Shown here: piece by piece, positions 1 through 53,816 of the stretch
Layout of the letters: the number at the start of each line of letters is the position of its first letter
Position numbering within the stretch: the first letter of the stretch is position 1
Assembly (NCBI GenBank): GCA_009927165.1
Contig: RFNO01000084.1
Location: 1-53,816, forward strand
Source of the DNA: Pseudomonadota bacterium
GTDB lineage: Bacteria; Bdellovibrionota; FAC87; UBA2466
Direction of reading: 5' to 3'
DNA length: 53,816 bases
Notes under the pieces: model-generated
Databases searched by the model: none
What the model saw: the letters and a program-made list of their open reading frames with translations, nothing else
What the model was told of the DNA's origin: nothing
Program-made: the position numbers and the translations under genes

Positions 1-513
1 GTCTCCTTCCAACTCGGCTCTCGGTACAAGAGCGGCCACGGAATCGATGACAACCACATCGACTCCACCGCTTCTCACCAAAATTTCTGCAATTTCTAAG
101 GCCTGTTCTCCGGTGTCTGGCTGGGAGATAAGAAGATCGTCAGTATTAACGCCTAGCTTTTTAGCATAAACCACATCTAAAGCGTGTTCGGCATCAATAA
201 AAGCACAAACTCCTCCTTCACGTTGAGCTTGGGCAATCGCTAAGAGGGCAATCGTGGTTTTTCCGGAGGATTCAGGACCGTAGATTTCTGTGACACGTCC
301 CCTCGGCAGTCCCCCGATTCCAGTTACTAAATCGAGACCCAGAACGCCCGTAGATACCACTCCGAGATCCATGGCTAGCTTTCGGCCTTCTCCAAGTTTC
401 ATGATGGAACCCTTGCCGAATTGTTTTTCAATCGACATCAGTGCCATGCTCACTGCTTTCTGTCGATCTAGATTTTCAGGTCTTGCTAGCTTATCTGTTT
501 TGTTGATCTCCAT
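1..513 (-). CDS. recA: Recombinase RecA, 5' part (gene runs off the window)
   Basis: RecA is the ATP-dependent strand-exchange protein of homologous recombination and the SOS co-protease. The 171 codons present include the Walker A motif GPESSGKTT at about residues 79-87, the segment [11 protein letters not shown] and the Walker B strand [19 protein letters not shown], where the window cuts the gene. The ATG at 513 has the Shine-Dalgarno AGGAGA a few bases upstream. It lies 28 bp downstream of pgpA on the same strand, so the two are probably cotranscribed. I saw no SOS operator in the short gap between pgpA and recA. The C-terminal part lies outside the window. Confidence 0.97.
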
Positions 514-541
514 GCGTTCTCCTCTGATGGTTAAAAAATTT

Positions 542-1036
542 CTAAATTTGTGCTCTCAATATAAAATGTAAAAGGATGTTGCCGTAAATCCCCGCTATCA
601 CATCATCCATCATCACTCCCCATCCCCCAGCTACTTTGTCATCGAAATACCTCGCTGGAGATGGCTTGACTATGTCGAATAATCGAAAAACCAAAAATCC
701 ACCGATCATCCAATAAGGGGTCACTGGAAGTCCTACCATAGTAATCATCATCCCGACAATTTCATCGATAACAACTTGCGAAGCGTCCTTCTTTTTCATG
801 ATTTGACACATCTCGCCAGCAGCCCAAACCCCCATAACAAGGAGCGCCAAAACTAAAAAAACGAGCGCCCACAAAGGAAGGTCTTTTCCCAGAAAAATAA
901 GACCCACCCCAACGACAGACCCACAAGTTCCTGGCGCCGCAGGAAAAAAACCAGTGAGCCCACCCGAAGCAATCAAAACCGCCGTCATTTTTCGGATTGC
1001 CTGCCCTAACCGAACTTTTGTCTTTTCAGAACCCAT
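542..1036 (-). CDS. pgpA: Phosphatidylglycerophosphatase A
   Basis: PgpA removes the phosphate from phosphatidylglycerophosphate to give phosphatidylglycerol at the inner membrane. The 164-residue protein shows the family signatures PGTCGS near residue 35, DEIVGM near residue 92 and the block [16 protein letters not shown] followed by [13 protein letters not shown], plus several hydrophobic membrane segments. Its length is normal. The gene ends 28 bp before recA. A cinA gene, which separates pgpA from recA in some proteobacteria, is absent here. Confidence 0.95.
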
Positions 1037-1092
1037 TTGCTAAGAGGGTGCTTCCTTGAGGATTGCTTGGCAAGAGGAAGATAGAAGCTTCT

Positions 1093-1779
1093 TTAGAATT
1101 TTTGAGAATGCGTAAAATATTTTTCTTTGACACTTAAGAGTCGGCGATAAGCACCATCATAGATCATGAATCGGTTACCAGCCGAAGTGATATCGGGATT
1201 GAGATCGGGATGAGATTTTTTTGCTAATTCTCGATAGCGCTTCTGAATGGTTCCCCAATCTCGACAACCGTTGAGTCCCAATAAAGCCAAAGCGTTTTCA
1301 ATTTCTTTAGGCAAACCAGATGCCGTGGAATTAGGTACTGGAGCTGGAGAGGGCCGAGAAGGGGCTTGATGAGGTGGTTTGGAGGCAACCGGTTTCTGAG
1401 TTCCCACAAACCAACGCAGAATTAAAATTTCGGCGAGTTCCACAACAGCTACTTTTACAAACCAAATCGCAGCTCCGATAATAACGCCCAGAACACTACT
1501 CGACTCCCAACGGTGAGAAGACTTCAAGCGATCTTCCAAGAAACCTGGTTTCGAATACGTGTAGTAAAAAGCCCAAAACAACAAAAACCCAAAAGGAAAT
1601 CCTACCCCTTGAGGAAGCCGGTCAACTCGGAGCTCCAAAATAAGTTCAAGTATTACAAAGGGAATAAAACTGTAATAGATGCCTTTAAAACTGGAAGGGG
1701 AGACGGAAGCTGCGTTGGACTCTGGGTGAGAGCGCGTTTGATGCAAATACTCTCGGTATTTTTTTGAGTCCATGGCCAT
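1093..1779 (-). CDS. Membrane-anchored J-domain protein
   Basis: A 228-residue protein with hydrophobic segments at about 36-50, 60-75 and 95-122, a Pro-rich linker at about 130-156, and a C-terminal J-domain whose HPD motif sits at residues 190-192 (KKSHPDLNPD). J-domains stimulate the ATPase of an Hsp70 partner. With the J-domain at the C terminus after membrane segments, the protein probably presents it at the inner face of the membrane, but topology is inferred. I chose the ATG at 1779 because a GGAG lies 5 bases upstream; an in-frame GTG at 1794 lacks such a site. It lies upstream of pgpA-recA on the same strand. No specific client can be named. Confidence 0.8.
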   Translation of the reverse strand: MAMDSKKYREYLHQTRSHPESNAASVSPSSFKGIYYSFIPFVILELILELRVDRLPQGVGFPFGFLLFWAFYYTYSKPGFLEDRLKSSHRWESSSVLGVIIGAAIWFVKVAVVELAEILILRWFVGTQKPVASKPPHQAPSRPSPAPVPNSTASGLPKEIENALALLGLNGCRDWGTIQKRYRELAKKSHPDLNPDITSAGNRFMIYDGAYRRLLSVKEKYFTHSQKF

Positions 1780-2033
1780 ATTTTCTCCACTCACTTCTTT
1801 AAGTTAACTGCAAGAAACTCACCATTCATTTTCCGTTGTTTTCGTTCTGCAGACTTGTCGAAACCACGATCATACCCCCAGTCAAGAGCGATAAAAACGC
1901 TTTCATTTCGATGTTTTGGGTGGTCTGTTGTCCATTTTGACAAGCTTGTTTTTTTTAAAATTCTCGTACGTTGGCGAATCTCCAAGTAAAAAGAAGAAAA
2001 AGGCTAGGAACCTGTTTAGAGTTTATACATTCC

Positions 2034-3890
2034 ATGAGTAAAATAAACGACACACTCATGAGCTCTCGATTATCAAAACTCGCTCCTTGGATTTTCCTTT
2101 CAATCGTATTAACGCTCAGTTTCTTTTTAACAGTAGGCTCGTACGAGTCTCGACTCGCCAATAGCATCAGTGATGACCACCCTGCCATTTGGGCCCGATA
2201 TTTCCTGAACCCTGACTTTCGTAAAGCATTGGAGGGAAGTAATTTGGCTAGGGGTTTTATTTTTTCGTCCCTTCCCAATTTAGTCATAGCGACCTCCATC
2301 CTGATCAGCGAAAAACTTCCTGATTTGTTATCTCAGATTCTTATTGGAATTCAGATTATCGGATTGGGATTTGCTCTTTTTTGTTATGTGACCAGCTGGG
2401 AAAAAGAAAAATATCGGGCTCTTTTTATCGCTTTGGGAAGTTTTTTACTCAATCCCTGGGATCGTAATTTATCTTACTACCAAAATTTAATTTTCACTCC
2501 CTATCCAGGACAATTGGTTTTACCTTTTATCGTAGGAGCGGCAGTAGGACTTCTAAAAAACAAAAACAGGATTTTTGTTGTGTGCCTGTCGCTTGCAGGC
2601 TTAATTCATCCATCACTTACTTTACAGTTTCTCACTATTGCTTTTTTCTATTTGCTTCAAAGACTCTCTCTCATTCGCGATTACAAAAAGTTTCACATTC
2701 TCATCCCGCCTTTTATAGCTTCTCTATTTCTCCCATTAACTGTCAACCGATTCACACAAGACCCCCTCTCTCCTCAGGAACTTTTACCCTCTGCTCTATC
2801 TAACGTTCATTTAGTTCCTTGGAATAATATTTCCTTTTGGACCTGGCAGATTCCATCCCTCATTGGCCTTTTACTTTTAGTCGGTATTGCCCTCAAAAAA
2901 GACCCAACGGTAACTAGCACTCAAAAATCCTTTATAAGGGCCAATGTCATGGCTTTTATTCTTTTGGGTTGTGCTCATTGGCTGGGTGTACACTTTAAAA
3001 TTCTTCCTCTAATCCTACTCTGTCCATTCCGAGTGACAGTGCTTACTTCTTTGCTTTTAACTCCGATAGCTTTCAGTTTCTTGGTGAAATCCCTTTCCAG
3101 CGAAGACCGTGCAGTGAGAATTTTCTCAACTTGTCTCTTGTTTCTTTATTGTTTCTCCCAACGTGGTCTTTTCTGGCTTCAGCTTTTGGGCCTTGCTCAC
3201 TCGAAAAGAAAATACTCCGGTTCTTTCTTTCAGCGTTTTTTAATTCTCTGCATGTTTGCTTGGTGGGCGTTTTTCATTCTTGCGGGGGCTCCTTTTCGAC
3301 ACTGGGGTCTCGACAGCTGGGGCTCGGAAATTCGCTATTGGTTAGCTCCGGGCATTAACTTAACTACTACAACCTATTTGATTTGTTTGTTTCTGATTGG
3401 GATTGCTTTTAATCGGAGAAAGAATGAGCCTCTTTTTTTATCTGTTTTCATCATTGTTGGTCTCTGGGGAAACTGGAAGACGGGTCAGGAATCGTTCTAC
3501 GGAAAAAATTGGGCTGTTTGGGAAGTACAAAAATGGGCAAGACGGCAAACACCTGAGGATAGCCAGTTCATTATCACTCAAGGTTCGTGGGAGGGAATAT
3601 CAAGACGCAAGGGAATTTTAATCAATAAGCGTCCTACGGGTACAGTGCTCCCGTACTTTAAATTTAGAGACCTAGTGGAGGAACAAAAACCACTGATGAA
3701 ATTTTTTGATGATCATCAAGTATCAGAAATAAAATTCCTCGATCAGAATGCTCTGAAGGAGTTGGGCCGGTTAGTCAAAGCAGATTTCCTAGTATTTGAG
3801 AAAACTACCACTGATTTGCCATTAAATCTTTGTTATGAGAACTCGGTCTTTCAAGTTTACAGCTTAGGAGCTCGCTCATGTCCTTCATAA
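2034..3890 (+). CDS. Polytopic inner-membrane protein of unknown function
   Basis: A protein of about 618 residues with roughly ten or more hydrophobic segments through residue ~485 and a soluble C-terminal region of about 130 residues rich in charged residues. The overall plan (many membrane helices, a large first loop containing an aspartate-histidine stretch DDHPAIW, and a C-terminal soluble tail) resembles GT-C or YfhO-like membrane glycosyltransferase relatives, but I see no diagnostic motif and do not assign activity. An in-frame TTG at 1971 would add 21 charged residues. I prefer the ATG at 2034, though neither has a clear Shine-Dalgarno. The gene converges on the next one with only one base between the stops. 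Confidence 0.7.
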   Translation: MSKINDTLMSSRLSKLAPWIFLSIVLTLSFFLTVGSYESRLANSISDDHPAIWARYFLNPDFRKALEGSNLARGFIFSSLPNLVIATSILISEKLPDLLSQILIGIQIIGLGFALFCYVTSWEKEKYRALFIALGSFLLNPWDRNLSYYQNLIFTPYPGQLVLPFIVGAAVGLLKNKNRIFVVCLSLAGLIHPSLTLQFLTIAFFYLLQRLSLIRDYKKFHILIPPFIASLFLPLTVNRFTQDPLSPQELLPSALSNVHLVPWNNISFWTWQIPSLIGLLLLVGIALKKDPTVTSTQKSFIRANVMAFILLGCAHWLGVHFKILPLILLCPFRVTVLTSLLLTPIAFSFLVKSLSSEDRAVRIFSTCLLFLYCFSQRGLFWLQLLGLAHSKRKYSGSFFQRFLILCMFAWWAFFILAGAPFRHWGLDSWGSEIRYWLAPGINLTTTTYLICLFLIGIAFNRRKNEPLFLSVFIIVGLWGNWKTGQESFYGKNWAVWEVQKWARRQTPEDSQFIITQGSWEGISRRKGILINKRPTGTVLPYFKFRDLVEEQKPLMKFFDDHQVSEIKFLDQNALKELGRLVKADFLVFEKTTTDLPLNLCYENSVFQVYSLGARSCPS

Positions 3891-3891
3891 T

Positions 3892-5442
3892 TTAGAAATA
3901 GTAAGAAACTCCCACCTGCAATATCTTAGAACTCTGTGTGGCCTGTGCAATTGGATCGGGTCTGTCGGAATCCCCTGCAAATTCAGCACTTGCATTTCTA
4001 AAAATCAATCGACCTTCCAAATCCAAAGAATCGCTCAGCGAGTAAGTTCCTTTCAAAGCAAAATCCCAAGCGTTAATGTTTGAGGTTTCAGTTCCCGACT
4101 TGGAAGGCGTCTCAGCCATTGACGGAAAAATCAGAGTATTGATTTCGCCTGTCAAATTCCATTGGTCATCAAAGGGAACTTTGATCCCTCCAGTCAATAG
4201 CATGCCCCCGTAAACAACGCTGGTAAATAAAACTGGTTGCGTTGTTCCTAAGCTATAACCAAATTTACCGTAACCCAACTTTGCATAAATCACTGGTCCT
4301 CTCTCTGGAGCAAGAATGTTCATCCGATATCCAAATTGAAGACGAAAAGTCGAAAGACTGGAACTTTGGGCATCATTCGGTTGCGCGGCAGTATTAGGAA
4401 ATTGTGCCGCTGAAAAACCCAGAGTCGTATCCATATACCAACGACTCGTAAACCACAATTCTCCCTCTAATTGCGCTCCTGGAAAAAATACATTTGAGTA
4501 AAATTGGTTACCATCGGTAGCCCGATTTCTGAACTCTACAAGATCCGTTCCCAAATTGACCGCGAGTCGCCCAACTTCACCTTTGCTGACTTCAAAATCA
4601 GAAACCAGTTCAGAAGCTGGCTCCCTATTGGCATCGGTAACTTCTTTCATCAATTCCGGCAGGTCATTGGATACCAATTTCTGCGACAGCCGAATTTTGT
4701 TTCCACTCAAGACTTCTAATGGTTTTTTTTCCACAAGAATTTTTGCAAAGGAAATGTTTTCCTCGGCTTTTTCGATCATCACTACTCCCGTTTCATCGTA
4801 AGCAAGTTTGTCACCTTGTTTTTCCAATGTAAATGTTGGTAACCGCATTCCCGGAGCATAGGTTCCTGATCCGCCATCCAAAATAACTAAGTAACCGTCT
4901 CTTTTTAAAACAGTTCCATCAAAAGGGATGTGTTTGGTCAGTTCAGAAAACGCCTGGGCGGTTGCCTGAGTGAAGCTTTCCATAGAGAACGGAGGATTAA
5001 TCTTTTTTACACTTTGGGCAGTTACTTCACCAGGTTCTGCGTTTACTAAAGTCAAAGTTAAATCAAAGGACTCATCTTTTTTTTCTAGCTCGGCCAGAAC
5101 TGCTGCATCTACTCCATCTTTTTTTAGTGATTGAAGCGTGGGTCTAAAAAGTTCAAACCGTTCAGTTAACCCCCGAGCGACTTGCGGTCCAAATATGGAT
5201 TCAATACTTTTCTGAAAACTCGACGAGGCATTTTCTTGATATTCAAAGCGGGTTTGTTTCTGGACTTGAGTCAAAAGCTCTGCCTGAACTTGAGCTGCAT
5301 GGATTTTTTCGGGGGAATTGCTGACAACAGCAACTACCATGTTTCGAAAGCCATAGGAGCGATCTAATCGAGGAGAAGCATCCGAGTGGCAAGATAAAAT
5401 CAGTACAATCACCAAAGTAGAAATTACTTTTTTTAGTTGCAT
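3892..5442 (-). CDS. Exported protein with C-terminal outer-membrane beta-barrel
   Basis: A 516-residue protein with an N-terminal export signal of about 23 residues. The sequence ILSC at residues 15-18 could be a lipobox, while SDASP just after it could be a signal peptidase I site, so the sorting is ambiguous. Residues ~25-280 look like a soluble periplasmic domain with alternating alpha/beta character. Residues ~300-516 have alternating polar and hydrophobic strands and end in QVGVSYYF, the aromatic C-terminal signature of proteins inserted by the BAM machinery. No enzyme motif is visible. It stands alone, with a candidate promoter at 5490-5518. Confidence 0.7.
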   Translation of the reverse strand: MQLKKVISTLVIVLILSCHSDASPRLDRSYGFRNMVVAVVSNSPEKIHAAQVQAELLTQVQKQTRFEYQENASSSFQKSIESIFGPQVARGLTERFELFRPTLQSLKKDGVDAAVLAELEKKDESFDLTLTLVNAEPGEVTAQSVKKINPPFSMESFTQATAQAFSELTKHIPFDGTVLKRDGYLVILDGGSGTYAPGMRLPTFTLEKQGDKLAYDETGVVMIEKAEENISFAKILVEKKPLEVLSGNKIRLSQKLVSNDLPELMKEVTDANREPASELVSDFEVSKGEVGRLAVNLGTDLVEFRNRATDGNQFYSNVFFPGAQLEGELWFTSRWYMDTTLGFSAAQFPNTAAQPNDAQSSSLSTFRLQFGYRMNILAPERGPVIYAKLGYGKFGYSLGTTQPVLFTSVVYGGMLLTGGIKVPFDDQWNLTGEINTLIFPSMAETPSKSGTETSNINAWDFALKGTYSLSDSLDLEGRLIFRNASAEFAGDSDRPDPIAQATQSSKILQVGVSYYF

Positions 5443-5489
5443 GGGCGCCTAGCTTTTAAAGTTAAAATGAGGAAGAGAAGCCTACTTAT

Positions 5490-5518
5490 ATTGTAAGCCT
5501 GATTCCCGGTGGGAGCAA
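5490..5518 (-). promoter_or_regulatory. Candidate sigma-70-type promoter for the barrel-protein gene
   Basis: Reading the minus strand, TTGCTC and TACAAT are separated by 17 bases. The -10 matches the consensus at five of six positions; the -35 matches only its first three. It lies about 50 bases upstream of the start at 5442. Confidence 0.4.
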
Positions 5519-5629
5519 AGGGACAAGACACCCCAAACAGCTTGAGGCTTTTAACGGCTTTGTTCAATTTTATGCAGAAGACGTGCCAAGCTGATTGCTG
5601 GTCAAGTTTCCTTCTGTTATTTTTATACA

Positions 5630-6592
5630 GTGATACTCTCCAAGCAATTCGTTTTAACGCTCTGTTTATTTTGGGCCGTGTTGCTGTGGATTTGGCCAAG
5701 CTCGAGTGACCGGCAAAACAAATCCGAAGCATTCCCTCTCGAGCAAAAATCGGGCGAAGGATTGTACAAATCGGTTTCGACCAAAGCTAATTTTGGTCTT
5801 ATGGGAGTGCGTTACTACGAATCTTCTCAAGGGCGGAAACACTGGCACATCGAGTCGCGCTACGCCGAACTGCATCGGAAGGAAAATTATGCATTTCTTA
5901 CCGACGTAGTGGCTGAGTTTTTTGCAAAAAACACCGGAAACGTTGTCAGTACTCATAGTGATTACGGCCGGTCCTGGAATGACAAGAATTTGATTGAGCT
6001 AGAAGGCCACGTCACCATTCAATCAAAAAAGGGCTACCTTTTTGAAATGGATAGAATGAATTATCACAGTGCAAAACACGAATTTACTTCGGAAGAATTC
6101 GTTCGTATGAAAGGGCCAAATGTCGAACACCCCACCATGTTTTTAACAGGAGTCGGGTTGCACGCGGATATCGATCGAGAACAATTTCTTTTAAAAAGCA
6201 AAGTGGTTTCGGAAAGACGCTTAAAAAACTCTGGCTCATTAAAAATTCAATCAGATTCCGGCCAGTTTTTTACGGATGAATCACGCTCGGTTTTTACTGG
6301 AAAAGTTAAAGCAAAAATGCCTTCTACGGTAATTGACTGTGATGTGTTTGAGCTGACCATGGACAATGATGAGGAGATGGTGGTCGCCATGGGAAATGTT
6401 ATTCTCAAGAATAGGGACCGAGTAGCTAAAGCAGAAAGTGCTCTGATTGAACTCAATGGAACCGAAATTGTCTTAGAAGGAAAAGCCCAAATCGATTCTC
6501 GCGATAATCGGATTGAGGGCAGACGAATACACATTTACACAGACGATGATCGAGTCGATGTCGAAGAGGCTTCGGGGAGTATGCAAAAGTGA
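5630..6592 (+). CDS. lptC: LptC-LptA-like fusion, LPS export periplasmic protein
   Basis: A 320-residue protein with one N-terminal membrane segment (about residues 6-23), as in LptC, followed by two tandem beta-jellyroll-like regions. Residues ~50-190 fit LptC (GVRYYESSQGRKHWHIES, then a repeated strand pattern). Residues ~200-315 fit the OstA/LptA type (VFTGKVKAKMPS, AMGNVILKNRDRVAKAES, EGRRIHIYTDDDRVDVEE). LptC is usually about 190 residues, so this chain carries an extra LptA-like module. The LPS bridge would then run from the inner membrane through one polypeptide; this is inference. The start is GTG at 5630 with no obvious Shine-Dalgarno, and the next in-frame Met is about 57 codons on. 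It overlaps lptB by 4 bases. Confidence 0.8.
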   Translation: MILSKQFVLTLCLFWAVLLWIWPSSSDRQNKSEAFPLEQKSGEGLYKSVSTKANFGLMGVRYYESSQGRKHWHIESRYAELHRKENYAFLTDVVAEFFAKNTGNVVSTHSDYGRSWNDKNLIELEGHVTIQSKKGYLFEMDRMNYHSAKHEFTSEEFVRMKGPNVEHPTMFLTGVGLHADIDREQFLLKSKVVSERRLKNSGSLKIQSDSGQFFTDESRSVFTGKVKAKMPSTVIDCDVFELTMDNDEEMVVAMGNVILKNRDRVAKAESALIELNGTEIVLEGKAQIDSRDNRIEGRRIHIYTDDDRVDVEEASGSMQK

Positions 6593-7308
6593 AATTAGAA
6601 GTAAAAAACCTGTCGAAAAGCTTTAATAAACGAAAAGTGGTTAATTCCGTTTCGTTTACCCTTGAAAGCGGTCGTGTCGTGGGTTTGTTAGGCCCCAATG
6701 GCGCCGGAAAAACGACCACTTTTTATATGGTCGTAGGTTTGGTTAAGCCTGATTCAGGTAACGTCGTTCTTAATGGAGTGGAATTGGTTGGAGAACCCAT
6801 TTTTGAAAGGGCTAGGCAGGGTTTAGGCTATTTGCCGCAGGAAGCCACCGTGTTCAGGAAGCTTAGCGTCGAAGAAAATCTCTACATAGTTTTGGAGAAC
6901 TTGAAAATTAGCCGAAAAGAAAAAAGAGAGCGGGCTGAAAAGGCGCTAAGTGAACTGGGCATCTCAAGACTGGCAAAAAACAAAGCGCTTAATCTGTCAG
7001 GCGGGGAAAGACGTCGGCTGGAAATTGCTCGCGCGTTGATCCTTGAACCCAAATTTTTATTATTGGACGAGCCGTATGCGGGAATCGATCCTCTCGCCGT
7101 CATCGAAATCCAAGGCATTATCAAAGGACTTCGAGAACGAGGCATCGGGGTGATTATCACGGATCACAACGTACGTGAAACTTTAACGAGTTGTGATGAA
7201 GCGTACTTGATCAAAGATGGACAGATTTGGGTCCATGGAAGCCCTGAGGAAATCGTAGCGAATGAGTCAGCTAGGAAGTTTTACTTAGGGGAAAATTTTA
7301 AACTTTAA
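6589..7308 (+). CDS. lptB: LPS export ABC transporter ATP-binding protein LptB
   Basis: LptB is the cytoplasmic ATPase that powers extraction of LPS from the inner membrane with LptF and LptG. The 239 residues contain Walker A GPNGAGKTT at about 35-43, a Q-loop region, the signature LSGGERRRLEIARAL, Walker B FLLLDEPYAGIDP, and the DHNVRETL switch segment typical of LptB. The GTG start overlaps the stop of the preceding LptC/LptA-like gene by 4 bases, so translation is likely coupled. LptF and LptG are not in this window. Confidence 0.96.
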   Translation: MKLEVKNLSKSFNKRKVVNSVSFTLESGRVVGLLGPNGAGKTTTFYMVVGLVKPDSGNVVLNGVELVGEPIFERARQGLGYLPQEATVFRKLSVEENLYIVLENLKISRKEKRERAEKALSELGISRLAKNKALNLSGGERRRLEIARALILEPKFLLLDEPYAGIDPLAVIEIQGIIKGLRERGIGVIITDHNVRETLTSCDEAYLIKDGQIWVHGSPEEIVANESARKFYLGENFKL

Positions 7309-7320
7309 GAGAGTGTGATC

Positions 7321-8745
7321 ATGGCAATCGGAATGAAACAATCGATCCAACTGGGCCAATCGCTAGTAATGACACCACAGTTACAGCAAGCGATTAAACT
7401 CTTGCAGCTTTCCAGAATGGAGTTGGAGAACCTGATTAATACAGAACTTGTCGACAATCCCACATTAGACGAATCTTCCGAATCGGAAAGCACGACTCAA
7501 TCGATTAATGAAATAGAAGCTTCGGAAGCTCCAAAAGTAGATGAAAATCCACAGGCTTCAGAGGACTTTAACTGGGAAAACTATTTAGAAAATGTCCGCT
7601 CTACTCCCAATCTGCCTGTTTATCGAGGGGGAGAAGATGAGCTTCCGAGCTATGAAAACACACTCACGCAGCCTGCACACTTAACTGATCATTTGTTGTG
7701 GCAGCTGCAATTAGGCGGTCTTACGGACAAAGAACGGCAAATTGGGGAAGTAATCATTGGGAATATCAATGAGGATGGGTATCTTCAGGTTTCGGTCGAA
7801 GAAATCGCCCAGAAAGAAAACTTCGATCCTCATGAGGTTGAGGCGGTTCTTTATACGATTCAGAATTACGATCCCATTGGTGTCGCTTCTCGAGATTTGA
7901 AAGAATGCCTTCTCGTTCAAATTTATGACATGAAGCGGGAAGATGAGATGCTGGAAAGAATCGTGGAAAATCACCTTCCCGATTTAGAAAAAAAGAACTA
8001 CCAAGCTATTTCCAAAGCCTTGGGACTCTCCATGGAAGAGATCATCAAACGGATAAAAGTAATTGAAGAGTTAGAACCCAAACCCGGAAGAGCTTTTGGT
8101 GGAGCTCCGGCTCATTACATTATTCCGGACATTTACATCGTTAAACGGGGCGATGAATACGTAGTGATGCTAAACGAAGATGGACTTCCGAAGCTAAAAA
8201 TTTCTGCTTTCTATAAAAACCTTCTGGAAAAAGGTGAGTTTTCCCAAGCACAAACGAAAGATTATGTTCAAGGTAAGCTTCGTTCGGCGGTTTGGCTGAT
8301 TCGCAGCATCCACCAACGACAACGCACGATTTTTAAAGTCACAGAAAGCATTGTGCGTCAGCAGCGTGAGTTTTTTGATAAAGGGATTGCTTTTCTAAAA
8401 CCCATGGTGCTTCGCGATGTAGCCAACGATATCGGCATGCACGAGTCCACCATTAGCCGAGTCACCACCAATAAATACGTTCATACTCCTCGCGGTATTT
8501 TTGAATTGAAGTTCTTCTTTAATAGCGGAATTAGCAAAGTCAGTGGTGGAGATGTAGCCTCAGAAAGTGTGAAGGAAAAAGTGAAAGCGATTGTCGCACA
8601 GGAACCACCAAAAAATCCTTACAGCGATCAAAAAATTGTGGAATTACTCTTGAAAGAAAATATTAATATCGCTCGGCGAACAGTAGCTAAGTATCGAGAA
8701 ATAATGGGTATTTTGCCTTCCTCCAAGCGCAAAAAAGTGTTCTAA
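7321..8745 (+). CDS. rpoN: RNA polymerase sigma-54 factor RpoN
   Basis: Sigma-54 directs RNA polymerase to -24/-12 promoters that need AAA+ activators. The 474-residue protein has the Gln/Leu-rich N-terminal region I (MKQSIQLGQSLVMTPQLQQ), an acidic linker, the core-binding region, a helix-turn-helix region around STISRVTTNKYVHTPRG, and the C-terminal RpoN box ARRTVAKYREIMGI. I use the ATG at 7321, preceded by AAGAGAG at 7 bases; the in-frame GTG at 7315 is too close to that site. The order lptB-rpoN-hpf is widely conserved in proteobacteria. Confidence 0.97.
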   Translation: MAIGMKQSIQLGQSLVMTPQLQQAIKLLQLSRMELENLINTELVDNPTLDESSESESTTQSINEIEASEAPKVDENPQASEDFNWENYLENVRSTPNLPVYRGGEDELPSYENTLTQPAHLTDHLLWQLQLGGLTDKERQIGEVIIGNINEDGYLQVSVEEIAQKENFDPHEVEAVLYTIQNYDPIGVASRDLKECLLVQIYDMKREDEMLERIVENHLPDLEKKNYQAISKALGLSMEEIIKRIKVIEELEPKPGRAFGGAPAHYIIPDIYIVKRGDEYVVMLNEDGLPKLKISAFYKNLLEKGEFSQAQTKDYVQGKLRSAVWLIRSIHQRQRTIFKVTESIVRQQREFFDKGIAFLKPMVLRDVANDIGMHESTISRVTTNKYVHTPRGIFELKFFFNSGISKVSGGDVASESVKEKVKAIVAQEPPKNPYSDQKIVELLLKENINIARRTVAKYREIMGILPSSKRKKVF

Positions 8746-8828
8746 GAAGCATAATGTTCTTCTAAAGAATTACGTCCTATCAGCCGTTTTCAGAGATACA
8801 CATCGCAATTGTTCTTAAAGGAGAACCC

Positions 8829-9206
8829 ATGGGACTGCACATTACTTTCAAAAACATTGAATCCACCGATGCCATCAAGAACTATCTGGAAAAAAAGGTA
8901 GGTAAGTTTCAAAAATACATCACCTACCCCATGGAAATTCATGCCATGTTGAGCGTTAGCCGAGGAGAGCAAGTCGTTGAGCTCACTTGTCACGCCGAAT
9001 ATCACGATATGGTAGCCACCGCAAAAAGCGATGATCTCTACGCCTCCATTGATCAAGCTGTTGTGAAAATCGAAACTCAGATGAAAAAGGAACGAGAAAA
9101 GAAAAAAGGTCACAACGCAGGCCACAAAGTTTCCCGTCGCGGAAGTAAATTAGCTACTGATGTCGCTCCAGATCTTCCTCATCAAGGCAAAGCCCGATCT
9201 CGATAA
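8829..9206 (+). CDS. hpf: Ribosome hibernation promoting factor, short form
   Basis: A 125-residue HPF/YfiA-family protein that binds the decoding region of the 30S subunit and inactivates ribosomes in stationary phase. It begins MGLHITFKNIESTDAIKNYL and carries the typical strand-helix pattern followed by a basic stretch (QMKKEREKKKGHNAGHK). It lacks the extra C-terminal dimerisation domain of long HPF. The ATG has a strong AAGGAG site. It follows rpoN by 83 bases. Confidence 0.93.
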   Translation: MGLHITFKNIESTDAIKNYLEKKVGKFQKYITYPMEIHAMLSVSRGEQVVELTCHAEYHDMVATAKSDDLYASIDQAVVKIETQMKKEREKKKGHNAGHKVSRRGSKLATDVAPDLPHQGKARSR

Positions 9207-9296
9207 TTTGATTGCGCCCTGCTCCACGCAACTTTCTAACGCGCGTAATTTTTTTTGACGCGTTCCTCTTGCTCTTTGTTAACAATCTGTCACACT

Positions 9297-9399
9297 ATTG
9301 GTAACCAGAGCATTTCACAAGAGAAATGATGATCTGGGGTAGTAAAATTCAAAGTTGAATTTTACTAATTTAGATTAACTCTGGTTGGTAGCTACCAAT
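9297..9399. promoter_or_regulatory. Structured leader or operator region before the porin gene
   Basis: This 103-base block ends just before the Shine-Dalgarno of the porin gene at 9417. ATTGGTA (9297-9303) is complementary to TACCAAT (9393-9399), and AACCAGAG (9303-9310) to CTCTGGTT (9379-9386), so the ends can pair around the central inverted repeat. TTGGTAGCTACCAA (9385-9398) is itself a perfect 14-bp palindrome, so two alternative folds compete for the same bases. I cannot say whether it acts as RNA or as a protein-binding site. Confidence 0.5.
9341..9366. repeat. Perfect 12-bp inverted repeat
   Basis: AGTAAAATTCAA (9341-9352) and TTGAATTTTACT (9355-9366) are exact reverse complements separated by two bases. 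This AT-rich palindrome lies 50 bases upstream of the porin start. Its two-base spacer is too tight for a normal RNA loop, so it looks more like a dimer-binding operator than an RNA hairpin. Confidence 0.65.
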
Positions 9400-9416
9400 T
9401 TCACGGAGACACAAGC

Positions 9417-10517
9417 ATGAACAAACATCTCAGTAGTATTAAAAAAACAGCAGTACTAGTGGCGGTGAGCTGGTTAGCCATTCCGGCTTTCGCTGGTATC
9501 GGGGGATTCATTGACACTCAAATCACAGACACCGAAAACACTAACCCTAATTCCGAAATCGCTGATGCAGCGGTTTATGTGACCAAAGAATTAGGCCGCG
9601 GCAAAATGGTATTAGACTTACCGTTTAGCTACACGGCTGCCAACGCCGAAGGCGTGATCCTAAAACAGGACCTAACGAGCTCGGGCTTAGGGAATTCAAC
9701 CAACGTTCGTCCCTATGCTACGGCTTTCCGTGCTTTCAACAAAAAAGCACAAGCCTATTTAAGCTGGGGCTATGACTTCGGATTGAACTGGCAATTGGGC
9801 CGATTCGATTCTCCGTTCCTGAACGAAGCTCAAGATACAGTAGGTCTTAACGCTCTTACCGAACAAGGACCTCTGTTCTTCGCTCTTCCCAATATGCACA
9901 ATGGGTTGATGCTGACTTATGCTGCTGGTCCTATGTCGGTAATGGCTCTTACTTCTAGAGCAGACGGAAGAGTGAGTGACAAAGCTAATGGAGAAAACCT
10001 CGAATGGGGAGTCCTTGCTAAATACGCTCAAGGCTCCATGTACGCAGGCGCAGGTCTTTACCTCCACAAGCCCAATACTGAAACACACTCCGTTGTAGAA
10101 GTGATGTTGGGAACCAAAATGTCGGACATCTCAGTGGATGCACAAGCGATCTTCACAAAACCAGCTAAAGCCGGTGCTGACAGCGGGTTTGGTGCTGGTG
10201 CGACCATTGGTTACCAACTCGACAAAATGTGGTCCTTCGCAGTTCGTCCTAACTACTTGAGCAAAGTTGCCTTAAACAATGGTAACGAAATTGCCCAAGT
10301 TGAAGTGGATACAGCAGCTGCAGGCGCTGCTTCTTGGCACGTAGGGGGTGGTGCATACCGCTGGTTCCAAGTCGCTGTAGGTCCTCAAGCTCAAGTGTCT
10401 GATGAACTGCGCATCCGCGCAAACTTCATCTGGGACAGCATAAAAGCTACTGAAAGCTTGGATGCTGTCAGCTCCAAGCTTGGACACTGTCTGCTGTCTA
10501 TAAGTTCTAAGCTTTAG
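9417..10517 (+). CDS. Porin-like outer membrane beta-barrel protein, apparent 3' frameshift
   Basis: A protein with a clean signal peptide (Lys-rich start, hydrophobic core, cleavage near PAFAG at residues 23-27) and amphipathic strands throughout, resembling a medium-sized porin. As read, the frame ends in SSKLGHCLLSISSKL, which lacks a terminal aromatic residue. Adding one base near 10481-10484 changes the end to LGTLSAVYKF followed by TAA at 10508-10510, a typical barrel C-terminal signal. I therefore suspect a one-base deletion (sequencing error or real mutation), most simply loss of one A in a GGAACA context. The start ATG has GGAGA upstream, and a strong terminator follows, so it is monocistronic. 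Confidence 0.85.
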   Translation: MNKHLSSIKKTAVLVAVSWLAIPAFAGIGGFIDTQITDTENTNPNSEIADAAVYVTKELGRGKMVLDLPFSYTAANAEGVILKQDLTSSGLGNSTNVRPYATAFRAFNKKAQAYLSWGYDFGLNWQLGRFDSPFLNEAQDTVGLNALTEQGPLFFALPNMHNGLMLTYAAGPMSVMALTSRADGRVSDKANGENLEWGVLAKYAQGSMYAGAGLYLHKPNTETHSVVEVMLGTKMSDISVDAQAIFTKPAKAGADSGFGAGATIGYQLDKMWSFAVRPNYLSKVALNNGNEIAQVEVDTAAAGAASWHVGGGAYRWFQVAVGPQAQVSDELRIRANFIWDSIKATESLDAVSSKLGHCLLSISSKL

Positions 10518-10536
10518 CGCTGAGTCGCTTATGCGG

Positions 10537-10567
10537 AAAGGGAGGGCTTCGGCCCTCCCTTTTTTTT
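10537..10567 (+). terminator. Rho-independent terminator of the porin gene
   Basis: An 11-bp perfect stem AAAGGGAGGGC / GCCCTCCCTTT with a TTCG tetraloop runs into eight T residues (10560-10567). Confidence 0.95.
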
Positions 10568-10616
10568 GTGAATTTAAATACGTTGAAAAATAAGTAGGCC
10601 CAAAAACCCCATCCAG

Positions 10617-10680
10617 AAAAAGAAGAAGAAAAAGCGTCCAGCCGTCATAACAACCTCAATTCCTAAGGTTGTTATCGGCT
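10617..10680 (-). terminator. Terminator of the lptE-holA transcript
   Basis: On the minus strand AGCCG-ATAACAACCT pairs with AGGTTGTTAT-(GA)-CGGCT, a 15-bp stem with a two-base bulge and a nine-base loop. Shortly after comes a T-rich tail broken by a few C residues. It lies 9 bases past the holA stop. Confidence 0.75.
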
Positions 10681-10688
10681 CATCGTGT

Positions 10689-11699
10689 CTACACTTGAGC
10701 GGATAAATACTTCGTGAGAAAACCTTCAAAAAGTCGGCTTTGGCCAGTTTTTAACTGATAATCTAAGTCGGCCAACAAATGGAGACCGCGTTCTAGCTCC
10801 CCTGAACTTTGAGCCTTAGCGAGCTCTTGGATTTTACCGACGAAAAACGGGTGGGTTCCAATCTGGGGTCCCAATATCTTGGGATCTTTGATTCCCTCTT
10901 TCATCAGTTTTTGACAACGCTCCACCATCCTAAATTGTCTGACCAAAATAGAGAGGATTTTTATTTCAGACTCACCTTCCAATTTCAAAGCCTCAAAACC
11001 TTTCATCGTGGCAAACTTTCGCTTTGCGATGACATCCTCGGCAAACTGAAAAATATCGGCCCTCAAGGACGAGGAGAGTAAGGCTTCTACATCTTTCTGG
11101 GTGATGAGTTGTTTCTCTCCCACATAGATGGCTGCCTTTTGCATTTCCTGCCAAACAAAACTCAAAGCTTTTCCAGAAAACTCCACTAAATATTCCCAGG
11201 CCGGACTCTCAATTTTTTTTCCACATTTTCTCTCAAAATAGCTCTGCCATTTGGGCCACTCCCGATCGTAAGGCTCAGAGACCTCCACAACCATCCCTTG
11301 ATCTTGAACTGCTTTTACCCACGATTTTCTTTTATCTAATTTAGAAGCAGTAATTAAAAACACAGTGCTCGGTGAGGGGTTCTCAAAATAGGGCTTAAGA
11401 GTCTCTAGTGTAGCAGCCGGTACTTTTTCAAAGTTTTCACAACGAACCAGTCGAATAGAACCTGGCTCATCAAAGAGTCCCGGCAACATTTCTAAGGAAG
11501 CTAATAATTGAGCTCCGTCTAACCGCTCTCCATCAAAGCTTTCAAAAACAAAAGCAGCTGATTCTTCCGATTTGATAAAGTGATTTTTTATCCGTGTTGT
11601 GATTTCACCAATCTGAAACGGTTCATCACCAACAATCAGATAAAAAGGATGGGTATGCCCCTCTTCCAATTCCCTAAAAATTTGAGCAGCTTGAGACAT
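10689..11699 (-). CDS. holA: DNA polymerase III subunit delta
   Basis: HolA is the delta subunit of the clamp loader that opens the beta sliding clamp. The 336-residue length is normal. The N-terminal AAA+-like domain begins FYLIVGDEPFQIGEITTRI, followed by LASLEMLPGLFDEPGSIRLVR, LITASKLDKRKSW, the DIFQFAEDVIAKRK segment and a helical C-terminal collar ending DYQLKTGQSR. It starts one base after the lptE stop, so the pair forms one transcript, an arrangement common in proteobacteria. Confidence 0.93.
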   Translation of the reverse strand: MSQAAQIFRELEEGHTHPFYLIVGDEPFQIGEITTRIKNHFIKSEESAAFVFESFDGERLDGAQLLASLEMLPGLFDEPGSIRLVRCENFEKVPAATLETLKPYFENPSPSTVFLITASKLDKRKSWVKAVQDQGMVVEVSEPYDREWPKWQSYFERKCGKKIESPAWEYLVEFSGKALSFVWQEMQKAAIYVGEKQLITQKDVEALLSSSLRADIFQFAEDVIAKRKFATMKGFEALKLEGESEIKILSILVRQFRMVERCQKLMKEGIKDPKILGPQIGTHPFFVGKIQELAKAQSSGELERGLHLLADLDYQLKTGQSRLFEGFLTKYLSAQV

Positions 11700-11700
11700 C

Positions 11701-12309
11701 TTAGAAAACTTCCACCATTGAATCGTACACGTCGCGCATCATATCTCGCGCAATAAGCGAATAACTATTCTCAATCAATGATTCGGTAATTAATCCCAGA
11801 CTGGACGGGGCATCAGCATCCATCATCCGATCGAGGGGTCCACTCACCCTACGGTAAGAATTGAACTCTTTTGACCATACTATTTTTTGAGTCTGTGGAT
11901 CCCTTAACTCCATGAAAACATAAGCTCTCACGCCTATCTGATCAGGAAGCCGCTGATAAGACTGAAGCCGTTTTAATCCCGCACCGCTCTGTACTTCTAC
12001 AACTCGTTGAACTTGAGTGAGGGTGCCACGCAATTCGAGGCTTCCTCCCTGCTTTTCATGGGCTATTTTTTCACCGTGACTGAGCAACTCCCTCACCAAA
12101 GCGTTGGTAAACACTGCTTCAGCTCCAACTTCTTGTGTTTGATTGTCAAAAACAGGAACAAAAATTCCGTGAGAGCTCCGAAAATTATCTTGGAGTCGAT
12201 GATTCAGTGTGTAACCACACCCCGAAAGAAGCCCCACTAAAAGCAGAGATAACAAGCCGAAGTCCTTGCCACTCCAGGGATAAAAGCAGTATTTTTTTTC
12301 TACAGGCAT
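11701..12309 (-). CDS. lptE: LPS assembly lipoprotein LptE
   Basis: LptE plugs the LptD barrel in the outer membrane and helps place LPS on the cell surface. The 202-residue protein has a positively charged start, a hydrophobic core and the lipobox LLSGC, then the family start CGYTLNHRLQDNF. The motif IFVPVFDNQTQEVGAEAVFT matches the LptE fold. Its position before holA is typical. An alternative TTG start closer to the lipobox would leave almost no charged n-region, so I keep the ATG at 12309. The upstream leuS seen in some genomes is missing; the thiolase gene diverges after only 32 bases. Confidence 0.88.
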   Translation of the reverse strand: MPVEKKYCFYPWSGKDFGLLSLLLVGLLSGCGYTLNHRLQDNFRSSHGIFVPVFDNQTQEVGAEAVFTNALVRELLSHGEKIAHEKQGGSLELRGTLTQVQRVVEVQSGAGLKRLQSYQRLPDQIGVRAYVFMELRDPQTQKIVWSKEFNSYRRVSGPLDRMMDADAPSSLGLITESLIENSYSLIARDMMRDVYDSMVEVF

Positions 12310-12341
12310 TCAGTAAAGCTTATATCCAGAGAGGAAGCAGA

Positions 12342-13520
12342 ATGAAAGAAGTTGTCATAGTATCTGCGGTCAGAACTCCGATTGGAGCCTATTTAGGTGC
12401 TCTCAAAGAACATACAGCCCCTCACTTAGGAGCTTTCGCTATTAAGGAAGCGGTACGTCAAAGTGCCATAGCTCCTTCGGATTTCCATGAGTGTTTGATG
12501 GGCAACGTACTGAGTGCCGGTTTAGGGCAAGCTCCAGCTCGTCAAGCCGCCATTTTTGCTGGTTTACCGAATTCTGTGCGTTGTACGACCGTCAACCGTG
12601 TTTGTGGTAGCGGGTTAAAAACCGTGATGTTGGCTACCCAAATGATTCAAACTGGGGATGCCGAAGTGGTGATTGCGGGCGGTATGGAAAGCATGAGTCG
12701 GGCGCCTTACTTACTCGATAAAGCTCGGGAAGGCTATCGCATGGGAAATGGAAAGCTTATCGATTCGATGATTCACGATGGATTATGGGACGCCTATCAT
12801 AACAATCACATGGGAGATTCTGCTGAGCTTTGTGCTTCAGAGAAGACCATTACCCGAGTGGAACAGGATACTTTTGCCAAACAAAGCTATCAACGCGCTT
12901 TAACCGCTATTGAAAAAGGCCAATTCAAATCAGAAATAGTTCCCATTCCTTACTCCGCCGGAAAAGAAAAGAAACTGCTGGAGCAAGATGAAGAACCGTT
13001 TAGAGCGAAGCTGGATAAGTTTGCCGAATTGAAACCAGCTTTCCTCAAAGAGGGAACGATCACCGCGGCCAATGCCAGCAGCCTCAGTGACGGAGCTGCT
13101 GCTACCGTGTTGTGTTCCAAAGATTATGCGATAAAAAAAGGGTTGAAGATCCTAGCAACTATCGTAGCTCAAGACAGTTTTGCCCGAGAACCTCAGTGGT
13201 TCACGTTAGCGCCCGTGGGAGCAATTCAGGCTGTTCTGAAGAAAGCGAATAAACAAGTGAATGAGATTGACCTCTATGAGATCAATGAAGCTTTTTCCGT
13301 CGTCGCTCTGGGATGCATGAAAGAATTGAAGTTAACTGAAAACAAAGTAAATGTCAGAGGTGGTGCAGTAGCTTTGGGCCATCCTATCGGTGCTAGTGGC
13401 ACCCGAATTCTGGTGACTTTAATTCATTCGTTAATTCAACAAAAAAAGAAAACAGGAATCGCTTCTCTTTGTATTGGAGGAGGAGAAGCAAGTGCTCTAA
13501 TGGTGGAGGCTTTCCATTAA
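12342..13520 (+). CDS. Acetyl-CoA acetyltransferase (thiolase)
   Basis: A 392-residue thiolase that condenses or cleaves acetoacetyl-CoA or longer 3-ketoacyl-CoA. The acylated Cys is residue 88 in NRVCGSGLK, the His lies in GHPIGASG and the second Cys in CIGGGEA near residue 378, so the active site is complete. The start ATG has GAGAGGAAG upstream. An open frame extends further upstream to 12135 but only overlaps lptE. Its stop overlaps the next gene by one base (ATTAA). Substrate chain length cannot be read from the sequence. Confidence 0.95.
   Translation: MKEVVIVSAVRTPIGAYLGALKEHTAPHLGAFAIKEAVRQSAIAPSDFHECLMGNVLSAGLGQAPARQAAIFAGLPNSVRCTTVNRVCGSGLKTVMLATQMIQTGDAEVVIAGGMESMSRAPYLLDKAREGYRMGNGKLIDSMIHDGLWDAYHNNHMGDSAELCASEKTITRVEQDTFAKQSYQRALTAIEKGQFKSEIVPIPYSAGKEKKLLEQDEEPFRAKLDKFAELKPAFLKEGTITAANASSLSDGAAATVLCSKDYAIKKGLKILATIVAQDSFAREPQWFTLAPVGAIQAVLKKANKQVNEIDLYEINEAFSVVALGCMKELKLTENKVNVRGGAVALGHPIGASGTRILVTLIHSLIQQKKKTGIASLCIGGGEASALMVEAFH
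13505..13509 (+). promoter_or_regulatory. Shine-Dalgarno GGAGG that supports an ATT start
   Basis: GGAGG lies inside the last codons of the thiolase gene, six bases before the ATT at 13516. It is the best ribosome site near the open frame 13516-13797, which contains no in-frame ATG, GTG or TTG. Confidence 0.55.
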
Positions 13521-13797
13521 CAAGTTTTACAACATTTTTATCAAGCCGAGTGCTCACAAAGAGTTCGATTCCAGGCTCTCGATCCAACTCAAACTCCTTA
13601 AGAGACTTTACCAGAAAAAAGAAGGAACTGAGTTCCTGTTTGAACCCAGACGTTTAACTGCGGTCGATTTCATTGTTTTCAAAATTCTTCACAGACAATT
13701 CTCCGAACAAGGCTCTTCCCTGCTTCCAGTTGCCATTGGCGTAGCACGGAAAACGCTGAGCCAAGCCAAACGTATTCTCTCGCACGGTTCCCTATGA
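13516..13797 (+). CDS. Unrecognised basic 93-residue protein, probable ATT start
   Basis: The frame is open from 13501 to a TGA at 13795-13797 and encodes a Lys/Arg- and Leu-rich protein that reads INKFYNIFIKPSAHKEF at its start and GVARKTLSQAKRILSHGSL at its end. There is no ATG, GTG or TTG in frame. ATT at 13516 sits six bases after GGAGG and overlaps the thiolase stop (ATTAA). The TGA overlaps the glycosyltransferase ATG (ATGA). Exact joining at both ends and 93 sense codons argue for a real, translationally coupled gene. I do not recognise a family. The composition suggests a small, helical, nucleic-acid- or membrane-surface-binding protein, which is only a guess. A pseudogene that lost its start is the alternative. 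Confidence 0.6.
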   Translation: MNKFYNIFIKPSAHKEFDSRLSIQLKLLKRLYQKKEGTEFLFEPRRLTAVDFIVFKILHRQFSEQGSSLLPVAIGVARKTLSQAKRILSHGSL

Positions 13798-14924
13798 CAC
13801 GCCATCTGCTAGGACAACCCTTCACCGTCCACCAATTTCACTACCGAGCTTCTGCAGGAGATGCTACCACTCAACACATGTTGTTTCTTAGAGATGCTTT
13901 TGCCGATATCGGTATCAAAGGAAAGATTTTTGCCGTAGAAAAGAAGAATCTTCCTCAAGGAAAAGTGCAAACATGGTCTTTGGACTCTTCTTGGGATTGT
14001 GATCTTTTTCTGATCCATCACTCTGAGGGCAATCCGATTTTAAATCAAATTCTTCAAATGGAAGTTCCATCAGCCTTCGTTTATCACTCCCCTCCCCCTG
14101 AATCATTTTACGATCATGATCCCGAAGCAAAAAACAGAGTACGTTTAGGAAAAAAACAACTGAGCACTTTTAGAGAACGTGAGATCCCGGCTTATGCCAC
14201 TTCTCAACATGTTGTTAACGAATTGTCACAGCTCGGGTTTGAGAAACCTTCTTTGCTTCCCCTATTTCATCTCTCTTCACAGAAAAAAACAAGGGAACTG
14301 ACCAAAATGGATGAGCCCAAAAACATTCTTTTTGTTGGTCGACTAGCTCCTCACAAACGACAAGCTCATCTCATTCAAACTTTTTTTCATATGCGCTCGG
14401 TCCTGCCCGCTCATTCCAAACTTTTTTTAGTGGGTACTGGAGATCCGCTTTATATCAAGTACCTAAAGCTTTTAATTCAACAGTTGGACTTGAAGAGCAG
14501 CGTCGTGCTTACAGGTAAAGTTACCGATAACGATCTGCAACACTACTTTTCTATTGCTGATGCATTTGTAGGGGCGAGTGCTCACGAAGGTTTGTGCTCA
14601 ACTTTTGTTGAGGCCATGTTGCAAGATATCCCAGTGTTCTACCAAGGAGTTCCAGGGGCTAAAGAAACAATGGGAAAAAGTGGCATTGAACTCCTTACTG
14701 ACCGTCCTATCGAAATTGCTGCGATTGTGTCCACTTTCATGAATCAGCCCAAAATGCTAATCAGTGTGATCCATAATCAACGGGAGCGCATCAAAGCTCT
14801 CGCCCAAACACAAAACAAGGCCCTGATTCAGGAACACTTTTTGGAAAAATGCTCGGCGATTCGACGTTTACCCTTAACAACCAATCGGTATCTATCCGTT
14901 GATGAATCAACCCACCCTACATAA
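13794..14924 (+). CDS. Glycosyltransferase family 4
   Basis: A 376-residue GT-B fold enzyme expected to transfer a sugar from a nucleotide donor. The N-terminal half begins VHQFHYRASAGDATTQHM. The C-terminal donor domain shows ILFVGRLAPHKRQAHLIQ, LFLVGTGDP and the family signature ASAHEGLCSTFVEAM, which contains the HEG and the donor-contacting Glu. Acceptor and donor are not evident. The ATG shares ATGA with the stop of the preceding 93-residue gene, and the 3' end overlaps the NUDIX gene by 23 bases, so all four genes from the thiolase on probably form one operon. Confidence 0.9.
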   Translation: MTRHLLGQPFTVHQFHYRASAGDATTQHMLFLRDAFADIGIKGKIFAVEKKNLPQGKVQTWSLDSSWDCDLFLIHHSEGNPILNQILQMEVPSAFVYHSPPPESFYDHDPEAKNRVRLGKKQLSTFREREIPAYATSQHVVNELSQLGFEKPSLLPLFHLSSQKKTRELTKMDEPKNILFVGRLAPHKRQAHLIQTFFHMRSVLPAHSKLFLVGTGDPLYIKYLKLLIQQLDLKSSVVLTGKVTDNDLQHYFSIADAFVGASAHEGLCSTFVEAMLQDIPVFYQGVPGAKETMGKSGIELLTDRPIEIAAIVSTFMNQPKMLISVIHNQRERIKALAQTQNKALIQEHFLEKCSAIRRLPLTTNRYLSVDESTHPT

Positions 14925-15534
14925 GTGTCTTCTCAACTATCAATCTTTTTGGTTCGATCGGTTGCACAACCCGTTTAATGAAGATCCTTTAATTGTGACT
15001 CGATTTATAGAGCTAATCTCTACAAATAAAAATCCATTTTTACGGGAAAGCTTTCCTAGCCATGTCACGGCTAGTTGTTTCGTAGTGAATCCGACCGCTA
15101 GCCAAGTCCTTCTCCTGAAACATCGTAAACTAAATAAGTGGCTTCAATTGGGAGGGCATTGCGATGGCAATCCGGAAACTGCTCAAGTTGCCATGAGAGA
15201 AGCACAGGAAGAATCGGGTTCACATCATTTAACTTTAATAAATTGGCAACCCGACCTCCCTTCGATATTTGTTTCTGATCTCGATATTCATACAATCCCG
15301 AATTCTCCTAACAAACCCTCCCACTTTCACTTTGATGTGCGCTATTTCGCAATCTGTGCGCTACCTCATCAACTCAAAAGGGAAAAAAGGGAAGCTACGG
15401 ATCTTCGGTGGTTTGATTGGACGGCCGCCGAGCACATTACTCAAGAACAAAGTCTTCATCGTCCCTTTAAAAAATTTGTAATGTTGGCAACTCTGTTTCC
15501 CCAAGCACTATCGACTATTGGAAAAACAGCTTAG
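14902..15534 (+). CDS. NUDIX hydrolase
   Basis: A 210-residue pyrophosphohydrolase-type protein. The NUDIX box reads GGHCDGNPETAQVAMREAQEESG; the core REAQEESG that binds the metal is intact, while the first Glu of the consensus is Pro here. An extended N-terminal region of about 60 residues precedes the fold. I use the ATG at 14902; a TTG at 14899 is one codon earlier. It overlaps the glycosyltransferase 3' end by 23 bases and converges on the next gene with a 20-base overlap. The substrate is unknown; a nucleotide sugar would fit the neighbour but is inference. Confidence 0.88.
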   Translation: MNQPTLHKCLLNYQSFWFDRLHNPFNEDPLIVTRFIELISTNKNPFLRESFPSHVTASCFVVNPTASQVLLLKHRKLNKWLQLGGHCDGNPETAQVAMREAQEESGSHHLTLINWQPDLPSIFVSDLDIHTIPNSPNKPSHFHFDVRYFAICALPHQLKREKREATDLRWFDWTAAEHITQEQSLHRPFKKFVMLATLFPQALSTIGKTA

Positions 15535-16747
15535 AACGCGGTTCTGTCCAAGGAGCTCTAGGGTCCGCACACGGTGGTTGTCGGGAGCTTATTTTAATTC
15601 GTGAGAAACTCCTACTGTCGCCACGTTCAAAACGGAAATCGGACACATAGAGTTCGGTCCCTTGTCTCCAGAAAAATGGAGTTCTCGCAAATTTTAAAAA
15701 GTCCCGGACATCGCAATATTGCTCTCTCAGCTCTCGGAGTTCTGAAAGAAGCAAATTCTTTTCTTGTTCCCAAATGAGAGAAGTGGTTTTCGGAGGATTC
15801 TTGATACCAGCTGAAAAAAATCTCAAATTAGCACAAACACTTAGAGGAACTACGTTTTCAAAAGGAGTTACCATACCCCTTCTTAATCGGTATTTTGTCG
15901 CATTGGTTTCTGAAGTTACCACAGACCAACAAAACGGGTTAACGGGCAAAGGAGAAATACTCAAATCTTCGATTTTGAAAGCAGTTCCCTCCTGAATAAG
16001 AGCTTCTTGGATGATGGTCCTGGTTTTGTTCGCTCCCATCACAAAAACAGCTATCAGTACGGTGAAAGAAATCCAGTGAATCACAGTTTTCCGTACAGGG
16101 GATATTCCTTTTAATAGAATCAACACCAGAAGTGCCCAAATGCTTAAAACCGATGACATGACTGGAGGTACTACTCCCAACAACCAACTCAAACCAAGAG
16201 CCGAAAATATCACAGCCAGATAAGCATTTCTGAGCCTTTTGTTTTTAGTGAGAGAGTATAAAAATACAGAAATACTTACCCATGCCCATGGCTCTAAGAC
16301 AAAAATCAAATCACCATATTTCCAAGAAGGATCCCACGGCCAAAAGGGATGGACACCATAGTTGTTCACGCCATCAAGTAAAATATGAATCAGCGGTCCG
16401 AGCAGAGCGACTAAGCTTAGCAAGCCCCACACTTGTTTTTCACGACTCGTCCGTTTTTTTGCCGACCCTAAGGCTAATCCCCCCAACAGAAAGAGTGACA
16501 GAAGAAGTGAAAAAGGAATGGTATGCGTGTGCCCCCTGTGATGAAGCAAATTGCCCAACTGCCGATTCACATGCATCCAACCTGAATAAAACACATCTAC
16601 ATCTGGTATGTTATTAGCTATGACAGAAGTGATAAAAAGACTTTTACGGGTATCTTGGGGATACCGATCTTTTTTATCGTCTGGAATCAGACACCATACT
16701 GATTCTGAGACAGCAGCTCCAAAAAGAGAGTGAGTAATATTGTCCAC
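15515..16747 (-). CDS. YdjM-type membrane-bound metal-dependent hydrolase
   Basis: A 410-residue protein of the YdjM/DUF457 family. It has the hallmark N terminus DNITHSLFGAA, HRGHTHT near residue 70, PDVDVFYS, and HILLDGVNNYGVHPFWPWD, with several membrane helices between residues 80 and 235. The His and Asp positions suggest a membrane-embedded metal site, and the natural substrate is not known. I place the start at the GTG at 16747, preceded by AGGGG; a GTG two codons upstream is possible. The C-terminal ~170 residues are soluble and not conserved in the family as I know it. Confidence 0.82.
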   Translation of the reverse strand: MDNITHSLFGAAVSESVWCLIPDDKKDRYPQDTRKSLFITSVIANNIPDVDVFYSGWMHVNRQLGNLLHHRGHTHTIPFSLLLSLFLLGGLALGSAKKRTSREKQVWGLLSLVALLGPLIHILLDGVNNYGVHPFWPWDPSWKYGDLIFVLEPWAWVSISVFLYSLTKNKRLRNAYLAVIFSALGLSWLLGVVPPVMSSVLSIWALLVLILLKGISPVRKTVIHWISFTVLIAVFVMGANKTRTIIQEALIQEGTAFKIEDLSISPLPVNPFCWSVVTSETNATKYRLRRGMVTPFENVVPLSVCANLRFFSAGIKNPPKTTSLIWEQEKNLLLSELRELREQYCDVRDFLKFARTPFFWRQGTELYVSDFRFERGDSRSFSRIKISSRQPPCADPRAPWTEPRSKLFFQ

Positions 16748-16771
16748 AAGCACCCCTAGATAGCCAGATTC

Positions 16772-17533
16772 TTAATCAATGAATCTTTGAATCTTTTTAA
16801 TTTCTCGCTTGCGCTCTCGTTCACTTGAAACTCCGCCAAAATATCCATTGAGCAATGTTTTCACAGTTGGAGGACTTTTTTGAAGATCAATAACGGCAAC
16901 ATAAGGAATGTGAAAACTGTGATTGGCTACTTGGGCTCCCAATTTTTCGGCAAGCTTCGAGTGATGTGGATTTGTGAACTCTCCAACATCGGTTGTGTAA
17001 ACCGCGACTTTTTTTTCCTTCAACATATTTTTTAGTTCCGTTTCAGCCATGAATTTGTCAAATCGCAAGCATGACAAGCAATTGTGATTGGGCGCACCAA
17101 ACTTAACCATCATATAGCGATTTCCTACTTGCCGATTCTTTTCAACTTCTGTGTTGTATGCCTCTTCAGTATCAAGCTGAGGATACTCACTTTCGTGATG
17201 TTGGGATTCTCCCACAGACTTAGGAAGTATTTTTTCTTTGAGTGATGTGGGGATAAACACTTCCTCAATCACTCTTCCCATATTTTGCTTCTGAAAATTA
17301 CAGCCATCCCGAGAACAGGAGATAGGAACCCACTCTGAATCAGCTTTCTCGGAAGCACTCAAAATCGCTTTACCTTCCTCGGGGTCAATAATCATTCTTG
17401 GACTTTTCGAAGTGGCTAAATCGCGATGACTCGCGGCTCCTGATCGATGCTCGAAAAAACCATGATCTCCAGCCTGAAGAAGAGTGGTTAGACCCAAGCT
17501 AAAAATAAAAAGACTGATTCTTATCACGCTCAA
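16772..17533 (-). CDS. Exported thioredoxin-fold protein
   Basis: A 253-residue protein with a signal peptide (cleavage likely after LLQA near residue 21). Residues ~140-250 form a thioredoxin-like domain: YMMVKFGAPNHNCLSCLRFDKFM with a CLSC redox pair, then the strand KKVAVYTTDVGEFTN and the IPYVAVIDL segment with the cis-proline. An unusual insertion (APNHN) precedes the CxxC. The N-terminal ~115 residues are unassigned and contain another cysteine pair (PISCSRDGC). It probably acts in the periplasm in disulfide or redox chemistry. It diverges from an exported J-domain gene with 75 bases between them. Confidence 0.8.
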   Translation of the reverse strand: MSVIRISLFIFSLGLTTLLQAGDHGFFEHRSGAASHRDLATSKSPRMIIDPEEGKAILSASEKADSEWVPISCSRDGCNFQKQNMGRVIEEVFIPTSLKEKILPKSVGESQHHESEYPQLDTEEAYNTEVEKNRQVGNRYMMVKFGAPNHNCLSCLRFDKFMAETELKNMLKEKKVAVYTTDVGEFTNPHHSKLAEKLGAQVANHSFHIPYVAVIDLQKSPPTVKTLLNGYFGGVSSERERKREIKKIQRFID

Positions 17534-17571
17534 ATTATGGCATGGGGTTCTGCGCTAAGCCAGCTCCTTGA

Positions 17572-17600
17572 TTGAGAAGTTCAGGCTGAAAAGGTAATCT
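17572..17600 (+). promoter_or_regulatory. Candidate promoter for the exported J-domain gene
   Basis: TTGAGA and TAATCT are separated by 17 bases. The -35 is close to consensus; the -10 is weak. Transcription would start within a few bases of the ATG at 17609, giving a nearly leaderless message. Confidence 0.35.
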
Positions 17601-17608
17601 ATAGACCC

Positions 17609-18787
17609 ATGAAACTGGTCCTTCTTGAGTTCTTACTTATTTTTTGGACCGCTGCGCCAGCGGTAAGCGCCGATCCCTATCAGATTTTAGGGGTTTCGCC
17701 AGGTGCAAGCGAAGATGAAATATTGAAAGCCTATCGAGAAAAAGTGAAGGCCACCCATCCAGATGTTTCCTCTTTGCCGGCGGCTCAAGCGCAAGAAGCC
17801 TTTAAAAAAGTTCAAGCGGCTTGGGAGCAAATTAGGGATTTCAAAGGTAGACGGCCTATCCCCGCAGCTTCTCCCTCCGACTTTGAGGAACGGCAAAAAA
17901 GGGAACTTTCAAAGGCACAACAAAAAGCCAAAGCGATCTTAGAAAAAGATTGGTCCGAAGGGAACTTTGGGCCGGCGACTTTCTCCAAGCTCCCTCAACT
18001 CAACCTCTCAAGAAGGCCCAGAGGCAAATTGGTTCCAGTGGCTCATGGCCCGAAAGATGAGGGAGAATGGAATGCCATTCGGCAATTTCTGAACGAACAT
18101 ACTCAGGAGTTTTTGGGTCAACGCCCCAATCTTAATCAAGTTGATTTAATTTTAAAGGAACTGGATCAGTACGCAGAGCTTACAGGCCAAGCCACTAAGG
18201 ATATTCGAAGCGGAGCTACCAGTCTTTTAGAGGACTACCTTCTTGAAAATGCGAAAGAACGTCACTTTTTTCTGGACACCCTAAAAGAACGGCTTGAGCG
18301 GCTTCATCGATCGGGTACCTTTGTACTTTCTTCTTCCCCTACTGAGGAAAGAAAAAAAGCTTTGGGAAAAGCTCTTACTGTTTTCACCGAGCGATTCCAA
18401 AATACGGACAACTCATCTCAAAGCCCTTCTTTTCAGCTTTCTAGTGAGCTCCTCAATCATTTTTTTTCTCAGATTTCTCAGTCGCCCGCTCGACTTCACG
18501 AGCTTAATACTGTTCTCAGAGCCCTTGCTCCTGCTTTAGAACCTCAGGAGCGGCTGCTATTTCTGGGACAACTACTGGAGAACATGGATCAGTTACCGCC
18601 CAGTGTGAAAAGCAATTCTGGTTTCCAGGACATTAAAAAAAGAGCTGAAAACCAAGTAGCGCGAGTTTTTGAGAAAGAACCAGCGCTGAAAAGTCTCTAT
18701 GTGGGGAAAGCTAGTCTTTGGAACCGGCTGACATCACAAAGTACTCCGTGCGAAATCATGTTGGGTAGACTGGCGAAACAAAAATAG
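17609..18787 (+). CDS. Exported J-domain protein
   Basis: A 392-residue protein that begins with a signal peptide of about 21 residues (cleavage near AVSA), followed at once by a J-domain: DPYQILGVSPGASEDEIL with HPD at residues 50-52. The rest is helical and Glu/Lys/Gln-rich with no family I recognise. J-domains normally act with cytoplasmic Hsp70, so an exported copy would be unusual. Either it has another role in the periplasm, or the N-terminal segment is an anchor that leaves the domain in the cytoplasm. The short n-region with Lys-2 and an internal Glu keeps this open. No clear Shine-Dalgarno precedes the ATG. Confidence 0.75.
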   Translation: MKLVLLEFLLIFWTAAPAVSADPYQILGVSPGASEDEILKAYREKVKATHPDVSSLPAAQAQEAFKKVQAAWEQIRDFKGRRPIPAASPSDFEERQKRELSKAQQKAKAILEKDWSEGNFGPATFSKLPQLNLSRRPRGKLVPVAHGPKDEGEWNAIRQFLNEHTQEFLGQRPNLNQVDLILKELDQYAELTGQATKDIRSGATSLLEDYLLENAKERHFFLDTLKERLERLHRSGTFVLSSSPTEERKKALGKALTVFTERFQNTDNSSQSPSFQLSSELLNHFFSQISQSPARLHELNTVLRALAPALEPQERLLFLGQLLENMDQLPPSVKSNSGFQDIKKRAENQVARVFEKEPALKSLYVGKASLWNRLTSQSTPCEIMLGRLAKQK

Positions 18788-18794
18788 TTTAGGA

Positions 18795-19913
18795 TCATTT
18801 TAGTAATTTTTTTTGATAGCCAGTGGATTGATGAATGGCTCTATGAAGTACAAGAGATTTACCTTCCTTTTTTCCCTGGGTAAAAGCCTGAGCATCATGA
18901 AAACGTCTTCCCCCTCTGAGCCTATTTAACTTGGGATGACGACTTACTAAATAATCATTCAGACCTTTATCTTCTCGAAGCCACAGGATAATCGATTTTC
19001 CATTTGGGCCAGAAGTCTGCTGAATTTCCGTTTCCGAAGCGTCTAATTTTTGTCGAAAGCCGGCTAAAACCCCAAGAAAAAAACTATTCTTTGAGGATAG
19101 ATTGCCAGTTTTTCCTCGACGAAAACCTTCCCAAAGACCGTGAAGCTGATTCATGAGAAACCAAAATACATATTCTGCCATCAGAACGTTTTCCCGAGTT
19201 CCCAACAATTCAAGAACCTTATAATCCTCGCAAGCAACTGCATCAAACAGAGAGGAATGGATAACCTCCACAAAGAAATGATCATTTAAGATTGACGCAA
19301 TTACTGATTGGTAACGCTCCACTCTTTTTTTATTGAGCCTAATGACTAAATAGCCCCACTGAGCTTCATGCTTTTTTTGAACTCGTTCAAGATTGTATTT
19401 GGCATACAGCTCTTGAACTTTTCTCATGGCAAGTAGGGCCTCATTTTCGTTATCAGACGTCGCCAAACTAAGAAGTTTTTCTACTCTTTCTAGTAATCTC
19501 TTTTCTTCAGATGAAACTTGTCCCATGTCCGCAAGACTCTTCTCCGGGACTGAAGTGATTTCAGCTTTTGCAGCCCAAGAGGCCACCCCCATTTTTAAAC
19601 AAGCTTGCTTGAAGAACGGCCCATGAATATCAGATTGTTTGTATACTTCGGTGACAAGTTGGTGGGCCATTTCATGTTTAAATACTTCTAATACGATCTC
19701 CCAGGGATAACGTTGGATTAAGTGTGAGGAAATACTGAGAGAACGAGTCTCTGGATCCCAATTACCCCACCGCATCCCATGTTCATCAATTTTAATCAGT
19801 GGGCGTCTTAATTTCAGATTAAACGTAAAGCAGATTTGCTGATACTCGTCATTGAGTCGCTGAGTCCAAATCCGTATTCTTTGGTTCTCAATCGCTTCTT
19901 GTGAGATTTTCAT
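18795..19913 (-). CDS. SprT-like zinc metallopeptidase with DUF2786 region
   Basis: A 372-residue protein. Residues ~1-110 form a SprT-like domain with the zinc motif HEMAH at 80-84 and a third ligand probably His-97 in SDIHGPFFKQ. Residues ~135-180 read VEKLLSLATSDNENEALLAMRKVQELYAKYN, the DUF2786 signature, followed by the region that usually accompanies it. SprT/Spartan proteins cut DNA-protein crosslinks in eukaryotes; the bacterial role is unsettled. It starts 9 bases after the glucoamylase stop and is probably in the same transcript. Confidence 0.85.
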   Translation of the reverse strand: MKISQEAIENQRIRIWTQRLNDEYQQICFTFNLKLRRPLIKIDEHGMRWGNWDPETRSLSISSHLIQRYPWEIVLEVFKHEMAHQLVTEVYKQSDIHGPFFKQACLKMGVASWAAKAEITSVPEKSLADMGQVSSEEKRLLERVEKLLSLATSDNENEALLAMRKVQELYAKYNLERVQKKHEAQWGYLVIRLNKKRVERYQSVIASILNDHFFVEVIHSSLFDAVACEDYKVLELLGTRENVLMAEYVFWFLMNQLHGLWEGFRRGKTGNLSSKNSFFLGVLAGFRQKLDASETEIQQTSGPNGKSIILWLREDKGLNDYLVSRHPKLNRLRGGRRFHDAQAFTQGKKEGKSLVLHRAIHQSTGYQKKLLK

Positions 19914-19922
19914 TGCTTGCTG

Positions 19923-21314
19923 CTATCTCATTCTTAGAGCTGTGAGAAAACTGGCATAACTCCAAGTAAGGTCACGAGCGCCTTGCTGATAACCAGACCA
20001 ACGATTCATTTGTTCGGACATTTGACCATCAGAATCAGCATGAAACTTCACTCGCTCAAAATACTGGTCCCCTTCTTCCTGAAGCTTTTTCAAAACCTGC
20101 TCAAAAAGTGGCTCGGTTTTTCGGATTTTTCCCAAGGGGAAAGTAAAGCCCATTTCCTTAAAAAAAGAACGATTAAGTTGGGAGACAGTAATTTCACCTT
20201 TACTACGATACCTATTTCTTAGCTTATAAAAAAACTCAGCAAAGCCATTAGTAGCAAGCACCCAAGGATTGCCTTCTCCTTCCGAGGAATACCCATCGTA
20301 TTTATCCTCCGGATATCGCCCAATCCCGACTCCACGCGGACCCATTTGATTAGTGGCGTAGAGGGATTTAAATTTTTCTTTGAGCTTTAGCACCGTCGCC
20401 TGAACTCGCGGATCATCTACACCAAAAAAATCATCTGAACTAGCAGCGTGCAATACTCCCAAAATCACCGATGAATCTAAATTAGAATTTTTATACTCAA
20501 TTCCTCCCACCCGATTCAGAGTGCTTTGCAAATATCCTCGGCTTGAATCCCAAAATCGCTGTAACTCGGTTTCAAGATTCTTGGCACCAGCGGCATAGCT
20601 ATCGGAAGCAGAATTATCTCCCACTAAACCCATATAGGACGCTCCTTCTACCAGAGAGCGATACTGCACTAGGAGAGTATAGAAATGATGTCCTTTGATT
20701 TCTTCCCACAGATCAAAACAAGCATCTTTCCAGTGATGGAGAACATACTCTAAATCAAACTTAATAATGGAGGATAGTCTTCGCTGCTCTTCATACTTGC
20801 CTTCGGATAAAAGCGTTTTTGCAAACTGGATTAGGGTAAGCGCTCGGAGGGCGGGTCCGTCATTTTGGGGTCTTCCCCAAGGCCCCATGAAGACCGTTCC
20901 ATCTACATTAAATTTAGGTTCTCCAGGTCCACCACTAGGAGTTGCAGTTAATTGATTGGTTCTAGAGAAATCGATGTAATCCCAAATAAGATCGAGATAG
21001 TAGCTTTTTTGATTGGGATCTCCAGTGTTTCGGTACTGTTCAACAATAAACGACATGACTAGCGCTGCATCCCTCACCCAGTGGTACCAATAATTTGGAT
21101 TTATTTGTGAGGGAGAGGCCACCACCGCTCCTTTCGCTGCTCCGGGCGGAGATATATTTCTCAAGAGATTTTTTAATGCGACCTTTTCTTGGCGAGGGAG
21201 CCACTGCTCCAAAGGCAACGAACGAACGAGATTGTCGTTAGCTTGAATGGGGATGGTTAACACTGCAAATCCCAACCCTATCAATTTGGCAAAATTACCC
21301 AAAAAGAACTTCAC
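19923..21314 (-). CDS. Fungal-type GH15 glucoamylase, exported
   Basis: A 463-residue enzyme expected to release glucose from the non-reducing ends of starch- or glycogen-like glucans. It shows PNYWYHWVRDAALVM near residue 73, DLWEEIKGHHFYTL with the general acid at Glu-204, and near the C terminus SEQMN followed by ARDLTWSYASFLTA, which carries the catalytic base region. These match fungal glucoamylases better than the usual bacterial GH15 forms. I set the start at the GTG at 21314: AAGGGGG lies six bases upstream and the product then has a standard signal peptide ending near PIQA. A longer frame opens at 21368. Confidence 0.88.
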   Translation of the reverse strand: MKFFLGNFAKLIGLGFAVLTIPIQANDNLVRSLPLEQWLPRQEKVALKNLLRNISPPGAAKGAVVASPSQINPNYWYHWVRDAALVMSFIVEQYRNTGDPNQKSYYLDLIWDYIDFSRTNQLTATPSGGPGEPKFNVDGTVFMGPWGRPQNDGPALRALTLIQFAKTLLSEGKYEEQRRLSSIIKFDLEYVLHHWKDACFDLWEEIKGHHFYTLLVQYRSLVEGASYMGLVGDNSASDSYAAGAKNLETELQRFWDSSRGYLQSTLNRVGGIEYKNSNLDSSVILGVLHAASSDDFFGVDDPRVQATVLKLKEKFKSLYATNQMGPRGVGIGRYPEDKYDGYSSEGEGNPWVLATNGFAEFFYKLRNRYRSKGEITVSQLNRSFFKEMGFTFPLGKIRKTEPLFEQVLKKLQEEGDQYFERVKFHADSDGQMSEQMNRWSGYQQGARDLTWSYASFLTALRMR

Positions 21315-21415
21315 AGGTTTCCCCCTTAGGAGCAAAACCTTAACAAAAAAATAACCAGATGCGAACAAAAGTTCAGGAAAAAATTAGAGTTAATTGCATT
21401 GCGTCATCGCTTTGA

Positions 21416-23131
21416 TTATCCAGGAAAACGGCAGGTGAAAAGCGAACCCTGGCCGGGAGAGCTTTCGACCCAAACAGCCCCTTCGTGTCGCTGCATAATA
21501 TGCTTCACAATAGCCAGGCCTAAACCGGTTCCCCCTTGCTCTCGAGAGCGAGCTTTATCCACGCGATAAAATCTTTCAAAAAGGCGGCCTAAATGCTCAA
21601 CAGGAATCCCAGGCCCACTATCTTGAACCTTCAAAAAACAATCTTTGCCGCCTTTTCTGTCTAATTCCCAAGAAACCGTTATTTTTCCTCCTTCGGGGCT
21701 ATATTTACTCGCATTATCCAACAGGTTAATTAAAACTTGTTCCACTCGATTAGGATCGGCATTTACGGAAAGAGCTTCTACTTTCAATTCTGTTGCTTGA
21801 TGCTTGTTTTTAAATCGGGACTGCAGCTGCTTCAGGACCCTCTCTGTTATTTCCCGAGTGCTCATGATTTCTTTGTGAAGAAGCAAACTGGACTCCAATG
21901 CCGAAAGCTCGAGCAAATCCCCCATCAAATTCATTAATCGTTCAGCATTTCGAGCAATAATTGATAGAAACTCTCTTTCAGATTGGCCCCCTTTATTTTG
22001 ATCAAGATCCAACATCAAGGTTTCCGTATACCCTTTAATCGCCGTCAATGGAGTTCTCAACTCATGGGAAACGTTTGCCACAAAATCAATTCTCATCTGT
22101 TCTGCAGCTTTCAACTCTGTAACGTCATGAAAAATACCGAGAGCTCCGTAAATACTTCCCCCTTGCCGCCTAAGCGGCGACACGGAAAGGGAAAAATACC
22201 GTCGAGGCTGACTCTCAGTTTCAAGCGAAAATGCTCGGGTTCCACCCGAAAGTCCCTCAGATAGTGCTTTTTTATAGGCTTTTAAAATTTCCGGATCTCT
22301 CAGAATCTCCCAGAGTTTTGCATTTCGACGAACTTTCCCTCCGCCAAAAATCATTTCAAATCGGCTATTATAAAAAATGGGGACTTCGTCTTGATCTACA
22401 GCAAGAATGGCATCTGAAATCGCTCCCATGATAGCGTCTAACTCAACTTGCTCAGTGGTTAGACTCAGTACAGTGGACTCTAAATTTTTGCCTAAATCAT
22501 CGATGTTAGATTCTAAATCACACCACTCACCAAACGCCTCTTCCTCGAGATCGTCTTGTGTTAAGACTCGAGGATGGCGGGCCACCAGATTCTGAGTTTT
22601 CACTAGAAGTCGGCCTAGAGGAAACACCAGCTTACGCGCATACCAAAATGCAACCGCACATAGTAAAGTGGCCAATCCCAACAGATAAATTCCAAAAGAA
22701 GTATTATAGAGTCTTACAACAGCTCCGAAGTTATCAAGGCGTTGAGATGCCTTGATCACGAGATCTCTCTGCGGCACCGAAAGCGTAACAATCACTAGCT
22801 CGTCATGAGCTCTATTCACTTCGTCTTTTTCTCCGCAAATAGTTGTGCCATCTGACTTCAGCAAAGAGAGTTTAAACTGGGTTCCTTGTTGTGACTGTTC
22901 ACACCAACTCTCACTTAGCTGGTTGGGAAAATTAGAGCTAATCGTTTTTAATGTGTCTTGTAGTTGGCTCTGAACTTGATTAACGAAAGACCTTTTAAAA
23001 AAATAACGAGCTGCGAGCCCCGAAGAGCCAATGGAAACCACCACTAGCATGGCTTGAACAAAAGCTATTCGGTAAAATGTCCGCCACGGAAATTGTTCAG
23101 CCAAAATCTTCACAAAACTTCTCTTAATCAA
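21416..23131 (-). CDS. phoR: Phosphate regulon sensor histidine kinase
   Basis: A 571-residue kinase with two membrane helices (about 20-44 and 147-166) that enclose a periplasmic loop of about 100 residues, a HAMP-like linker, a PAS domain (~228-340), the dimerisation/phosphoacceptor helix with His-356 in NVSHELRTPL, and an ATP-binding domain with LINLLDNASKYSPEGG, DSGPGIP and GTGLGLAIVK. E. coli PhoR has almost no periplasmic loop, so the extra-cytoplasmic region here is notable. Its start overlaps the phoB stop by 8 bases. Confidence 0.93.
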   Translation of the reverse strand: MIKRSFVKILAEQFPWRTFYRIAFVQAMLVVVSIGSSGLAARYFFKRSFVNQVQSQLQDTLKTISSNFPNQLSESWCEQSQQGTQFKLSLLKSDGTTICGEKDEVNRAHDELVIVTLSVPQRDLVIKASQRLDNFGAVVRLYNTSFGIYLLGLATLLCAVAFWYARKLVFPLGRLLVKTQNLVARHPRVLTQDDLEEEAFGEWCDLESNIDDLGKNLESTVLSLTTEQVELDAIMGAISDAILAVDQDEVPIFYNSRFEMIFGGGKVRRNAKLWEILRDPEILKAYKKALSEGLSGGTRAFSLETESQPRRYFSLSVSPLRRQGGSIYGALGIFHDVTELKAAEQMRIDFVANVSHELRTPLTAIKGYTETLMLDLDQNKGGQSEREFLSIIARNAERLMNLMGDLLELSALESSLLLHKEIMSTREITERVLKQLQSRFKNKHQATELKVEALSVNADPNRVEQVLINLLDNASKYSPEGGKITVSWELDRKGGKDCFLKVQDSGPGIPVEHLGRLFERFYRVDKARSREQGGTGLGLAIVKHIMQRHEGAVWVESSPGQGSLFTCRFPG

Positions 23132-23822
23132 GGGTGTCAGCTACGCGATAACCCACTCCACGAATGGTCTCAACAAGATTAGCACAATCACCTATTTTTT
23201 TTCTTAAACCAAAAATGTGGGTGTCTATAGCTCTATCAATCACAGTAACGCCCTCCCCCTGAACCAACTCAATAAGTCGCTCACGAGTTAGCACGCGTCC
23301 TCTATTTTTCATCATCGCTAATAACAACTTGAACTCAGACGGAGTAAGTTCCACAACCTGATTATTACATTTAACTTCATGTCTTTCGGTATTAACTGTC
23401 AGCTTTCCTATTTGAATGATGGCATTACTTTGCGTCTCTGCTGAAGATGTGGCTCGCCTCAATAAAGCTCGAACTCTTGCAAGAAAAACAGAGATGTCAA
23501 AGGGCTTGGTAATGTAGTCATCAGCTCCCATTTCCAGACCCAGAACTATGTCCGCGGTTTGCGCACGGGCAGTAACCAACAAAATGGGAATAGCTTGCAA
23601 GGGTCCATTTTCGCTTCTGATTTTTTTGCAAATATCTAGTCCCGATATTCCTGGCAACATCCAGTCGAGAATAAGAAAAGAAAAATTTTGCTGCCCCAAA
23701 AGGGCAAAAGCTTGTTCTCCATTTTCGGCCACTTCAACTTCAATGCCATCTCGTCGTAAGTGCAGTGACATCAAATCGGCAATGTCTTTCTCGTCCTCAA
23801 CAATAAGCACCTTATTTTTCAT
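23124..23822 (-). CDS. phoB: Phosphate regulon response regulator
   Basis: A 232-residue OmpR/PhoB-family regulator: receiver with acidic pocket VEDEKD, phospho-acceptor Asp-53 in ILDWMLPG, the conserved Lys in ADDYITKPFD, and a winged-helix DNA-binding domain with ELTPSEFKLLLAM, RVLTRERLIELVQG and RAIDTHIFGLRKKI. I use the ATG at 23822; a TTG one codon earlier is closer to the AAGGGA site and may be used. It overlaps phoU upstream and phoR downstream. Confidence 0.95.
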   Translation of the reverse strand: MKNKVLIVEDEKDIADLMSLHLRRDGIEVEVAENGEQAFALLGQQNFSFLILDWMLPGISGLDICKKIRSENGPLQAIPILLVTARAQTADIVLGLEMGADDYITKPFDISVFLARVRALLRRATSSAETQSNAIIQIGKLTVNTERHEVKCNNQVVELTPSEFKLLLAMMKNRGRVLTRERLIELVQGEGVTVIDRAIDTHIFGLRKKIGDCANLVETIRGVGYRVADTLD

Positions 23823-24501
23823 CAATTTCTGTTCCCTTCTTTCTCATTTGGGTGTGTCGAATATCTTTTCCCGAAACCGTAAAAATAACATCTTCTGCGA
23901 TATTAGTAGCGTGGTCTCCAATGCGTTCCAAGTTTCGAGCAATCAAAATGACATTCAGGCCCTGTTCAATATCCTCAGGAGTTTTCTTCATGTGAGCAAG
24001 CACATCGTGAAAAACCTTGTCTTTGAGTTCATCCACTTTATCATCAGCTTCCATTACAGCTCGGGCAAGCTGCACATCCTCATTCAGAAACGAATCAATG
24101 GCCTGTCTGACTGACAGTCGAACTCTATCAGACATTGATACGAGATCATTTAAATCTGAAAATGCCGGGTGTTTGAGATAATACTCAGTATTTCGAGCGA
24201 TATTCACTGCTTGATCAGCCATTCGTTCGATGTCCGTATTGATTTTCACTACGGATAGGATGAATCGGAGATCGGTTGCAAGGGGTTGCTGAGTGGCCAG
24301 GAGTTTAAGACAAGCAGCATCTACTTCTACGTGCTCTCTATTTACACGTTCCTCAATCTGATTTACGCGGTCAATCATTTCTCGGGACCGATTTCTCCAA
24401 GCCAAAGTAGAATCTTTGACAGCTTCCTCAAGATAACCCGCCATTCCTATGATTTTGGCTTTTAGTTCACTTATTCCAATGTCGATACTTCTCTGAATCA
24501 C
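23812..24501 (-). CDS. phoU: Phosphate signalling protein PhoU
   Basis: A 229-residue protein with two repeated three-helix bundles carrying the metal-binding patterns DxxxD/E ([11 protein letters not shown] and [11 protein letters not shown]) and the repeat sequences [16 protein letters not shown] and [17 protein letters not shown]. PhoU couples the Pst transporter to PhoR and restrains signalling when phosphate is ample. The GTG start overlaps the pstB stop (GTGA), so expression is coupled. Confidence 0.95.
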
Positions 24502-25259
24502 CCGAATTTCCCCGTAATGTATTGTTCAGTTTTCTTCTCTTTGGGCACCGTAAATAAACTGCTTGTATCCCCAAATTCTATCAGCTCTCCCAAGAGAAAA
24601 AAGGCTGTTCTATCAGAGATACGAGCTGCTTGTTGCATATTATGAGTAACCATAATAATGGTAATATCTTTCTTCAGCTGAACCACTAGCTCCTCAATTT
24701 TAGCAGTCGAAATAGGATCTAATGCGCTTGTAGGCTCATCCATCAACAGAATGGGCGGCTCTACTGCCAAAGCACGTGCAATACAGAGCCTTTGTTGTTG
24801 GCCCCCTGATAGACTGGTTCCTGCTTTGTCTAACTTATCTTTTACTTCTTCCCACAAAGCAGCTTGTCTCAAGCTTTTCTCTGCCACTTCTTTTAAAACG
24901 CTTTTTCGCCGGATTCCAGCAAGCTTCAAACCCGCTACGACATTGTCAAACACTGACAGAGCAGGAAAAGGATTGGGCTTCTGAAACACCATCCCGACTT
25001 TACGACGAATCAATACGGGGTCTACATTTGCATCATAAATATTTTTACCCTGAAGAAGTACTTTTCCTGATGCACTGGCCCCGGGAACTTCTTCATGCAA
25101 TCGATTTAAACAACGCACGAAAGTTGATTTTCCACAACCAGAAGGACCAATTAACGCAGTTACTGAGTGAGAAGCAACGTTTAAATCAATGCTCTTTAAG
25201 GCTTGGTGCTCTCCAAACCAAGCACAGAGGCCTTCAACTGACAAAATATCATCCGGCAT
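24498..25259 (-). CDS. pstB: Phosphate ABC transporter ATP-binding protein
   Basis: A 253-residue ATPase with Walker [10 protein letters not shown], the Pst-specific [15 protein letters not shown] stretch, Q-loop VFQKPNPFP, signature [15 protein letters not shown], Walker [14 protein letters not shown] and the switch [12 protein letters not shown]. It energises phosphate import through PstA and PstC. It begins directly after the pstA stop. Confidence 0.96.
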
Positions 25260-26144
25260 TTAATCCCTCGTTCCCAAAGCAGTCGGCTTCACTAACCAGC
25301 GAGTCCCTAAATTCAAAACAAACACAAAAATCACCAAAACAAAAGCCCCTGCCCAAGCCTGTTGGTTCCATTCATCAAATGGCGCAATCGCATAGGTGTA
25401 AATTTGTACCGGAAGCGAAGCCATTGGTTGCGTAGGGTTCAAGTTAAGAAACCGATTATTAAGTGCCGTAAAAAGAAGAGGCGCTGTTTCTCCCGCAACT
25501 CTAGCAATCGCCAACATCACCCCTGTCGTAATTCCCCCTAAACTTCCTCTCAACACAATTCGCAAAATGACTTTCCAACGGGGAATCCCTAAAGCTAGGC
25601 CAGCCTCTCGAAGATGATTCGGAACTAACTTCAATAGTTCTTCGGTGTTTCTTGCAATAATAGGAATCATAATTAGGGCAAGGGAGGCCGCTCCAGCAAG
25701 GGCAGAAAACCCGCGCATCGGTTTAACGATTAAAACATAAATAAAAAGACCCACAACAATCGAAGGAACAGAAGCCAACATGTCAGCAGAAAAACGCACT
25801 AAAAAAGCAAACTTTCCGCGGCCATACTCAGAAAGATAAACTCCCGTGAGAATTCCCCAGGGGATTCCCACCACGCTTCCCAAAAAAACCATCAATAAAG
25901 TTCCCAAAAAAGCGTTGAACATTCCTCCCCCGGTCTCTCCCACCGGCTTAGGAAGACTCAATAAAAAATCTAAATTCACATGGGGAAGCCCTTTCCAGAT
26001 TACGTAACCGAATACGGAAATGAGACAACTGGCTGCGGCTAACGCTGATAAACTCAATAGAAATGAAATGAATAAACTTAAAAGCTTTCGTCGTTTGTAT
26101 CGGAGATGCGTGAAATCTCTTATTTGCCCCCGCAATGAACTCAT
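25260..26144 (-). CDS. pstA: Phosphate ABC transporter permease PstA
   Basis: A 294-residue inner-membrane permease with about six helices, a periplasmic loop typical of the family (GGGMFNAFLGTLLMV), and the coupling motif EAGLALGIPRWKVILRIVL. I use the ATG at 26144, which overlaps the pstC stop as ATGA and has AGAGGAAG five bases upstream; the frame opens 11 codons earlier at 26177 without such a site. Confidence 0.94.
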   Translation of the reverse strand: MSSLRGQIRDFTHLRYKRRKLLSLFISFLLSLSALAAASCLISVFGYVIWKGLPHVNLDFLLSLPKPVGETGGGMFNAFLGTLLMVFLGSVVGIPWGILTGVYLSEYGRGKFAFLVRFSADMLASVPSIVVGLFIYVLIVKPMRGFSALAGAASLALIMIPIIARNTEELLKLVPNHLREAGLALGIPRWKVILRIVLRGSLGGITTGVMLAIARVAGETAPLLFTALNNRFLNLNPTQPMASLPVQIYTYAIAPFDEWNQQAWAGAFVLVIFVFVLNLGTRWLVKPTALGTRD

Positions 26145-27130
26145 TTTAGCTTCCTCTGAGAGCGCGTTACGCGCCAAACTAACAATCTTGCCAAACTGCT
26201 GGTCACAAAAGTAACCACAAACAGGATGAGTCCAACTAGAGCCAGGGAGGAAAGATGTAAATCACTGGTGGCCTCTGCATATTCATTTGCAATAACACTC
26301 GACATGGTTTGAGCTGGCGCAAATAATGAAGCCACAATCTGTGCTCGATTTCCAATGACCATCGTAACAGCCATGGTTTCTCCCAATGCTCGCCCCAATC
26401 CCAGCATCATTGCACCAAACATTCCCGCTTTGGAACTCTCCAAAACAGATAGCTTCATCATTTCCCAGCGAGTGGCGCCCAAAGCAAGAGCCGCTTCACG
26501 CTGACCTCTGGGAATAGCGGCAAACACTTCTCTGGAAATAGAAGAAATAGTGGGAATAATCATCAAAGATAGGATGAGGCCCGCAGAAAACAACCCCACA
26601 CCATAGGCAGGCCCTTCGAAAAGGGGAAAAAAACCGAGCTTTGAAATGAGCCAGGGCTGGAGATATTCGCGCAAAAAAGGGACCAGTACAAAAACCCCCC
26701 AAAGCCCGTAAATAACACTAGGAATAGCTGCCAGCATTTCAACTAAAAAACCCACGATTCTTCCAATGGCAGCGGGAGCAAGCTCGTTCACAAAGAGTGC
26801 GATGCCAATACTGAGTGGAAAGGCTATTATTAAACTGAGTACTGACGAAACCAATGTTCCATAGACCACTGGCAGGGCTCCATAAACCTCTTTGACAGGA
26901 TCCCAGACCGAAGTGGAAACAAAAGAAACTATTCCAGAAGAACGAATGGCCAGTGATGAAGCATTCAACAGGAAGAGTCCCATCGAAACCAGTAGACCAA
27001 CCAACAGAAGAGCAATCAATCGAGTTATCCAGAAGAACACGCGATCTGCAAAACGAACATCTTTTCGCAAGATGATCTTTTCAAAAACACTCGTATTTTG
27101 ATTGTTCATAGGGAGTGGAGATGACTTCAT
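26141..27130 (-). CDS. pstC: Phosphate ABC transporter permease PstC
   Basis: A 329-residue permease: first helix near residues 30-55, the segment YGALPVVYGTLVSSVLSL, the coupling loop REAALALGATRWEMMKL, and a final helix before the Arg-rich C terminus. I place the start at the ATG at 27130, with GAGGG four bases upstream and 7 bases after the pstS stop. A TTG at 27148 would add six residues and overlap pstS. Confidence 0.93.
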   Translation of the reverse strand: MKSSPLPMNNQNTSVFEKIILRKDVRFADRVFFWITRLIALLLVGLLVSMGLFLLNASSLAIRSSGIVSFVSTSVWDPVKEVYGALPVVYGTLVSSVLSLIIAFPLSIGIALFVNELAPAAIGRIVGFLVEMLAAIPSVIYGLWGVFVLVPFLREYLQPWLISKLGFFPLFEGPAYGVGLFSAGLILSLMIIPTISSISREVFAAIPRGQREAALALGATRWEMMKLSVLESSKAGMFGAMMLGLGRALGETMAVTMVIGNRAQIVASLFAPAQTMSSVIANEYAEATSDLHLSSLALVGLILFVVTFVTSSLARLLVWRVTRSQRKLK

Positions 27131-27137
27131 TCCACCC

Positions 27138-28160
27138 TCATTTTCCAATTGTTATCGAATCAATAGCTGTTTCAATTTTCTTCACAAGAGCCGGTGGCAA
27201 CGGAGCATATTCAAGAGCAGAAGCTTTTGTCTGACCTTCATGCATGGCCCACTTTAAAAACCGAACAAGAGCAGGTCCTTTTGCATCTACTGACATCGTT
27301 TGCCTAATTAAAAGATAGGTATAAGAGCTGATGGGATAGCTCCCTTTTCCTGAAGCATTTGTAATCGAAGTACGAAAATCAGTTGGCATTTTACTGAGCT
27401 CGGCCAAAGCGGCATTAGTTAATGCTTTCAGACTTGGCTCAACAAACTCCCCCTGACTATTCTTAATTTGTGCTACTGCTAACTGATTTGTTTTTGCATA
27501 AATGAATTCAACGTAACCGATACTGGCTGGAGTTTGCTTGATCAGTCCTGCGACTCCTTCATTTCCCTTTCCCCCAAGACCCGCCGGCCAATTTACGGAA
27601 GTACCTGCGCCTACTCTTTCCTTCCAAGCAGGGGAGACTTTTGAGAGATAATCTGTAAAAACGCCTGTCGTTCCACTCCCGTCAGAGCGGTGAACAACAA
27701 CAATATCGGTTTTGGCTTTTAGGCCTGGATTGATTTTAATGATCCGAGGATCATCCCACTTTTTGACTTCGCCCATAAAAATTGCAGAGATTAGTTCTGG
27801 AGTTAGCTTCAAATCTCTCTCACCGGGCAAATTGAAACTCAGCACAACTGAACCAATGGCGGTGGGAATATGAAGAACTGGCTCTCCCAATTTTTTCAGC
27901 TGCTCATCGGTCATAGGACTATCGGTAGCACCAAAATCCACCGTTCTATCGGTAAACTGGCGAATTCCTCCTCCACTACCAATAGACTGGTAATTAATCT
28001 GCGTATCGGGGGCTACTAGGCTGTAATCAGAAAACCATTTGGAATATAGAGGATAGGGAAAAGTTGCTCCTGCTCCGTTAATCAGAATGCTTGCTGATAA
28101 CAAAGTTTTGGAACTCAGAGCGAATAAAAGCCCGAACCAAGTTTGTCTTAATTTTGACAA
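27138..28160 (-). CDS. pstS: Periplasmic phosphate-binding protein PstS
   Basis: A 340-residue exported binding protein. The signal peptide ends near LLSA, and the mature start INGAGATFPYPLYSKW, SIGSGGGIRQF, DFGATDSPM and RSDGSGTTGVFTDYL are the phosphate-contacting family motifs. The start is TTG at 28160 with a perfect GGAGGT four bases upstream. It is the first gene of pstSCAB-phoU-phoB-phoR. A 9-bp direct repeat pair upstream could be part of its control region. Confidence 0.96.
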   Translation of the reverse strand: MSKLRQTWFGLLFALSSKTLLSASILINGAGATFPYPLYSKWFSDYSLVAPDTQINYQSIGSGGGIRQFTDRTVDFGATDSPMTDEQLKKLGEPVLHIPTAIGSVVLSFNLPGERDLKLTPELISAIFMGEVKKWDDPRIIKINPGLKAKTDIVVVHRSDGSGTTGVFTDYLSKVSPAWKERVGAGTSVNWPAGLGGKGNEGVAGLIKQTPASIGYVEFIYAKTNQLAVAQIKNSQGEFVEPSLKALTNAALAELSKMPTDFRTSITNASGKGSYPISSYTYLLIRQTMSVDAKGPALVRFLKWAMHEGQTKASALEYAPLPPALVKKIETAIDSITIGK

Positions 28161-28205
28161 GAATACCTCCGAAGCATCAAGCTCGCGTTCATTTTGGGGG
28201 CAATT

Positions 28206-28241
28206 TAAAGATTTGGCTCTACTTGGTGTGTTAAGATTTGG
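28206..28241. repeat. Direct repeat pair upstream of pstS
   Basis: AAGATTTGG occurs exactly at 28208-28216 and 28233-28241, and the match extends to 10 of 11 bases (TAAAGATTTGG and TTAAGATTTGG). The period is 25 bases. It lies 46-81 bases upstream of the pstS start on the minus strand, a position suitable for an activator. It does not match the E. coli Pho box. Confidence 0.45.
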
Positions 28242-28267
28242 TTAGGGAGTTACCGAAAACTCGCCCT

Positions 28268-29638
28268 CTATTTTTGTTGTATTTTCAACAACTTAGAATC
28301 ATAGTTTTTTAGGATCGCTGAACTTGGGGCAAGATGGCCCTCGTGGTGGGACTCTATTAATTCTTTGTAAAAAATAGCTGATGGGCGGATAGTTCTGTTG
28401 AACGTCTGATAATCTACTTCAATAAGTCCAAAGCGTGGTCTGAATCCTTTAATCCACTCAAAATTATCTAGAAGCGACCAATGAAAATACCCACGAATAT
28501 CAGCTCCATTATCTATTTCTTTCGCAACTTCTTTTAAATGATTTAGCAAAAAAGAAGAACGATACGTGTCCTGACCATCCGCAATGCCATTCTCAGTAAT
28601 GAAAATGGGAAGACCGTACTGATTAATAGACCTCAACATTCGCCCAAGGCCAGAGGGATGGAAGCCCCACCCCATTTCGGAAATCGGCTCTTGATTGGAA
28701 CTAAAACTAATTCCAAATGGAAGTCCAGATGCTGTTTCATAAGTTTCGCTTTTAGGTCGCCATCGTAAAATAGCTTTCGAGTAATAGTTAATTCCGATAA
28801 AATCTGTCGTGGTTCGTCCACCAGCCGAACTCACAGGCCGACTGAACGGAACTAAACCGGTGATCCCGAACCTCTGTTTTCTTCCGGTCGTCGCGTCCAG
28901 CCAACTAAAATTGTAAAATTCTCTGGCTATCAAGGTCAGTAGTCGATCCAGAGGGTGCCAATCACGAGAAGGCATAAAGTCCATCATGTTGTGCGCGTAG
29001 CCGACCAATAACTTTTGATGACGCCAAGGTCCTTTTCTGGTCTTATTTTCAGAATGAATCAAATCGTAGGCTTTTACATGGGATTTCAAAATGCTTCGAA
29101 ACGCTAAGGAGCATTTTTCTGGACTGTAGATTGCTGGTGGCTGGAATCCTGCAAGATACTGTCCTACACAAAAAATGATTGGCTCATTAAAAGTGCACCA
29201 AAGAGGAATACGATTACCCAAGGTTCTCACCACTTTCCTCACAAATGGAAGGAATTTTTGAGAAGCCTGCGGGGATGAAAATCCACCTTCTTCCGCAAAC
29301 CAGAGCGGAGAAGTAAAATGGTGAAGAGTTACCAGGGGAATTAAACTATTTCGCTCACACTCGCCCAAAAGCTCTCCATACCATTCAATCGCTTCGTTAC
29401 TCCAACTCCCCTCTTCTGGCTCAATTCGAGACCACTCAATAGAAAAACGATAGGAGTTTAATCCTATTTCTTTAGCAAGCTTGAGATCCTCTTTAAAAAG
29501 ATTCCAGTGATCAGTTGCCCGACCGCTTCTAACTCCACCTTCAATTTTTCCTTTTTGCTCCCAAGCCCACCAGTCATTAAGCTTATTATTTCCTTCAACT
29601 TGGTGACTACTCGTGGCTGCCCCCCAAAGAAACTTCAC
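28268..29638 (-). CDS. GH1 beta-glucosidase
   Basis: A 456-residue retaining glycosidase without a signal peptide. The acid/base Glu is residue 152 in TFNEP and the nucleophile Glu is residue 349 in FITENG; QVEG near the N terminus and HWSLLDNFEW near the C terminus complete the glucose pocket. I place the start at the GTG at 29638, which overlaps the upstream stop as GTGA and has GGAGGG nine bases before it; the frame opens earlier at 29695. The overlap with a lipid-glucosyltransferase-like gene suggests a glycolipid or glucoside substrate, which is inference. Confidence 0.92.
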   Translation of the reverse strand: MKFLWGAATSSHQVEGNNKLNDWWAWEQKGKIEGGVRSGRATDHWNLFKEDLKLAKEIGLNSYRFSIEWSRIEPEEGSWSNEAIEWYGELLGECERNSLIPLVTLHHFTSPLWFAEEGGFSSPQASQKFLPFVRKVVRTLGNRIPLWCTFNEPIIFCVGQYLAGFQPPAIYSPEKCSLAFRSILKSHVKAYDLIHSENKTRKGPWRHQKLLVGYAHNMMDFMPSRDWHPLDRLLTLIAREFYNFSWLDATTGRKQRFGITGLVPFSRPVSSAGGRTTTDFIGINYYSKAILRWRPKSETYETASGLPFGISFSSNQEPISEMGWGFHPSGLGRMLRSINQYGLPIFITENGIADGQDTYRSSFLLNHLKEVAKEIDNGADIRGYFHWSLLDNFEWIKGFRPRFGLIEVDYQTFNRTIRPSAIFYKELIESHHEGHLAPSSAILKNYDSKLLKIQQK

Positions 29639-30777
29639 TTTGCTATTCCCTCCAACAATCCACCCGGTAAAAGCCGGTAATCTTTTCCTCTCCAATCAAC
29701 CGTATTACCTAAAAGAATGGCCAGCCAAATTGGAATCGCGATTACTTCCCTGACCCACCAAGCCAAGATCAATTTCCAAGAAAACTGGTCAATGAGGCTG
29801 CAAAGAAAAGAATCCATTATCCACCATGCGGTCATATGTATGGTCCAAGCTAACCCAAAATGAAATCCAAACCATTGGCTGATAGCCAAAGCAAAAAACA
29901 GACTTGTGACTGACGAAAAAAACAACGGCTCGATTATAAAAGCAAGCGGTGCGATCGATTTTCTGATTCTGCCCCAGCGAATATGTCGTTTCCAGAAACT
30001 AGAAAACGAATAGTGCCCTAAGTATTGACGAACAGGTGACCGCATAATCTCTACTTTGAGATCAAGTTTTTTCATCGCATGTCCTGTCATGTAGTCCTCG
30101 GCGATGTATCCACTTAACGTTTTCAGTCCTCCAAACCGCTCTAATGTGCTCCGTTTAAACAGCATAGATTTTCCAACAACACTCTCGAAACTAAAGACCC
30201 GAGCTAAAAACATCCACCGAGCAAAGAAAGTATTCAAATAGCTAGCTTCAAGATATCCCCCTAACCCGTTAGGGTGAGTACCCGCTACGACTGCGGTGAT
30301 AACTCCCACATCAGGTGTCAGATCAGGCACCAGGTTTCTTAAATAATCTGGAGAAACACGAATATTGGAGTCACTAATTAACACAACATCATGAGTTGCT
30401 AGTTTATAACTCGCGAGAAGATTATTCACTTTAGGGTTGGGACCAACTTCTTGATTACTGATGATTAATTTTGCATTAACGTTGGGATACTTTTCTAAGA
30501 GAGGCTGTATCAAAAGAGCTGCAGGATCATTTGGACTTGATACTGAGAATAAAATCTCAAATCTTGGATAATTCACATGAAAACAACTCTCCAGATTTTC
30601 GTGGAGTCCTGGATCCACTCCCTTCAGTGGCTTGAGAATAGAAACGCTTGGCAAATCATCATCAGGAATCAGGCGAACTTTTGAAGTAAACTGCTTAAAC
30701 GCTAACCAAGTTCCCCATCCGTTGATGAGCCAGTTCAACCCCGCCATAGTAAGTCCGCTGAGGATGATAAGACTCAC
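29635..30777 (-). CDS. Ceramide-glucosyltransferase-like glycosyltransferase (GT21/HpnI type)
   Basis: A 380-residue membrane glycosyltransferase: N-terminal helix, VSILKPLKGVDPGLHENLESC, the metal-binding acidic pair in ISDSNIRVSPDYL, the catalytic-site AEDYMTG, the (Q/R)xxRW-like motif RHIRWGR, and three or more C-terminal helices. GT21 enzymes put glucose or a related sugar on ceramide or other lipids, and the hopanoid-associated HpnI is a relative; the acceptor here is unknown. The GTG at 30777 has GGGAGGT eight bases upstream, so the 83-base overlap with the upstream PHP gene appears real. Confidence 0.88.
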   Translation of the reverse strand: MSLIILSGLTMAGLNWLINGWGTWLAFKQFTSKVRLIPDDDLPSVSILKPLKGVDPGLHENLESCFHVNYPRFEILFSVSSPNDPAALLIQPLLEKYPNVNAKLIISNQEVGPNPKVNNLLASYKLATHDVVLISDSNIRVSPDYLRNLVPDLTPDVGVITAVVAGTHPNGLGGYLEASYLNTFFARWMFLARVFSFESVVGKSMLFKRSTLERFGGLKTLSGYIAEDYMTGHAMKKLDLKVEIMRSPVRQYLGHYSFSSFWKRHIRWGRIRKSIAPLAFIIEPLFFSSVTSLFFALAISQWFGFHFGLAWTIHMTAWWIMDSFLCSLIDQFSWKLILAWWVREVIAIPIWLAILLGNTVDWRGKDYRLLPGGLLEGIAK

Positions 30778-31471
30778 GTCGCTTGACCTCCCGATAAAAA
30801 AAGAACTCTAGTTTCTGTTTCTTAATTGCTTCGAAAATAGCGTCTTGCCGTCTTTCACAACGGAGAACAGTTTTCCAAGAGGTCATATTTCGTTCCTGAT
30901 GAAAATCACTGTTGGCTATTACAGGCAGCCCCGATCGTCCTACTTCGTCAAAAAGATAAGGACCACTGGCAACCTCCCAAGCATCAACTTTGTTACGCAA
31001 GCCCTCTCTCCTATCCCAGAGGTGATAAGTTTGTTTTTCAAGTTTTTGAGTAGAAACAGGATGAGCCGCAATGACTAATCCCCCTTTTGCTCTCACTTGA
31101 TCACTGGTTTCCGTAATATCCTTATTGGGGTCAATTCCTTCCAATTCGCCTAACACTAAAAAATGGGCTGAACGGTGGTTTGAAATAGAGTTCTTAGTTA
31201 TTTCAACCCCGGGAATGAGCATCATTCCATACTGCTCCCAAGCACGCGCTTTTTCAGTTTTTAAAAGCTCACAGTAGATTGGAAAAGTAGCGCGGTTGAG
31301 AGTCACTCCCAAGTAAGTTGATGCTTTTCCTATTAAGGAAGTGTCCTCACAAAAGTGATCCGTAATTGCGATAGCACCAAATTCTCTTTTACCAAAATAA
31401 TCTACTAAGGCAGGAATACTCAGTTTTCCATCACTAAAATTTGAGTGAATATGGAAATCAGCCAAATACAT
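30695..31471 (-). CDS. PHP-domain phosphoesterase
   Basis: A 258-residue stand-alone PHP protein with the metal-site motifs DFHIHSNFSDG, ITDHF, PGVEIT, AAHP and NSDFH in the right order. Such proteins hydrolyse phosphoesters (for example 3',5'-nucleoside bisphosphates or histidinol phosphate). No signal peptide is seen. The last 28 codons overlap the next gene in another frame. Co-occurrence with GT21 and GH1 genes just upstream of pstS hints at phosphorylated lipid or sugar substrates, but that is inference. Confidence 0.88.
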   Translation of the reverse strand: MYLADFHIHSNFSDGKLSIPALVDYFGKREFGAIAITDHFCEDTSLIGKASTYLGVTLNRATFPIYCELLKTEKARAWEQYGMMLIPGVEITKNSISNHRSAHFLVLGELEGIDPNKDITETSDQVRAKGGLVIAAHPVSTQKLEKQTYHLWDRREGLRNKVDAWEVASGPYLFDEVGRSGLPVIANSDFHQERNMTSWKTVLRCERRQDAIFEAIKKQKLEFFFYREVKRRESYHPQRTYYGGVELAHQRMGNLVSV

Positions 31472-31542
31472 TTGTATTTAGTTTGATCCCAGATTTTTAA
31501 GCCCCTATTAGGAAAATTTTAGGAATCCGTTAGGTCAATGGT

Positions 31543-32769
31543 CTAACGCAGGAATACAAAGGCTAGAAAAGCGGTGATCGCTAAAAAAACAGAACCAGTC
31601 CAAAAAGGAAGTCCCGGATAAATCTGAAATAATATTCCTGATACAGAGGGTCCCATGACTCGTCCCAATGCAGCAAGAGATTGTCCCAATCCCAAAGACC
31701 CCCCTTGTTCATCGGGATCAACTGATCGAGAAAGAAGACTCGATAACGAAGGATGAGTAATTCCCGTCCCACAAGCCATCACAACTGCCACCAAAAGCAT
31801 GTACGAATAAATACCAGACCACCCAATGAGGGGAATGAGGAAAAAACTAATTGCTACCAATAGTGGGCCGACCGCCAAAAGTTTCTTTTCCCCAAAATTT
31901 TTAGCTAATTTTCCAATAAAATAGCCCTGAACCAGTGTGGCAGTAACTCCCACCACTACCAACATGTATGCTGTGAGACTAGCAGCATGCTTGTTTTCAA
32001 AGTCACTGCCCAAACTACCGGCCGGAATCCAATGATGTTGAATAAATAATCCCAGTACGTTCTCCATCATTGAAAAAGAAGCAGAAAAAATAAGATACAT
32101 AAATAAAATATAGCCCACATGAGGATGACGGGCGGCATGTTTGAGTGCGGCCCAAGAAAGACGGGGACGAACTGTCGATTGAATTTTCTCGCTAGGAGAA
32201 ACTTGTTTCACCGGATTTGTTTCGGGAAGTTTGATAAAAGCGAAAATCCAATTAAAAGCAGATAGTGCAGCTGCAACAAGCGCCGGAGCCTCAAGCCCGA
32301 ATTTAACGAATAAACCTCCCAAAACCGGACCGAAAATAAACCCTAAACCAAATGCCGCTCCGATGAGGCCCATTCCCTTAGCCCGATTCTCTTTGTCGGT
32401 GCTATCGGCAATGATGGCTTGAGCAGTACCAATATTAGCGCTTCCCAATCCCGATAGCATGCGAGCTAGAAATAAAACTAAAAGACTCCGGGAAAGACCA
32501 AAGAGAAGATATCCTCCTGAAGTGAGGGCGATGCTCACGAGCATAATAGGCCTCCTGCCTACCCTATCTGAAAGTCGCCCCCAAAAGGAACCAAACAGGA
32601 ATTGCATTGTAGAAAAAGAAGCTCCTAAAATAGTGATAACGGCGGGGGTAGCTCCCAGCTTCTGTGCATAAAACGGTTGAATCGGGATTAAAATTCCAAA
32701 GCCAATCAGATCGAGAAAAACAGTAAAAAAGACCAAACCTAAAACAGATTTTTTAGACGCTTGTGCCAT
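31543..32769 (-). CDS. Major facilitator superfamily efflux transporter (TetA-like)
   Basis: A 408-residue, twelve-helix transporter. It has the DHA1 antiporter motifs: DLIGFGILIPIQPFYA in helix 1, the loop-2/3 motif GRLSDRVGRRPIML, ARMLSGLGSANIG in helix 4, and GPVLGGLF in helix 5. The family includes TetA and multidrug exporters; the substrate cannot be predicted. It ends 71 bases before the PHP gene start and begins 15 bases after the queG stop. Confidence 0.9.
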   Translation of the reverse strand: MAQASKKSVLGLVFFTVFLDLIGFGILIPIQPFYAQKLGATPAVITILGASFSTMQFLFGSFWGRLSDRVGRRPIMLVSIALTSGGYLLFGLSRSLLVLFLARMLSGLGSANIGTAQAIIADSTDKENRAKGMGLIGAAFGLGFIFGPVLGGLFVKFGLEAPALVAAALSAFNWIFAFIKLPETNPVKQVSPSEKIQSTVRPRLSWAALKHAARHPHVGYILFMYLIFSASFSMMENVLGLFIQHHWIPAGSLGSDFENKHAASLTAYMLVVVGVTATLVQGYFIGKLAKNFGEKKLLAVGPLLVAISFFLIPLIGWSGIYSYMLLVAVVMACGTGITHPSLSSLLSRSVDPDEQGGSLGLGQSLAALGRVMGPSVSGILFQIYPGLPFWTGSVFLAITAFLAFVFLR

Positions 32770-32784
32770 TCGGTAAACTGTATT

Positions 32785-33861
32785 CTATTTTTTTGCAGCA
32801 TTCAAAGAACAAAACCGTTCAATCTGATCTAAAGTCGATGATATGGGGTAATCAGCATCTTGCCTCGAATAGAGAATCGCTTTTTCCAAAAGTGGATCTC
32901 GATTTACTGCCATAGCGATCAGAGCGTTTCTGCGAAGACCATTGCGTTTAGCCCGGGTGAGCGGTGTGCCTCCAAAAATCTTCTCATACTCTTCTTCACT
33001 CATTGTCGCGACTTCAAAAAGGGACGGATAAGTTTTGGGCTTAACCAGCTCGGGCAGTTCGTTATCCTTAGCAGATTTATTGAATGGACAAACTAGTTGG
33101 CAGATATCGCAACCAAACCAATACTTTCCAATCCCGGGCCAGAACTCCTCGGGTATCGGACCTCGCTGTTCAATCGTCCAGTAGGAGAGGCATTTTCTGG
33201 AGTCTATTTGGTAATCTTGATCTAACGCGCCAGTAGGACACTCGACTTGGCAAAGGGTACAAGTTCCACAATTCACATTACTGTTTTTTTCTTTCAGAGA
33301 AAAAGGAAGCGACATGAGAATCTCACCCAAAAGCAAAAAGCTTCCTCGCTCTTCATGGATGAAACACGTGTTTTTTCCAACAAATCCAACTCCGGTTTTT
33401 CGGGCAAAAGCACGCTCCAAGAGCGGAACAGTATCAACGACCACTCGGTACTCAAAAGTCGCTTTACAGAATTTTTTCCACTCTGTGACAGCCCTCTGGG
33501 CTGAAGACTTCATGAGGGAATGATAGTCATTGAATCGAGCATAAGCAGCAACTCGAGCTCTTTCGTAAGCGGGTGCTGGCCAAGCATCCTCGGGAGCATA
33601 GCTTAAACCAAAAACAATGACCGACTGAACAGAACTCAAAGCCTCTTTGGCACTTCGACGACACTTTTGATTCTGTTCTAAATACTTGAGTTCACCGTGA
33701 TTACCCGTAACTAACCAGGCTTGATATTTCTCAAAATCCTCGTGGGTTTCAGGAGAGACTACCCCCAAAAAAGACAGTCCCTGCTTTTGAAGAAACTCAC
33801 TTAAGAATTTGAGCTGATCCGATAAAACCTTAGTATCGATCTCCGCGATCTCCCCTGCCAC
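32785..33861 (-). CDS. queG: Epoxyqueuosine reductase
   Basis: QueG uses cobalamin and two [4Fe-4S] clusters for the last step of queuosine tRNA modification. The 358-residue product has RVVVDTVPLLERAFARKTGVGFVGKN, and the ferredoxin cysteines CGTCTLCQVECPTGAL and CDICQLVCPFNK. The start is uncertain: the frame stays open back to 33981 through the Gly-rich 3' end of the RRM gene, where it would encode an Ala/Glu-rich tail. I choose the GTG at 33861, which has a purine-rich AAGAGG site and gives a normal QueG length. This leaves a 32-base overlap. Confidence 0.9.
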   Translation of the reverse strand: MAGEIAEIDTKVLSDQLKFLSEFLQKQGLSFLGVVSPETHEDFEKYQAWLVTGNHGELKYLEQNQKCRRSAKEALSSVQSVIVFGLSYAPEDAWPAPAYERARVAAYARFNDYHSLMKSSAQRAVTEWKKFCKATFEYRVVVDTVPLLERAFARKTGVGFVGKNTCFIHEERGSFLLLGEILMSLPFSLKEKNSNVNCGTCTLCQVECPTGALDQDYQIDSRKCLSYWTIEQRGPIPEEFWPGIGKYWFGCDICQLVCPFNKSAKDNELPELVKPKTYPSLFEVATMSEEEYEKIFGGTPLTRAKRNGLRRNALIAMAVNRDPLLEKAILYSRQDADYPISSTLDQIERFCSLNAAKK

Positions 33862-34210
33862 CGCCTCTTCCTCCTCGGCCACCGCCGCCAAAGCCGCCAC
33901 GGCCTCCTCCGCCTCCACCGCCGCCAAAGCCGCCACGGCCTCCTCCGCCATCGCGGCGAGGCTCTTGAGGACGAGCTTCATTCACTGTCAAAGGCCGACC
34001 CTCCCAAGACTGCTGATCGAACATTTCAATCGCTTTTTGGGCTTCTTCATCAGAGGACATTTCTACAAAGCCAAATCCTTTGGAACGTCCGGAACTCCGG
34101 TCTGTAATTACCCGGGCTGATTCTACATTACCTGCTTCTCTAAAATAATCTCCTAAGCTTTCATCTGTTACCGAATAAGCTAAATTTCCTACGTATAATT
34201 TCTTTCCCAT
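33830..34210 (-). CDS. RNA-binding protein: single RRM plus Gly/Arg-rich tail
   Basis: A 126-residue protein. Residues ~4-78 are one RRM with RNP2 LYVGNL and RNP1 KGFGFVEM, both aromatic positions present. The tail from ~85 is Gly, Arg and Phe repeats like those of cold-shock Rbp proteins of cyanobacteria and some other bacteria; it likely binds RNA and could condense. The tail is encoded by a 36-bp tandem duplication. A GGAGG lies upstream at a longer than usual distance. The gene probably leads an operon with queG. Confidence 0.92.
   Translation of the reverse strand: MGKKLYVGNLAYSVTDESLGDYFREAGNVESARVITDRSSGRSKGFGFVEMSSDEEAQKAIEMFDQQSWEGRPLTVNEARPQEPRRDGGGGRGGFGGGGGGGGRGGFGGGGRGGRGGGRGDRGDRY
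33881..33949. repeat. Tandem 36-bp repeat in the Gly-rich tail
   Basis: The 33 bases at 33881-33913 recur exactly at 33917-33949, a period of 36 bases or 12 codons. In one frame they encode the Gly/Arg/Phe tail and in another an Ala/Glu-rich open stretch leading into queG. Repeat-number change would keep both frames. Confidence 0.85.
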
Positions 34211-34377
34211 GATGTTCTAAAAACCTCCGAAATCGTCCCCTGCAGTACTTTGGATGAGCCCCTTGCTCTACAAAAACCGAGAGAGTATTCGGGAAACGCT
34301 TCGGCACTTAGCGGCAAAAACTTTACCGTAAGAAAAATGAAGACACAAGCCTAGGGCAAATGTATTCCTAAACTATT

Positions 34378-34389
34378 GCAAGTACTTGC
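34378..34389. promoter_or_regulatory. Perfect 12-bp palindrome GCAAGTACTTGC
   Basis: This exact palindrome lies 33 bases before the deoxyhypusine-synthase-like start, within the 212-base divergent region shared with the RRM gene. It may be an operator; no family-specific match is evident. Confidence 0.3.
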
Positions 34390-34422
34390 TTTCCCTTAGG
34401 GTTGTGGTTAGGGTGTCGGCCT

Positions 34423-35409
34423 ATGCCAAACGCTCAAAAACCGAAATCAGTATCAGATTTTCTCGAAACCCATTACCGCCATTTTAATGCAGCTGCTTTA
34501 GTTGATGCGGCCAAAGGATATGAGAAACATCTCAAGTCGGGCGGACCCATGCTGTTGGCGATGGCTGGAGCGATGTCTACAGCTGAACTCGGAATTTCTC
34601 TGGCGGAGATGATTCGCCAAGGAAAAGTACATGCTATTTCATGTACGGGAGCTAATCTGGAAGAAGATATTTTTAATTTAGTAGCACATGAACATTATGT
34701 GCGGATTCCAAATTATCGCGACTTGACTGCTCAAGACGAAAGAAGACTATTAGATAAGCATCTTAATCGAGTCACAGACACTTGTATTCCAGAAGAAGAA
34801 GCAATTCGTCGTATCGAAAAGGCAGTGCTTGAAGAGTGGGTTAGTGCTTCAGAGAAAAAAGAGCGTTTTTTCCCTCATGAATTTTTATTTCGAATTTTAA
34901 AATCAGGGAAGCTAAAAGAATACTATCAAATTCCACCTGAGCACAGTTGGATGATAGCTGCCGCGGAAAAAAATATTCCCGTCTTCGTTCCTGGCTGGGA
35001 GGACTCCACTCTTGGGAATATATTTGCTGCCCGGGCAATCGAGGGAAGGCTAAATCCCCTTACTATGAAAAGTGGCATTGAATATATGATTAGCCTCTCC
35101 GAATGGTATCAAAAAGACTGTCGTAAAGGCCCAGGAATTGGATTCTTTCAAATTGGAGGAGGAATTTCCGGAGACTTCCCGATTTGTGTTGTACCAATGT
35201 TAAACCAGGACCTTTTGAAAAACGTTCCCTTCTGGGGATATTTTTGTCAGATCAGTGATTCCACCACAAGTTATGGTTCTTACTCGGGAGCAGTTCCCAA
35301 TGAGAAAATCACTTGGGGCAAACTAGACTCAACTACGCCTAAATATATTATTGAATCAGATGCCTCCATTGTAGCACCCTTAATTTTTGCTTACTTGTTA
35401 GGATGGTAA
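34423..35409 (+). CDS. Deoxyhypusine-synthase-like protein
   Basis: A 328-residue member of the deoxyhypusine synthase superfamily. It shows LLAMAGAMSTAELG, ISCTGANLEEDIF, VFVPGWEDSTLG, GGGISGDFP and near the C terminus NEKITWGK, where Lys-300 matches the catalytic Lys that forms the enzyme-imine intermediate. Bacteria lack eIF5A, so bacterial members are expected to make or use polyamines (homospermidine-type chemistry) or modify another protein. I start at the ATG at 34423; an earlier ATG at 34402 adds seven residues. The 3' end overlaps hemH by 19 bases, convergent. Confidence 0.88.
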   Translation: MPNAQKPKSVSDFLETHYRHFNAAALVDAAKGYEKHLKSGGPMLLAMAGAMSTAELGISLAEMIRQGKVHAISCTGANLEEDIFNLVAHEHYVRIPNYRDLTAQDERRLLDKHLNRVTDTCIPEEEAIRRIEKAVLEEWVSASEKKERFFPHEFLFRILKSGKLKEYYQIPPEHSWMIAAAEKNIPVFVPGWEDSTLGNIFAARAIEGRLNPLTMKSGIEYMISLSEWYQKDCRKGPGIGFFQIGGGISGDFPICVVPMLNQDLLKNVPFWGYFCQISDSTTSYGSYSGAVPNEKITWGKLDSTTPKYIIESDASIVAPLIFAYLLGW

Positions 35410-36425
35410 TCCTTAACAATTCGGCTGATACCGTGAACCCAAGCATCTTCCGAATTCAGTGAAGGGATCAAGACGAGGTCCTCTCCGCCGTTTTCCACAA
35501 ACTCTTCCCTGCCCCTCATTTGGACCTCTTCAAGAGTTTCTAGGCAATCAGCCACAAAACTTGGACAAACCACCGCTAATTTTTTAACCCCTTCTTTAGG
35601 TAAATTACGATAAAACTCATCTGAGAACGGACGAATCCAAGGGGCTCCCTTGAGTCGCGATTGAAATCCGACCCGATACTTGTCTGGAGTAAGAGCCAAT
35701 CGTTCTCCCAGCGCTCGGGCTGTTGCGTAACTTTGAGCTCGGTAACAATTTTTATTAGCTTCAGTCATGAAATTACAACAAGTATCACTACAAACACATT
35801 GCTTGCCCGTAGGATCGGTTTTTTTCACTTGGCGTTCAGGAAGTCCATGAAAGCTAAACAACACCATGTCCCATGAAACTTCCTTCAAGTGGCGCTGGGT
35901 TACTTCGGTTACCGCATTTAAATACCCCTCATTACTAAAAAAGTGGGAAACTACTCGAAGCTTTGCAGTCGGTATCTCCTGTTGGACCAATTCTTGTACT
36001 TTTTGAACAGATGATTCGGTTGCGGCCAATGAGTATTGCGGATAGAGAGGCAAAAGAAGAATGTCAGTTATCTGTTTTTCTTTAAACGACCGAATTGCTT
36101 TCTGAATCGAGGGCTGGCCGTACCGCATGGCTGCTATCACTTCAAATCGGTCCCCTAATTCAATCTTCACTTTCTTTTCTAGATTCAGCGTGTGAACCAA
36201 AAGAGGCGACCCCTCGGAAGTCCATACCTTTTTATAAAGTTGAGCAGAATCATAAGACCGCTTAGGAACAATGAGAAGGTTTACCAAAATCCAACGAAAA
36301 ACGGTTGGAATATCAATTACCAAGGGATCCATCAGGAACTCTTTTAAGTAGGTTCCTACTTGTTTCGGCTCAAATGACTCGGGTGTTCCCAAGTTTACAA
36401 GCAAAAGTCCCGTTTTTTTATTCAT
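35391..36425 (-). CDS. hemH: Ferrochelatase with an internal cysteine cluster
   Basis: HemH inserts ferrous iron into protoporphyrin (or coproporphyrin) as the last or near-last step of haem synthesis. The 344-residue protein has GLLLVNLGTPE, SFHGLPER with the catalytic His, and CPSFVADCLETLEE with the active-site Glu. Between residues 210 and 227 it carries Cys 210, 212, 216, 217 and 227. This fits the Myxococcus-type class that binds a [2Fe-2S] cluster through an internal four-cysteine segment rather than at the C terminus. The start codon is one base from another reading frame that diverges. Confidence 0.95.
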   Translation of the reverse strand: MNKKTGLLLVNLGTPESFEPKQVGTYLKEFLMDPLVIDIPTVFRWILVNLLIVPKRSYDSAQLYKKVWTSEGSPLLVHTLNLEKKVKIELGDRFEVIAAMRYGQPSIQKAIRSFKEKQITDILLLPLYPQYSLAATESSVQKVQELVQQEIPTAKLRVVSHFFSNEGYLNAVTEVTQRHLKEVSWDMVLFSFHGLPERQVKKTDPTGKQCVCSDTCCNFMTEANKNCYRAQSYATARALGERLALTPDKYRVGFQSRLKGAPWIRPFSDEFYRNLPKEGVKKLAVVCPSFVADCLETLEEVQMRGREEFVENGGEDLVLIPSLNSEDAWVHGISRIVKDYHPNK

Positions 36426-36471
36426 AATGAGAATTCTTTTACCTCAGAGGACAAAGAAAGAGAAGTTCGGT

Positions 36472-37161
36472 ATGTTAAGGAAGATGGCTTTATTAATTTA
36501 CAAAGCACTCCCTAAAAATCGCATTAAACAGGCAATTGAACAGGTAGTTCAAATTCATGGCATGCGTGAGTTTGCTCGTTTGGCTCAAATGGCGGTCGGT
36601 GAACCCTGCTCCGATCCCGAAGTCGTTCCCACGTTAATCGAATTCTCAAAAAGAGCTCACAATGACCTCAACCGTAATGCTCGACAAATATGGGCCTACT
36701 TAATGAGTGTTCCCACCCGTTCTTTTCGAGCAGTAGCTGGCGATGTGAATAATATGCTTTCTCGGAACTCTGGCTTTTTAATCTCCTTTGCCCTATCTCA
36801 AGTTGACTTACGGTTTCAAACGGACCCTTTAATCAATAAAGCTATTTATATGCATAGGCCTTTTGTTGTTTGGTCACGTTTAATTCTGGACTGGATTACC
36901 CAAGTTATTCGCCTTTCCTCAGAGAATTCAAAACTCACCGCCCAGGACAAAAAAGCAATTGGTATTCTTTTGACCAGTCTCGGAGAGTTAAAAAAGGGGT
37001 TTGAACAGGGGGTCTATCGAAAAGAGTTTGTTCTTAAATTTTTCCGGTCAGTAAAAGTATTCAATAAACATGGGGCAATTAGCTTGAAAGTAGACCCTTC
37101 TTTTTTTGCTTGGCTAGAGATGCAACTAGAAATACTCCAAAAATCCAAGGCTTCTTTTTAG
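36472..37161 (+). CDS. Unknown basic helical protein
   Basis: A 229-residue protein, Lys/Arg-rich and predicted mostly helical, with one moderately hydrophobic stretch around FVVWSRLILDWITQVI. I recognise no domain. The frame opens at 36427, one base from the hemH start codon, but the ATG at 36472 has AAAGAGAAG upstream and leaves room for a divergent promoter. It precedes an EVE-domain gene by 73 bases on the same strand. Confidence 0.7.
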   Translation: MLRKMALLIYKALPKNRIKQAIEQVVQIHGMREFARLAQMAVGEPCSDPEVVPTLIEFSKRAHNDLNRNARQIWAYLMSVPTRSFRAVAGDVNNMLSRNSGFLISFALSQVDLRFQTDPLINKAIYMHRPFVVWSRLILDWITQVIRLSSENSKLTAQDKKAIGILLTSLGELKKGFEQGVYRKEFVLKFFRSVKVFNKHGAISLKVDPSFFAWLEMQLEILQKSKASF

Positions 37162-37234
37162 AGAGATTCTATGCTGAAGTTACTACTGCGATTTCAGCTT
37201 TTTAACCACTCAGACTTATGTTATTCCCAGGTTC

Positions 37235-37723
37235 ATGGCTCAGCAAAAGTCCTATTGGCTCATGAAATCTGAACCTGAGGTTTTTTCTTTTTTCGACCTC
37301 CTTAAAGCTCCTCGAAAAACAACTTCTTGGGAAGGGGTACGGAACTATCAGGCTCGTAATTTAATGCGAGATAATTTCAAGCTAGGGGATCTTGTTCTTT
37401 TTTATCATAGCAATGCCGAACCGACTGGGATTTTTGGTGTATGCCAAGTAACAAAGGAAGCTTATCCCGATCCCTTCGCATTGGACCCGAAAAGTAAGTA
37501 CTATGATGCGGATGCAAAGAAAAAAGGATTAAATCCCTGGGTTGCAGTTGACGTCAAAGCGCATCTGAAATTTACGCGCCCAGTACTGAGGGATGACTTA
37601 AAAAAAGTTGCATCGCTTTCTGACATGCTCGTTTTGAAAAAAGGAAGTCGCCTTTCTGTGCAGCCTGTGAAAGAGAGAGAATTCAAAATTATTTTGGAGC
37701 TAGGCCAACCAGTTTCAGCTTAA
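37235..37723 (+). CDS. EVE-domain protein
   Basis: A 162-residue stand-alone EVE protein (PUA-like fold, related to human THYN1). It shows YWLMKSEPEVFSFFDL, TSWEGVRNYQARNLMRD, GDLVLFYHSN and GIFGVCQVTKEAYPD. These aromatic-cage proteins read modified bases in DNA or RNA. No restriction or modification gene is adjacent, so its target is unclear. greB starts 9 bases after its stop. Confidence 0.93.
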   Translation: MAQQKSYWLMKSEPEVFSFFDLLKAPRKTTSWEGVRNYQARNLMRDNFKLGDLVLFYHSNAEPTGIFGVCQVTKEAYPDPFALDPKSKYYDADAKKKGLNPWVAVDVKAHLKFTRPVLRDDLKKVASLSDMLVLKKGSRLSVQPVKEREFKIILELGQPVSA

Positions 37724-37732
37724 AAATTAGAT

Positions 37733-38305
37733 ATGAGCAAAGCTTTCACAAAAGAATCTGATGGTGAGGATCTAGAGCTAGACCTCGATGCCAAAGATGA
37801 TGACAGTCCAGCTAGCCCAGCCGAGCAAAAAAATTACATCACGCCGGGTGGTGCTGATAAGTTAAGGAACGAATTAAAAACTCTTCTCCATGAACAAAGA
37901 CCCGAGCTAGTTAAAGTGATTCAGTGGGCGGCCTCTAATGGGGACCGGTCCGAGAATGCAGACTACATTTATGGAAAGCGGAGACTACGAGAGATCGATA
38001 GAAGGATTCGCTTTTTAACGAAACGACTGGAAATCGCTGAAATCATTGATCCCGCCCAACAAAAATCTGACAGAGTCCTCTTTGGGGCTACCGTTTCGGT
38101 CATTGATGAGAATGGTAAGTCTCGGACCTACTGTATTGTGGGAATTGATGAGACAAATGTTAAATTAGGGCATATCAGCTGGATTTCTCCAGTCGGCAAG
38201 GCTCTTCTTCAGTCCAAAGTGGGCGATACTGTGACAGTGCATACGCCCGGCGGGGATGAAGATTGGGAGATCGAAGATATCGAATACAAAGCTATTCTTT
38301 CTTAA
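37733..38305 (+). CDS. greB: Transcription elongation factor GreB
   Basis: A 190-residue Gre factor that rescues backtracked RNA polymerase by stimulating transcript cleavage. It has an acidic N-terminal extension of about 30 residues, YITPGGADKLRNEL, the coiled-coil tip NGDRSENADYIYGKRRLREID with the catalytic acidic pair, and an FKBP-like C-terminal domain. The YIYGKRRLREIDRRIRFL stretch points to GreB rather than GreA. It converges on the next gene with a 14-base overlap. Confidence 0.93.
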   Translation: MSKAFTKESDGEDLELDLDAKDDDSPASPAEQKNYITPGGADKLRNELKTLLHEQRPELVKVIQWAASNGDRSENADYIYGKRRLREIDRRIRFLTKRLEIAEIIDPAQQKSDRVLFGATVSVIDENGKSRTYCIVGIDETNVKLGHISWISPVGKALLQSKVGDTVTVHTPGGDEDWEIEDIEYKAILS

Positions 38306-39203
38306 TCGCTAGTTGCTTTTGAAAACTATCTAGCCTTTTTGAAAAATACTCTCTCTCTGATGCACTTAACGAGTTGAACCCCTTATTGCACTTCTGCTCA
38401 TTATAATGGCTGACACAGTAGAACACTATTTTTTGGTCAAGCATCTCACGACCTGTTCGTGTTAGTAAAAATATACTGAGCACTGAAAAAACAAGGGAAG
38501 ATATCGCAAAACTGGTCCAATTCGCCCAGTTTTTCCGCACCTGCTTAATGATTACCCAATGATGTATCAGAATCAGCGAAATCCCCGTTCCCAATAAAAA
38601 AGAAAACTTTTCTCCAAGCAGAGACAAAAGACTATTAGATAACCCAGCACTAATTTCAATTTTTCCAATCAATCCCAATACGAAGAGAACAAGAGGCAAA
38701 GGGAACAACGCCAAGAGAAATAAAGTCGTCAAAGCAAAATCAGCCCAGTGAAATAAGTGACTATTTGCTATTTCTGGCTGCTTCAACCTTACTAAGAGAT
38801 CGTTAATTTCATGGCAAGCTCTCCGACGAACTCGAACTGCCCAAAAGCCAGAGGGATCGATTTTTAACTCATTAGGCAACTTGAAAAGCGTCAACCACCG
38901 CATTTTGGTGCTTACTTGGATCCATGACTTCAGCACTACTCGGCCCTCTTCATGCCGAACTTCCAAAAAACTAATAAAAGAATCGGGTACCATACCCTTT
39001 TGATACAGGCGCTTCTTTGCTTTGTAGGCTACCATGTGGAAGCCATTCTCTCTGGCCCATGTCTCCACGGTAAACCAAGCATCACTCCTAACCCGACAGT
39101 CTCTCATCCAATGATCGTAGTTATCGAATTCCTCAATATCCAAAATTCGACGCTCGCTCGCGCGTGATTTGCTTGGCTGTTTTTTCAAAAAATCGCTAGG
39201 CAC
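38292..39203 (-). CDS. Membrane protein of unknown function
   Basis: A 303-residue protein. Residues 1-~150 are soluble and charged, with YDHWMRDCRVRSDAWFTVETWARENGF, an arrangement that looks like a DUF-type domain near the membrane. Four hydrophobic segments follow between about 160 and 250, and then a Cys-containing C-terminal region. I recognise no catalytic motif. Confidence 0.7.
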   Translation of the reverse strand: MPSDFLKKQPSKSRASERRILDIEEFDNYDHWMRDCRVRSDAWFTVETWARENGFHMVAYKAKKRLYQKGMVPDSFISFLEVRHEEGRVVLKSWIQVSTKMRWLTLFKLPNELKIDPSGFWAVRVRRRACHEINDLLVRLKQPEIANSHLFHWADFALTTLFLLALFPLPLVLFVLGLIGKIEISAGLSNSLLSLLGEKFSFLLGTGISLILIHHWVIIKQVRKNWANWTSFAISSLVFSVLSIFLLTRTGREMLDQKIVFYCVSHYNEQKCNKGFNSLSASEREYFSKRLDSFQKQLAIKKE

Positions 39204-39222
39204 CGTTACTACCCCTCATCGT

Positions 39223-39239
39223 AAGGGTTAAAGACCCTT
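39223..39239. repeat. Small perfect hairpin upstream of the membrane-protein gene
   Basis: AAGGGT and ACCCTT form a 6-bp stem with a five-base loop. It sits 20 bases upstream of the start at 39203. Flanking GGCACC and GGTGCC could extend a larger, imperfect structure. Confidence 0.3.
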
Positions 39240-39320
39240 CTCATGGAGCAAAGAGGGTGCCATTAAGGGATGCGAGTCCACAGATTGTATACGGGGTAAC
39301 ATGTTAGGCTTTTATACGGG

Positions 39321-39341
39321 AAGGAGACAAAAATGCGCTGA
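39321..39341 (+). other. Strong Shine-Dalgarno followed by a two-codon open frame
   Basis: AAGGAG is followed at six bases by ATG CGC TGA, so a well-placed start is stopped after two codons. It may be chance, a leader minigene or the relic of a gene start. The rhodanese gene ends next to it on the other strand. Confidence 0.3.
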
Positions 39342-39662
39342 TCAATAGCGAGGAATCGAGGGATCTGCTTCCAAAGACCACTGTTCGATTCCGCCTCGAA
39401 TGTTTTTTATCTTTTTAAAGCCATTTTGACGAAGAAACATGCAGGCTCGGGAACTACGAACTCCATGATGACATAAAACAAATACTTCTCTGTCAGGATC
39501 TAATTCGGAAAAACGTTGGCTCAATTCTCCCAGAGGAATCAAAGTTCCACCAATGTTGGCTAGTCGCCATTCTTCGGGTTCTCTGACGTCTAAAATGAAT
39601 ACGTCTTCATCGTCATCAATTCTCATTTTTAAATCAAGTGGAGCAATATCAAATTCAGACAT
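39342..39662 (-). CDS. Rhodanese-like sulfurtransferase
   Basis: A 106-residue single-domain rhodanese. It contains VFILDVREPEEWRLANIGG and the active loop CHHGVRS with the sulfur-accepting Cys-64. It has no signal peptide and acts in the cytoplasm. The ATG at 39662 is the likely start; a TTG four codons upstream exists. It follows the barrel gene by 19 bases. Confidence 0.92.
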   Translation of the reverse strand: MSEFDIAPLDLKMRIDDDEDVFILDVREPEEWRLANIGGTLIPLGELSQRFSELDPDREVFVLCHHGVRSSRACMFLRQNGFKKIKNIRGGIEQWSLEADPSIPRY

Positions 39663-39681
39663 TTTTAATCCCAAATAGTTT

Positions 39682-40512
39682 TTAAATTTGTTCTTGAAAT
39701 ATCTTCGTATATTGATCTGCTGGGGGAGTCCATCCCCAAACTATTCCTATCCCAAGAGATTGGGGATTAGACTGATATTGGGCACTCAAGTTAAGATAAT
39801 GGGTCAATCGGTAATTCAAGCCAAGATTGGCCACTAGCTGATTGCTGTTATTAAACCCGTCTTGCTGGCGATTGTAACGAACTCCTGCGGAGTATGCGAA
39901 TCTCTTGTAATAAGAGGTAATAACGGCATTCGCTGAATACTGATCAGAGAGGCTATTTCCCTTTGGATTCATCGGAAAAAGGATGTCCGCTTGAAAGGTA
40001 AGCTCTAAAGGTTTTTCAAAACCCACTCCCAACCCCACTTGCTGTTCTTCTCCTAAATTATAGATACTTGCTCCCAAACGAATCCGTCTATTCACCCGAA
40101 AAACACCCGAGACGTCCACTTGCAAAGGATCACCACTCGCTAATTCGAGCTTTCTAAACGCAGAACCGACTGCCAGTCTCCCCAATCTAAAAGCAGCTCC
40201 ACCAAAAGCACTGTTAAAGGCTGTTCCGGATTGATAACTTCCCGTATAGCCTAAATTAAGTCCCAAACGTCCATTCGAGTATGCGGAGCTAGCCAAATAG
40301 GAATGTGCATCAGTCGAATTTAAAGGGGGAGAGTAAAGAGCTTTTATTTCTGTTCGCCAATCAAAGGCAAGTGAAGCAGTATTTACTAAGGCTGCAGTTG
40401 AAAACGAAGGAAAAACAAGTCCCCCAGGCAAAGTTGCAGGTCGTTCAGCAAAAGAATGGGAACTGAATCCCATAAACAAAATAAAAACAAAACTTCTTAA
40501 GAGGTATTTCAT
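39682..40512 (-). CDS. Exported beta-barrel-like protein
   Basis: A 276-residue protein with a signal peptide (cleavage near SFAE at residue 23) and repeated amphipathic strands with GLNLGYTGSY, GAAFRLGRLAVGSAF and ANLGLNYRLTHYLNLSAQY, consistent with an outer-membrane barrel. The C terminus (TKIFQEQI) lacks a terminal aromatic residue. It starts two bases after the Calx-beta lipoprotein stop, so the two are probably made together. Confidence 0.75.
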   Translation of the reverse strand: MKYLLRSFVFILFMGFSSHSFAERPATLPGGLVFPSFSTAALVNTASLAFDWRTEIKALYSPPLNSTDAHSYLASSAYSNGRLGLNLGYTGSYQSGTAFNSAFGGAAFRLGRLAVGSAFRKLELASGDPLQVDVSGVFRVNRRIRLGASIYNLGEEQQVGLGVGFEKPLELTFQADILFPMNPKGNSLSDQYSANAVITSYYKRFAYSAGVRYNRQQDGFNNSNQLVANLGLNYRLTHYLNLSAQYQSNPQSLGIGIVWGWTPPADQYTKIFQEQI

Positions 40513-40514
40513 GT

Positions 40515-43127
40515 TTAATTAACCCTCTGCTGCTCTTCGGCCTGTTCTGACTTTAGAATCCCGTACTTATCACGAAGGTAAAGCTCGATCTCCCCCTCAT
40601 TCTTTTTAGACACCGTATCAGACAGCCAGAGAATTTCAGAAAGTTGCCCTTCAAAGTGATCTATCCAATTCCCTATTTCCCGTCCGGTCCATCGACAAAT
40701 TTCAGGATTGTCATAGGAATCTTTTTTCTGTTCTCGGATAACTGCAAACAGTTTATCAGTCTCATCATCAAGCTTGGCTTTTTCTGATATTAAGCCAAGA
40801 AAATCTCTATCTATGCTTGATAAGCCGGGAAGCCCGCCCCAAAAGTTTTTTACCAACCCATAATTGAAGGCTGACACTAAAATGGGTCCGGAGCTATTTA
40901 AAGAAAAGCGAGGATTCCACGAATGTACATTTCTTATGACATCCGTACTCAGACTATAAGAGGAGTCCAACCACAGCTTAACTCCCTCTAAGGAAAATTT
41001 TCGATCGTTAGCTAAGATAGTTACTGTGTGAACAGAAGGACTGCCCAAAGAACCATTTGTAATTGAACCCATAGTCAGGACTACTGTCTCACTTGCCTCA
41101 GGGATGGCATCATTGACCACTGTAAAGGTGAATACTTTTTCAGTGTTGCCGGAGCTTATTGTCGTACTACCGGAGTTGAGATTATGATCCGCTGGACTGG
41201 TAGCAGTTCCAGATACCGAGTAAGGAATGGTAATAGTTTGATAGCTGGGATTACTCAATACCATCAACACATAGACCGTTCCGGTAGACTCTAAAATCTC
41301 CTGACCGGAAGCTGAAAATGCCACGACCGGCACTGCGTCATTGTTATTAATCGTAACAGTATGAACCGAAGTGGCCCCTAATGAAGCATTGGTCGGAGCA
41401 GTCATCGTAACTTGTGCTGTCTCATTCGTCTCATACATGGCGTCATCTATAACAGAGAAAGTAAACACAGCACTCGTCGAACCGGCAGGTATCGAAATGG
41501 GCGAGGTTGTTCCTGAGCTCGCTCCAGAAGTCCATGAGACGCTGTAGTCGGTATCTTGAGTTGCCGTACCGCTCATCGAATAGGGAATAGTCGTGTTTAA
41601 TCCGCTCACTGCACTTTGAGTAATAGTGACAGTGACCGAACCGCCGCCTTCCGAAATGCTTTGGGCACTTGAACTGAAGGTCACAGTGGGAGCAGCTTCG
41701 TTGTCCGTGATCGTAACCGTATGCACCGTTGTAGCACCCAGCGTTGCATTCGATGGAGCCCCCAAAGTTGCAATCACAGTTTCACTCCCCTCGTAAAGGG
41801 AATCATCAACTACTGAGAACGTGGTTGTGCCCGAAGTAGAGCCAGCAGAGACTGTGATTGTGCCACTCGATAAATTATGATCAGTTGGATTAGAGGTAGT
41901 TCCGCTCACGGTAAACGGAACAGAAACAGTTTTGCTACTGGCAGCACTGAGATTAACTTGTAAGGTAACGGTTCCAATTGATTCAGCTCGGCTTTGAGAA
42001 GCAGAAGCAAACTGAATTGTAGGTTGTGGATCGTTATCAGTTATCGTCACCGTATGAACACTGGTTGCGCCGGCATTCCCATTGGTAATCGATCCCATCG
42101 TTAAAATGACTGTCTCATTCGACTCATTCAGCGAATCATCTACAACGGAAAAAGAAACGCTTCCAGTTAAATTACCAGCAGCAATCGTTACACTGCCTGA
42201 GGCCAAATTGTGATCTTGAGGTCGGCTCGCTGTTCCAGTTACAGTAAAGGGAATCGTCACATCAAGAGAATAGGTTTTACTCATCGTTAGCCCCACAGTC
42301 ACTGTGCCGCCTGATTCGGCAATCGTTTGTGAAGCTGAATTAAAAGAAACCGTCGGTTGATTATCATTATCAGCTATTGTTAAAACATGAGTCGTAGTGG
42401 TGCCTAAAAGTGCCCCGGTCGGAGTACCCATAGTAATAATGATCGTTTCATCCGATTCAATGGAGAAGTCATCCAGTAACGTCACATCGATGGTTCCAGA
42501 CGCTTGACCCGCGGGGATGGTAATGCTGAGACCAGAAACACTAAAATCCACTCCGTTAGTTGCCGTTCCAGAAATGGTAAAGGGAATGGTGGCATTAGCA
42601 AAAGAAGCATACTCCAAGTTCAGCACTAATGGGACTGTCCCAGCGCCTTCAGATACGGTTTGACTGGCCAGGGCAAAATTGATGAGTGGAGAAATATCAA
42701 CTTCTTGAATCGTTATTGTATGACTGACCAATTCACCTAAACCTACACCGTCAGGCTCACCCAAAGTGACCGTTAAGGTTTTGTCTCCTTCATAAGTAAC
42801 ATTGTGAATAATAGGAACTTTGATTTTAGCTTCGCTAGTGCCCGCAGGAAAAACGATAGTGCCTCTGAGGAGATTATGATTAACTCCATAAACCGCTGTA
42901 CCCGTAACATTGTAGGGAACCTTAATCTCTCGGCTACTTACCGAACCGGGAGCATTGGGATCACTCACTCCTAGTTTCGATGAACGACTTGCCCGAACAG
43001 TAATCATGGCGGTTTGGTCCGTCTCCAATACGGTCTGTGAATCAGACACGAATGAAACTCGAATAGAATTGTCACAGGCGGCGAGTAAAAACAATAAAGC
43101 CGACAAAAGGGCTAACGATAAATTCAT
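40515..43127 (-). CDS. Calx-beta repeat lipoprotein with C-terminal LamG-like region
   Basis: An 870-residue surface or outer-membrane lipoprotein. The lipobox is LLAAC at about residue 18. Six Calx-beta repeats follow, of about 110-120 residues each (roughly 24-146, 147-258, 259-370, 371-481, 482-603, 604-713). Each begins like VSFxSxSQT, has an EGxGTV or ESxGTV turn, and ends like SVHTVTITDND with calcium-binding acidic residues. The last ~155 residues contain GVKLWLDSSYSLS and SEILWLSDTVSKKNEGEIELYL, resembling a LamG/concanavalin-like domain, although it looks shorter than usual. Adhesion is the likely role (inference). The adjacent barrel protein may serve as partner. Confidence 0.88.
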   Translation of the reverse strand: MNLSLALLSALLFLLAACDNSIRVSFVSDSQTVLETDQTAMITVRASRSSKLGVSDPNAPGSVSSREIKVPYNVTGTAVYGVNHNLLRGTIVFPAGTSEAKIKVPIIHNVTYEGDKTLTVTLGEPDGVGLGELVSHTITIQEVDISPLINFALASQTVSEGAGTVPLVLNLEYASFANATIPFTISGTATNGVDFSVSGLSITIPAGQASGTIDVTLLDDFSIESDETIIITMGTPTGALLGTTTTHVLTIADNDNQPTVSFNSASQTIAESGGTVTVGLTMSKTYSLDVTIPFTVTGTASRPQDHNLASGSVTIAAGNLTGSVSFSVVDDSLNESNETVILTMGSITNGNAGATSVHTVTITDNDPQPTIQFASASQSRAESIGTVTLQVNLSAASSKTVSVPFTVSGTTSNPTDHNLSSGTITVSAGSTSGTTTFSVVDDSLYEGSETVIATLGAPSNATLGATTVHTVTITDNEAAPTVTFSSSAQSISEGGGSVTVTITQSAVSGLNTTIPYSMSGTATQDTDYSVSWTSGASSGTTSPISIPAGSTSAVFTFSVIDDAMYETNETAQVTMTAPTNASLGATSVHTVTINNNDAVPVVAFSASGQEILESTGTVYVLMVLSNPSYQTITIPYSVSGTATSPADHNLNSGSTTISSGNTEKVFTFTVVNDAIPEASETVVLTMGSITNGSLGSPSVHTVTILANDRKFSLEGVKLWLDSSYSLSTDVIRNVHSWNPRFSLNSSGPILVSAFNYGLVKNFWGGLPGLSSIDRDFLGLISEKAKLDDETDKLFAVIREQKKDSYDNPEICRWTGREIGNWIDHFEGQLSEILWLSDTVSKKNEGEIELYLRDKYGILKSEQAEEQQRVN

Positions 43128-43265
43128 ACAGATGTTTAAAATTGAGAAGAAATGTGACGGAAACCTAAGGAACGCTTCTCTATTAATTATAGCTGCGTTA
43201 GTATTTTTTTTCTAATCGGTTATGGAAACTAGACGAATAAATAGAGCTTTGGGAGAAATATCCTT

Positions 43266-44237
43266 ATGTTACAGCAACTTACAAAAGATCCGGCCTCAGG
43301 ACTTTATCCGGCCATTCAACCTTATCGCACTACGCGTCTTAAAGTTTCTTCCATTCATGAAGTTTACGTTGAGGAATCTGGTAATCCGAAAGGTAAGCCA
43401 GTTATTTTTTGTCATGGTGGGCCAGGAGGCGCCACAGAGGAAAAACATCGACAGCTTTTTAACCCTCAGGTCTATCGCATTATTCTTTTTGATCAGCGGG
43501 GCTGCGGAAAAAGTACTCCTTATGCTTGCCTAGATAACAACACGACTTGGGATTTGGTGGCGGATATGGAAAAAATCCGCACCGAACTCCAAATTGATAA
43601 ATGGCAAGTTTTCGGAGGTTCCTGGGGAAGCACTTTGGCTCTTTCCTATGCAGAAACCCACCCAGAACGAGTCAGTGAGTTAGTATTACGCGGAATTTTT
43701 CTCCTAAGAAAAAGTGAGATTGATTGGTTTTACCAGGAAGGGGCAAGCTGGATATACCCTGATGCTTGGGAAAATTATCTCCATTTTATTCCCGAAAATG
43801 AAAGAACAGATTTAGTCATGGCTTACCACCGTCGAATTATGAGTCCAGACAAAGCTGTAGCTCTTAAGGCATGCAAGGAATGGAGTTTGTGGGAAGGAAA
43901 AACCAGTAAACTTTTACCAGACAGCGAGTTCATCGACGGTTATGGCACGGATGAATTTGCTTTGGCCTTTGCTCGCATCGAATCTCATTTTTTTGTTAAT
44001 CGCGGATTTTTTAAAGAAGATGATTGGCTGCTTCAGAATGCTAACAAACTCAAAAACATTCCCGGCGTTATTGTTCAGGGACGATACGATGTGGTTTGCC
44101 CTATGCGGAGCGCTTGGGATCTTCATCGAGCCTGGCCTCAAGCAGAAATGGTAATTGTTCCTGATGCTGGGCATTCAGCATTTGAAAAAGGAATCTCAAA
44201 GGCCCTCGTCGCTGCAACGGATCGTTTTGCCCTTTAA
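43266..44237 (+). CDS. pip: Proline iminopeptidase
   Basis: A 323-residue alpha/beta hydrolase of peptidase family S33 that removes N-terminal proline. It shows HGGPG (oxyanion), FDQRGCGKSTP, the nucleophile Ser-119 in GGSWGS, the acid Asp in GRYDVVCP and the His in DAGHSA. Length and motif order are typical. There is no export signal. It diverges from the Calx-beta gene with 138 bases between. Confidence 0.95.
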   Translation: MLQQLTKDPASGLYPAIQPYRTTRLKVSSIHEVYVEESGNPKGKPVIFCHGGPGGATEEKHRQLFNPQVYRIILFDQRGCGKSTPYACLDNNTTWDLVADMEKIRTELQIDKWQVFGGSWGSTLALSYAETHPERVSELVLRGIFLLRKSEIDWFYQEGASWIYPDAWENYLHFIPENERTDLVMAYHRRIMSPDKAVALKACKEWSLWEGKTSKLLPDSEFIDGYGTDEFALAFARIESHFFVNRGFFKEDDWLLQNANKLKNIPGVIVQGRYDVVCPMRSAWDLHRAWPQAEMVIVPDAGHSAFEKGISKALVAATDRFAL

Positions 44238-44270
44238 GAATTCTCGCCAAGCTGCGCTCAAATTCCCTTC

Positions 44271-44299
44271 TGAATTGCCGATAAGAGTAAGGCAATTCA
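44271..44299. repeat. 9-bp inverted repeat ahead of the caspase-like gene
   Basis: TGAATTGCC (44271-44279) and GGCAATTCA (44291-44299) pair exactly around an 11-base loop. The hairpin ends four bases before the AAGGAAGGG ribosome site of the gene at 44318. There is no T tract, so it is not a standard terminator. Confidence 0.5.
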
Positions 44300-44317
44300 A
44301 TCCAAGGAAGGGATCCC

Positions 44318-45118
44318 ATGAAATACACTTCAATTGTAGTCAGTTTGTTTTGTCTTACTCAAATTGCAGTAGCCGGTGAGCGTGGGCTCTCCGATAACCC
44401 TACCGCAAAAAACTCAGCACTCCTAGTTAGCTCCGCTCATGGACTTCCTGGCTTAGATTATGACGTTGATAATGTGGAGCTCATGACCACTCATCCCTCG
44501 AGTGGTTTTTCAGTGCGCAAATTAGAACACGGTAAAGGAACTGTTGCTAATATTGCTGCAGAATTAACTCGAACCGTAGACTCCTCTGACGCTTCCGCTA
44601 GCCACCTCTTCTTTTTCACGGGCCATGGTTCTCGCGGTGCTATTTTGGCAGAAGATCGTTCAATGAAGCTCGATGAGATAAAAAAAGCACTTTTAAAAGG
44701 AAGAGAAAAATGGGGGCCAATGGCCAGATTCACGTTTATGATCGACGCTTGTTACTCGGGCTCCTTGATTGATCCCCTCAGCACTGCAAAACCTTTTGCC
44801 GTGCTCGACTCTCCGATGATCGTCGCGCAAGAATTAGCCGATGCCGTCGTAGACAGTTTTTCTCCGCAACGAGGAGAACCGTCTCTCTTTAAATCACTTT
44901 TTGCTCTAGTTTCCGCTCGCTCAGATGAAACCTGCTTAGCAGGTTCCGATGGTTCAGCTTTTACAGTATCTATGAAAAATGCTTGGGATAAAGCAGTCGC
45001 TAATCACTACACCATTGAGCAATTCATTAAGGATACTCAGAAGGGCACTAAAGGAAGTCACCCAACCTCTCGATTGGTGCCTGCAGAGCTAGCTCAAGAA
45101 CCTTTGATCAATAACTGA
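44318..45118 (+). CDS. Exported caspase-like (C14) peptidase
   Basis: A 266-residue protein with a signal peptide (cleavage near AVAG at residue 19) and a caspase-fold domain. The catalytic His-103 lies in FFFTGHGSRG and Cys-145 in FMIDACYSGS, in the correct order and spacing. The small-subunit-like segment LVSARSDETCLAGSDGSAF follows. It lacks the extra partner domains of bacterial orthocaspases used in cytoplasmic defence. Export suggests a periplasmic or secreted peptidase; the cleavage specificity is not evident. It has a good Shine-Dalgarno and is followed directly by a terminator. Confidence 0.87.
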   Translation: MKYTSIVVSLFCLTQIAVAGERGLSDNPTAKNSALLVSSAHGLPGLDYDVDNVELMTTHPSSGFSVRKLEHGKGTVANIAAELTRTVDSSDASASHLFFFTGHGSRGAILAEDRSMKLDEIKKALLKGREKWGPMARFTFMIDACYSGSLIDPLSTAKPFAVLDSPMIVAQELADAVVDSFSPQRGEPSLFKSLFALVSARSDETCLAGSDGSAFTVSMKNAWDKAVANHYTIEQFIKDTQKGTKGSHPTSRLVPAELAQEPLINN

Positions 45119-45122
45119 AAAC

Positions 45123-45169
45123 AAAAAACTCCAACGTTAGTGTTCTTTAACACGGCGTTGGAGTTTTTT
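45123..45169. terminator. Bidirectional rho-independent terminator
   Basis: AAAAAACTCCAACG and CGTTGGAGTTTTTT form a 14-bp arm pair, and GTGTT/AACAC makes an inner stem in the loop. T runs follow on both strands. It closes the caspase-like gene on the plus strand and the long minus-strand transcript that ends in tRNA-Gln. Confidence 0.9.
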
Positions 45170-45172
45170 ATT

Positions 45173-45246
45173 TGGTTGCCGGACTAGGACTCGAACCTAG
45201 ACTAGCGGAGTCAGAGTCCGCCGTCCTACCATTAGACGATCCGGCA
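45173..45246 (-). tRNA. tRNA-Gln (anticodon CUG)
   Basis: Read on the minus strand, TGCCGGA pairs with TCCGGCA (acceptor). Discriminator A and an encoded CCA follow. The D arm contains TAATGGTAG, the anticodon stem is GCGGA/TCCGC with loop CTCTGAC (anticodon CTG), and the T arm is TAGG-TTCGAGT-CCTA. The length is 74 with CCA. It lies 11 bases after the heptose-kinase stop, so it is probably processed from the upstream operon's transcript. Confidence 0.93.
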
Positions 45247-45257
45247 GCAGTTTTTCC

Positions 45258-46271
45258 TTACTCAAGAAACCCTTCTTTGGCGAGTCTTTCTAATTCTACC
45301 CTCAATTCAGCTTGGGAAACGGAAGCAGCCCCGACTTGGCCTACAACAACCCCAGCAGCAGCATTGGCAACTCGCATACAATCTTCGATTGGTCTCCCTA
45401 GCACTTTCATCAAAGACAATACGGCGACCACTGTATCGCCTGCACCCGTAACATCAAAAACTTTTCGTGCGTAGGTAGGAATTCTTTTAAGGGTGGAGTC
45501 TTCTTTTGAAACTAGGACCATTCCCCATTCTCCACACGTAATGATCGAATAATCCGAATCAGTCGTCTTCAAAATTTTTAGAGCCATTCTCTCTAAATGG
45601 GCAACTGGAAAACTTTTTGGCCGAACAATTCCAGGGGATTCTTTAGTGAGGGTTTGGGCTTCGATCAAGTTCGGAGTAAGCAAAGTAACCCCCCTGTATA
45701 ATTCCAAGGGACTCAACCGACTAGGATCGACAAAAACAGGTTTCCCTTTTTGTTTGGCATCTTTAACAAAAGAAAGAGTGTCTGCATTCCAAAGTCCCTT
45801 TCCATAGTCCTGGACAATAACACCATCGCAATCATTCAACCGATCACGGATGTTTTCGGTAAATTGTTTAGCTAATTGAGGAGACAAAGCATGAGAGCGT
45901 TCAAAATCAACTCTAACAACATGCTGCTTCTGACAAATAATTCTTACTTTCCTGAGAGTAGGACGACTGTCATCTTTAACGTAGTGGGTTTCGGTAATGC
46001 CCGCAGCTTGCACCATTTGAGACAACTTAACCGAATCCTCGTCATGGCCACACACAGTAACTAGAGTTGTTTTTGCCCCAAGAACACTCAAATTCTGTGC
46101 AACATTGCCCGATAATCCTAATTTGTAATCAACACTATTGACTTCAACAACTGGAACAGGGGCTTCTGGACTAATACGATGGGTATCTCCCCAAATATAC
46201 TCGTCAATCCCCACTTCACCTGCAACCAGCAAATGTGCAGAGGCAAAATCCTTAAAAAAATCTAGGTTCAT
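45258..46271 (-). CDS. rfaE1: D-glycero-beta-D-manno-heptose-7-phosphate kinase (RfaE1/HldE kinase domain)
   Basis: A 337-residue PfkB-family kinase that phosphorylates heptose 7-phosphate at C1 for LPS core heptose. It shows VAGEVGIDEYIWGD, ISPEAPVPVVEV, GLSGNVAQNLSVLGA and the anion hole/base motif DVTGAGDTVVAV. Only the kinase half is present; the nucleotidyltransferase half of bifunctional HldE is absent, as in split systems. It overlaps the heptosyltransferase gene by 4 bases. Confidence 0.94.
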   Translation of the reverse strand: MNLDFFKDFASAHLLVAGEVGIDEYIWGDTHRISPEAPVPVVEVNSVDYKLGLSGNVAQNLSVLGAKTTLVTVCGHDEDSVKLSQMVQAAGITETHYVKDDSRPTLRKVRIICQKQHVVRVDFERSHALSPQLAKQFTENIRDRLNDCDGVIVQDYGKGLWNADTLSFVKDAKQKGKPVFVDPSRLSPLELYRGVTLLTPNLIEAQTLTKESPGIVRPKSFPVAHLERMALKILKTTDSDYSIITCGEWGMVLVSKEDSTLKRIPTYARKVFDVTGAGDTVVAVLSLMKVLGRPIEDCMRVANAAAGVVVGQVGAASVSQAELRVELERLAKEGFLE

Positions 46272-47296
46272 ACGTTTACTTTTAAACCATCAACAGCTTC
46301 TAAAATCAATCCGGCCCAATCTACTTTTTTCATACAATCAAACAGCGGACATGAACTCCCCAAGCATTGATTTTTAGCGGGACAGGCTACTTCAGGAAAA
46401 ATAATTCTCGGCTCTACCAAGCCGCCCTGGGGCGCCCAACGACGCGGGTGGTGACTTCTCACGGGTGAATAAATTCCAATAGTTGGCACTCCCACCAGAT
46501 GCGCCAAATGAAGCGGCCCGGTGCTAGGAGCAATCACTCCTCGACTTCTTCGAAATACCTCCTGGAGTACCATCAACGAAAGCCCTTTAACTTTACGTAA
46601 CTCGGGAACCTCTTTCTCTATCGCTTCTACAATCATCTTATCGTTGGGAAGGGGACCTTCGGATACGAGCACCATTATTTTTTTACTAAGTTTACGAATC
46701 ACTTCAGAATAATCTTGAGCACTGATATTCAGCGCACTTCCCGCCATACCGGGATGCACCACTAAAAAAGCAGTTTCTTCATCTACTCCCAACTGTCTCA
46801 AAAACCTTTTTGCTTCTTCGGATGCCGTTTTGTTTTCTGGAAATAAGATTGGAAGGGGATTTAACGTTTTCTGATTTCCCAATTCCTGGCACACCTTTTG
46901 GGCCAACTCCAAGGAGTAAACTCCCTCACTCCTGTCTGCAGCCGACCGTTTCTGTCGCAAGCCACGATTAAAAAACACAAACGACCATAGTTTGGAGAAC
47001 TGTCCCACTCTAACTGGAATTCCCTGCAAAAAAGCTCGTAAAGCTATTGGCCAATCACTGTAAAGTGACAGAAAGACATCCCAGTTTTCGAGCCACCAAT
47101 GCTCATCGAAAGAAACACTTCTTACTTTATATTCCTCTAACAACGATGAAATAAGAGGATTCAATGAGCTTTGACTCAACAGTGCAATATCTGCTTCAGG
47201 TAAGTTTTTTCTCAAGAAAACAACAGCGGGCAAAGACAAAAGCAGGTCTCCCATTTTGTCAGAGCGACAGACCAGAATTTTTTTGCGCGGGTTCAT
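46268..47296 (-). CDS. Heptosyltransferase, glycosyltransferase family 9
   Basis: A 342-residue GT-B enzyme of the WaaC/WaaF family. It begins KILVCRSDKMGDLLLSLPAV and has the donor-domain signature APSTGPLHLAHLVGVPTIGIY. The family adds L-glycero-D-manno-heptose to LPS core; which heptose is added cannot be told. The C-terminal CPLFDC region contains several cysteines. Its 4-base overlaps with meaB upstream and rfaE1 downstream suggest coupled translation. Confidence 0.92.
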   Translation of the reverse strand: MNPRKKILVCRSDKMGDLLLSLPAVVFLRKNLPEADIALLSQSSLNPLISSLLEEYKVRSVSFDEHWWLENWDVFLSLYSDWPIALRAFLQGIPVRVGQFSKLWSFVFFNRGLRQKRSAADRSEGVYSLELAQKVCQELGNQKTLNPLPILFPENKTASEEAKRFLRQLGVDEETAFLVVHPGMAGSALNISAQDYSEVIRKLSKKIMVLVSEGPLPNDKMIVEAIEKEVPELRKVKGLSLMVLQEVFRRSRGVIAPSTGPLHLAHLVGVPTIGIYSPVRSHHPRRWAPQGGLVEPRIIFPEVACPAKNQCLGSSCPLFDCMKKVDWAGLILEAVDGLKVNV

Positions 47297-48204
47297 TCCG
47301 AAAAAAGGGAACCTGGAGGATGTTTTTTCTGAAATCGCTTTATGATTTCATAGGGATTTGAGCTTCCTTTAAGTTCCTTTTGTAGCCAGTTTTTGGCCTC
47401 TTTTATTACCCAATTGTCCAGCAACTCTACAGCAGTATCTCCAATCGCAGAATTCCTTCGTTGTTGAACTTTAAGCTGATTCTTAGCTAAATAATTTTCG
47501 ATGATGTCTAGCAAAGACTGAACAGTGGTTTGATCGTTAATGGTTGTTTTCTGTATCGGCGTATCTTCTTTGTTCGCGATCTGCATGATATTTCGCAGCT
47601 CAGTTTCAATCCTATCAGCGCCTTCCCGATCTGATTTATTTACTACAAATATATCTGCAATCTCTAAGATGCCAGATTTCAACGCTTGAATGGAATCTCC
47701 CCACTCGGGCACAAGAGTTACCAAAGTAACGTCAGCGACTTTCCTAATATCCACTTCGCTCTGTCCCACTCCCACAGTCTCAACGAAAATGTAGTCAAAA
47801 CCGAATCGGTCCAGTAGCGTTACTCCCTGCCGAGTAGCCAGAGATAATCCCCCCAATTTTCCACGTGTGCTTAAACTCCGAATGAACACATCTGGATCAT
47901 TGAAATGGTCAGTTAATCGAATCCGATCTCCTAGAAGAGCTCCGCCAGAAAATGGGCTCACCGGGTCCACAGCTAACACCGCAACTTTCTTTTTTTCCCC
48001 TCTTAGAACCCTAACAAAGCTGTTTAGTAGTGTGCTTTTTCCAGCTCCCGGAGGTCCAGTAATTCCAATTACTTTTGCATGTCCAGGAAGAAGAAAAACA
48101 TCACTCAGCAAGTCCATAATCGAACTGTCTCCATCCTCAGACAGAGAGATCAGTCTGGCCAAGGCCCGCAAATCACCTTGCTGGAATTGCTTCATCAAAC
48201 TCAT
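47293..48204 (-). CDS. meaB: MeaB/ArgK-type G3E GTPase
   Basis: A 303-residue G3E GTPase: P-loop ITGPPGAGKST, switch I region RSLSTRGKLGG, Walker B FVETVGVGQSE and the base motif NKSD. MeaB protects and loads cobalamin into methylmalonyl-CoA mutase; mutase genes are not in this window. It overlaps both neighbours by 4 bases. Confidence 0.94.
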   Translation of the reverse strand: MSLMKQFQQGDLRALARLISLSEDGDSSIMDLLSDVFLLPGHAKVIGITGPPGAGKSTLLNSFVRVLRGEKKKVAVLAVDPVSPFSGGALLGDRIRLTDHFNDPDVFIRSLSTRGKLGGLSLATRQGVTLLDRFGFDYIFVETVGVGQSEVDIRKVADVTLVTLVPEWGDSIQALKSGILEIADIFVVNKSDREGADRIETELRNIMQIANKEDTPIQKTTINDQTTVQSLLDIIENYLAKNQLKVQQRRNSAIGDTAVELLDNWVIKEAKNWLQKELKGSSNPYEIIKRFQKKHPPGSLFSE

Positions 48205-49523
48205 TTTCGCTCCCTCTGGGATTGAAAGTTTTCATTCACGAACTGAATTGCTTGCTCTTTTTGTTCAATTTTCCCTTCTAAGATCTGGTCCTCGACTTGA
48301 CCCAAAATCTCCGAAAAAAGCGGACCGGGTGCAAAGCCCATTTGTTTAAGGTCTTCCCCAGAAATCAGCTTCAAAGGAGGAGGAGGGAGCTTCAAAAAAT
48401 CCTCGTACTTTGTTTTAGCAAAGTGATAAGCATCTAAATTCTTGTGACTGGCCATACAATCCAGCCGATGCAGTTCCAGATGCAAATCAAACCTTGGAAG
48501 CGACATGAACCGCTTGAGCGTTGAAACTCTCATTTTAAAAACATCTTTAAACCGAAGATGCTCAAGGACAAGACTACAGATCAGTTCAGTTTGATCGTTT
48601 GAAAATGCCAGTCGCTTACAGATTTCTTTGGACATTTGAGCCCCCAAAACATCATGTCCATGAAACCGAATCCGATCAGGCCCTCTGGTAAATGTCGCAG
48701 GTTTAGCCACATCATGAAGAAGTGCACCCATCGCAAGCTCTAATTCGGCATTTGCAAGTCCATCCAGAAGCATGAGCGTATGAACATAAACATCTCCCTC
48801 AGGATGATATTCAGAAGGTTGCTCGACTCCCTTCATAAGCTCTAGCTCCGGGAGAAAATGCGATGCCAAACCAGTTTCATCAAGAAGACGAATTCCTCGA
48901 GAGGGGTTCGGTGAAGAAAGAATTTTAGAAAGTTCGTCTCTTATGCGCTCATGACTAACCTTTTCAATATCGGCAGCATGTTGCTTAATTGCATCAAAGG
49001 TTTGCGGTTCTATTTCAAATCCAAGTTGTACGGAAAAACGAATGGCTCGCATCATCCGAAGATGGTCTTCTTTAAATCGTTGATCTGGCAATCCGATGGT
49101 TCGGATAATCTTTTTTTGGATATCGTCTCTACCACCTACGTTATCCACTATTTGATTAGTTTTGATATCCCAATAAAGACCGTTTACTGTGAAATCTCTT
49201 CGTTTTGAATCATTTTCTAAATTAGAAAAAGTAACTTCACTTGGATGTCGCCCGTCACGGTAGTTTCTCTCTGTGCGAAAAGTAGCTATTTCGAAATGAA
49301 TACCCTCTTCTATGACTAAAACGACTCCAAACGCTAATCCCACAGGAACAGTCTTGGGAAACAAATGCATGACTTCTTCCGGAAGCGCGCTAGTAGCAAT
49401 ATCGTAGTCTTTAGGAGTAACCCCCCGTTCGCGATCTCTCACGCATCCACCCGCAAAATAGGCTTCGTGGCCTGCGTTCTGCAGAACAGAGATAATTTTT
49501 CGGCCCAACTCCTCTTTATTCAT
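48201..49523 (-). CDS. cca: CCA tRNA nucleotidyltransferase / poly(A) polymerase family
   Basis: A 440-residue class II nucleotidyltransferase. It has YFAGGCVRD, the acidic pair in KDYDIATSALPEEV, RTERNYRDGRHPSEVTFS, RRDFTVNGL and the neck/body helices, then an HD domain with LLHDVAKPATF. Class II enzymes add or repair the 3' CCA. The tRNA at the end of this operon already encodes CCA, so repair or processing of others is the likely role. The stop overlaps meaB by 4 bases. Confidence 0.92.
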   Translation of the reverse strand: MNKEELGRKIISVLQNAGHEAYFAGGCVRDRERGVTPKDYDIATSALPEEVMHLFPKTVPVGLAFGVVLVIEEGIHFEIATFRTERNYRDGRHPSEVTFSNLENDSKRRDFTVNGLYWDIKTNQIVDNVGGRDDIQKKIIRTIGLPDQRFKEDHLRMMRAIRFSVQLGFEIEPQTFDAIKQHAADIEKVSHERIRDELSKILSSPNPSRGIRLLDETGLASHFLPELELMKGVEQPSEYHPEGDVYVHTLMLLDGLANAELELAMGALLHDVAKPATFTRGPDRIRFHGHDVLGAQMSKEICKRLAFSNDQTELICSLVLEHLRFKDVFKMRVSTLKRFMSLPRFDLHLELHRLDCMASHKNLDAYHFAKTKYEDFLKLPPPPLKLISGEDLKQMGFAPGPLFSEILGQVEDQILEGKIEQKEQAIQFVNENFQSQRERK

Positions 49524-49532
49524 ATTTTGGAC

Positions 49533-50012
49533 CTAAAGGAGGAATCTAAGAGTAACGATGGGCCAACTCAGGAAAAAAGATTTTAGGGGTGGACTAAAGT
49601 TGAGCCGAATCATGGTTCCAATCGTCATGTTCTTTTCTAAAACATAATCAAAGCCCATACCGGCCTCGATGTGCACTCCGACTGCGGAGCTAAAAAGAGA
49701 TGAGGACATGGATAGGCCCAATCCCCCTTCGACACAAGGTTTCACTCTGGGCGTACCTCCAAAAAAATGCCTCACTTTTCCGCTTGCAGTAAAAAGAACT
49801 CCCCCTTCCCCTAATCCCATTTGAGCAAGAGCACCAATATTAAGGTCTTGGTTGTGGACATATTCCAATTCTGGCGAAAGCAAAAACAGCGTAGGACTGG
49901 TTAAAAGACCAATACCCGCAGACCCAATAAAATCTCCCCGGTTACCCATGGCAACCGAAACAGGAGACTGACAACATAGAACTAATAAGATGAGAATTAT
50001 AAAGTGCTTCAT
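49533..50012 (-). CDS. Small exported beta-barrel-like protein
   Basis: A 159-residue protein with a signal peptide (cleavage near VSVA at residue 21) and about eight short amphipathic strands (SAGIGLLTSPTLFLL, LNIGALAQMGLG, VGVHIEAGMGFDYVL). It ends in IVTLRFLL. Length and pattern fit a small outer-membrane barrel of the OmpA/OmpX size class. The 9-base gap to cca suggests cotranscription. Confidence 0.7.
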   Translation of the reverse strand: MKHFIILILLVLCCQSPVSVAMGNRGDFIGSAGIGLLTSPTLFLLSPELEYVHNQDLNIGALAQMGLGEGGVLFTASGKVRHFFGGTPRVKPCVEGGLGLSMSSSLFSSAVGVHIEAGMGFDYVLEKNMTIGTMIRLNFSPPLKSFFLSWPIVTLRFLL

Positions 50013-50040
50013 TTGCCTTAAGTTTCCAAAAGCTTTAGCT

Positions 50041-51051
50041 TCAGGTCAATCCCTTTCTGCTCGAAGTAAAGTGATTCCAGCCCGACGAGGGAAGCTCAAA
50101 AATCTTGCCCTGCTTTGAAACGAGCTCGACGCCAGCTGGTCCGGAAATCACTTCCCCAATACTCAGCAAGTGAAAGGATTGAGCGCGGGCACGAGATTTC
50201 AAATTCTCCCAAGCGGCCGGGGCCGCGGTCCCCATGAGCAAGTAATCTTCACCCCCAGAAAAAATCCAATCTTGTACTGAAACTTGAAGAGCTTCAGCCG
50301 CTGAAACCATTTCTGGGGTTGGAATAAGGCGTTCTTCCCTTACTTGAAAGTGGACACCTGACGATTGGGCTAAGTGCCATAATTCGCTGGATAAGCCGTC
50401 ACTCACGTCAATCAAGGAATTTACCCCTGGAACCCCAGCAAAAATACTTCCCAGTTTTAGTTGCGGTTCTGGGACTAAGTGTTTACCCACTAAATCTGCA
50501 TAAACTTGTTTTGCCGTTTTTCCCCATTTTTTAAGTAACGCTAAGCCTGCCGCCGATTGACCTGGAATCCCCGATATAAAAACAATATCACCTTTTTTGG
50601 CTCCAGATCGGGGAAGCACATTTCCCGAATCGCTTCCCAAAACAGAGATATTAATGAACAAATTTGAGGGCACAGCGCTCGTATTCCCTCCAACAATATC
50701 GACAGAATAAATCGAAGCTAAATTCCCCAAGCCCACATAAATTCGCTCCAAGAGGTCTTTTTCCGTTTTTGGTGGGATCCCCAGAGAGACAACAGCAGCA
50801 ATGGGAACTCCTCCCATTGCTGCAATATCACTCAAATTAACAGCCAAAGCTTTGTAACCGACTTCTTCAGGTTCAGAATAAGAAAAATCAAAATGAACCG
50901 TTTCGACTAGGCAGTCCACAGTAAAAAGCAATTTTCCGGGCACTGGTTTAATAACAGCCGCATCATCACCAATACCGATTTCAATTTTTGACGAAAGCGG
51001 CGGAAGCTTTTTGGACAGAGAACGAATGAGTTCAAATTCATTCTCAATCAA
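50041..51051 (-). CDS. thiL: Thiamine-monophosphate kinase
   Basis: A 336-residue ATP-dependent kinase making thiamine diphosphate. It shows GIGDDAAVI, FTVDCLVETVHFDFSYS, GYKALAVNLSDIAAMGG, VGGNTS, LIDVSDGLSSELWHLA and FSGGEDYLLM, the ordered metal and nucleotide motifs of ThiL. Length is normal. The marC gene upstream overlaps its start by 4 bases. Confidence 0.95.
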   Translation of the reverse strand: MIENEFELIRSLSKKLPPLSSKIEIGIGDDAAVIKPVPGKLLFTVDCLVETVHFDFSYSEPEEVGYKALAVNLSDIAAMGGVPIAAVVSLGIPPKTEKDLLERIYVGLGNLASIYSVDIVGGNTSAVPSNLFINISVLGSDSGNVLPRSGAKKGDIVFISGIPGQSAAGLALLKKWGKTAKQVYADLVGKHLVPEPQLKLGSIFAGVPGVNSLIDVSDGLSSELWHLAQSSGVHFQVREERLIPTPEMVSAAEALQVSVQDWIFSGGEDYLLMGTAAPAAWENLKSRARAQSFHLLSIGEVISGPAGVELVSKQGKIFELPSSGWNHFTSSRKGLT

Positions 51052-51671
51052 GATCTCACCGCTAAGAAGCCGTTAATGACGTATTGAACCGCAATCGCAC
51101 AGAGAAGTAATCCCATGATTCGGGTCATCACATTCAGTCCTGTCACACCGATAAATTGCATCAAGCGGCTTGAAGATCGCAACACAAGATAGGTGATGAG
51201 CAAAGTTAAGAGAATACAACTCACGATCACAGGATAATCGGCAATGCTTTCTGTTTGGCTGCTTAACACAACAACGGTCGCAATCGATGCAGGTCCCGAG
51301 AGCATGGGAATAGCCAAGGGCACTATTGAAATATCCTCCTTGCGAACAGCTTCCGTTTCTTCTTTTTGGGACAACTTTTCGACCACGGGTAAAACCTTCA
51401 TCATTTCAAACCCAATAATAAGGAGAATGAGCCCACCGGATATTTGCAAAGCAGGGATACTGATGGCAAAAAAACTTAAGATTTGCTGTCCCAAAAAAGT
51501 CGATATCGTTAGGACGATAAAAGCCGTCAAGCAGGCTTTCCGCACCATTTTTCTCCGTTGAAACTCGCTATCGCCGGCAGTCAGAGATAGAAAAATGGGA
51601 ACGTATCCAAAGGGATCCACAATAGCAAAAATGACACCGAAAGTAGCCAACCACTTTTCCATGGAATTCAT
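51048..51671 (-). CDS. MarC-family integral membrane protein
   Basis: A 207-residue protein with about six helices and the family motifs FAIVDPFGYVPIFLSLT, ISGGLILLIIGFEMM, VPLAIPMLSGPASIATVVVLS and TRIMGLLLCAIAVQYVINGF. The function of MarC proteins is unclear; the name comes from the mar locus, but a drug-resistance role is not established. It overlaps thiL by 4 bases. Confidence 0.93.
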   Translation of the reverse strand: MNSMEKWLATFGVIFAIVDPFGYVPIFLSLTAGDSEFQRRKMVRKACLTAFIVLTISTFLGQQILSFFAISIPALQISGGLILLIIGFEMMKVLPVVEKLSQKEETEAVRKEDISIVPLAIPMLSGPASIATVVVLSSQTESIADYPVIVSCILLTLLITYLVLRSSSRLMQFIGVTGLNVMTRIMGLLLCAIAVQYVINGFLAVRS

Positions 51672-51683
51672 GGAGAAATGTTA

Positions 51684-53150
51684 TCACGGGGTCAAGTCAG
51701 ATTGGAGCCATATCTTGGGAGAGTAATTGATTGAGTAAAAGTGATGGGCGATGGGACTTACTTTCACCCAGGGTTGCACTAAATGTTCGTTTTGAGTCGA
51801 GGTTCCGGTGCGATGCTTGTAGGAGCCAAACAAAAACAACCCAACGCTGTCCTTCATCATCGGACGATCCAACGTATCAACCATAAAATAACCGTTTTTC
51901 TTCAGATCTTTCTCTATACCCGCATTGTGGGGAAGACTCACTACGTGGACTGCGGCCTCAGGCTTTCTAAAAAGCATGTCTTCAATCGCGGACAGACCAA
52001 ATTCCTTTTTTAGCATCTCTCTGAATCGCTCATCGGTCAGCTCTTGGTGCTTCTCAAAAGTGATAACAGGTGCTTTTTTTAGTTTCCCCATTTTTTTCAA
52101 AAGACGGCGAGCCACTTCTTCGACTCCCACTATCTTAGGATGCAAGTACACCTGCGCGTACATTTGAAACAAACTAAAAATGAAATCATCCAACACATGT
52201 TGATTTTTTACATTGGAAATAAGAACAACGTCTTTGGGTTCATTGGATGAACCTTGATGGTTAGCCAAGCAAGGAATGAGTTTCGAAACTATTCGACGCC
52301 ATTCGATTCCTCCAATATTTACTCCGCAGTTGCGCCCGTCTCTTTGAATATAATCAATTCGGTCTACATCAAAAGGACCTGAAATCACTGGACGCAGAAG
52401 ACGATGAACTTCCACTCCCCCTTTGATCCCACGTTTATCTAGTACGCTCTCAATTTCTTTTTCAAATTCCTTTTGAAATTTTCCAAGACCCATTTTTCTA
52501 TGAACCAGAGTTGAAACGGGAACAAAAAATCGAAGAGCATCAGACACCGCTCCCGAGTTTTCCAAATCCTGAAGAATTTTATAGATGTAAAGGATTGAAA
52601 TTTCTTCGTGCATGAGGGTCTTTTTCTTCTCTAAAAGCTCACGAAGATATTTTCCGATAGCCCCTTCAATTGATCTTAAAACTCCACTGAAATCTTGATC
52701 TAATTCTAAGTATTCAAAAGTGTGGCTCCACGGCCCATGTCCCACATCATGTAAAAGACCCGCAAGCCCTATGGTTTGAAGCCAAAATCGGTAAGATTCA
52801 GGGTGATCTGCCACTTCAGCCATCTTTTTTTGGGTCGAGCTCGCAAAAAACTGAGTTTTTTCCACTTTGCCTTCAAAATCAAAAGTGGAATGGCTCCAAC
52901 CCCGCACCATCGTTTCGTAGTATTGAACTGCTAAATAGGAGGCTCCTAAGGAGTGTTGAAAGCGTGTATGAGTCGCACACGGAAACACATACTCTGCTAG
53001 GCCTAACTGCTTGATATACCTCAATCTTTGGAAAGCTCGGTGATCAATCGCATGCCGGAGAACCCCATCAAAACTCATGTCTCCATGAATTTCATCTCGT
53101 ATCGTTAAAGGCTTGGATTTAAAGGGCTTTTTGCTATTTCTGCTAGTCAC
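51684..53150 (-). CDS. HD-domain phosphohydrolase, SAMHD1/dGTPase-like
   Basis: A 488-residue metal-dependent phosphohydrolase. The HD motifs are His-66 in TRFQHSLGA, His-134/Asp-135 in GLLHDVGHGPWSHTFE, and Asp in FDVDRIDYIQRD, which with RAFQRLRYIKQLGL places it in the SAMHD1-type group acting on nucleotides. The substrate, such as a dNTP, is an inference. The GTG start at 53150 overlaps the preceding small gene by 8 bases. Confidence 0.9.
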   Translation of the reverse strand: MTSRNSKKPFKSKPLTIRDEIHGDMSFDGVLRHAIDHRAFQRLRYIKQLGLAEYVFPCATHTRFQHSLGASYLAVQYYETMVRGWSHSTFDFEGKVEKTQFFASSTQKKMAEVADHPESYRFWLQTIGLAGLLHDVGHGPWSHTFEYLELDQDFSGVLRSIEGAIGKYLRELLEKKKTLMHEEISILYIYKILQDLENSGAVSDALRFFVPVSTLVHRKMGLGKFQKEFEKEIESVLDKRGIKGGVEVHRLLRPVISGPFDVDRIDYIQRDGRNCGVNIGGIEWRRIVSKLIPCLANHQGSSNEPKDVVLISNVKNQHVLDDFIFSLFQMYAQVYLHPKIVGVEEVARRLLKKMGKLKKAPVITFEKHQELTDERFREMLKKEFGLSAIEDMLFRKPEAAVHVVSLPHNAGIEKDLKKNGYFMVDTLDRPMMKDSVGLFLFGSYKHRTGTSTQNEHLVQPWVKVSPIAHHFYSINYSPKIWLQSDLTP

Positions 53151-53328
53151 AGTTTACCCAGTGTACCAGACTACTGGAGGCAGAGCCTAGAGCTTTAGGG
53201 AAGTAAGCATGAGAACAAGATTCCGAGTGACGAGAAAAGAATCTCTCGACTTCTCTCATGTTTTGGACCAACCCTGACGCTAAAAGAACGAGGAGAGAGA
53301 GAAAAACTAAGACAATTTTCCCGTACAT
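53143..53328 (-). CDS. Small membrane or secreted peptide
   Basis: A 61-residue product with one hydrophobic segment at about residues 4-20 (KIVLVFLSLLVLLAS), followed by a charged, Ser-rich C terminus. I start it at the ATG at 53328, with GGAGGG just upstream; the frame opens at 53379. A single promoter lies 33 bases upstream. It overlaps the HD gene by 8 bases and leads the long minus-strand operon. No family is recognised. Confidence 0.65.
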   Translation of the reverse strand: MYGKIVLVFLSLLVLLASGLVQNMREVERFFSRHSESCSHAYFPKALGSASSSLVHWVNCD

Positions 53329-53360
53329 GGGACCCTCCTCTAACTCAATAAGGTTGGCGA

Positions 53361-53389
53361 TTTTTAGTCCAAATCTCAAATCGAGTCAA
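53361..53389 (-). promoter_or_regulatory. Sigma-70-type promoter of the long minus-strand operon
   Basis: On the minus strand TTGACT and TAAAAA are separated by exactly 17 bases. It lies 33 bases before the small peptide start and 52 bases from the divergent rpsL promoter. Confidence 0.65.
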
Positions 53390-53440
53390 GCCAACGGACT
53401 GAAGACCCATTTTTAGGCCCGAATCTATGGGCGAAAGCAA

Positions 53441-53469
53441 TTGACATTGAAAATGCACAACGTTATCAA
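53441..53469 (+). promoter_or_regulatory. Near-consensus promoter of rpsL
   Basis: TTGACA and TATCAA are separated by 17 bases. The -35 is perfect and the -10 matches four of six. It lies 29 bases before the rpsL start, whose GAGGTAA ribosome site falls in between. Confidence 0.75.
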
Positions 53470-53498
53470 CGCTTAGTTTAAGATTTTGAGGTAATTAC

Positions 53499-53816
53499 AT
53501 GCCAACAATTAATCAATTGGTCCGCGAGGGCCGGGACGCACAAAAACGTCGTACCAAAAGCCCCGCTTTAACTCGTTGCCCCCAGAGACGTGGTGTTTGC
53601 ATTCGTGTTTACACAACGACTCCTAAAAAGCCGAATTCAGCGCTTAGAAAAGTAGCTCGAGTTCGATTAACAAATGGGTACGAAGTAACTTCTTACATTC
53701 CGGGTGAAGGCCACAACCTTCAAGAGCACTCTGTGGTTCTTATTCGCGGTGGTCGTGTTAAGGATCTTCCGGGAGTGAGATACCATATCGTGCGCGGCAG
53801 CCTCGATACTCAGGGT
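53499..53816 (+). CDS. rpsL: 30S ribosomal protein S12, 5' part (gene runs off the window)
   Basis: The 106 codons present encode the S12 N terminus [11 protein letters not shown], the highly conserved [21 protein letters not shown] and [17 protein letters not shown]. Lysines at the positions equivalent to E. coli Lys-42/43 and Lys-87/88 are present, so there is no classical streptomycin-resistance substitution in the visible part. S12 forms part of the decoding centre. rpsG and fusA usually follow; they lie beyond the window. Confidence 0.97.

Follow-up and report, generated by a model that had tools for sequence, protein, structure and literature searches.

An uncultured bacterium of the Bdellovibrionota carries, beside its phosphate-uptake genes, three genes for a PHP-family phosphoesterase (PHP), a family GT21 glycosyltransferase (GT21) and a family GH1 beta-glucosidase (GH1), which together probably make a phosphorus-free sugar-ceramide lipid like the product of human UGCG and may also unmake it. 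Judging by a predicted PhoB box of 11-bp direct repeats, the trio is an apparent Pho-regulon operon. The reading that we favor, with somewhat better than even confidence, is a Pho-regulon cassette for phosphorus-free glucosylceramide in which PHP takes the place of PlcP. The window, i.e., the whole stretch of DNA that we analyzed, is 53,816 nucleotides long and contains the following features.

31543..32769, minus strand: MFS transporter (PF07690), upstream of PHP, conserved neighbor
31517..31533, minus strand: predicted Pho box before PHP, CTAACGGATTCCTAAAA, 62 bp 5′ of the start codon, 17.3 bits
30695..31471, minus strand: PHP-family metal-dependent phosphoesterase, TM0559-like, 258 aa (PF02811; 2anu match; metal-site residues)
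29635..30777, minus strand: GT21 membrane glycosyltransferase, UGCG (glucosylceramide synthase) type, 380 aa (PF13506, tree, motifs)
28268..29638, minus strand: GH1 beta-glucosidase, BGPh type, GTG start at 29638 (PF00232, 1vff, catalytic motifs)
28229..28245, minus strand: predicted Pho box before pstS, CTAACCAAATCTTAACA, 24.7 bits (training site), perfect pattern match
27138..28160, minus strand: pstS, phosphate-binding protein (TIGR00975, 385 bits; cut-off 205)
26141..27148, minus strand: pstC (ORF and conserved order)
25260..26177, minus strand: pstA (ORF and conserved order)
24498..25259, minus strand: pstB (ORF and conserved order)
23812..24501, minus strand: phoU (ORF and conserved order)
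23124..23825, minus strand: phoB, response regulator (ORF and conserved order)
21416..23131, minus strand: phoR, sensor kinase (ORF and conserved order)

All three ORFs of the trio lie on the minus strand, with overlaps of 83 bp between PHP and GT21 and of 4 bp between GT21 and GH1. The second overlap holds for a GH1 GTG start at 29638, which follows a GGAGG sequence and is backed by homologues; the TTG start listed at 29695 probably makes the protein too long. The end of GH1 is 107 bp from the start of pstS, and the complete pstSCAB-phoU-phoBR operon follows on the same strand. An earlier note on this DNA had thus correctly described three overlapping genes just upstream of the pst genes. Its wording that they run into the pst operon was right as to adjacency but needs refinement as to continuity: pstS has a Pho box of its own, which makes for two predicted phosphate-responsive promoters, with possible read-through from the trio into pstS. 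The MFS gene was rejected as a member of the operon: no Pho box turned up in front of this gene, and the one before PHP is downstream of it. In a scan for sigma-70 promoters and terminators, the count of sigma-70 promoters was no higher than in shuffled sequences.

Pho boxes were scored with a PhoB-box matrix trained on pstS promoters only (12 pstS sites). Two sites stood out in the window, one before pstS and one before PHP; the latter, which is overlapped by a second register shifted by 11 bp (31506-31522), is the second-best site across the whole window on both strands. It is also among the three sites of the 2.47-Mb genome that match the search pattern perfectly, a pattern that had been loosened to admit it. 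Allowing one mismatch gave 12 matches genome-wide versus 8 for a reversed-pattern control; that list is therefore uninformative, and we relied on the perfect matches and the matrix instead. The pstS box occupies the same place in relatives. With 168 intergenic controls for comparison, the PHP promoter exceeded the 95th percentile in 27 of 32 genomes (Mann-Whitney p 3e-14, a statistic that overstates independence because the genomes are related), and in 25 of those 27 the box is positioned between −37 and −68. These boxes are kept wherever the genes sit, even when the operon is far from pst.

Each of the three examined members of the genus keeps the order MFS-PHP-GT21-GH1-pstSCAB-phoU-phoBR, and L108, a distant MAG whose GT21 is 46% identical, has kept the same order from PHP to phoBR, showing that the arrangement is not due to chance. 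The trio, or a pair from it, occurs in different layouts with pst or phoBR (genus g1, L108, G003 and L118) or with polyphosphate genes (L123, L106, L113 and L109), and G007 retains a GH1 remnant before pstS. No phosphate neighbors were seen in L105, L114, L116, L117, L119, L120 and L121. The phosphate link as such is borne out by the Pho box that precedes PHP here and in most relatives, together with the recurrent pst, phoBR and ppk neighbors. GH1 is the least conserved of the three genes and is absent beside many PHP-GT21 pairs. The reversible remodelling that the earlier note suggested is a possible role only, and the interpretation in that note is supported in part.

The GT21 protein matches PF13506 (164 bits) and is 37% identical to human UGCG (PDB 26qf) over 346 residues (E 9e-67). 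The D1, D2, D3 and (Q/R)XXRW motif set is present (DSN, AEDY, RHIRW). In a phylogenetic tree with a single eukaryotic row, the protein grouped with human UGCG (support 96/96), while HpnI formed a separate clade and the PlcP-linked alphaproteobacterial GT21s also stood apart; identity to HpnI and to the alphaproteobacterial proteins is 24 to 29%. A structure model was obtained with a pLDDT of 89, and a Foldseek search with it returned only general GT-A membrane synthases, UGCG entries being absent among the matches listed. Elsewhere in the genome, genes for a serine palmitoyltransferase (SPT), a GNAT protein (putative, ceramide-synthase-like) and an SDR protein (putative, ceramide-reductase-like) stand in one row, and the GNAT gene is present in 14 of 14 genomes of the same family. 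The best site for a Pho box at the SPT cluster in the matrix scan reached only 8.4 bits and was not counted. The grouping with UGCG and this putative ceramide-synthesis gene set uphold the earlier proposal of a ceramide-type enzyme.

The PHP protein was recognized by PF02811 in a family profile search (E 3e-6) and retains the conserved His, Asp and Glu positions of the PHP metal site. Its match to the NCBIfam CehA/McbA model (66 bits) is below the cut-off of 80. TM0559 of Thermotoga maritima (PDB 2anu), like PHP a single-domain PHP fold, is 36% identical to it; it gave an E value of 1e-43 in the sequence comparison and ranked first by fold. As no function has been assigned to 2anu itself, this likeness names no substrate. 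PHP is also found, with a Pho box, without GT21, and its role thus need not be tied to a glycolipid.

The GH1 protein (PF00232, 281 bits) has both catalytic glutamates in intact TFNEP and TENG motifs. It scores far below the cut-offs of 6-phospho-beta-glucosidase models, and its O4/O6-binding position reads DNFEW, which we take to speak against that activity; this identity was rejected. Its nearest solved structure is BGPh of Pyrococcus horikoshii (1vff; 328 bits versus 267 for the next), with which it has the signature SSHQxEGNNxxNDWW in common. BGPh is membrane-associated and has long-alkyl glucosides as substrates (PMC4687101). It is an archaeal, thermophilic enzyme; the GH1 of the window may likewise have an affinity for membranes.

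We propose the following course of events. Under phosphate starvation, PhoB would bind the 11-bp repeats before PHP and turn on the operon together with pst. GT21 would transfer glucose from UDP-glucose to ceramide, an acceptor suggested by its subfamily and the pathway genes, with ceramide supplied by the SPT cluster, and the resulting glucosylceramide would replace a phosphorus-bearing lipid. PHP would act as a phosphatase or in a phospholipase-C-like manner, presumably on a phosphorus-bearing lipid, to free phosphate and perhaps the lipid acceptor. GH1, given its kinship to BGPh, may trim or remove the lipid glucose at the inner membrane face. A point against this proposed cassette is that glucose would be added and removed in a futile cycle if synthase and hydrolase are expressed from a single promoter. 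In a reversible sphingolipid cycle, which we consider rather unlikely, PHP would be a new Pho-induced lipid phosphoesterase replacing PlcP, stripping the phosphorus head group possibly from a ceramide-based phospho- or phosphonolipid; the UGCG-type enzyme would add glucose, and GH1 would remove it once phosphate returns.

Phosphate control of a GT21 enzyme is less unusual than the earlier note implied: Pgt of Agrobacterium and Mesorhizobium belongs to GT21, and in Agrobacterium a Pho box is predicted for its gene. Pgt prefers diacylglycerol (DAG) over ceramide (PMC3972451), and therefore membership in GT21 does not fix the acceptor. The same Pho-controlled cassette might accordingly use DAG, as do Pgt and Agt, with PHP making DAG out of phospholipid in the manner of PlcP and glucosyl-DAG as the product. 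This alternative, which we hold possible but unlikely, gains from the layout of alphaproteobacterial plasmids, where GT21 genes come after an overlapping PlcP-like phosphoesterase gene as GT21 comes after PHP here, and from the occurrence of PHP in genomes without a ceramide-synthase-like gene. A PlcP encoded elsewhere in the genome was rejected, as the sole PlcP-like match is LpxH. The departure from the usual PlcP/Agt pair in the earlier note is thus supported, the operon having PHP instead of that calcineurin-like enzyme, and PHP could fill the PlcP step. However, a DAG acceptor is argued against by the tree, where GT21 belongs with UGCG and not with the PlcP-linked clade, and by the presence of the putative ceramide-synthesis genes.

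The remaining alternatives have less in their favor. That the genes form a catabolic or envelope set beside pst by chance, with a GH1 that digests glucosides from prey or diet and with roles of GT21 and PHP unrelated to phosphate, would agree with the mostly soluble glucosides on which GH1 families act, with the predators among the organism's kin and with the relatives that have no phosphate neighbors. It is improbable given the Pho box directly before PHP, kept even far from pst, the recurrence of pst, phoBR or ppk neighbors in different layouts, and a GH1 without an evident signal peptide or a sugar transporter of its own in the conserved set. Plant SFR2, a GH1 protein, is a glycolipid transglycosylase. 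A transglycosylase adding a second sugar to the GT21 product would avoid the futile cycle, and the intact glutamates would allow it, but we think such a role for GH1 quite improbable, as its closest solved relative is a hydrolase (PMC4687101). Finally, GT21 could be HpnI, which transfers N-acetylglucosamine to bacteriohopanetetrol, with a coincidental phosphate neighborhood. HpnI is its best NCBIfam match, but the score of 251.6 bits falls short of the cut-off of 310 and we rejected this identity; the HpnI clade is separate, at 24 to 28% identity, and no squalene-hopene cyclase (TIGR01507) was found in the genome, nor a confident one in 15 relatives. This extremely improbable reading is refuted for this genome, barring a hopene cyclase in the few percent absent from the MAG.

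Most knowledge of how bacteria swap lipids in response to phosphate comes from PlcP together with Agt or Pgt, and from Caulobacter. The glucosylceramide cassette proposed here varies a known theme, since GT21 under phosphate starvation has a precedent in Pgt. The PlcP-Pgt and PlcP-Agt systems of Alphaproteobacteria, SAR11 and marine roseobacters are likewise Pho-boxed; the gene of an intracellular phosphoesterase comes first and overlaps that of a lipid glycosyltransferase, which in PlcP-Pgt is also a GT21; plcP sits directly upstream of pgt-type genes (PMC4796936). What differs is the phosphoesterase, PHP standing in the position of the calcineurin-like PlcP, the UGCG-type subfamily of the GT21, the added GH1 of BGPh type, and the frequent location on pst or polyphosphate operons. 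In Caulobacter, ceramide glycosylation is under PhoB control, whereas ceramide itself is made at many phosphate levels (PMC6445935); there, Sgt1 and Sgt2, selected as GT4 enzymes, act serially to add hexuronic acid and then hexose, in contrast to the single GT21 with a GH1 in the window. We found no published pair of a PHP protein and a ceramide glucosyltransferase in the openly licensed literature.

A UGCG-like enzyme thus appears in a Pho-boxed operon of a Bdellovibrionota bacterium with putative ceramide-synthesis genes. The analysis names one candidate gene for bacterial glucosylceramide synthesis and one PHP gene as a candidate lipid phosphoesterase, and its Pho-box matrix is usable across the phylum. 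The GT21 of the window, a bacterial, operon-encoded protein likened to human UGCG by its sequence, also has the YIAEDY and C-terminal GG motifs in common with it; such bacterial sequences can be compared with the eukaryotic glucosylceramide synthase to address the origin of that enzyme.

In the window, the PHP, GT21 and GH1 genes form a tightly packed trio on the minus strand, which carries, in this order, MFS, PHP, GT21, GH1, pstS, pstC, pstA, pstB, phoU, phoB, phoR. The first four were assigned by Pfam/NCBIfam:

31543-32769, minus strand, MFS protein
30695-31471, minus strand, PHP phosphoesterase
29635-30777, minus strand, GT21 glycosyltransferase
28268 to GTG 29638, minus strand, GH1 glycosidase

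The PHP and GT21 reading frames share 83 bp, and GT21 and GH1 share 4 bp, given the homology-supported GTG start of GH1. The earlier note had placed the trio upstream of the pst operon on the same strand; this layout was seen in the window, and Pfam and NCBIfam also support the assignment of pstS. The window is one of the 137 contigs of a 2.47-Mb genome, and the named relatives are metagenome-assembled genomes (MAGs) labeled mostly Bdellovibrionaceae, Oligoflexia or Deltaproteobacteria. A GH15 glucoamylase-like gene (19923-21368) follows phoR and keeps this place in the genus and in the relatives G009 and G012. A gene of the deoxyhypusine synthase family (PF01916), best known from eukaryotes and archaea, is found at 34402-35409.

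The trio immediately precedes pstSCAB-phoU-phoBR in all three members of the genus and in a distantly related MAG (L108). In the relative G003, PHP and the pst operon are divergently oriented at the end of a contig, and the contig with GT21 and GH1 starts with an 11-bp overlap and holds the remainder of PHP in frame. The trio is located after phoBR at locus L118, and the trio or the PHP-GT21 pair is accompanied by ppk, ppx or both at L123, L106, L113 and L109. GH1 alone lies between MFS and phoBR in G009 and G012, in which our search found no pstS. Phosphate genes were present within about 10 kb in roughly 8 of 16 evaluable lineages versus about 3% expected (binomial p near 5e-9, a rough value that depends on our own lineage count), and were absent at L105, L114, L116, L117, L119, L120 and L121. 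Directly 5′ of pstS in G007 is a 38-residue remnant of a GH1 C terminus (L166, about 8604-8717; E 7e-5), a vestige of the former GH1-pst neighborhood in this relative, from which GH1 has been lost.

Reading the pstS and PHP promoters of relatives revealed repeated CTAAC-type half sites with 11-bp spacing. A 17-column matrix of this Pho box, the PhoB-type promoter site, was derived from 12 sites in pstS promoters gathered phylum-wide, whose alignment was fixed after some PHP promoters had already been viewed, and was then scored on the promoters of other genes. On both strands of the window, the pstS site, one of the training sites, scored highest at 24.7 bits, followed at 17.3 bits by the PHP site, which was not used for training; the best unrelated site after these reached 11.4 bits. 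Among 32 PHP promoters, which come from related genomes and are not independent, 27 scored above the 95th percentile of 168 controls, intergenic promoters taken from the same loci, and 27 above the 99th percentile of shuffles; 25 of the 27 PHP Pho boxes are located 37-68 bp 5′ of the start. The top-scoring controls include PAP2 phosphatase, type I phosphodiesterase, ppk and phoB, as expected of a genuine Pho box. With a pattern relaxed so as to include the PHP site, only three perfect matches were found in the genome, two of them at pstS and PHP. The phosphate link proposed earlier for the trio is much strengthened by the Pho box 5′ of PHP and the recurring phosphate-gene neighbors, and the operon is very probably Pho regulated. 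Elsewhere in the genome, a phospholipase-D-like gene (L174:4922-6175) has a near match to the pattern upstream, with a strong Pho box of 22.2 bits about 80 bp 5′ of the gene (L174:6255-6271), and is a likely further member of the regulon.

The best solved relative of GT21 is the ceramide glucosyltransferase 26qf (E 9e-67), whose name and length of 394 residues lead us to regard it as the human enzyme. A tree of 30 rows separated the Bdellovibrionota GT21s and human glucosylceramide synthase (UGCG) from the clades of HpnI, the hopanoid GT21, and of the alphaproteobacterial GT21s (support 96/96). GT21 is 37% identical to UGCG, versus 24-29% to HpnI and the alphaproteobacterial enzymes, and its YIAEDY motif and C-terminal GG match UGCG. 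An HpnI identity was ruled out by score and by the absence of a hopene cyclase. UGCG itself falls among the Bdellovibrionota GT21s and not with the other bacterial clades, on a long branch and at an only loosely fixed position; this grouping is relevant to where the eukaryotic glucosylceramide synthase came from. In the MAG G010, the gene next to PHP is fragmented by stops or frameshifts (L094, about 8983-9934), reflecting decay or an assembly error, and G002, a genus member with the full trio, has a second, divergent GT21 (L119:9848-10999; 44% identical) without PHP or GH1.

The genome also encodes a serine palmitoyltransferase (SPT)-like protein, whose best solved relatives are SPTs (413 bits versus 299 for the next class) and which falls short of the curated cut-offs set for SPT in NCBIfam. 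Its gene is followed by a GNAT-like gene, found in 14 of 14 same-family genomes examined, and then by one for an SDR protein; GNAT and SDR are the families of bacterial ceramide synthase and ceramide reductase, respectively. Matrix scoring detected no clear Pho box at this cluster. The gene order and families are as would be expected for Spt followed by these two enzymes. The three-gene pathway is named in PMC11334938, and Bdellovibrio is among the listed sphingolipid producers (PMC9278070). Because of this gene set, that listing and the grouping with UGCG, ceramide is the likely acceptor of GT21. Diacylglycerol (DAG) is a possible acceptor instead, since the alphaproteobacterial Pgt, itself a GT21, prefers DAG (PMC3972451). 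With ceramide as acceptor, the best reading of the trio, which we favor with some reserve, is a UGCG-type glucosylceramide cassette; it would be a variant within known phosphate-driven lipid remodeling, not a separate category.

PHP is a single-domain protein with conserved metal-ligand positions, nearest to Thermotoga maritima TM0559 (2anu), and its genomic position is the best clue to its role. In known operons, plcP, for a calcineurin-like lipid phosphoesterase, lies immediately 5′ of pgt-type transferase genes (PMC4796936), whereas in Bdellovibrionota the PHP gene occupies that place. On Fuscovulum, Pannonibacter and Gemmobacter plasmids, a calcineurin-like phosphoesterase gene overlaps or abuts GT21 on its 5′ side; the products are annotated as UDP-2,3-diacylglucosamine diphosphatase, and the two that were scored reached 36-50 bits versus the 134 cut-off of that model. 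A search of the genome that holds the window for PlcP-like enzymes matched only LpxH. PHP with a Pho box is also present where GT21 is missing, so that PHP probably serves in phosphate scavenging in its own right.

GH1, which is less well conserved than PHP and GT21, has the TFNEP and TENG motifs of a retaining glucosidase and no evident signal peptide in its sequence. It may hydrolyze the GT21 product, edit it or act as a transglycosylase, and the reversible remodeling proposed in the earlier note would be an attractive role for it. By far its nearest solved structure is BGPh of Pyrococcus horikoshii (1vff), a membrane-associated enzyme with a strong tendency to cleave long-alkyl glucosides (PMC4687101), a kinship that would be compatible with a glucolipid substrate.
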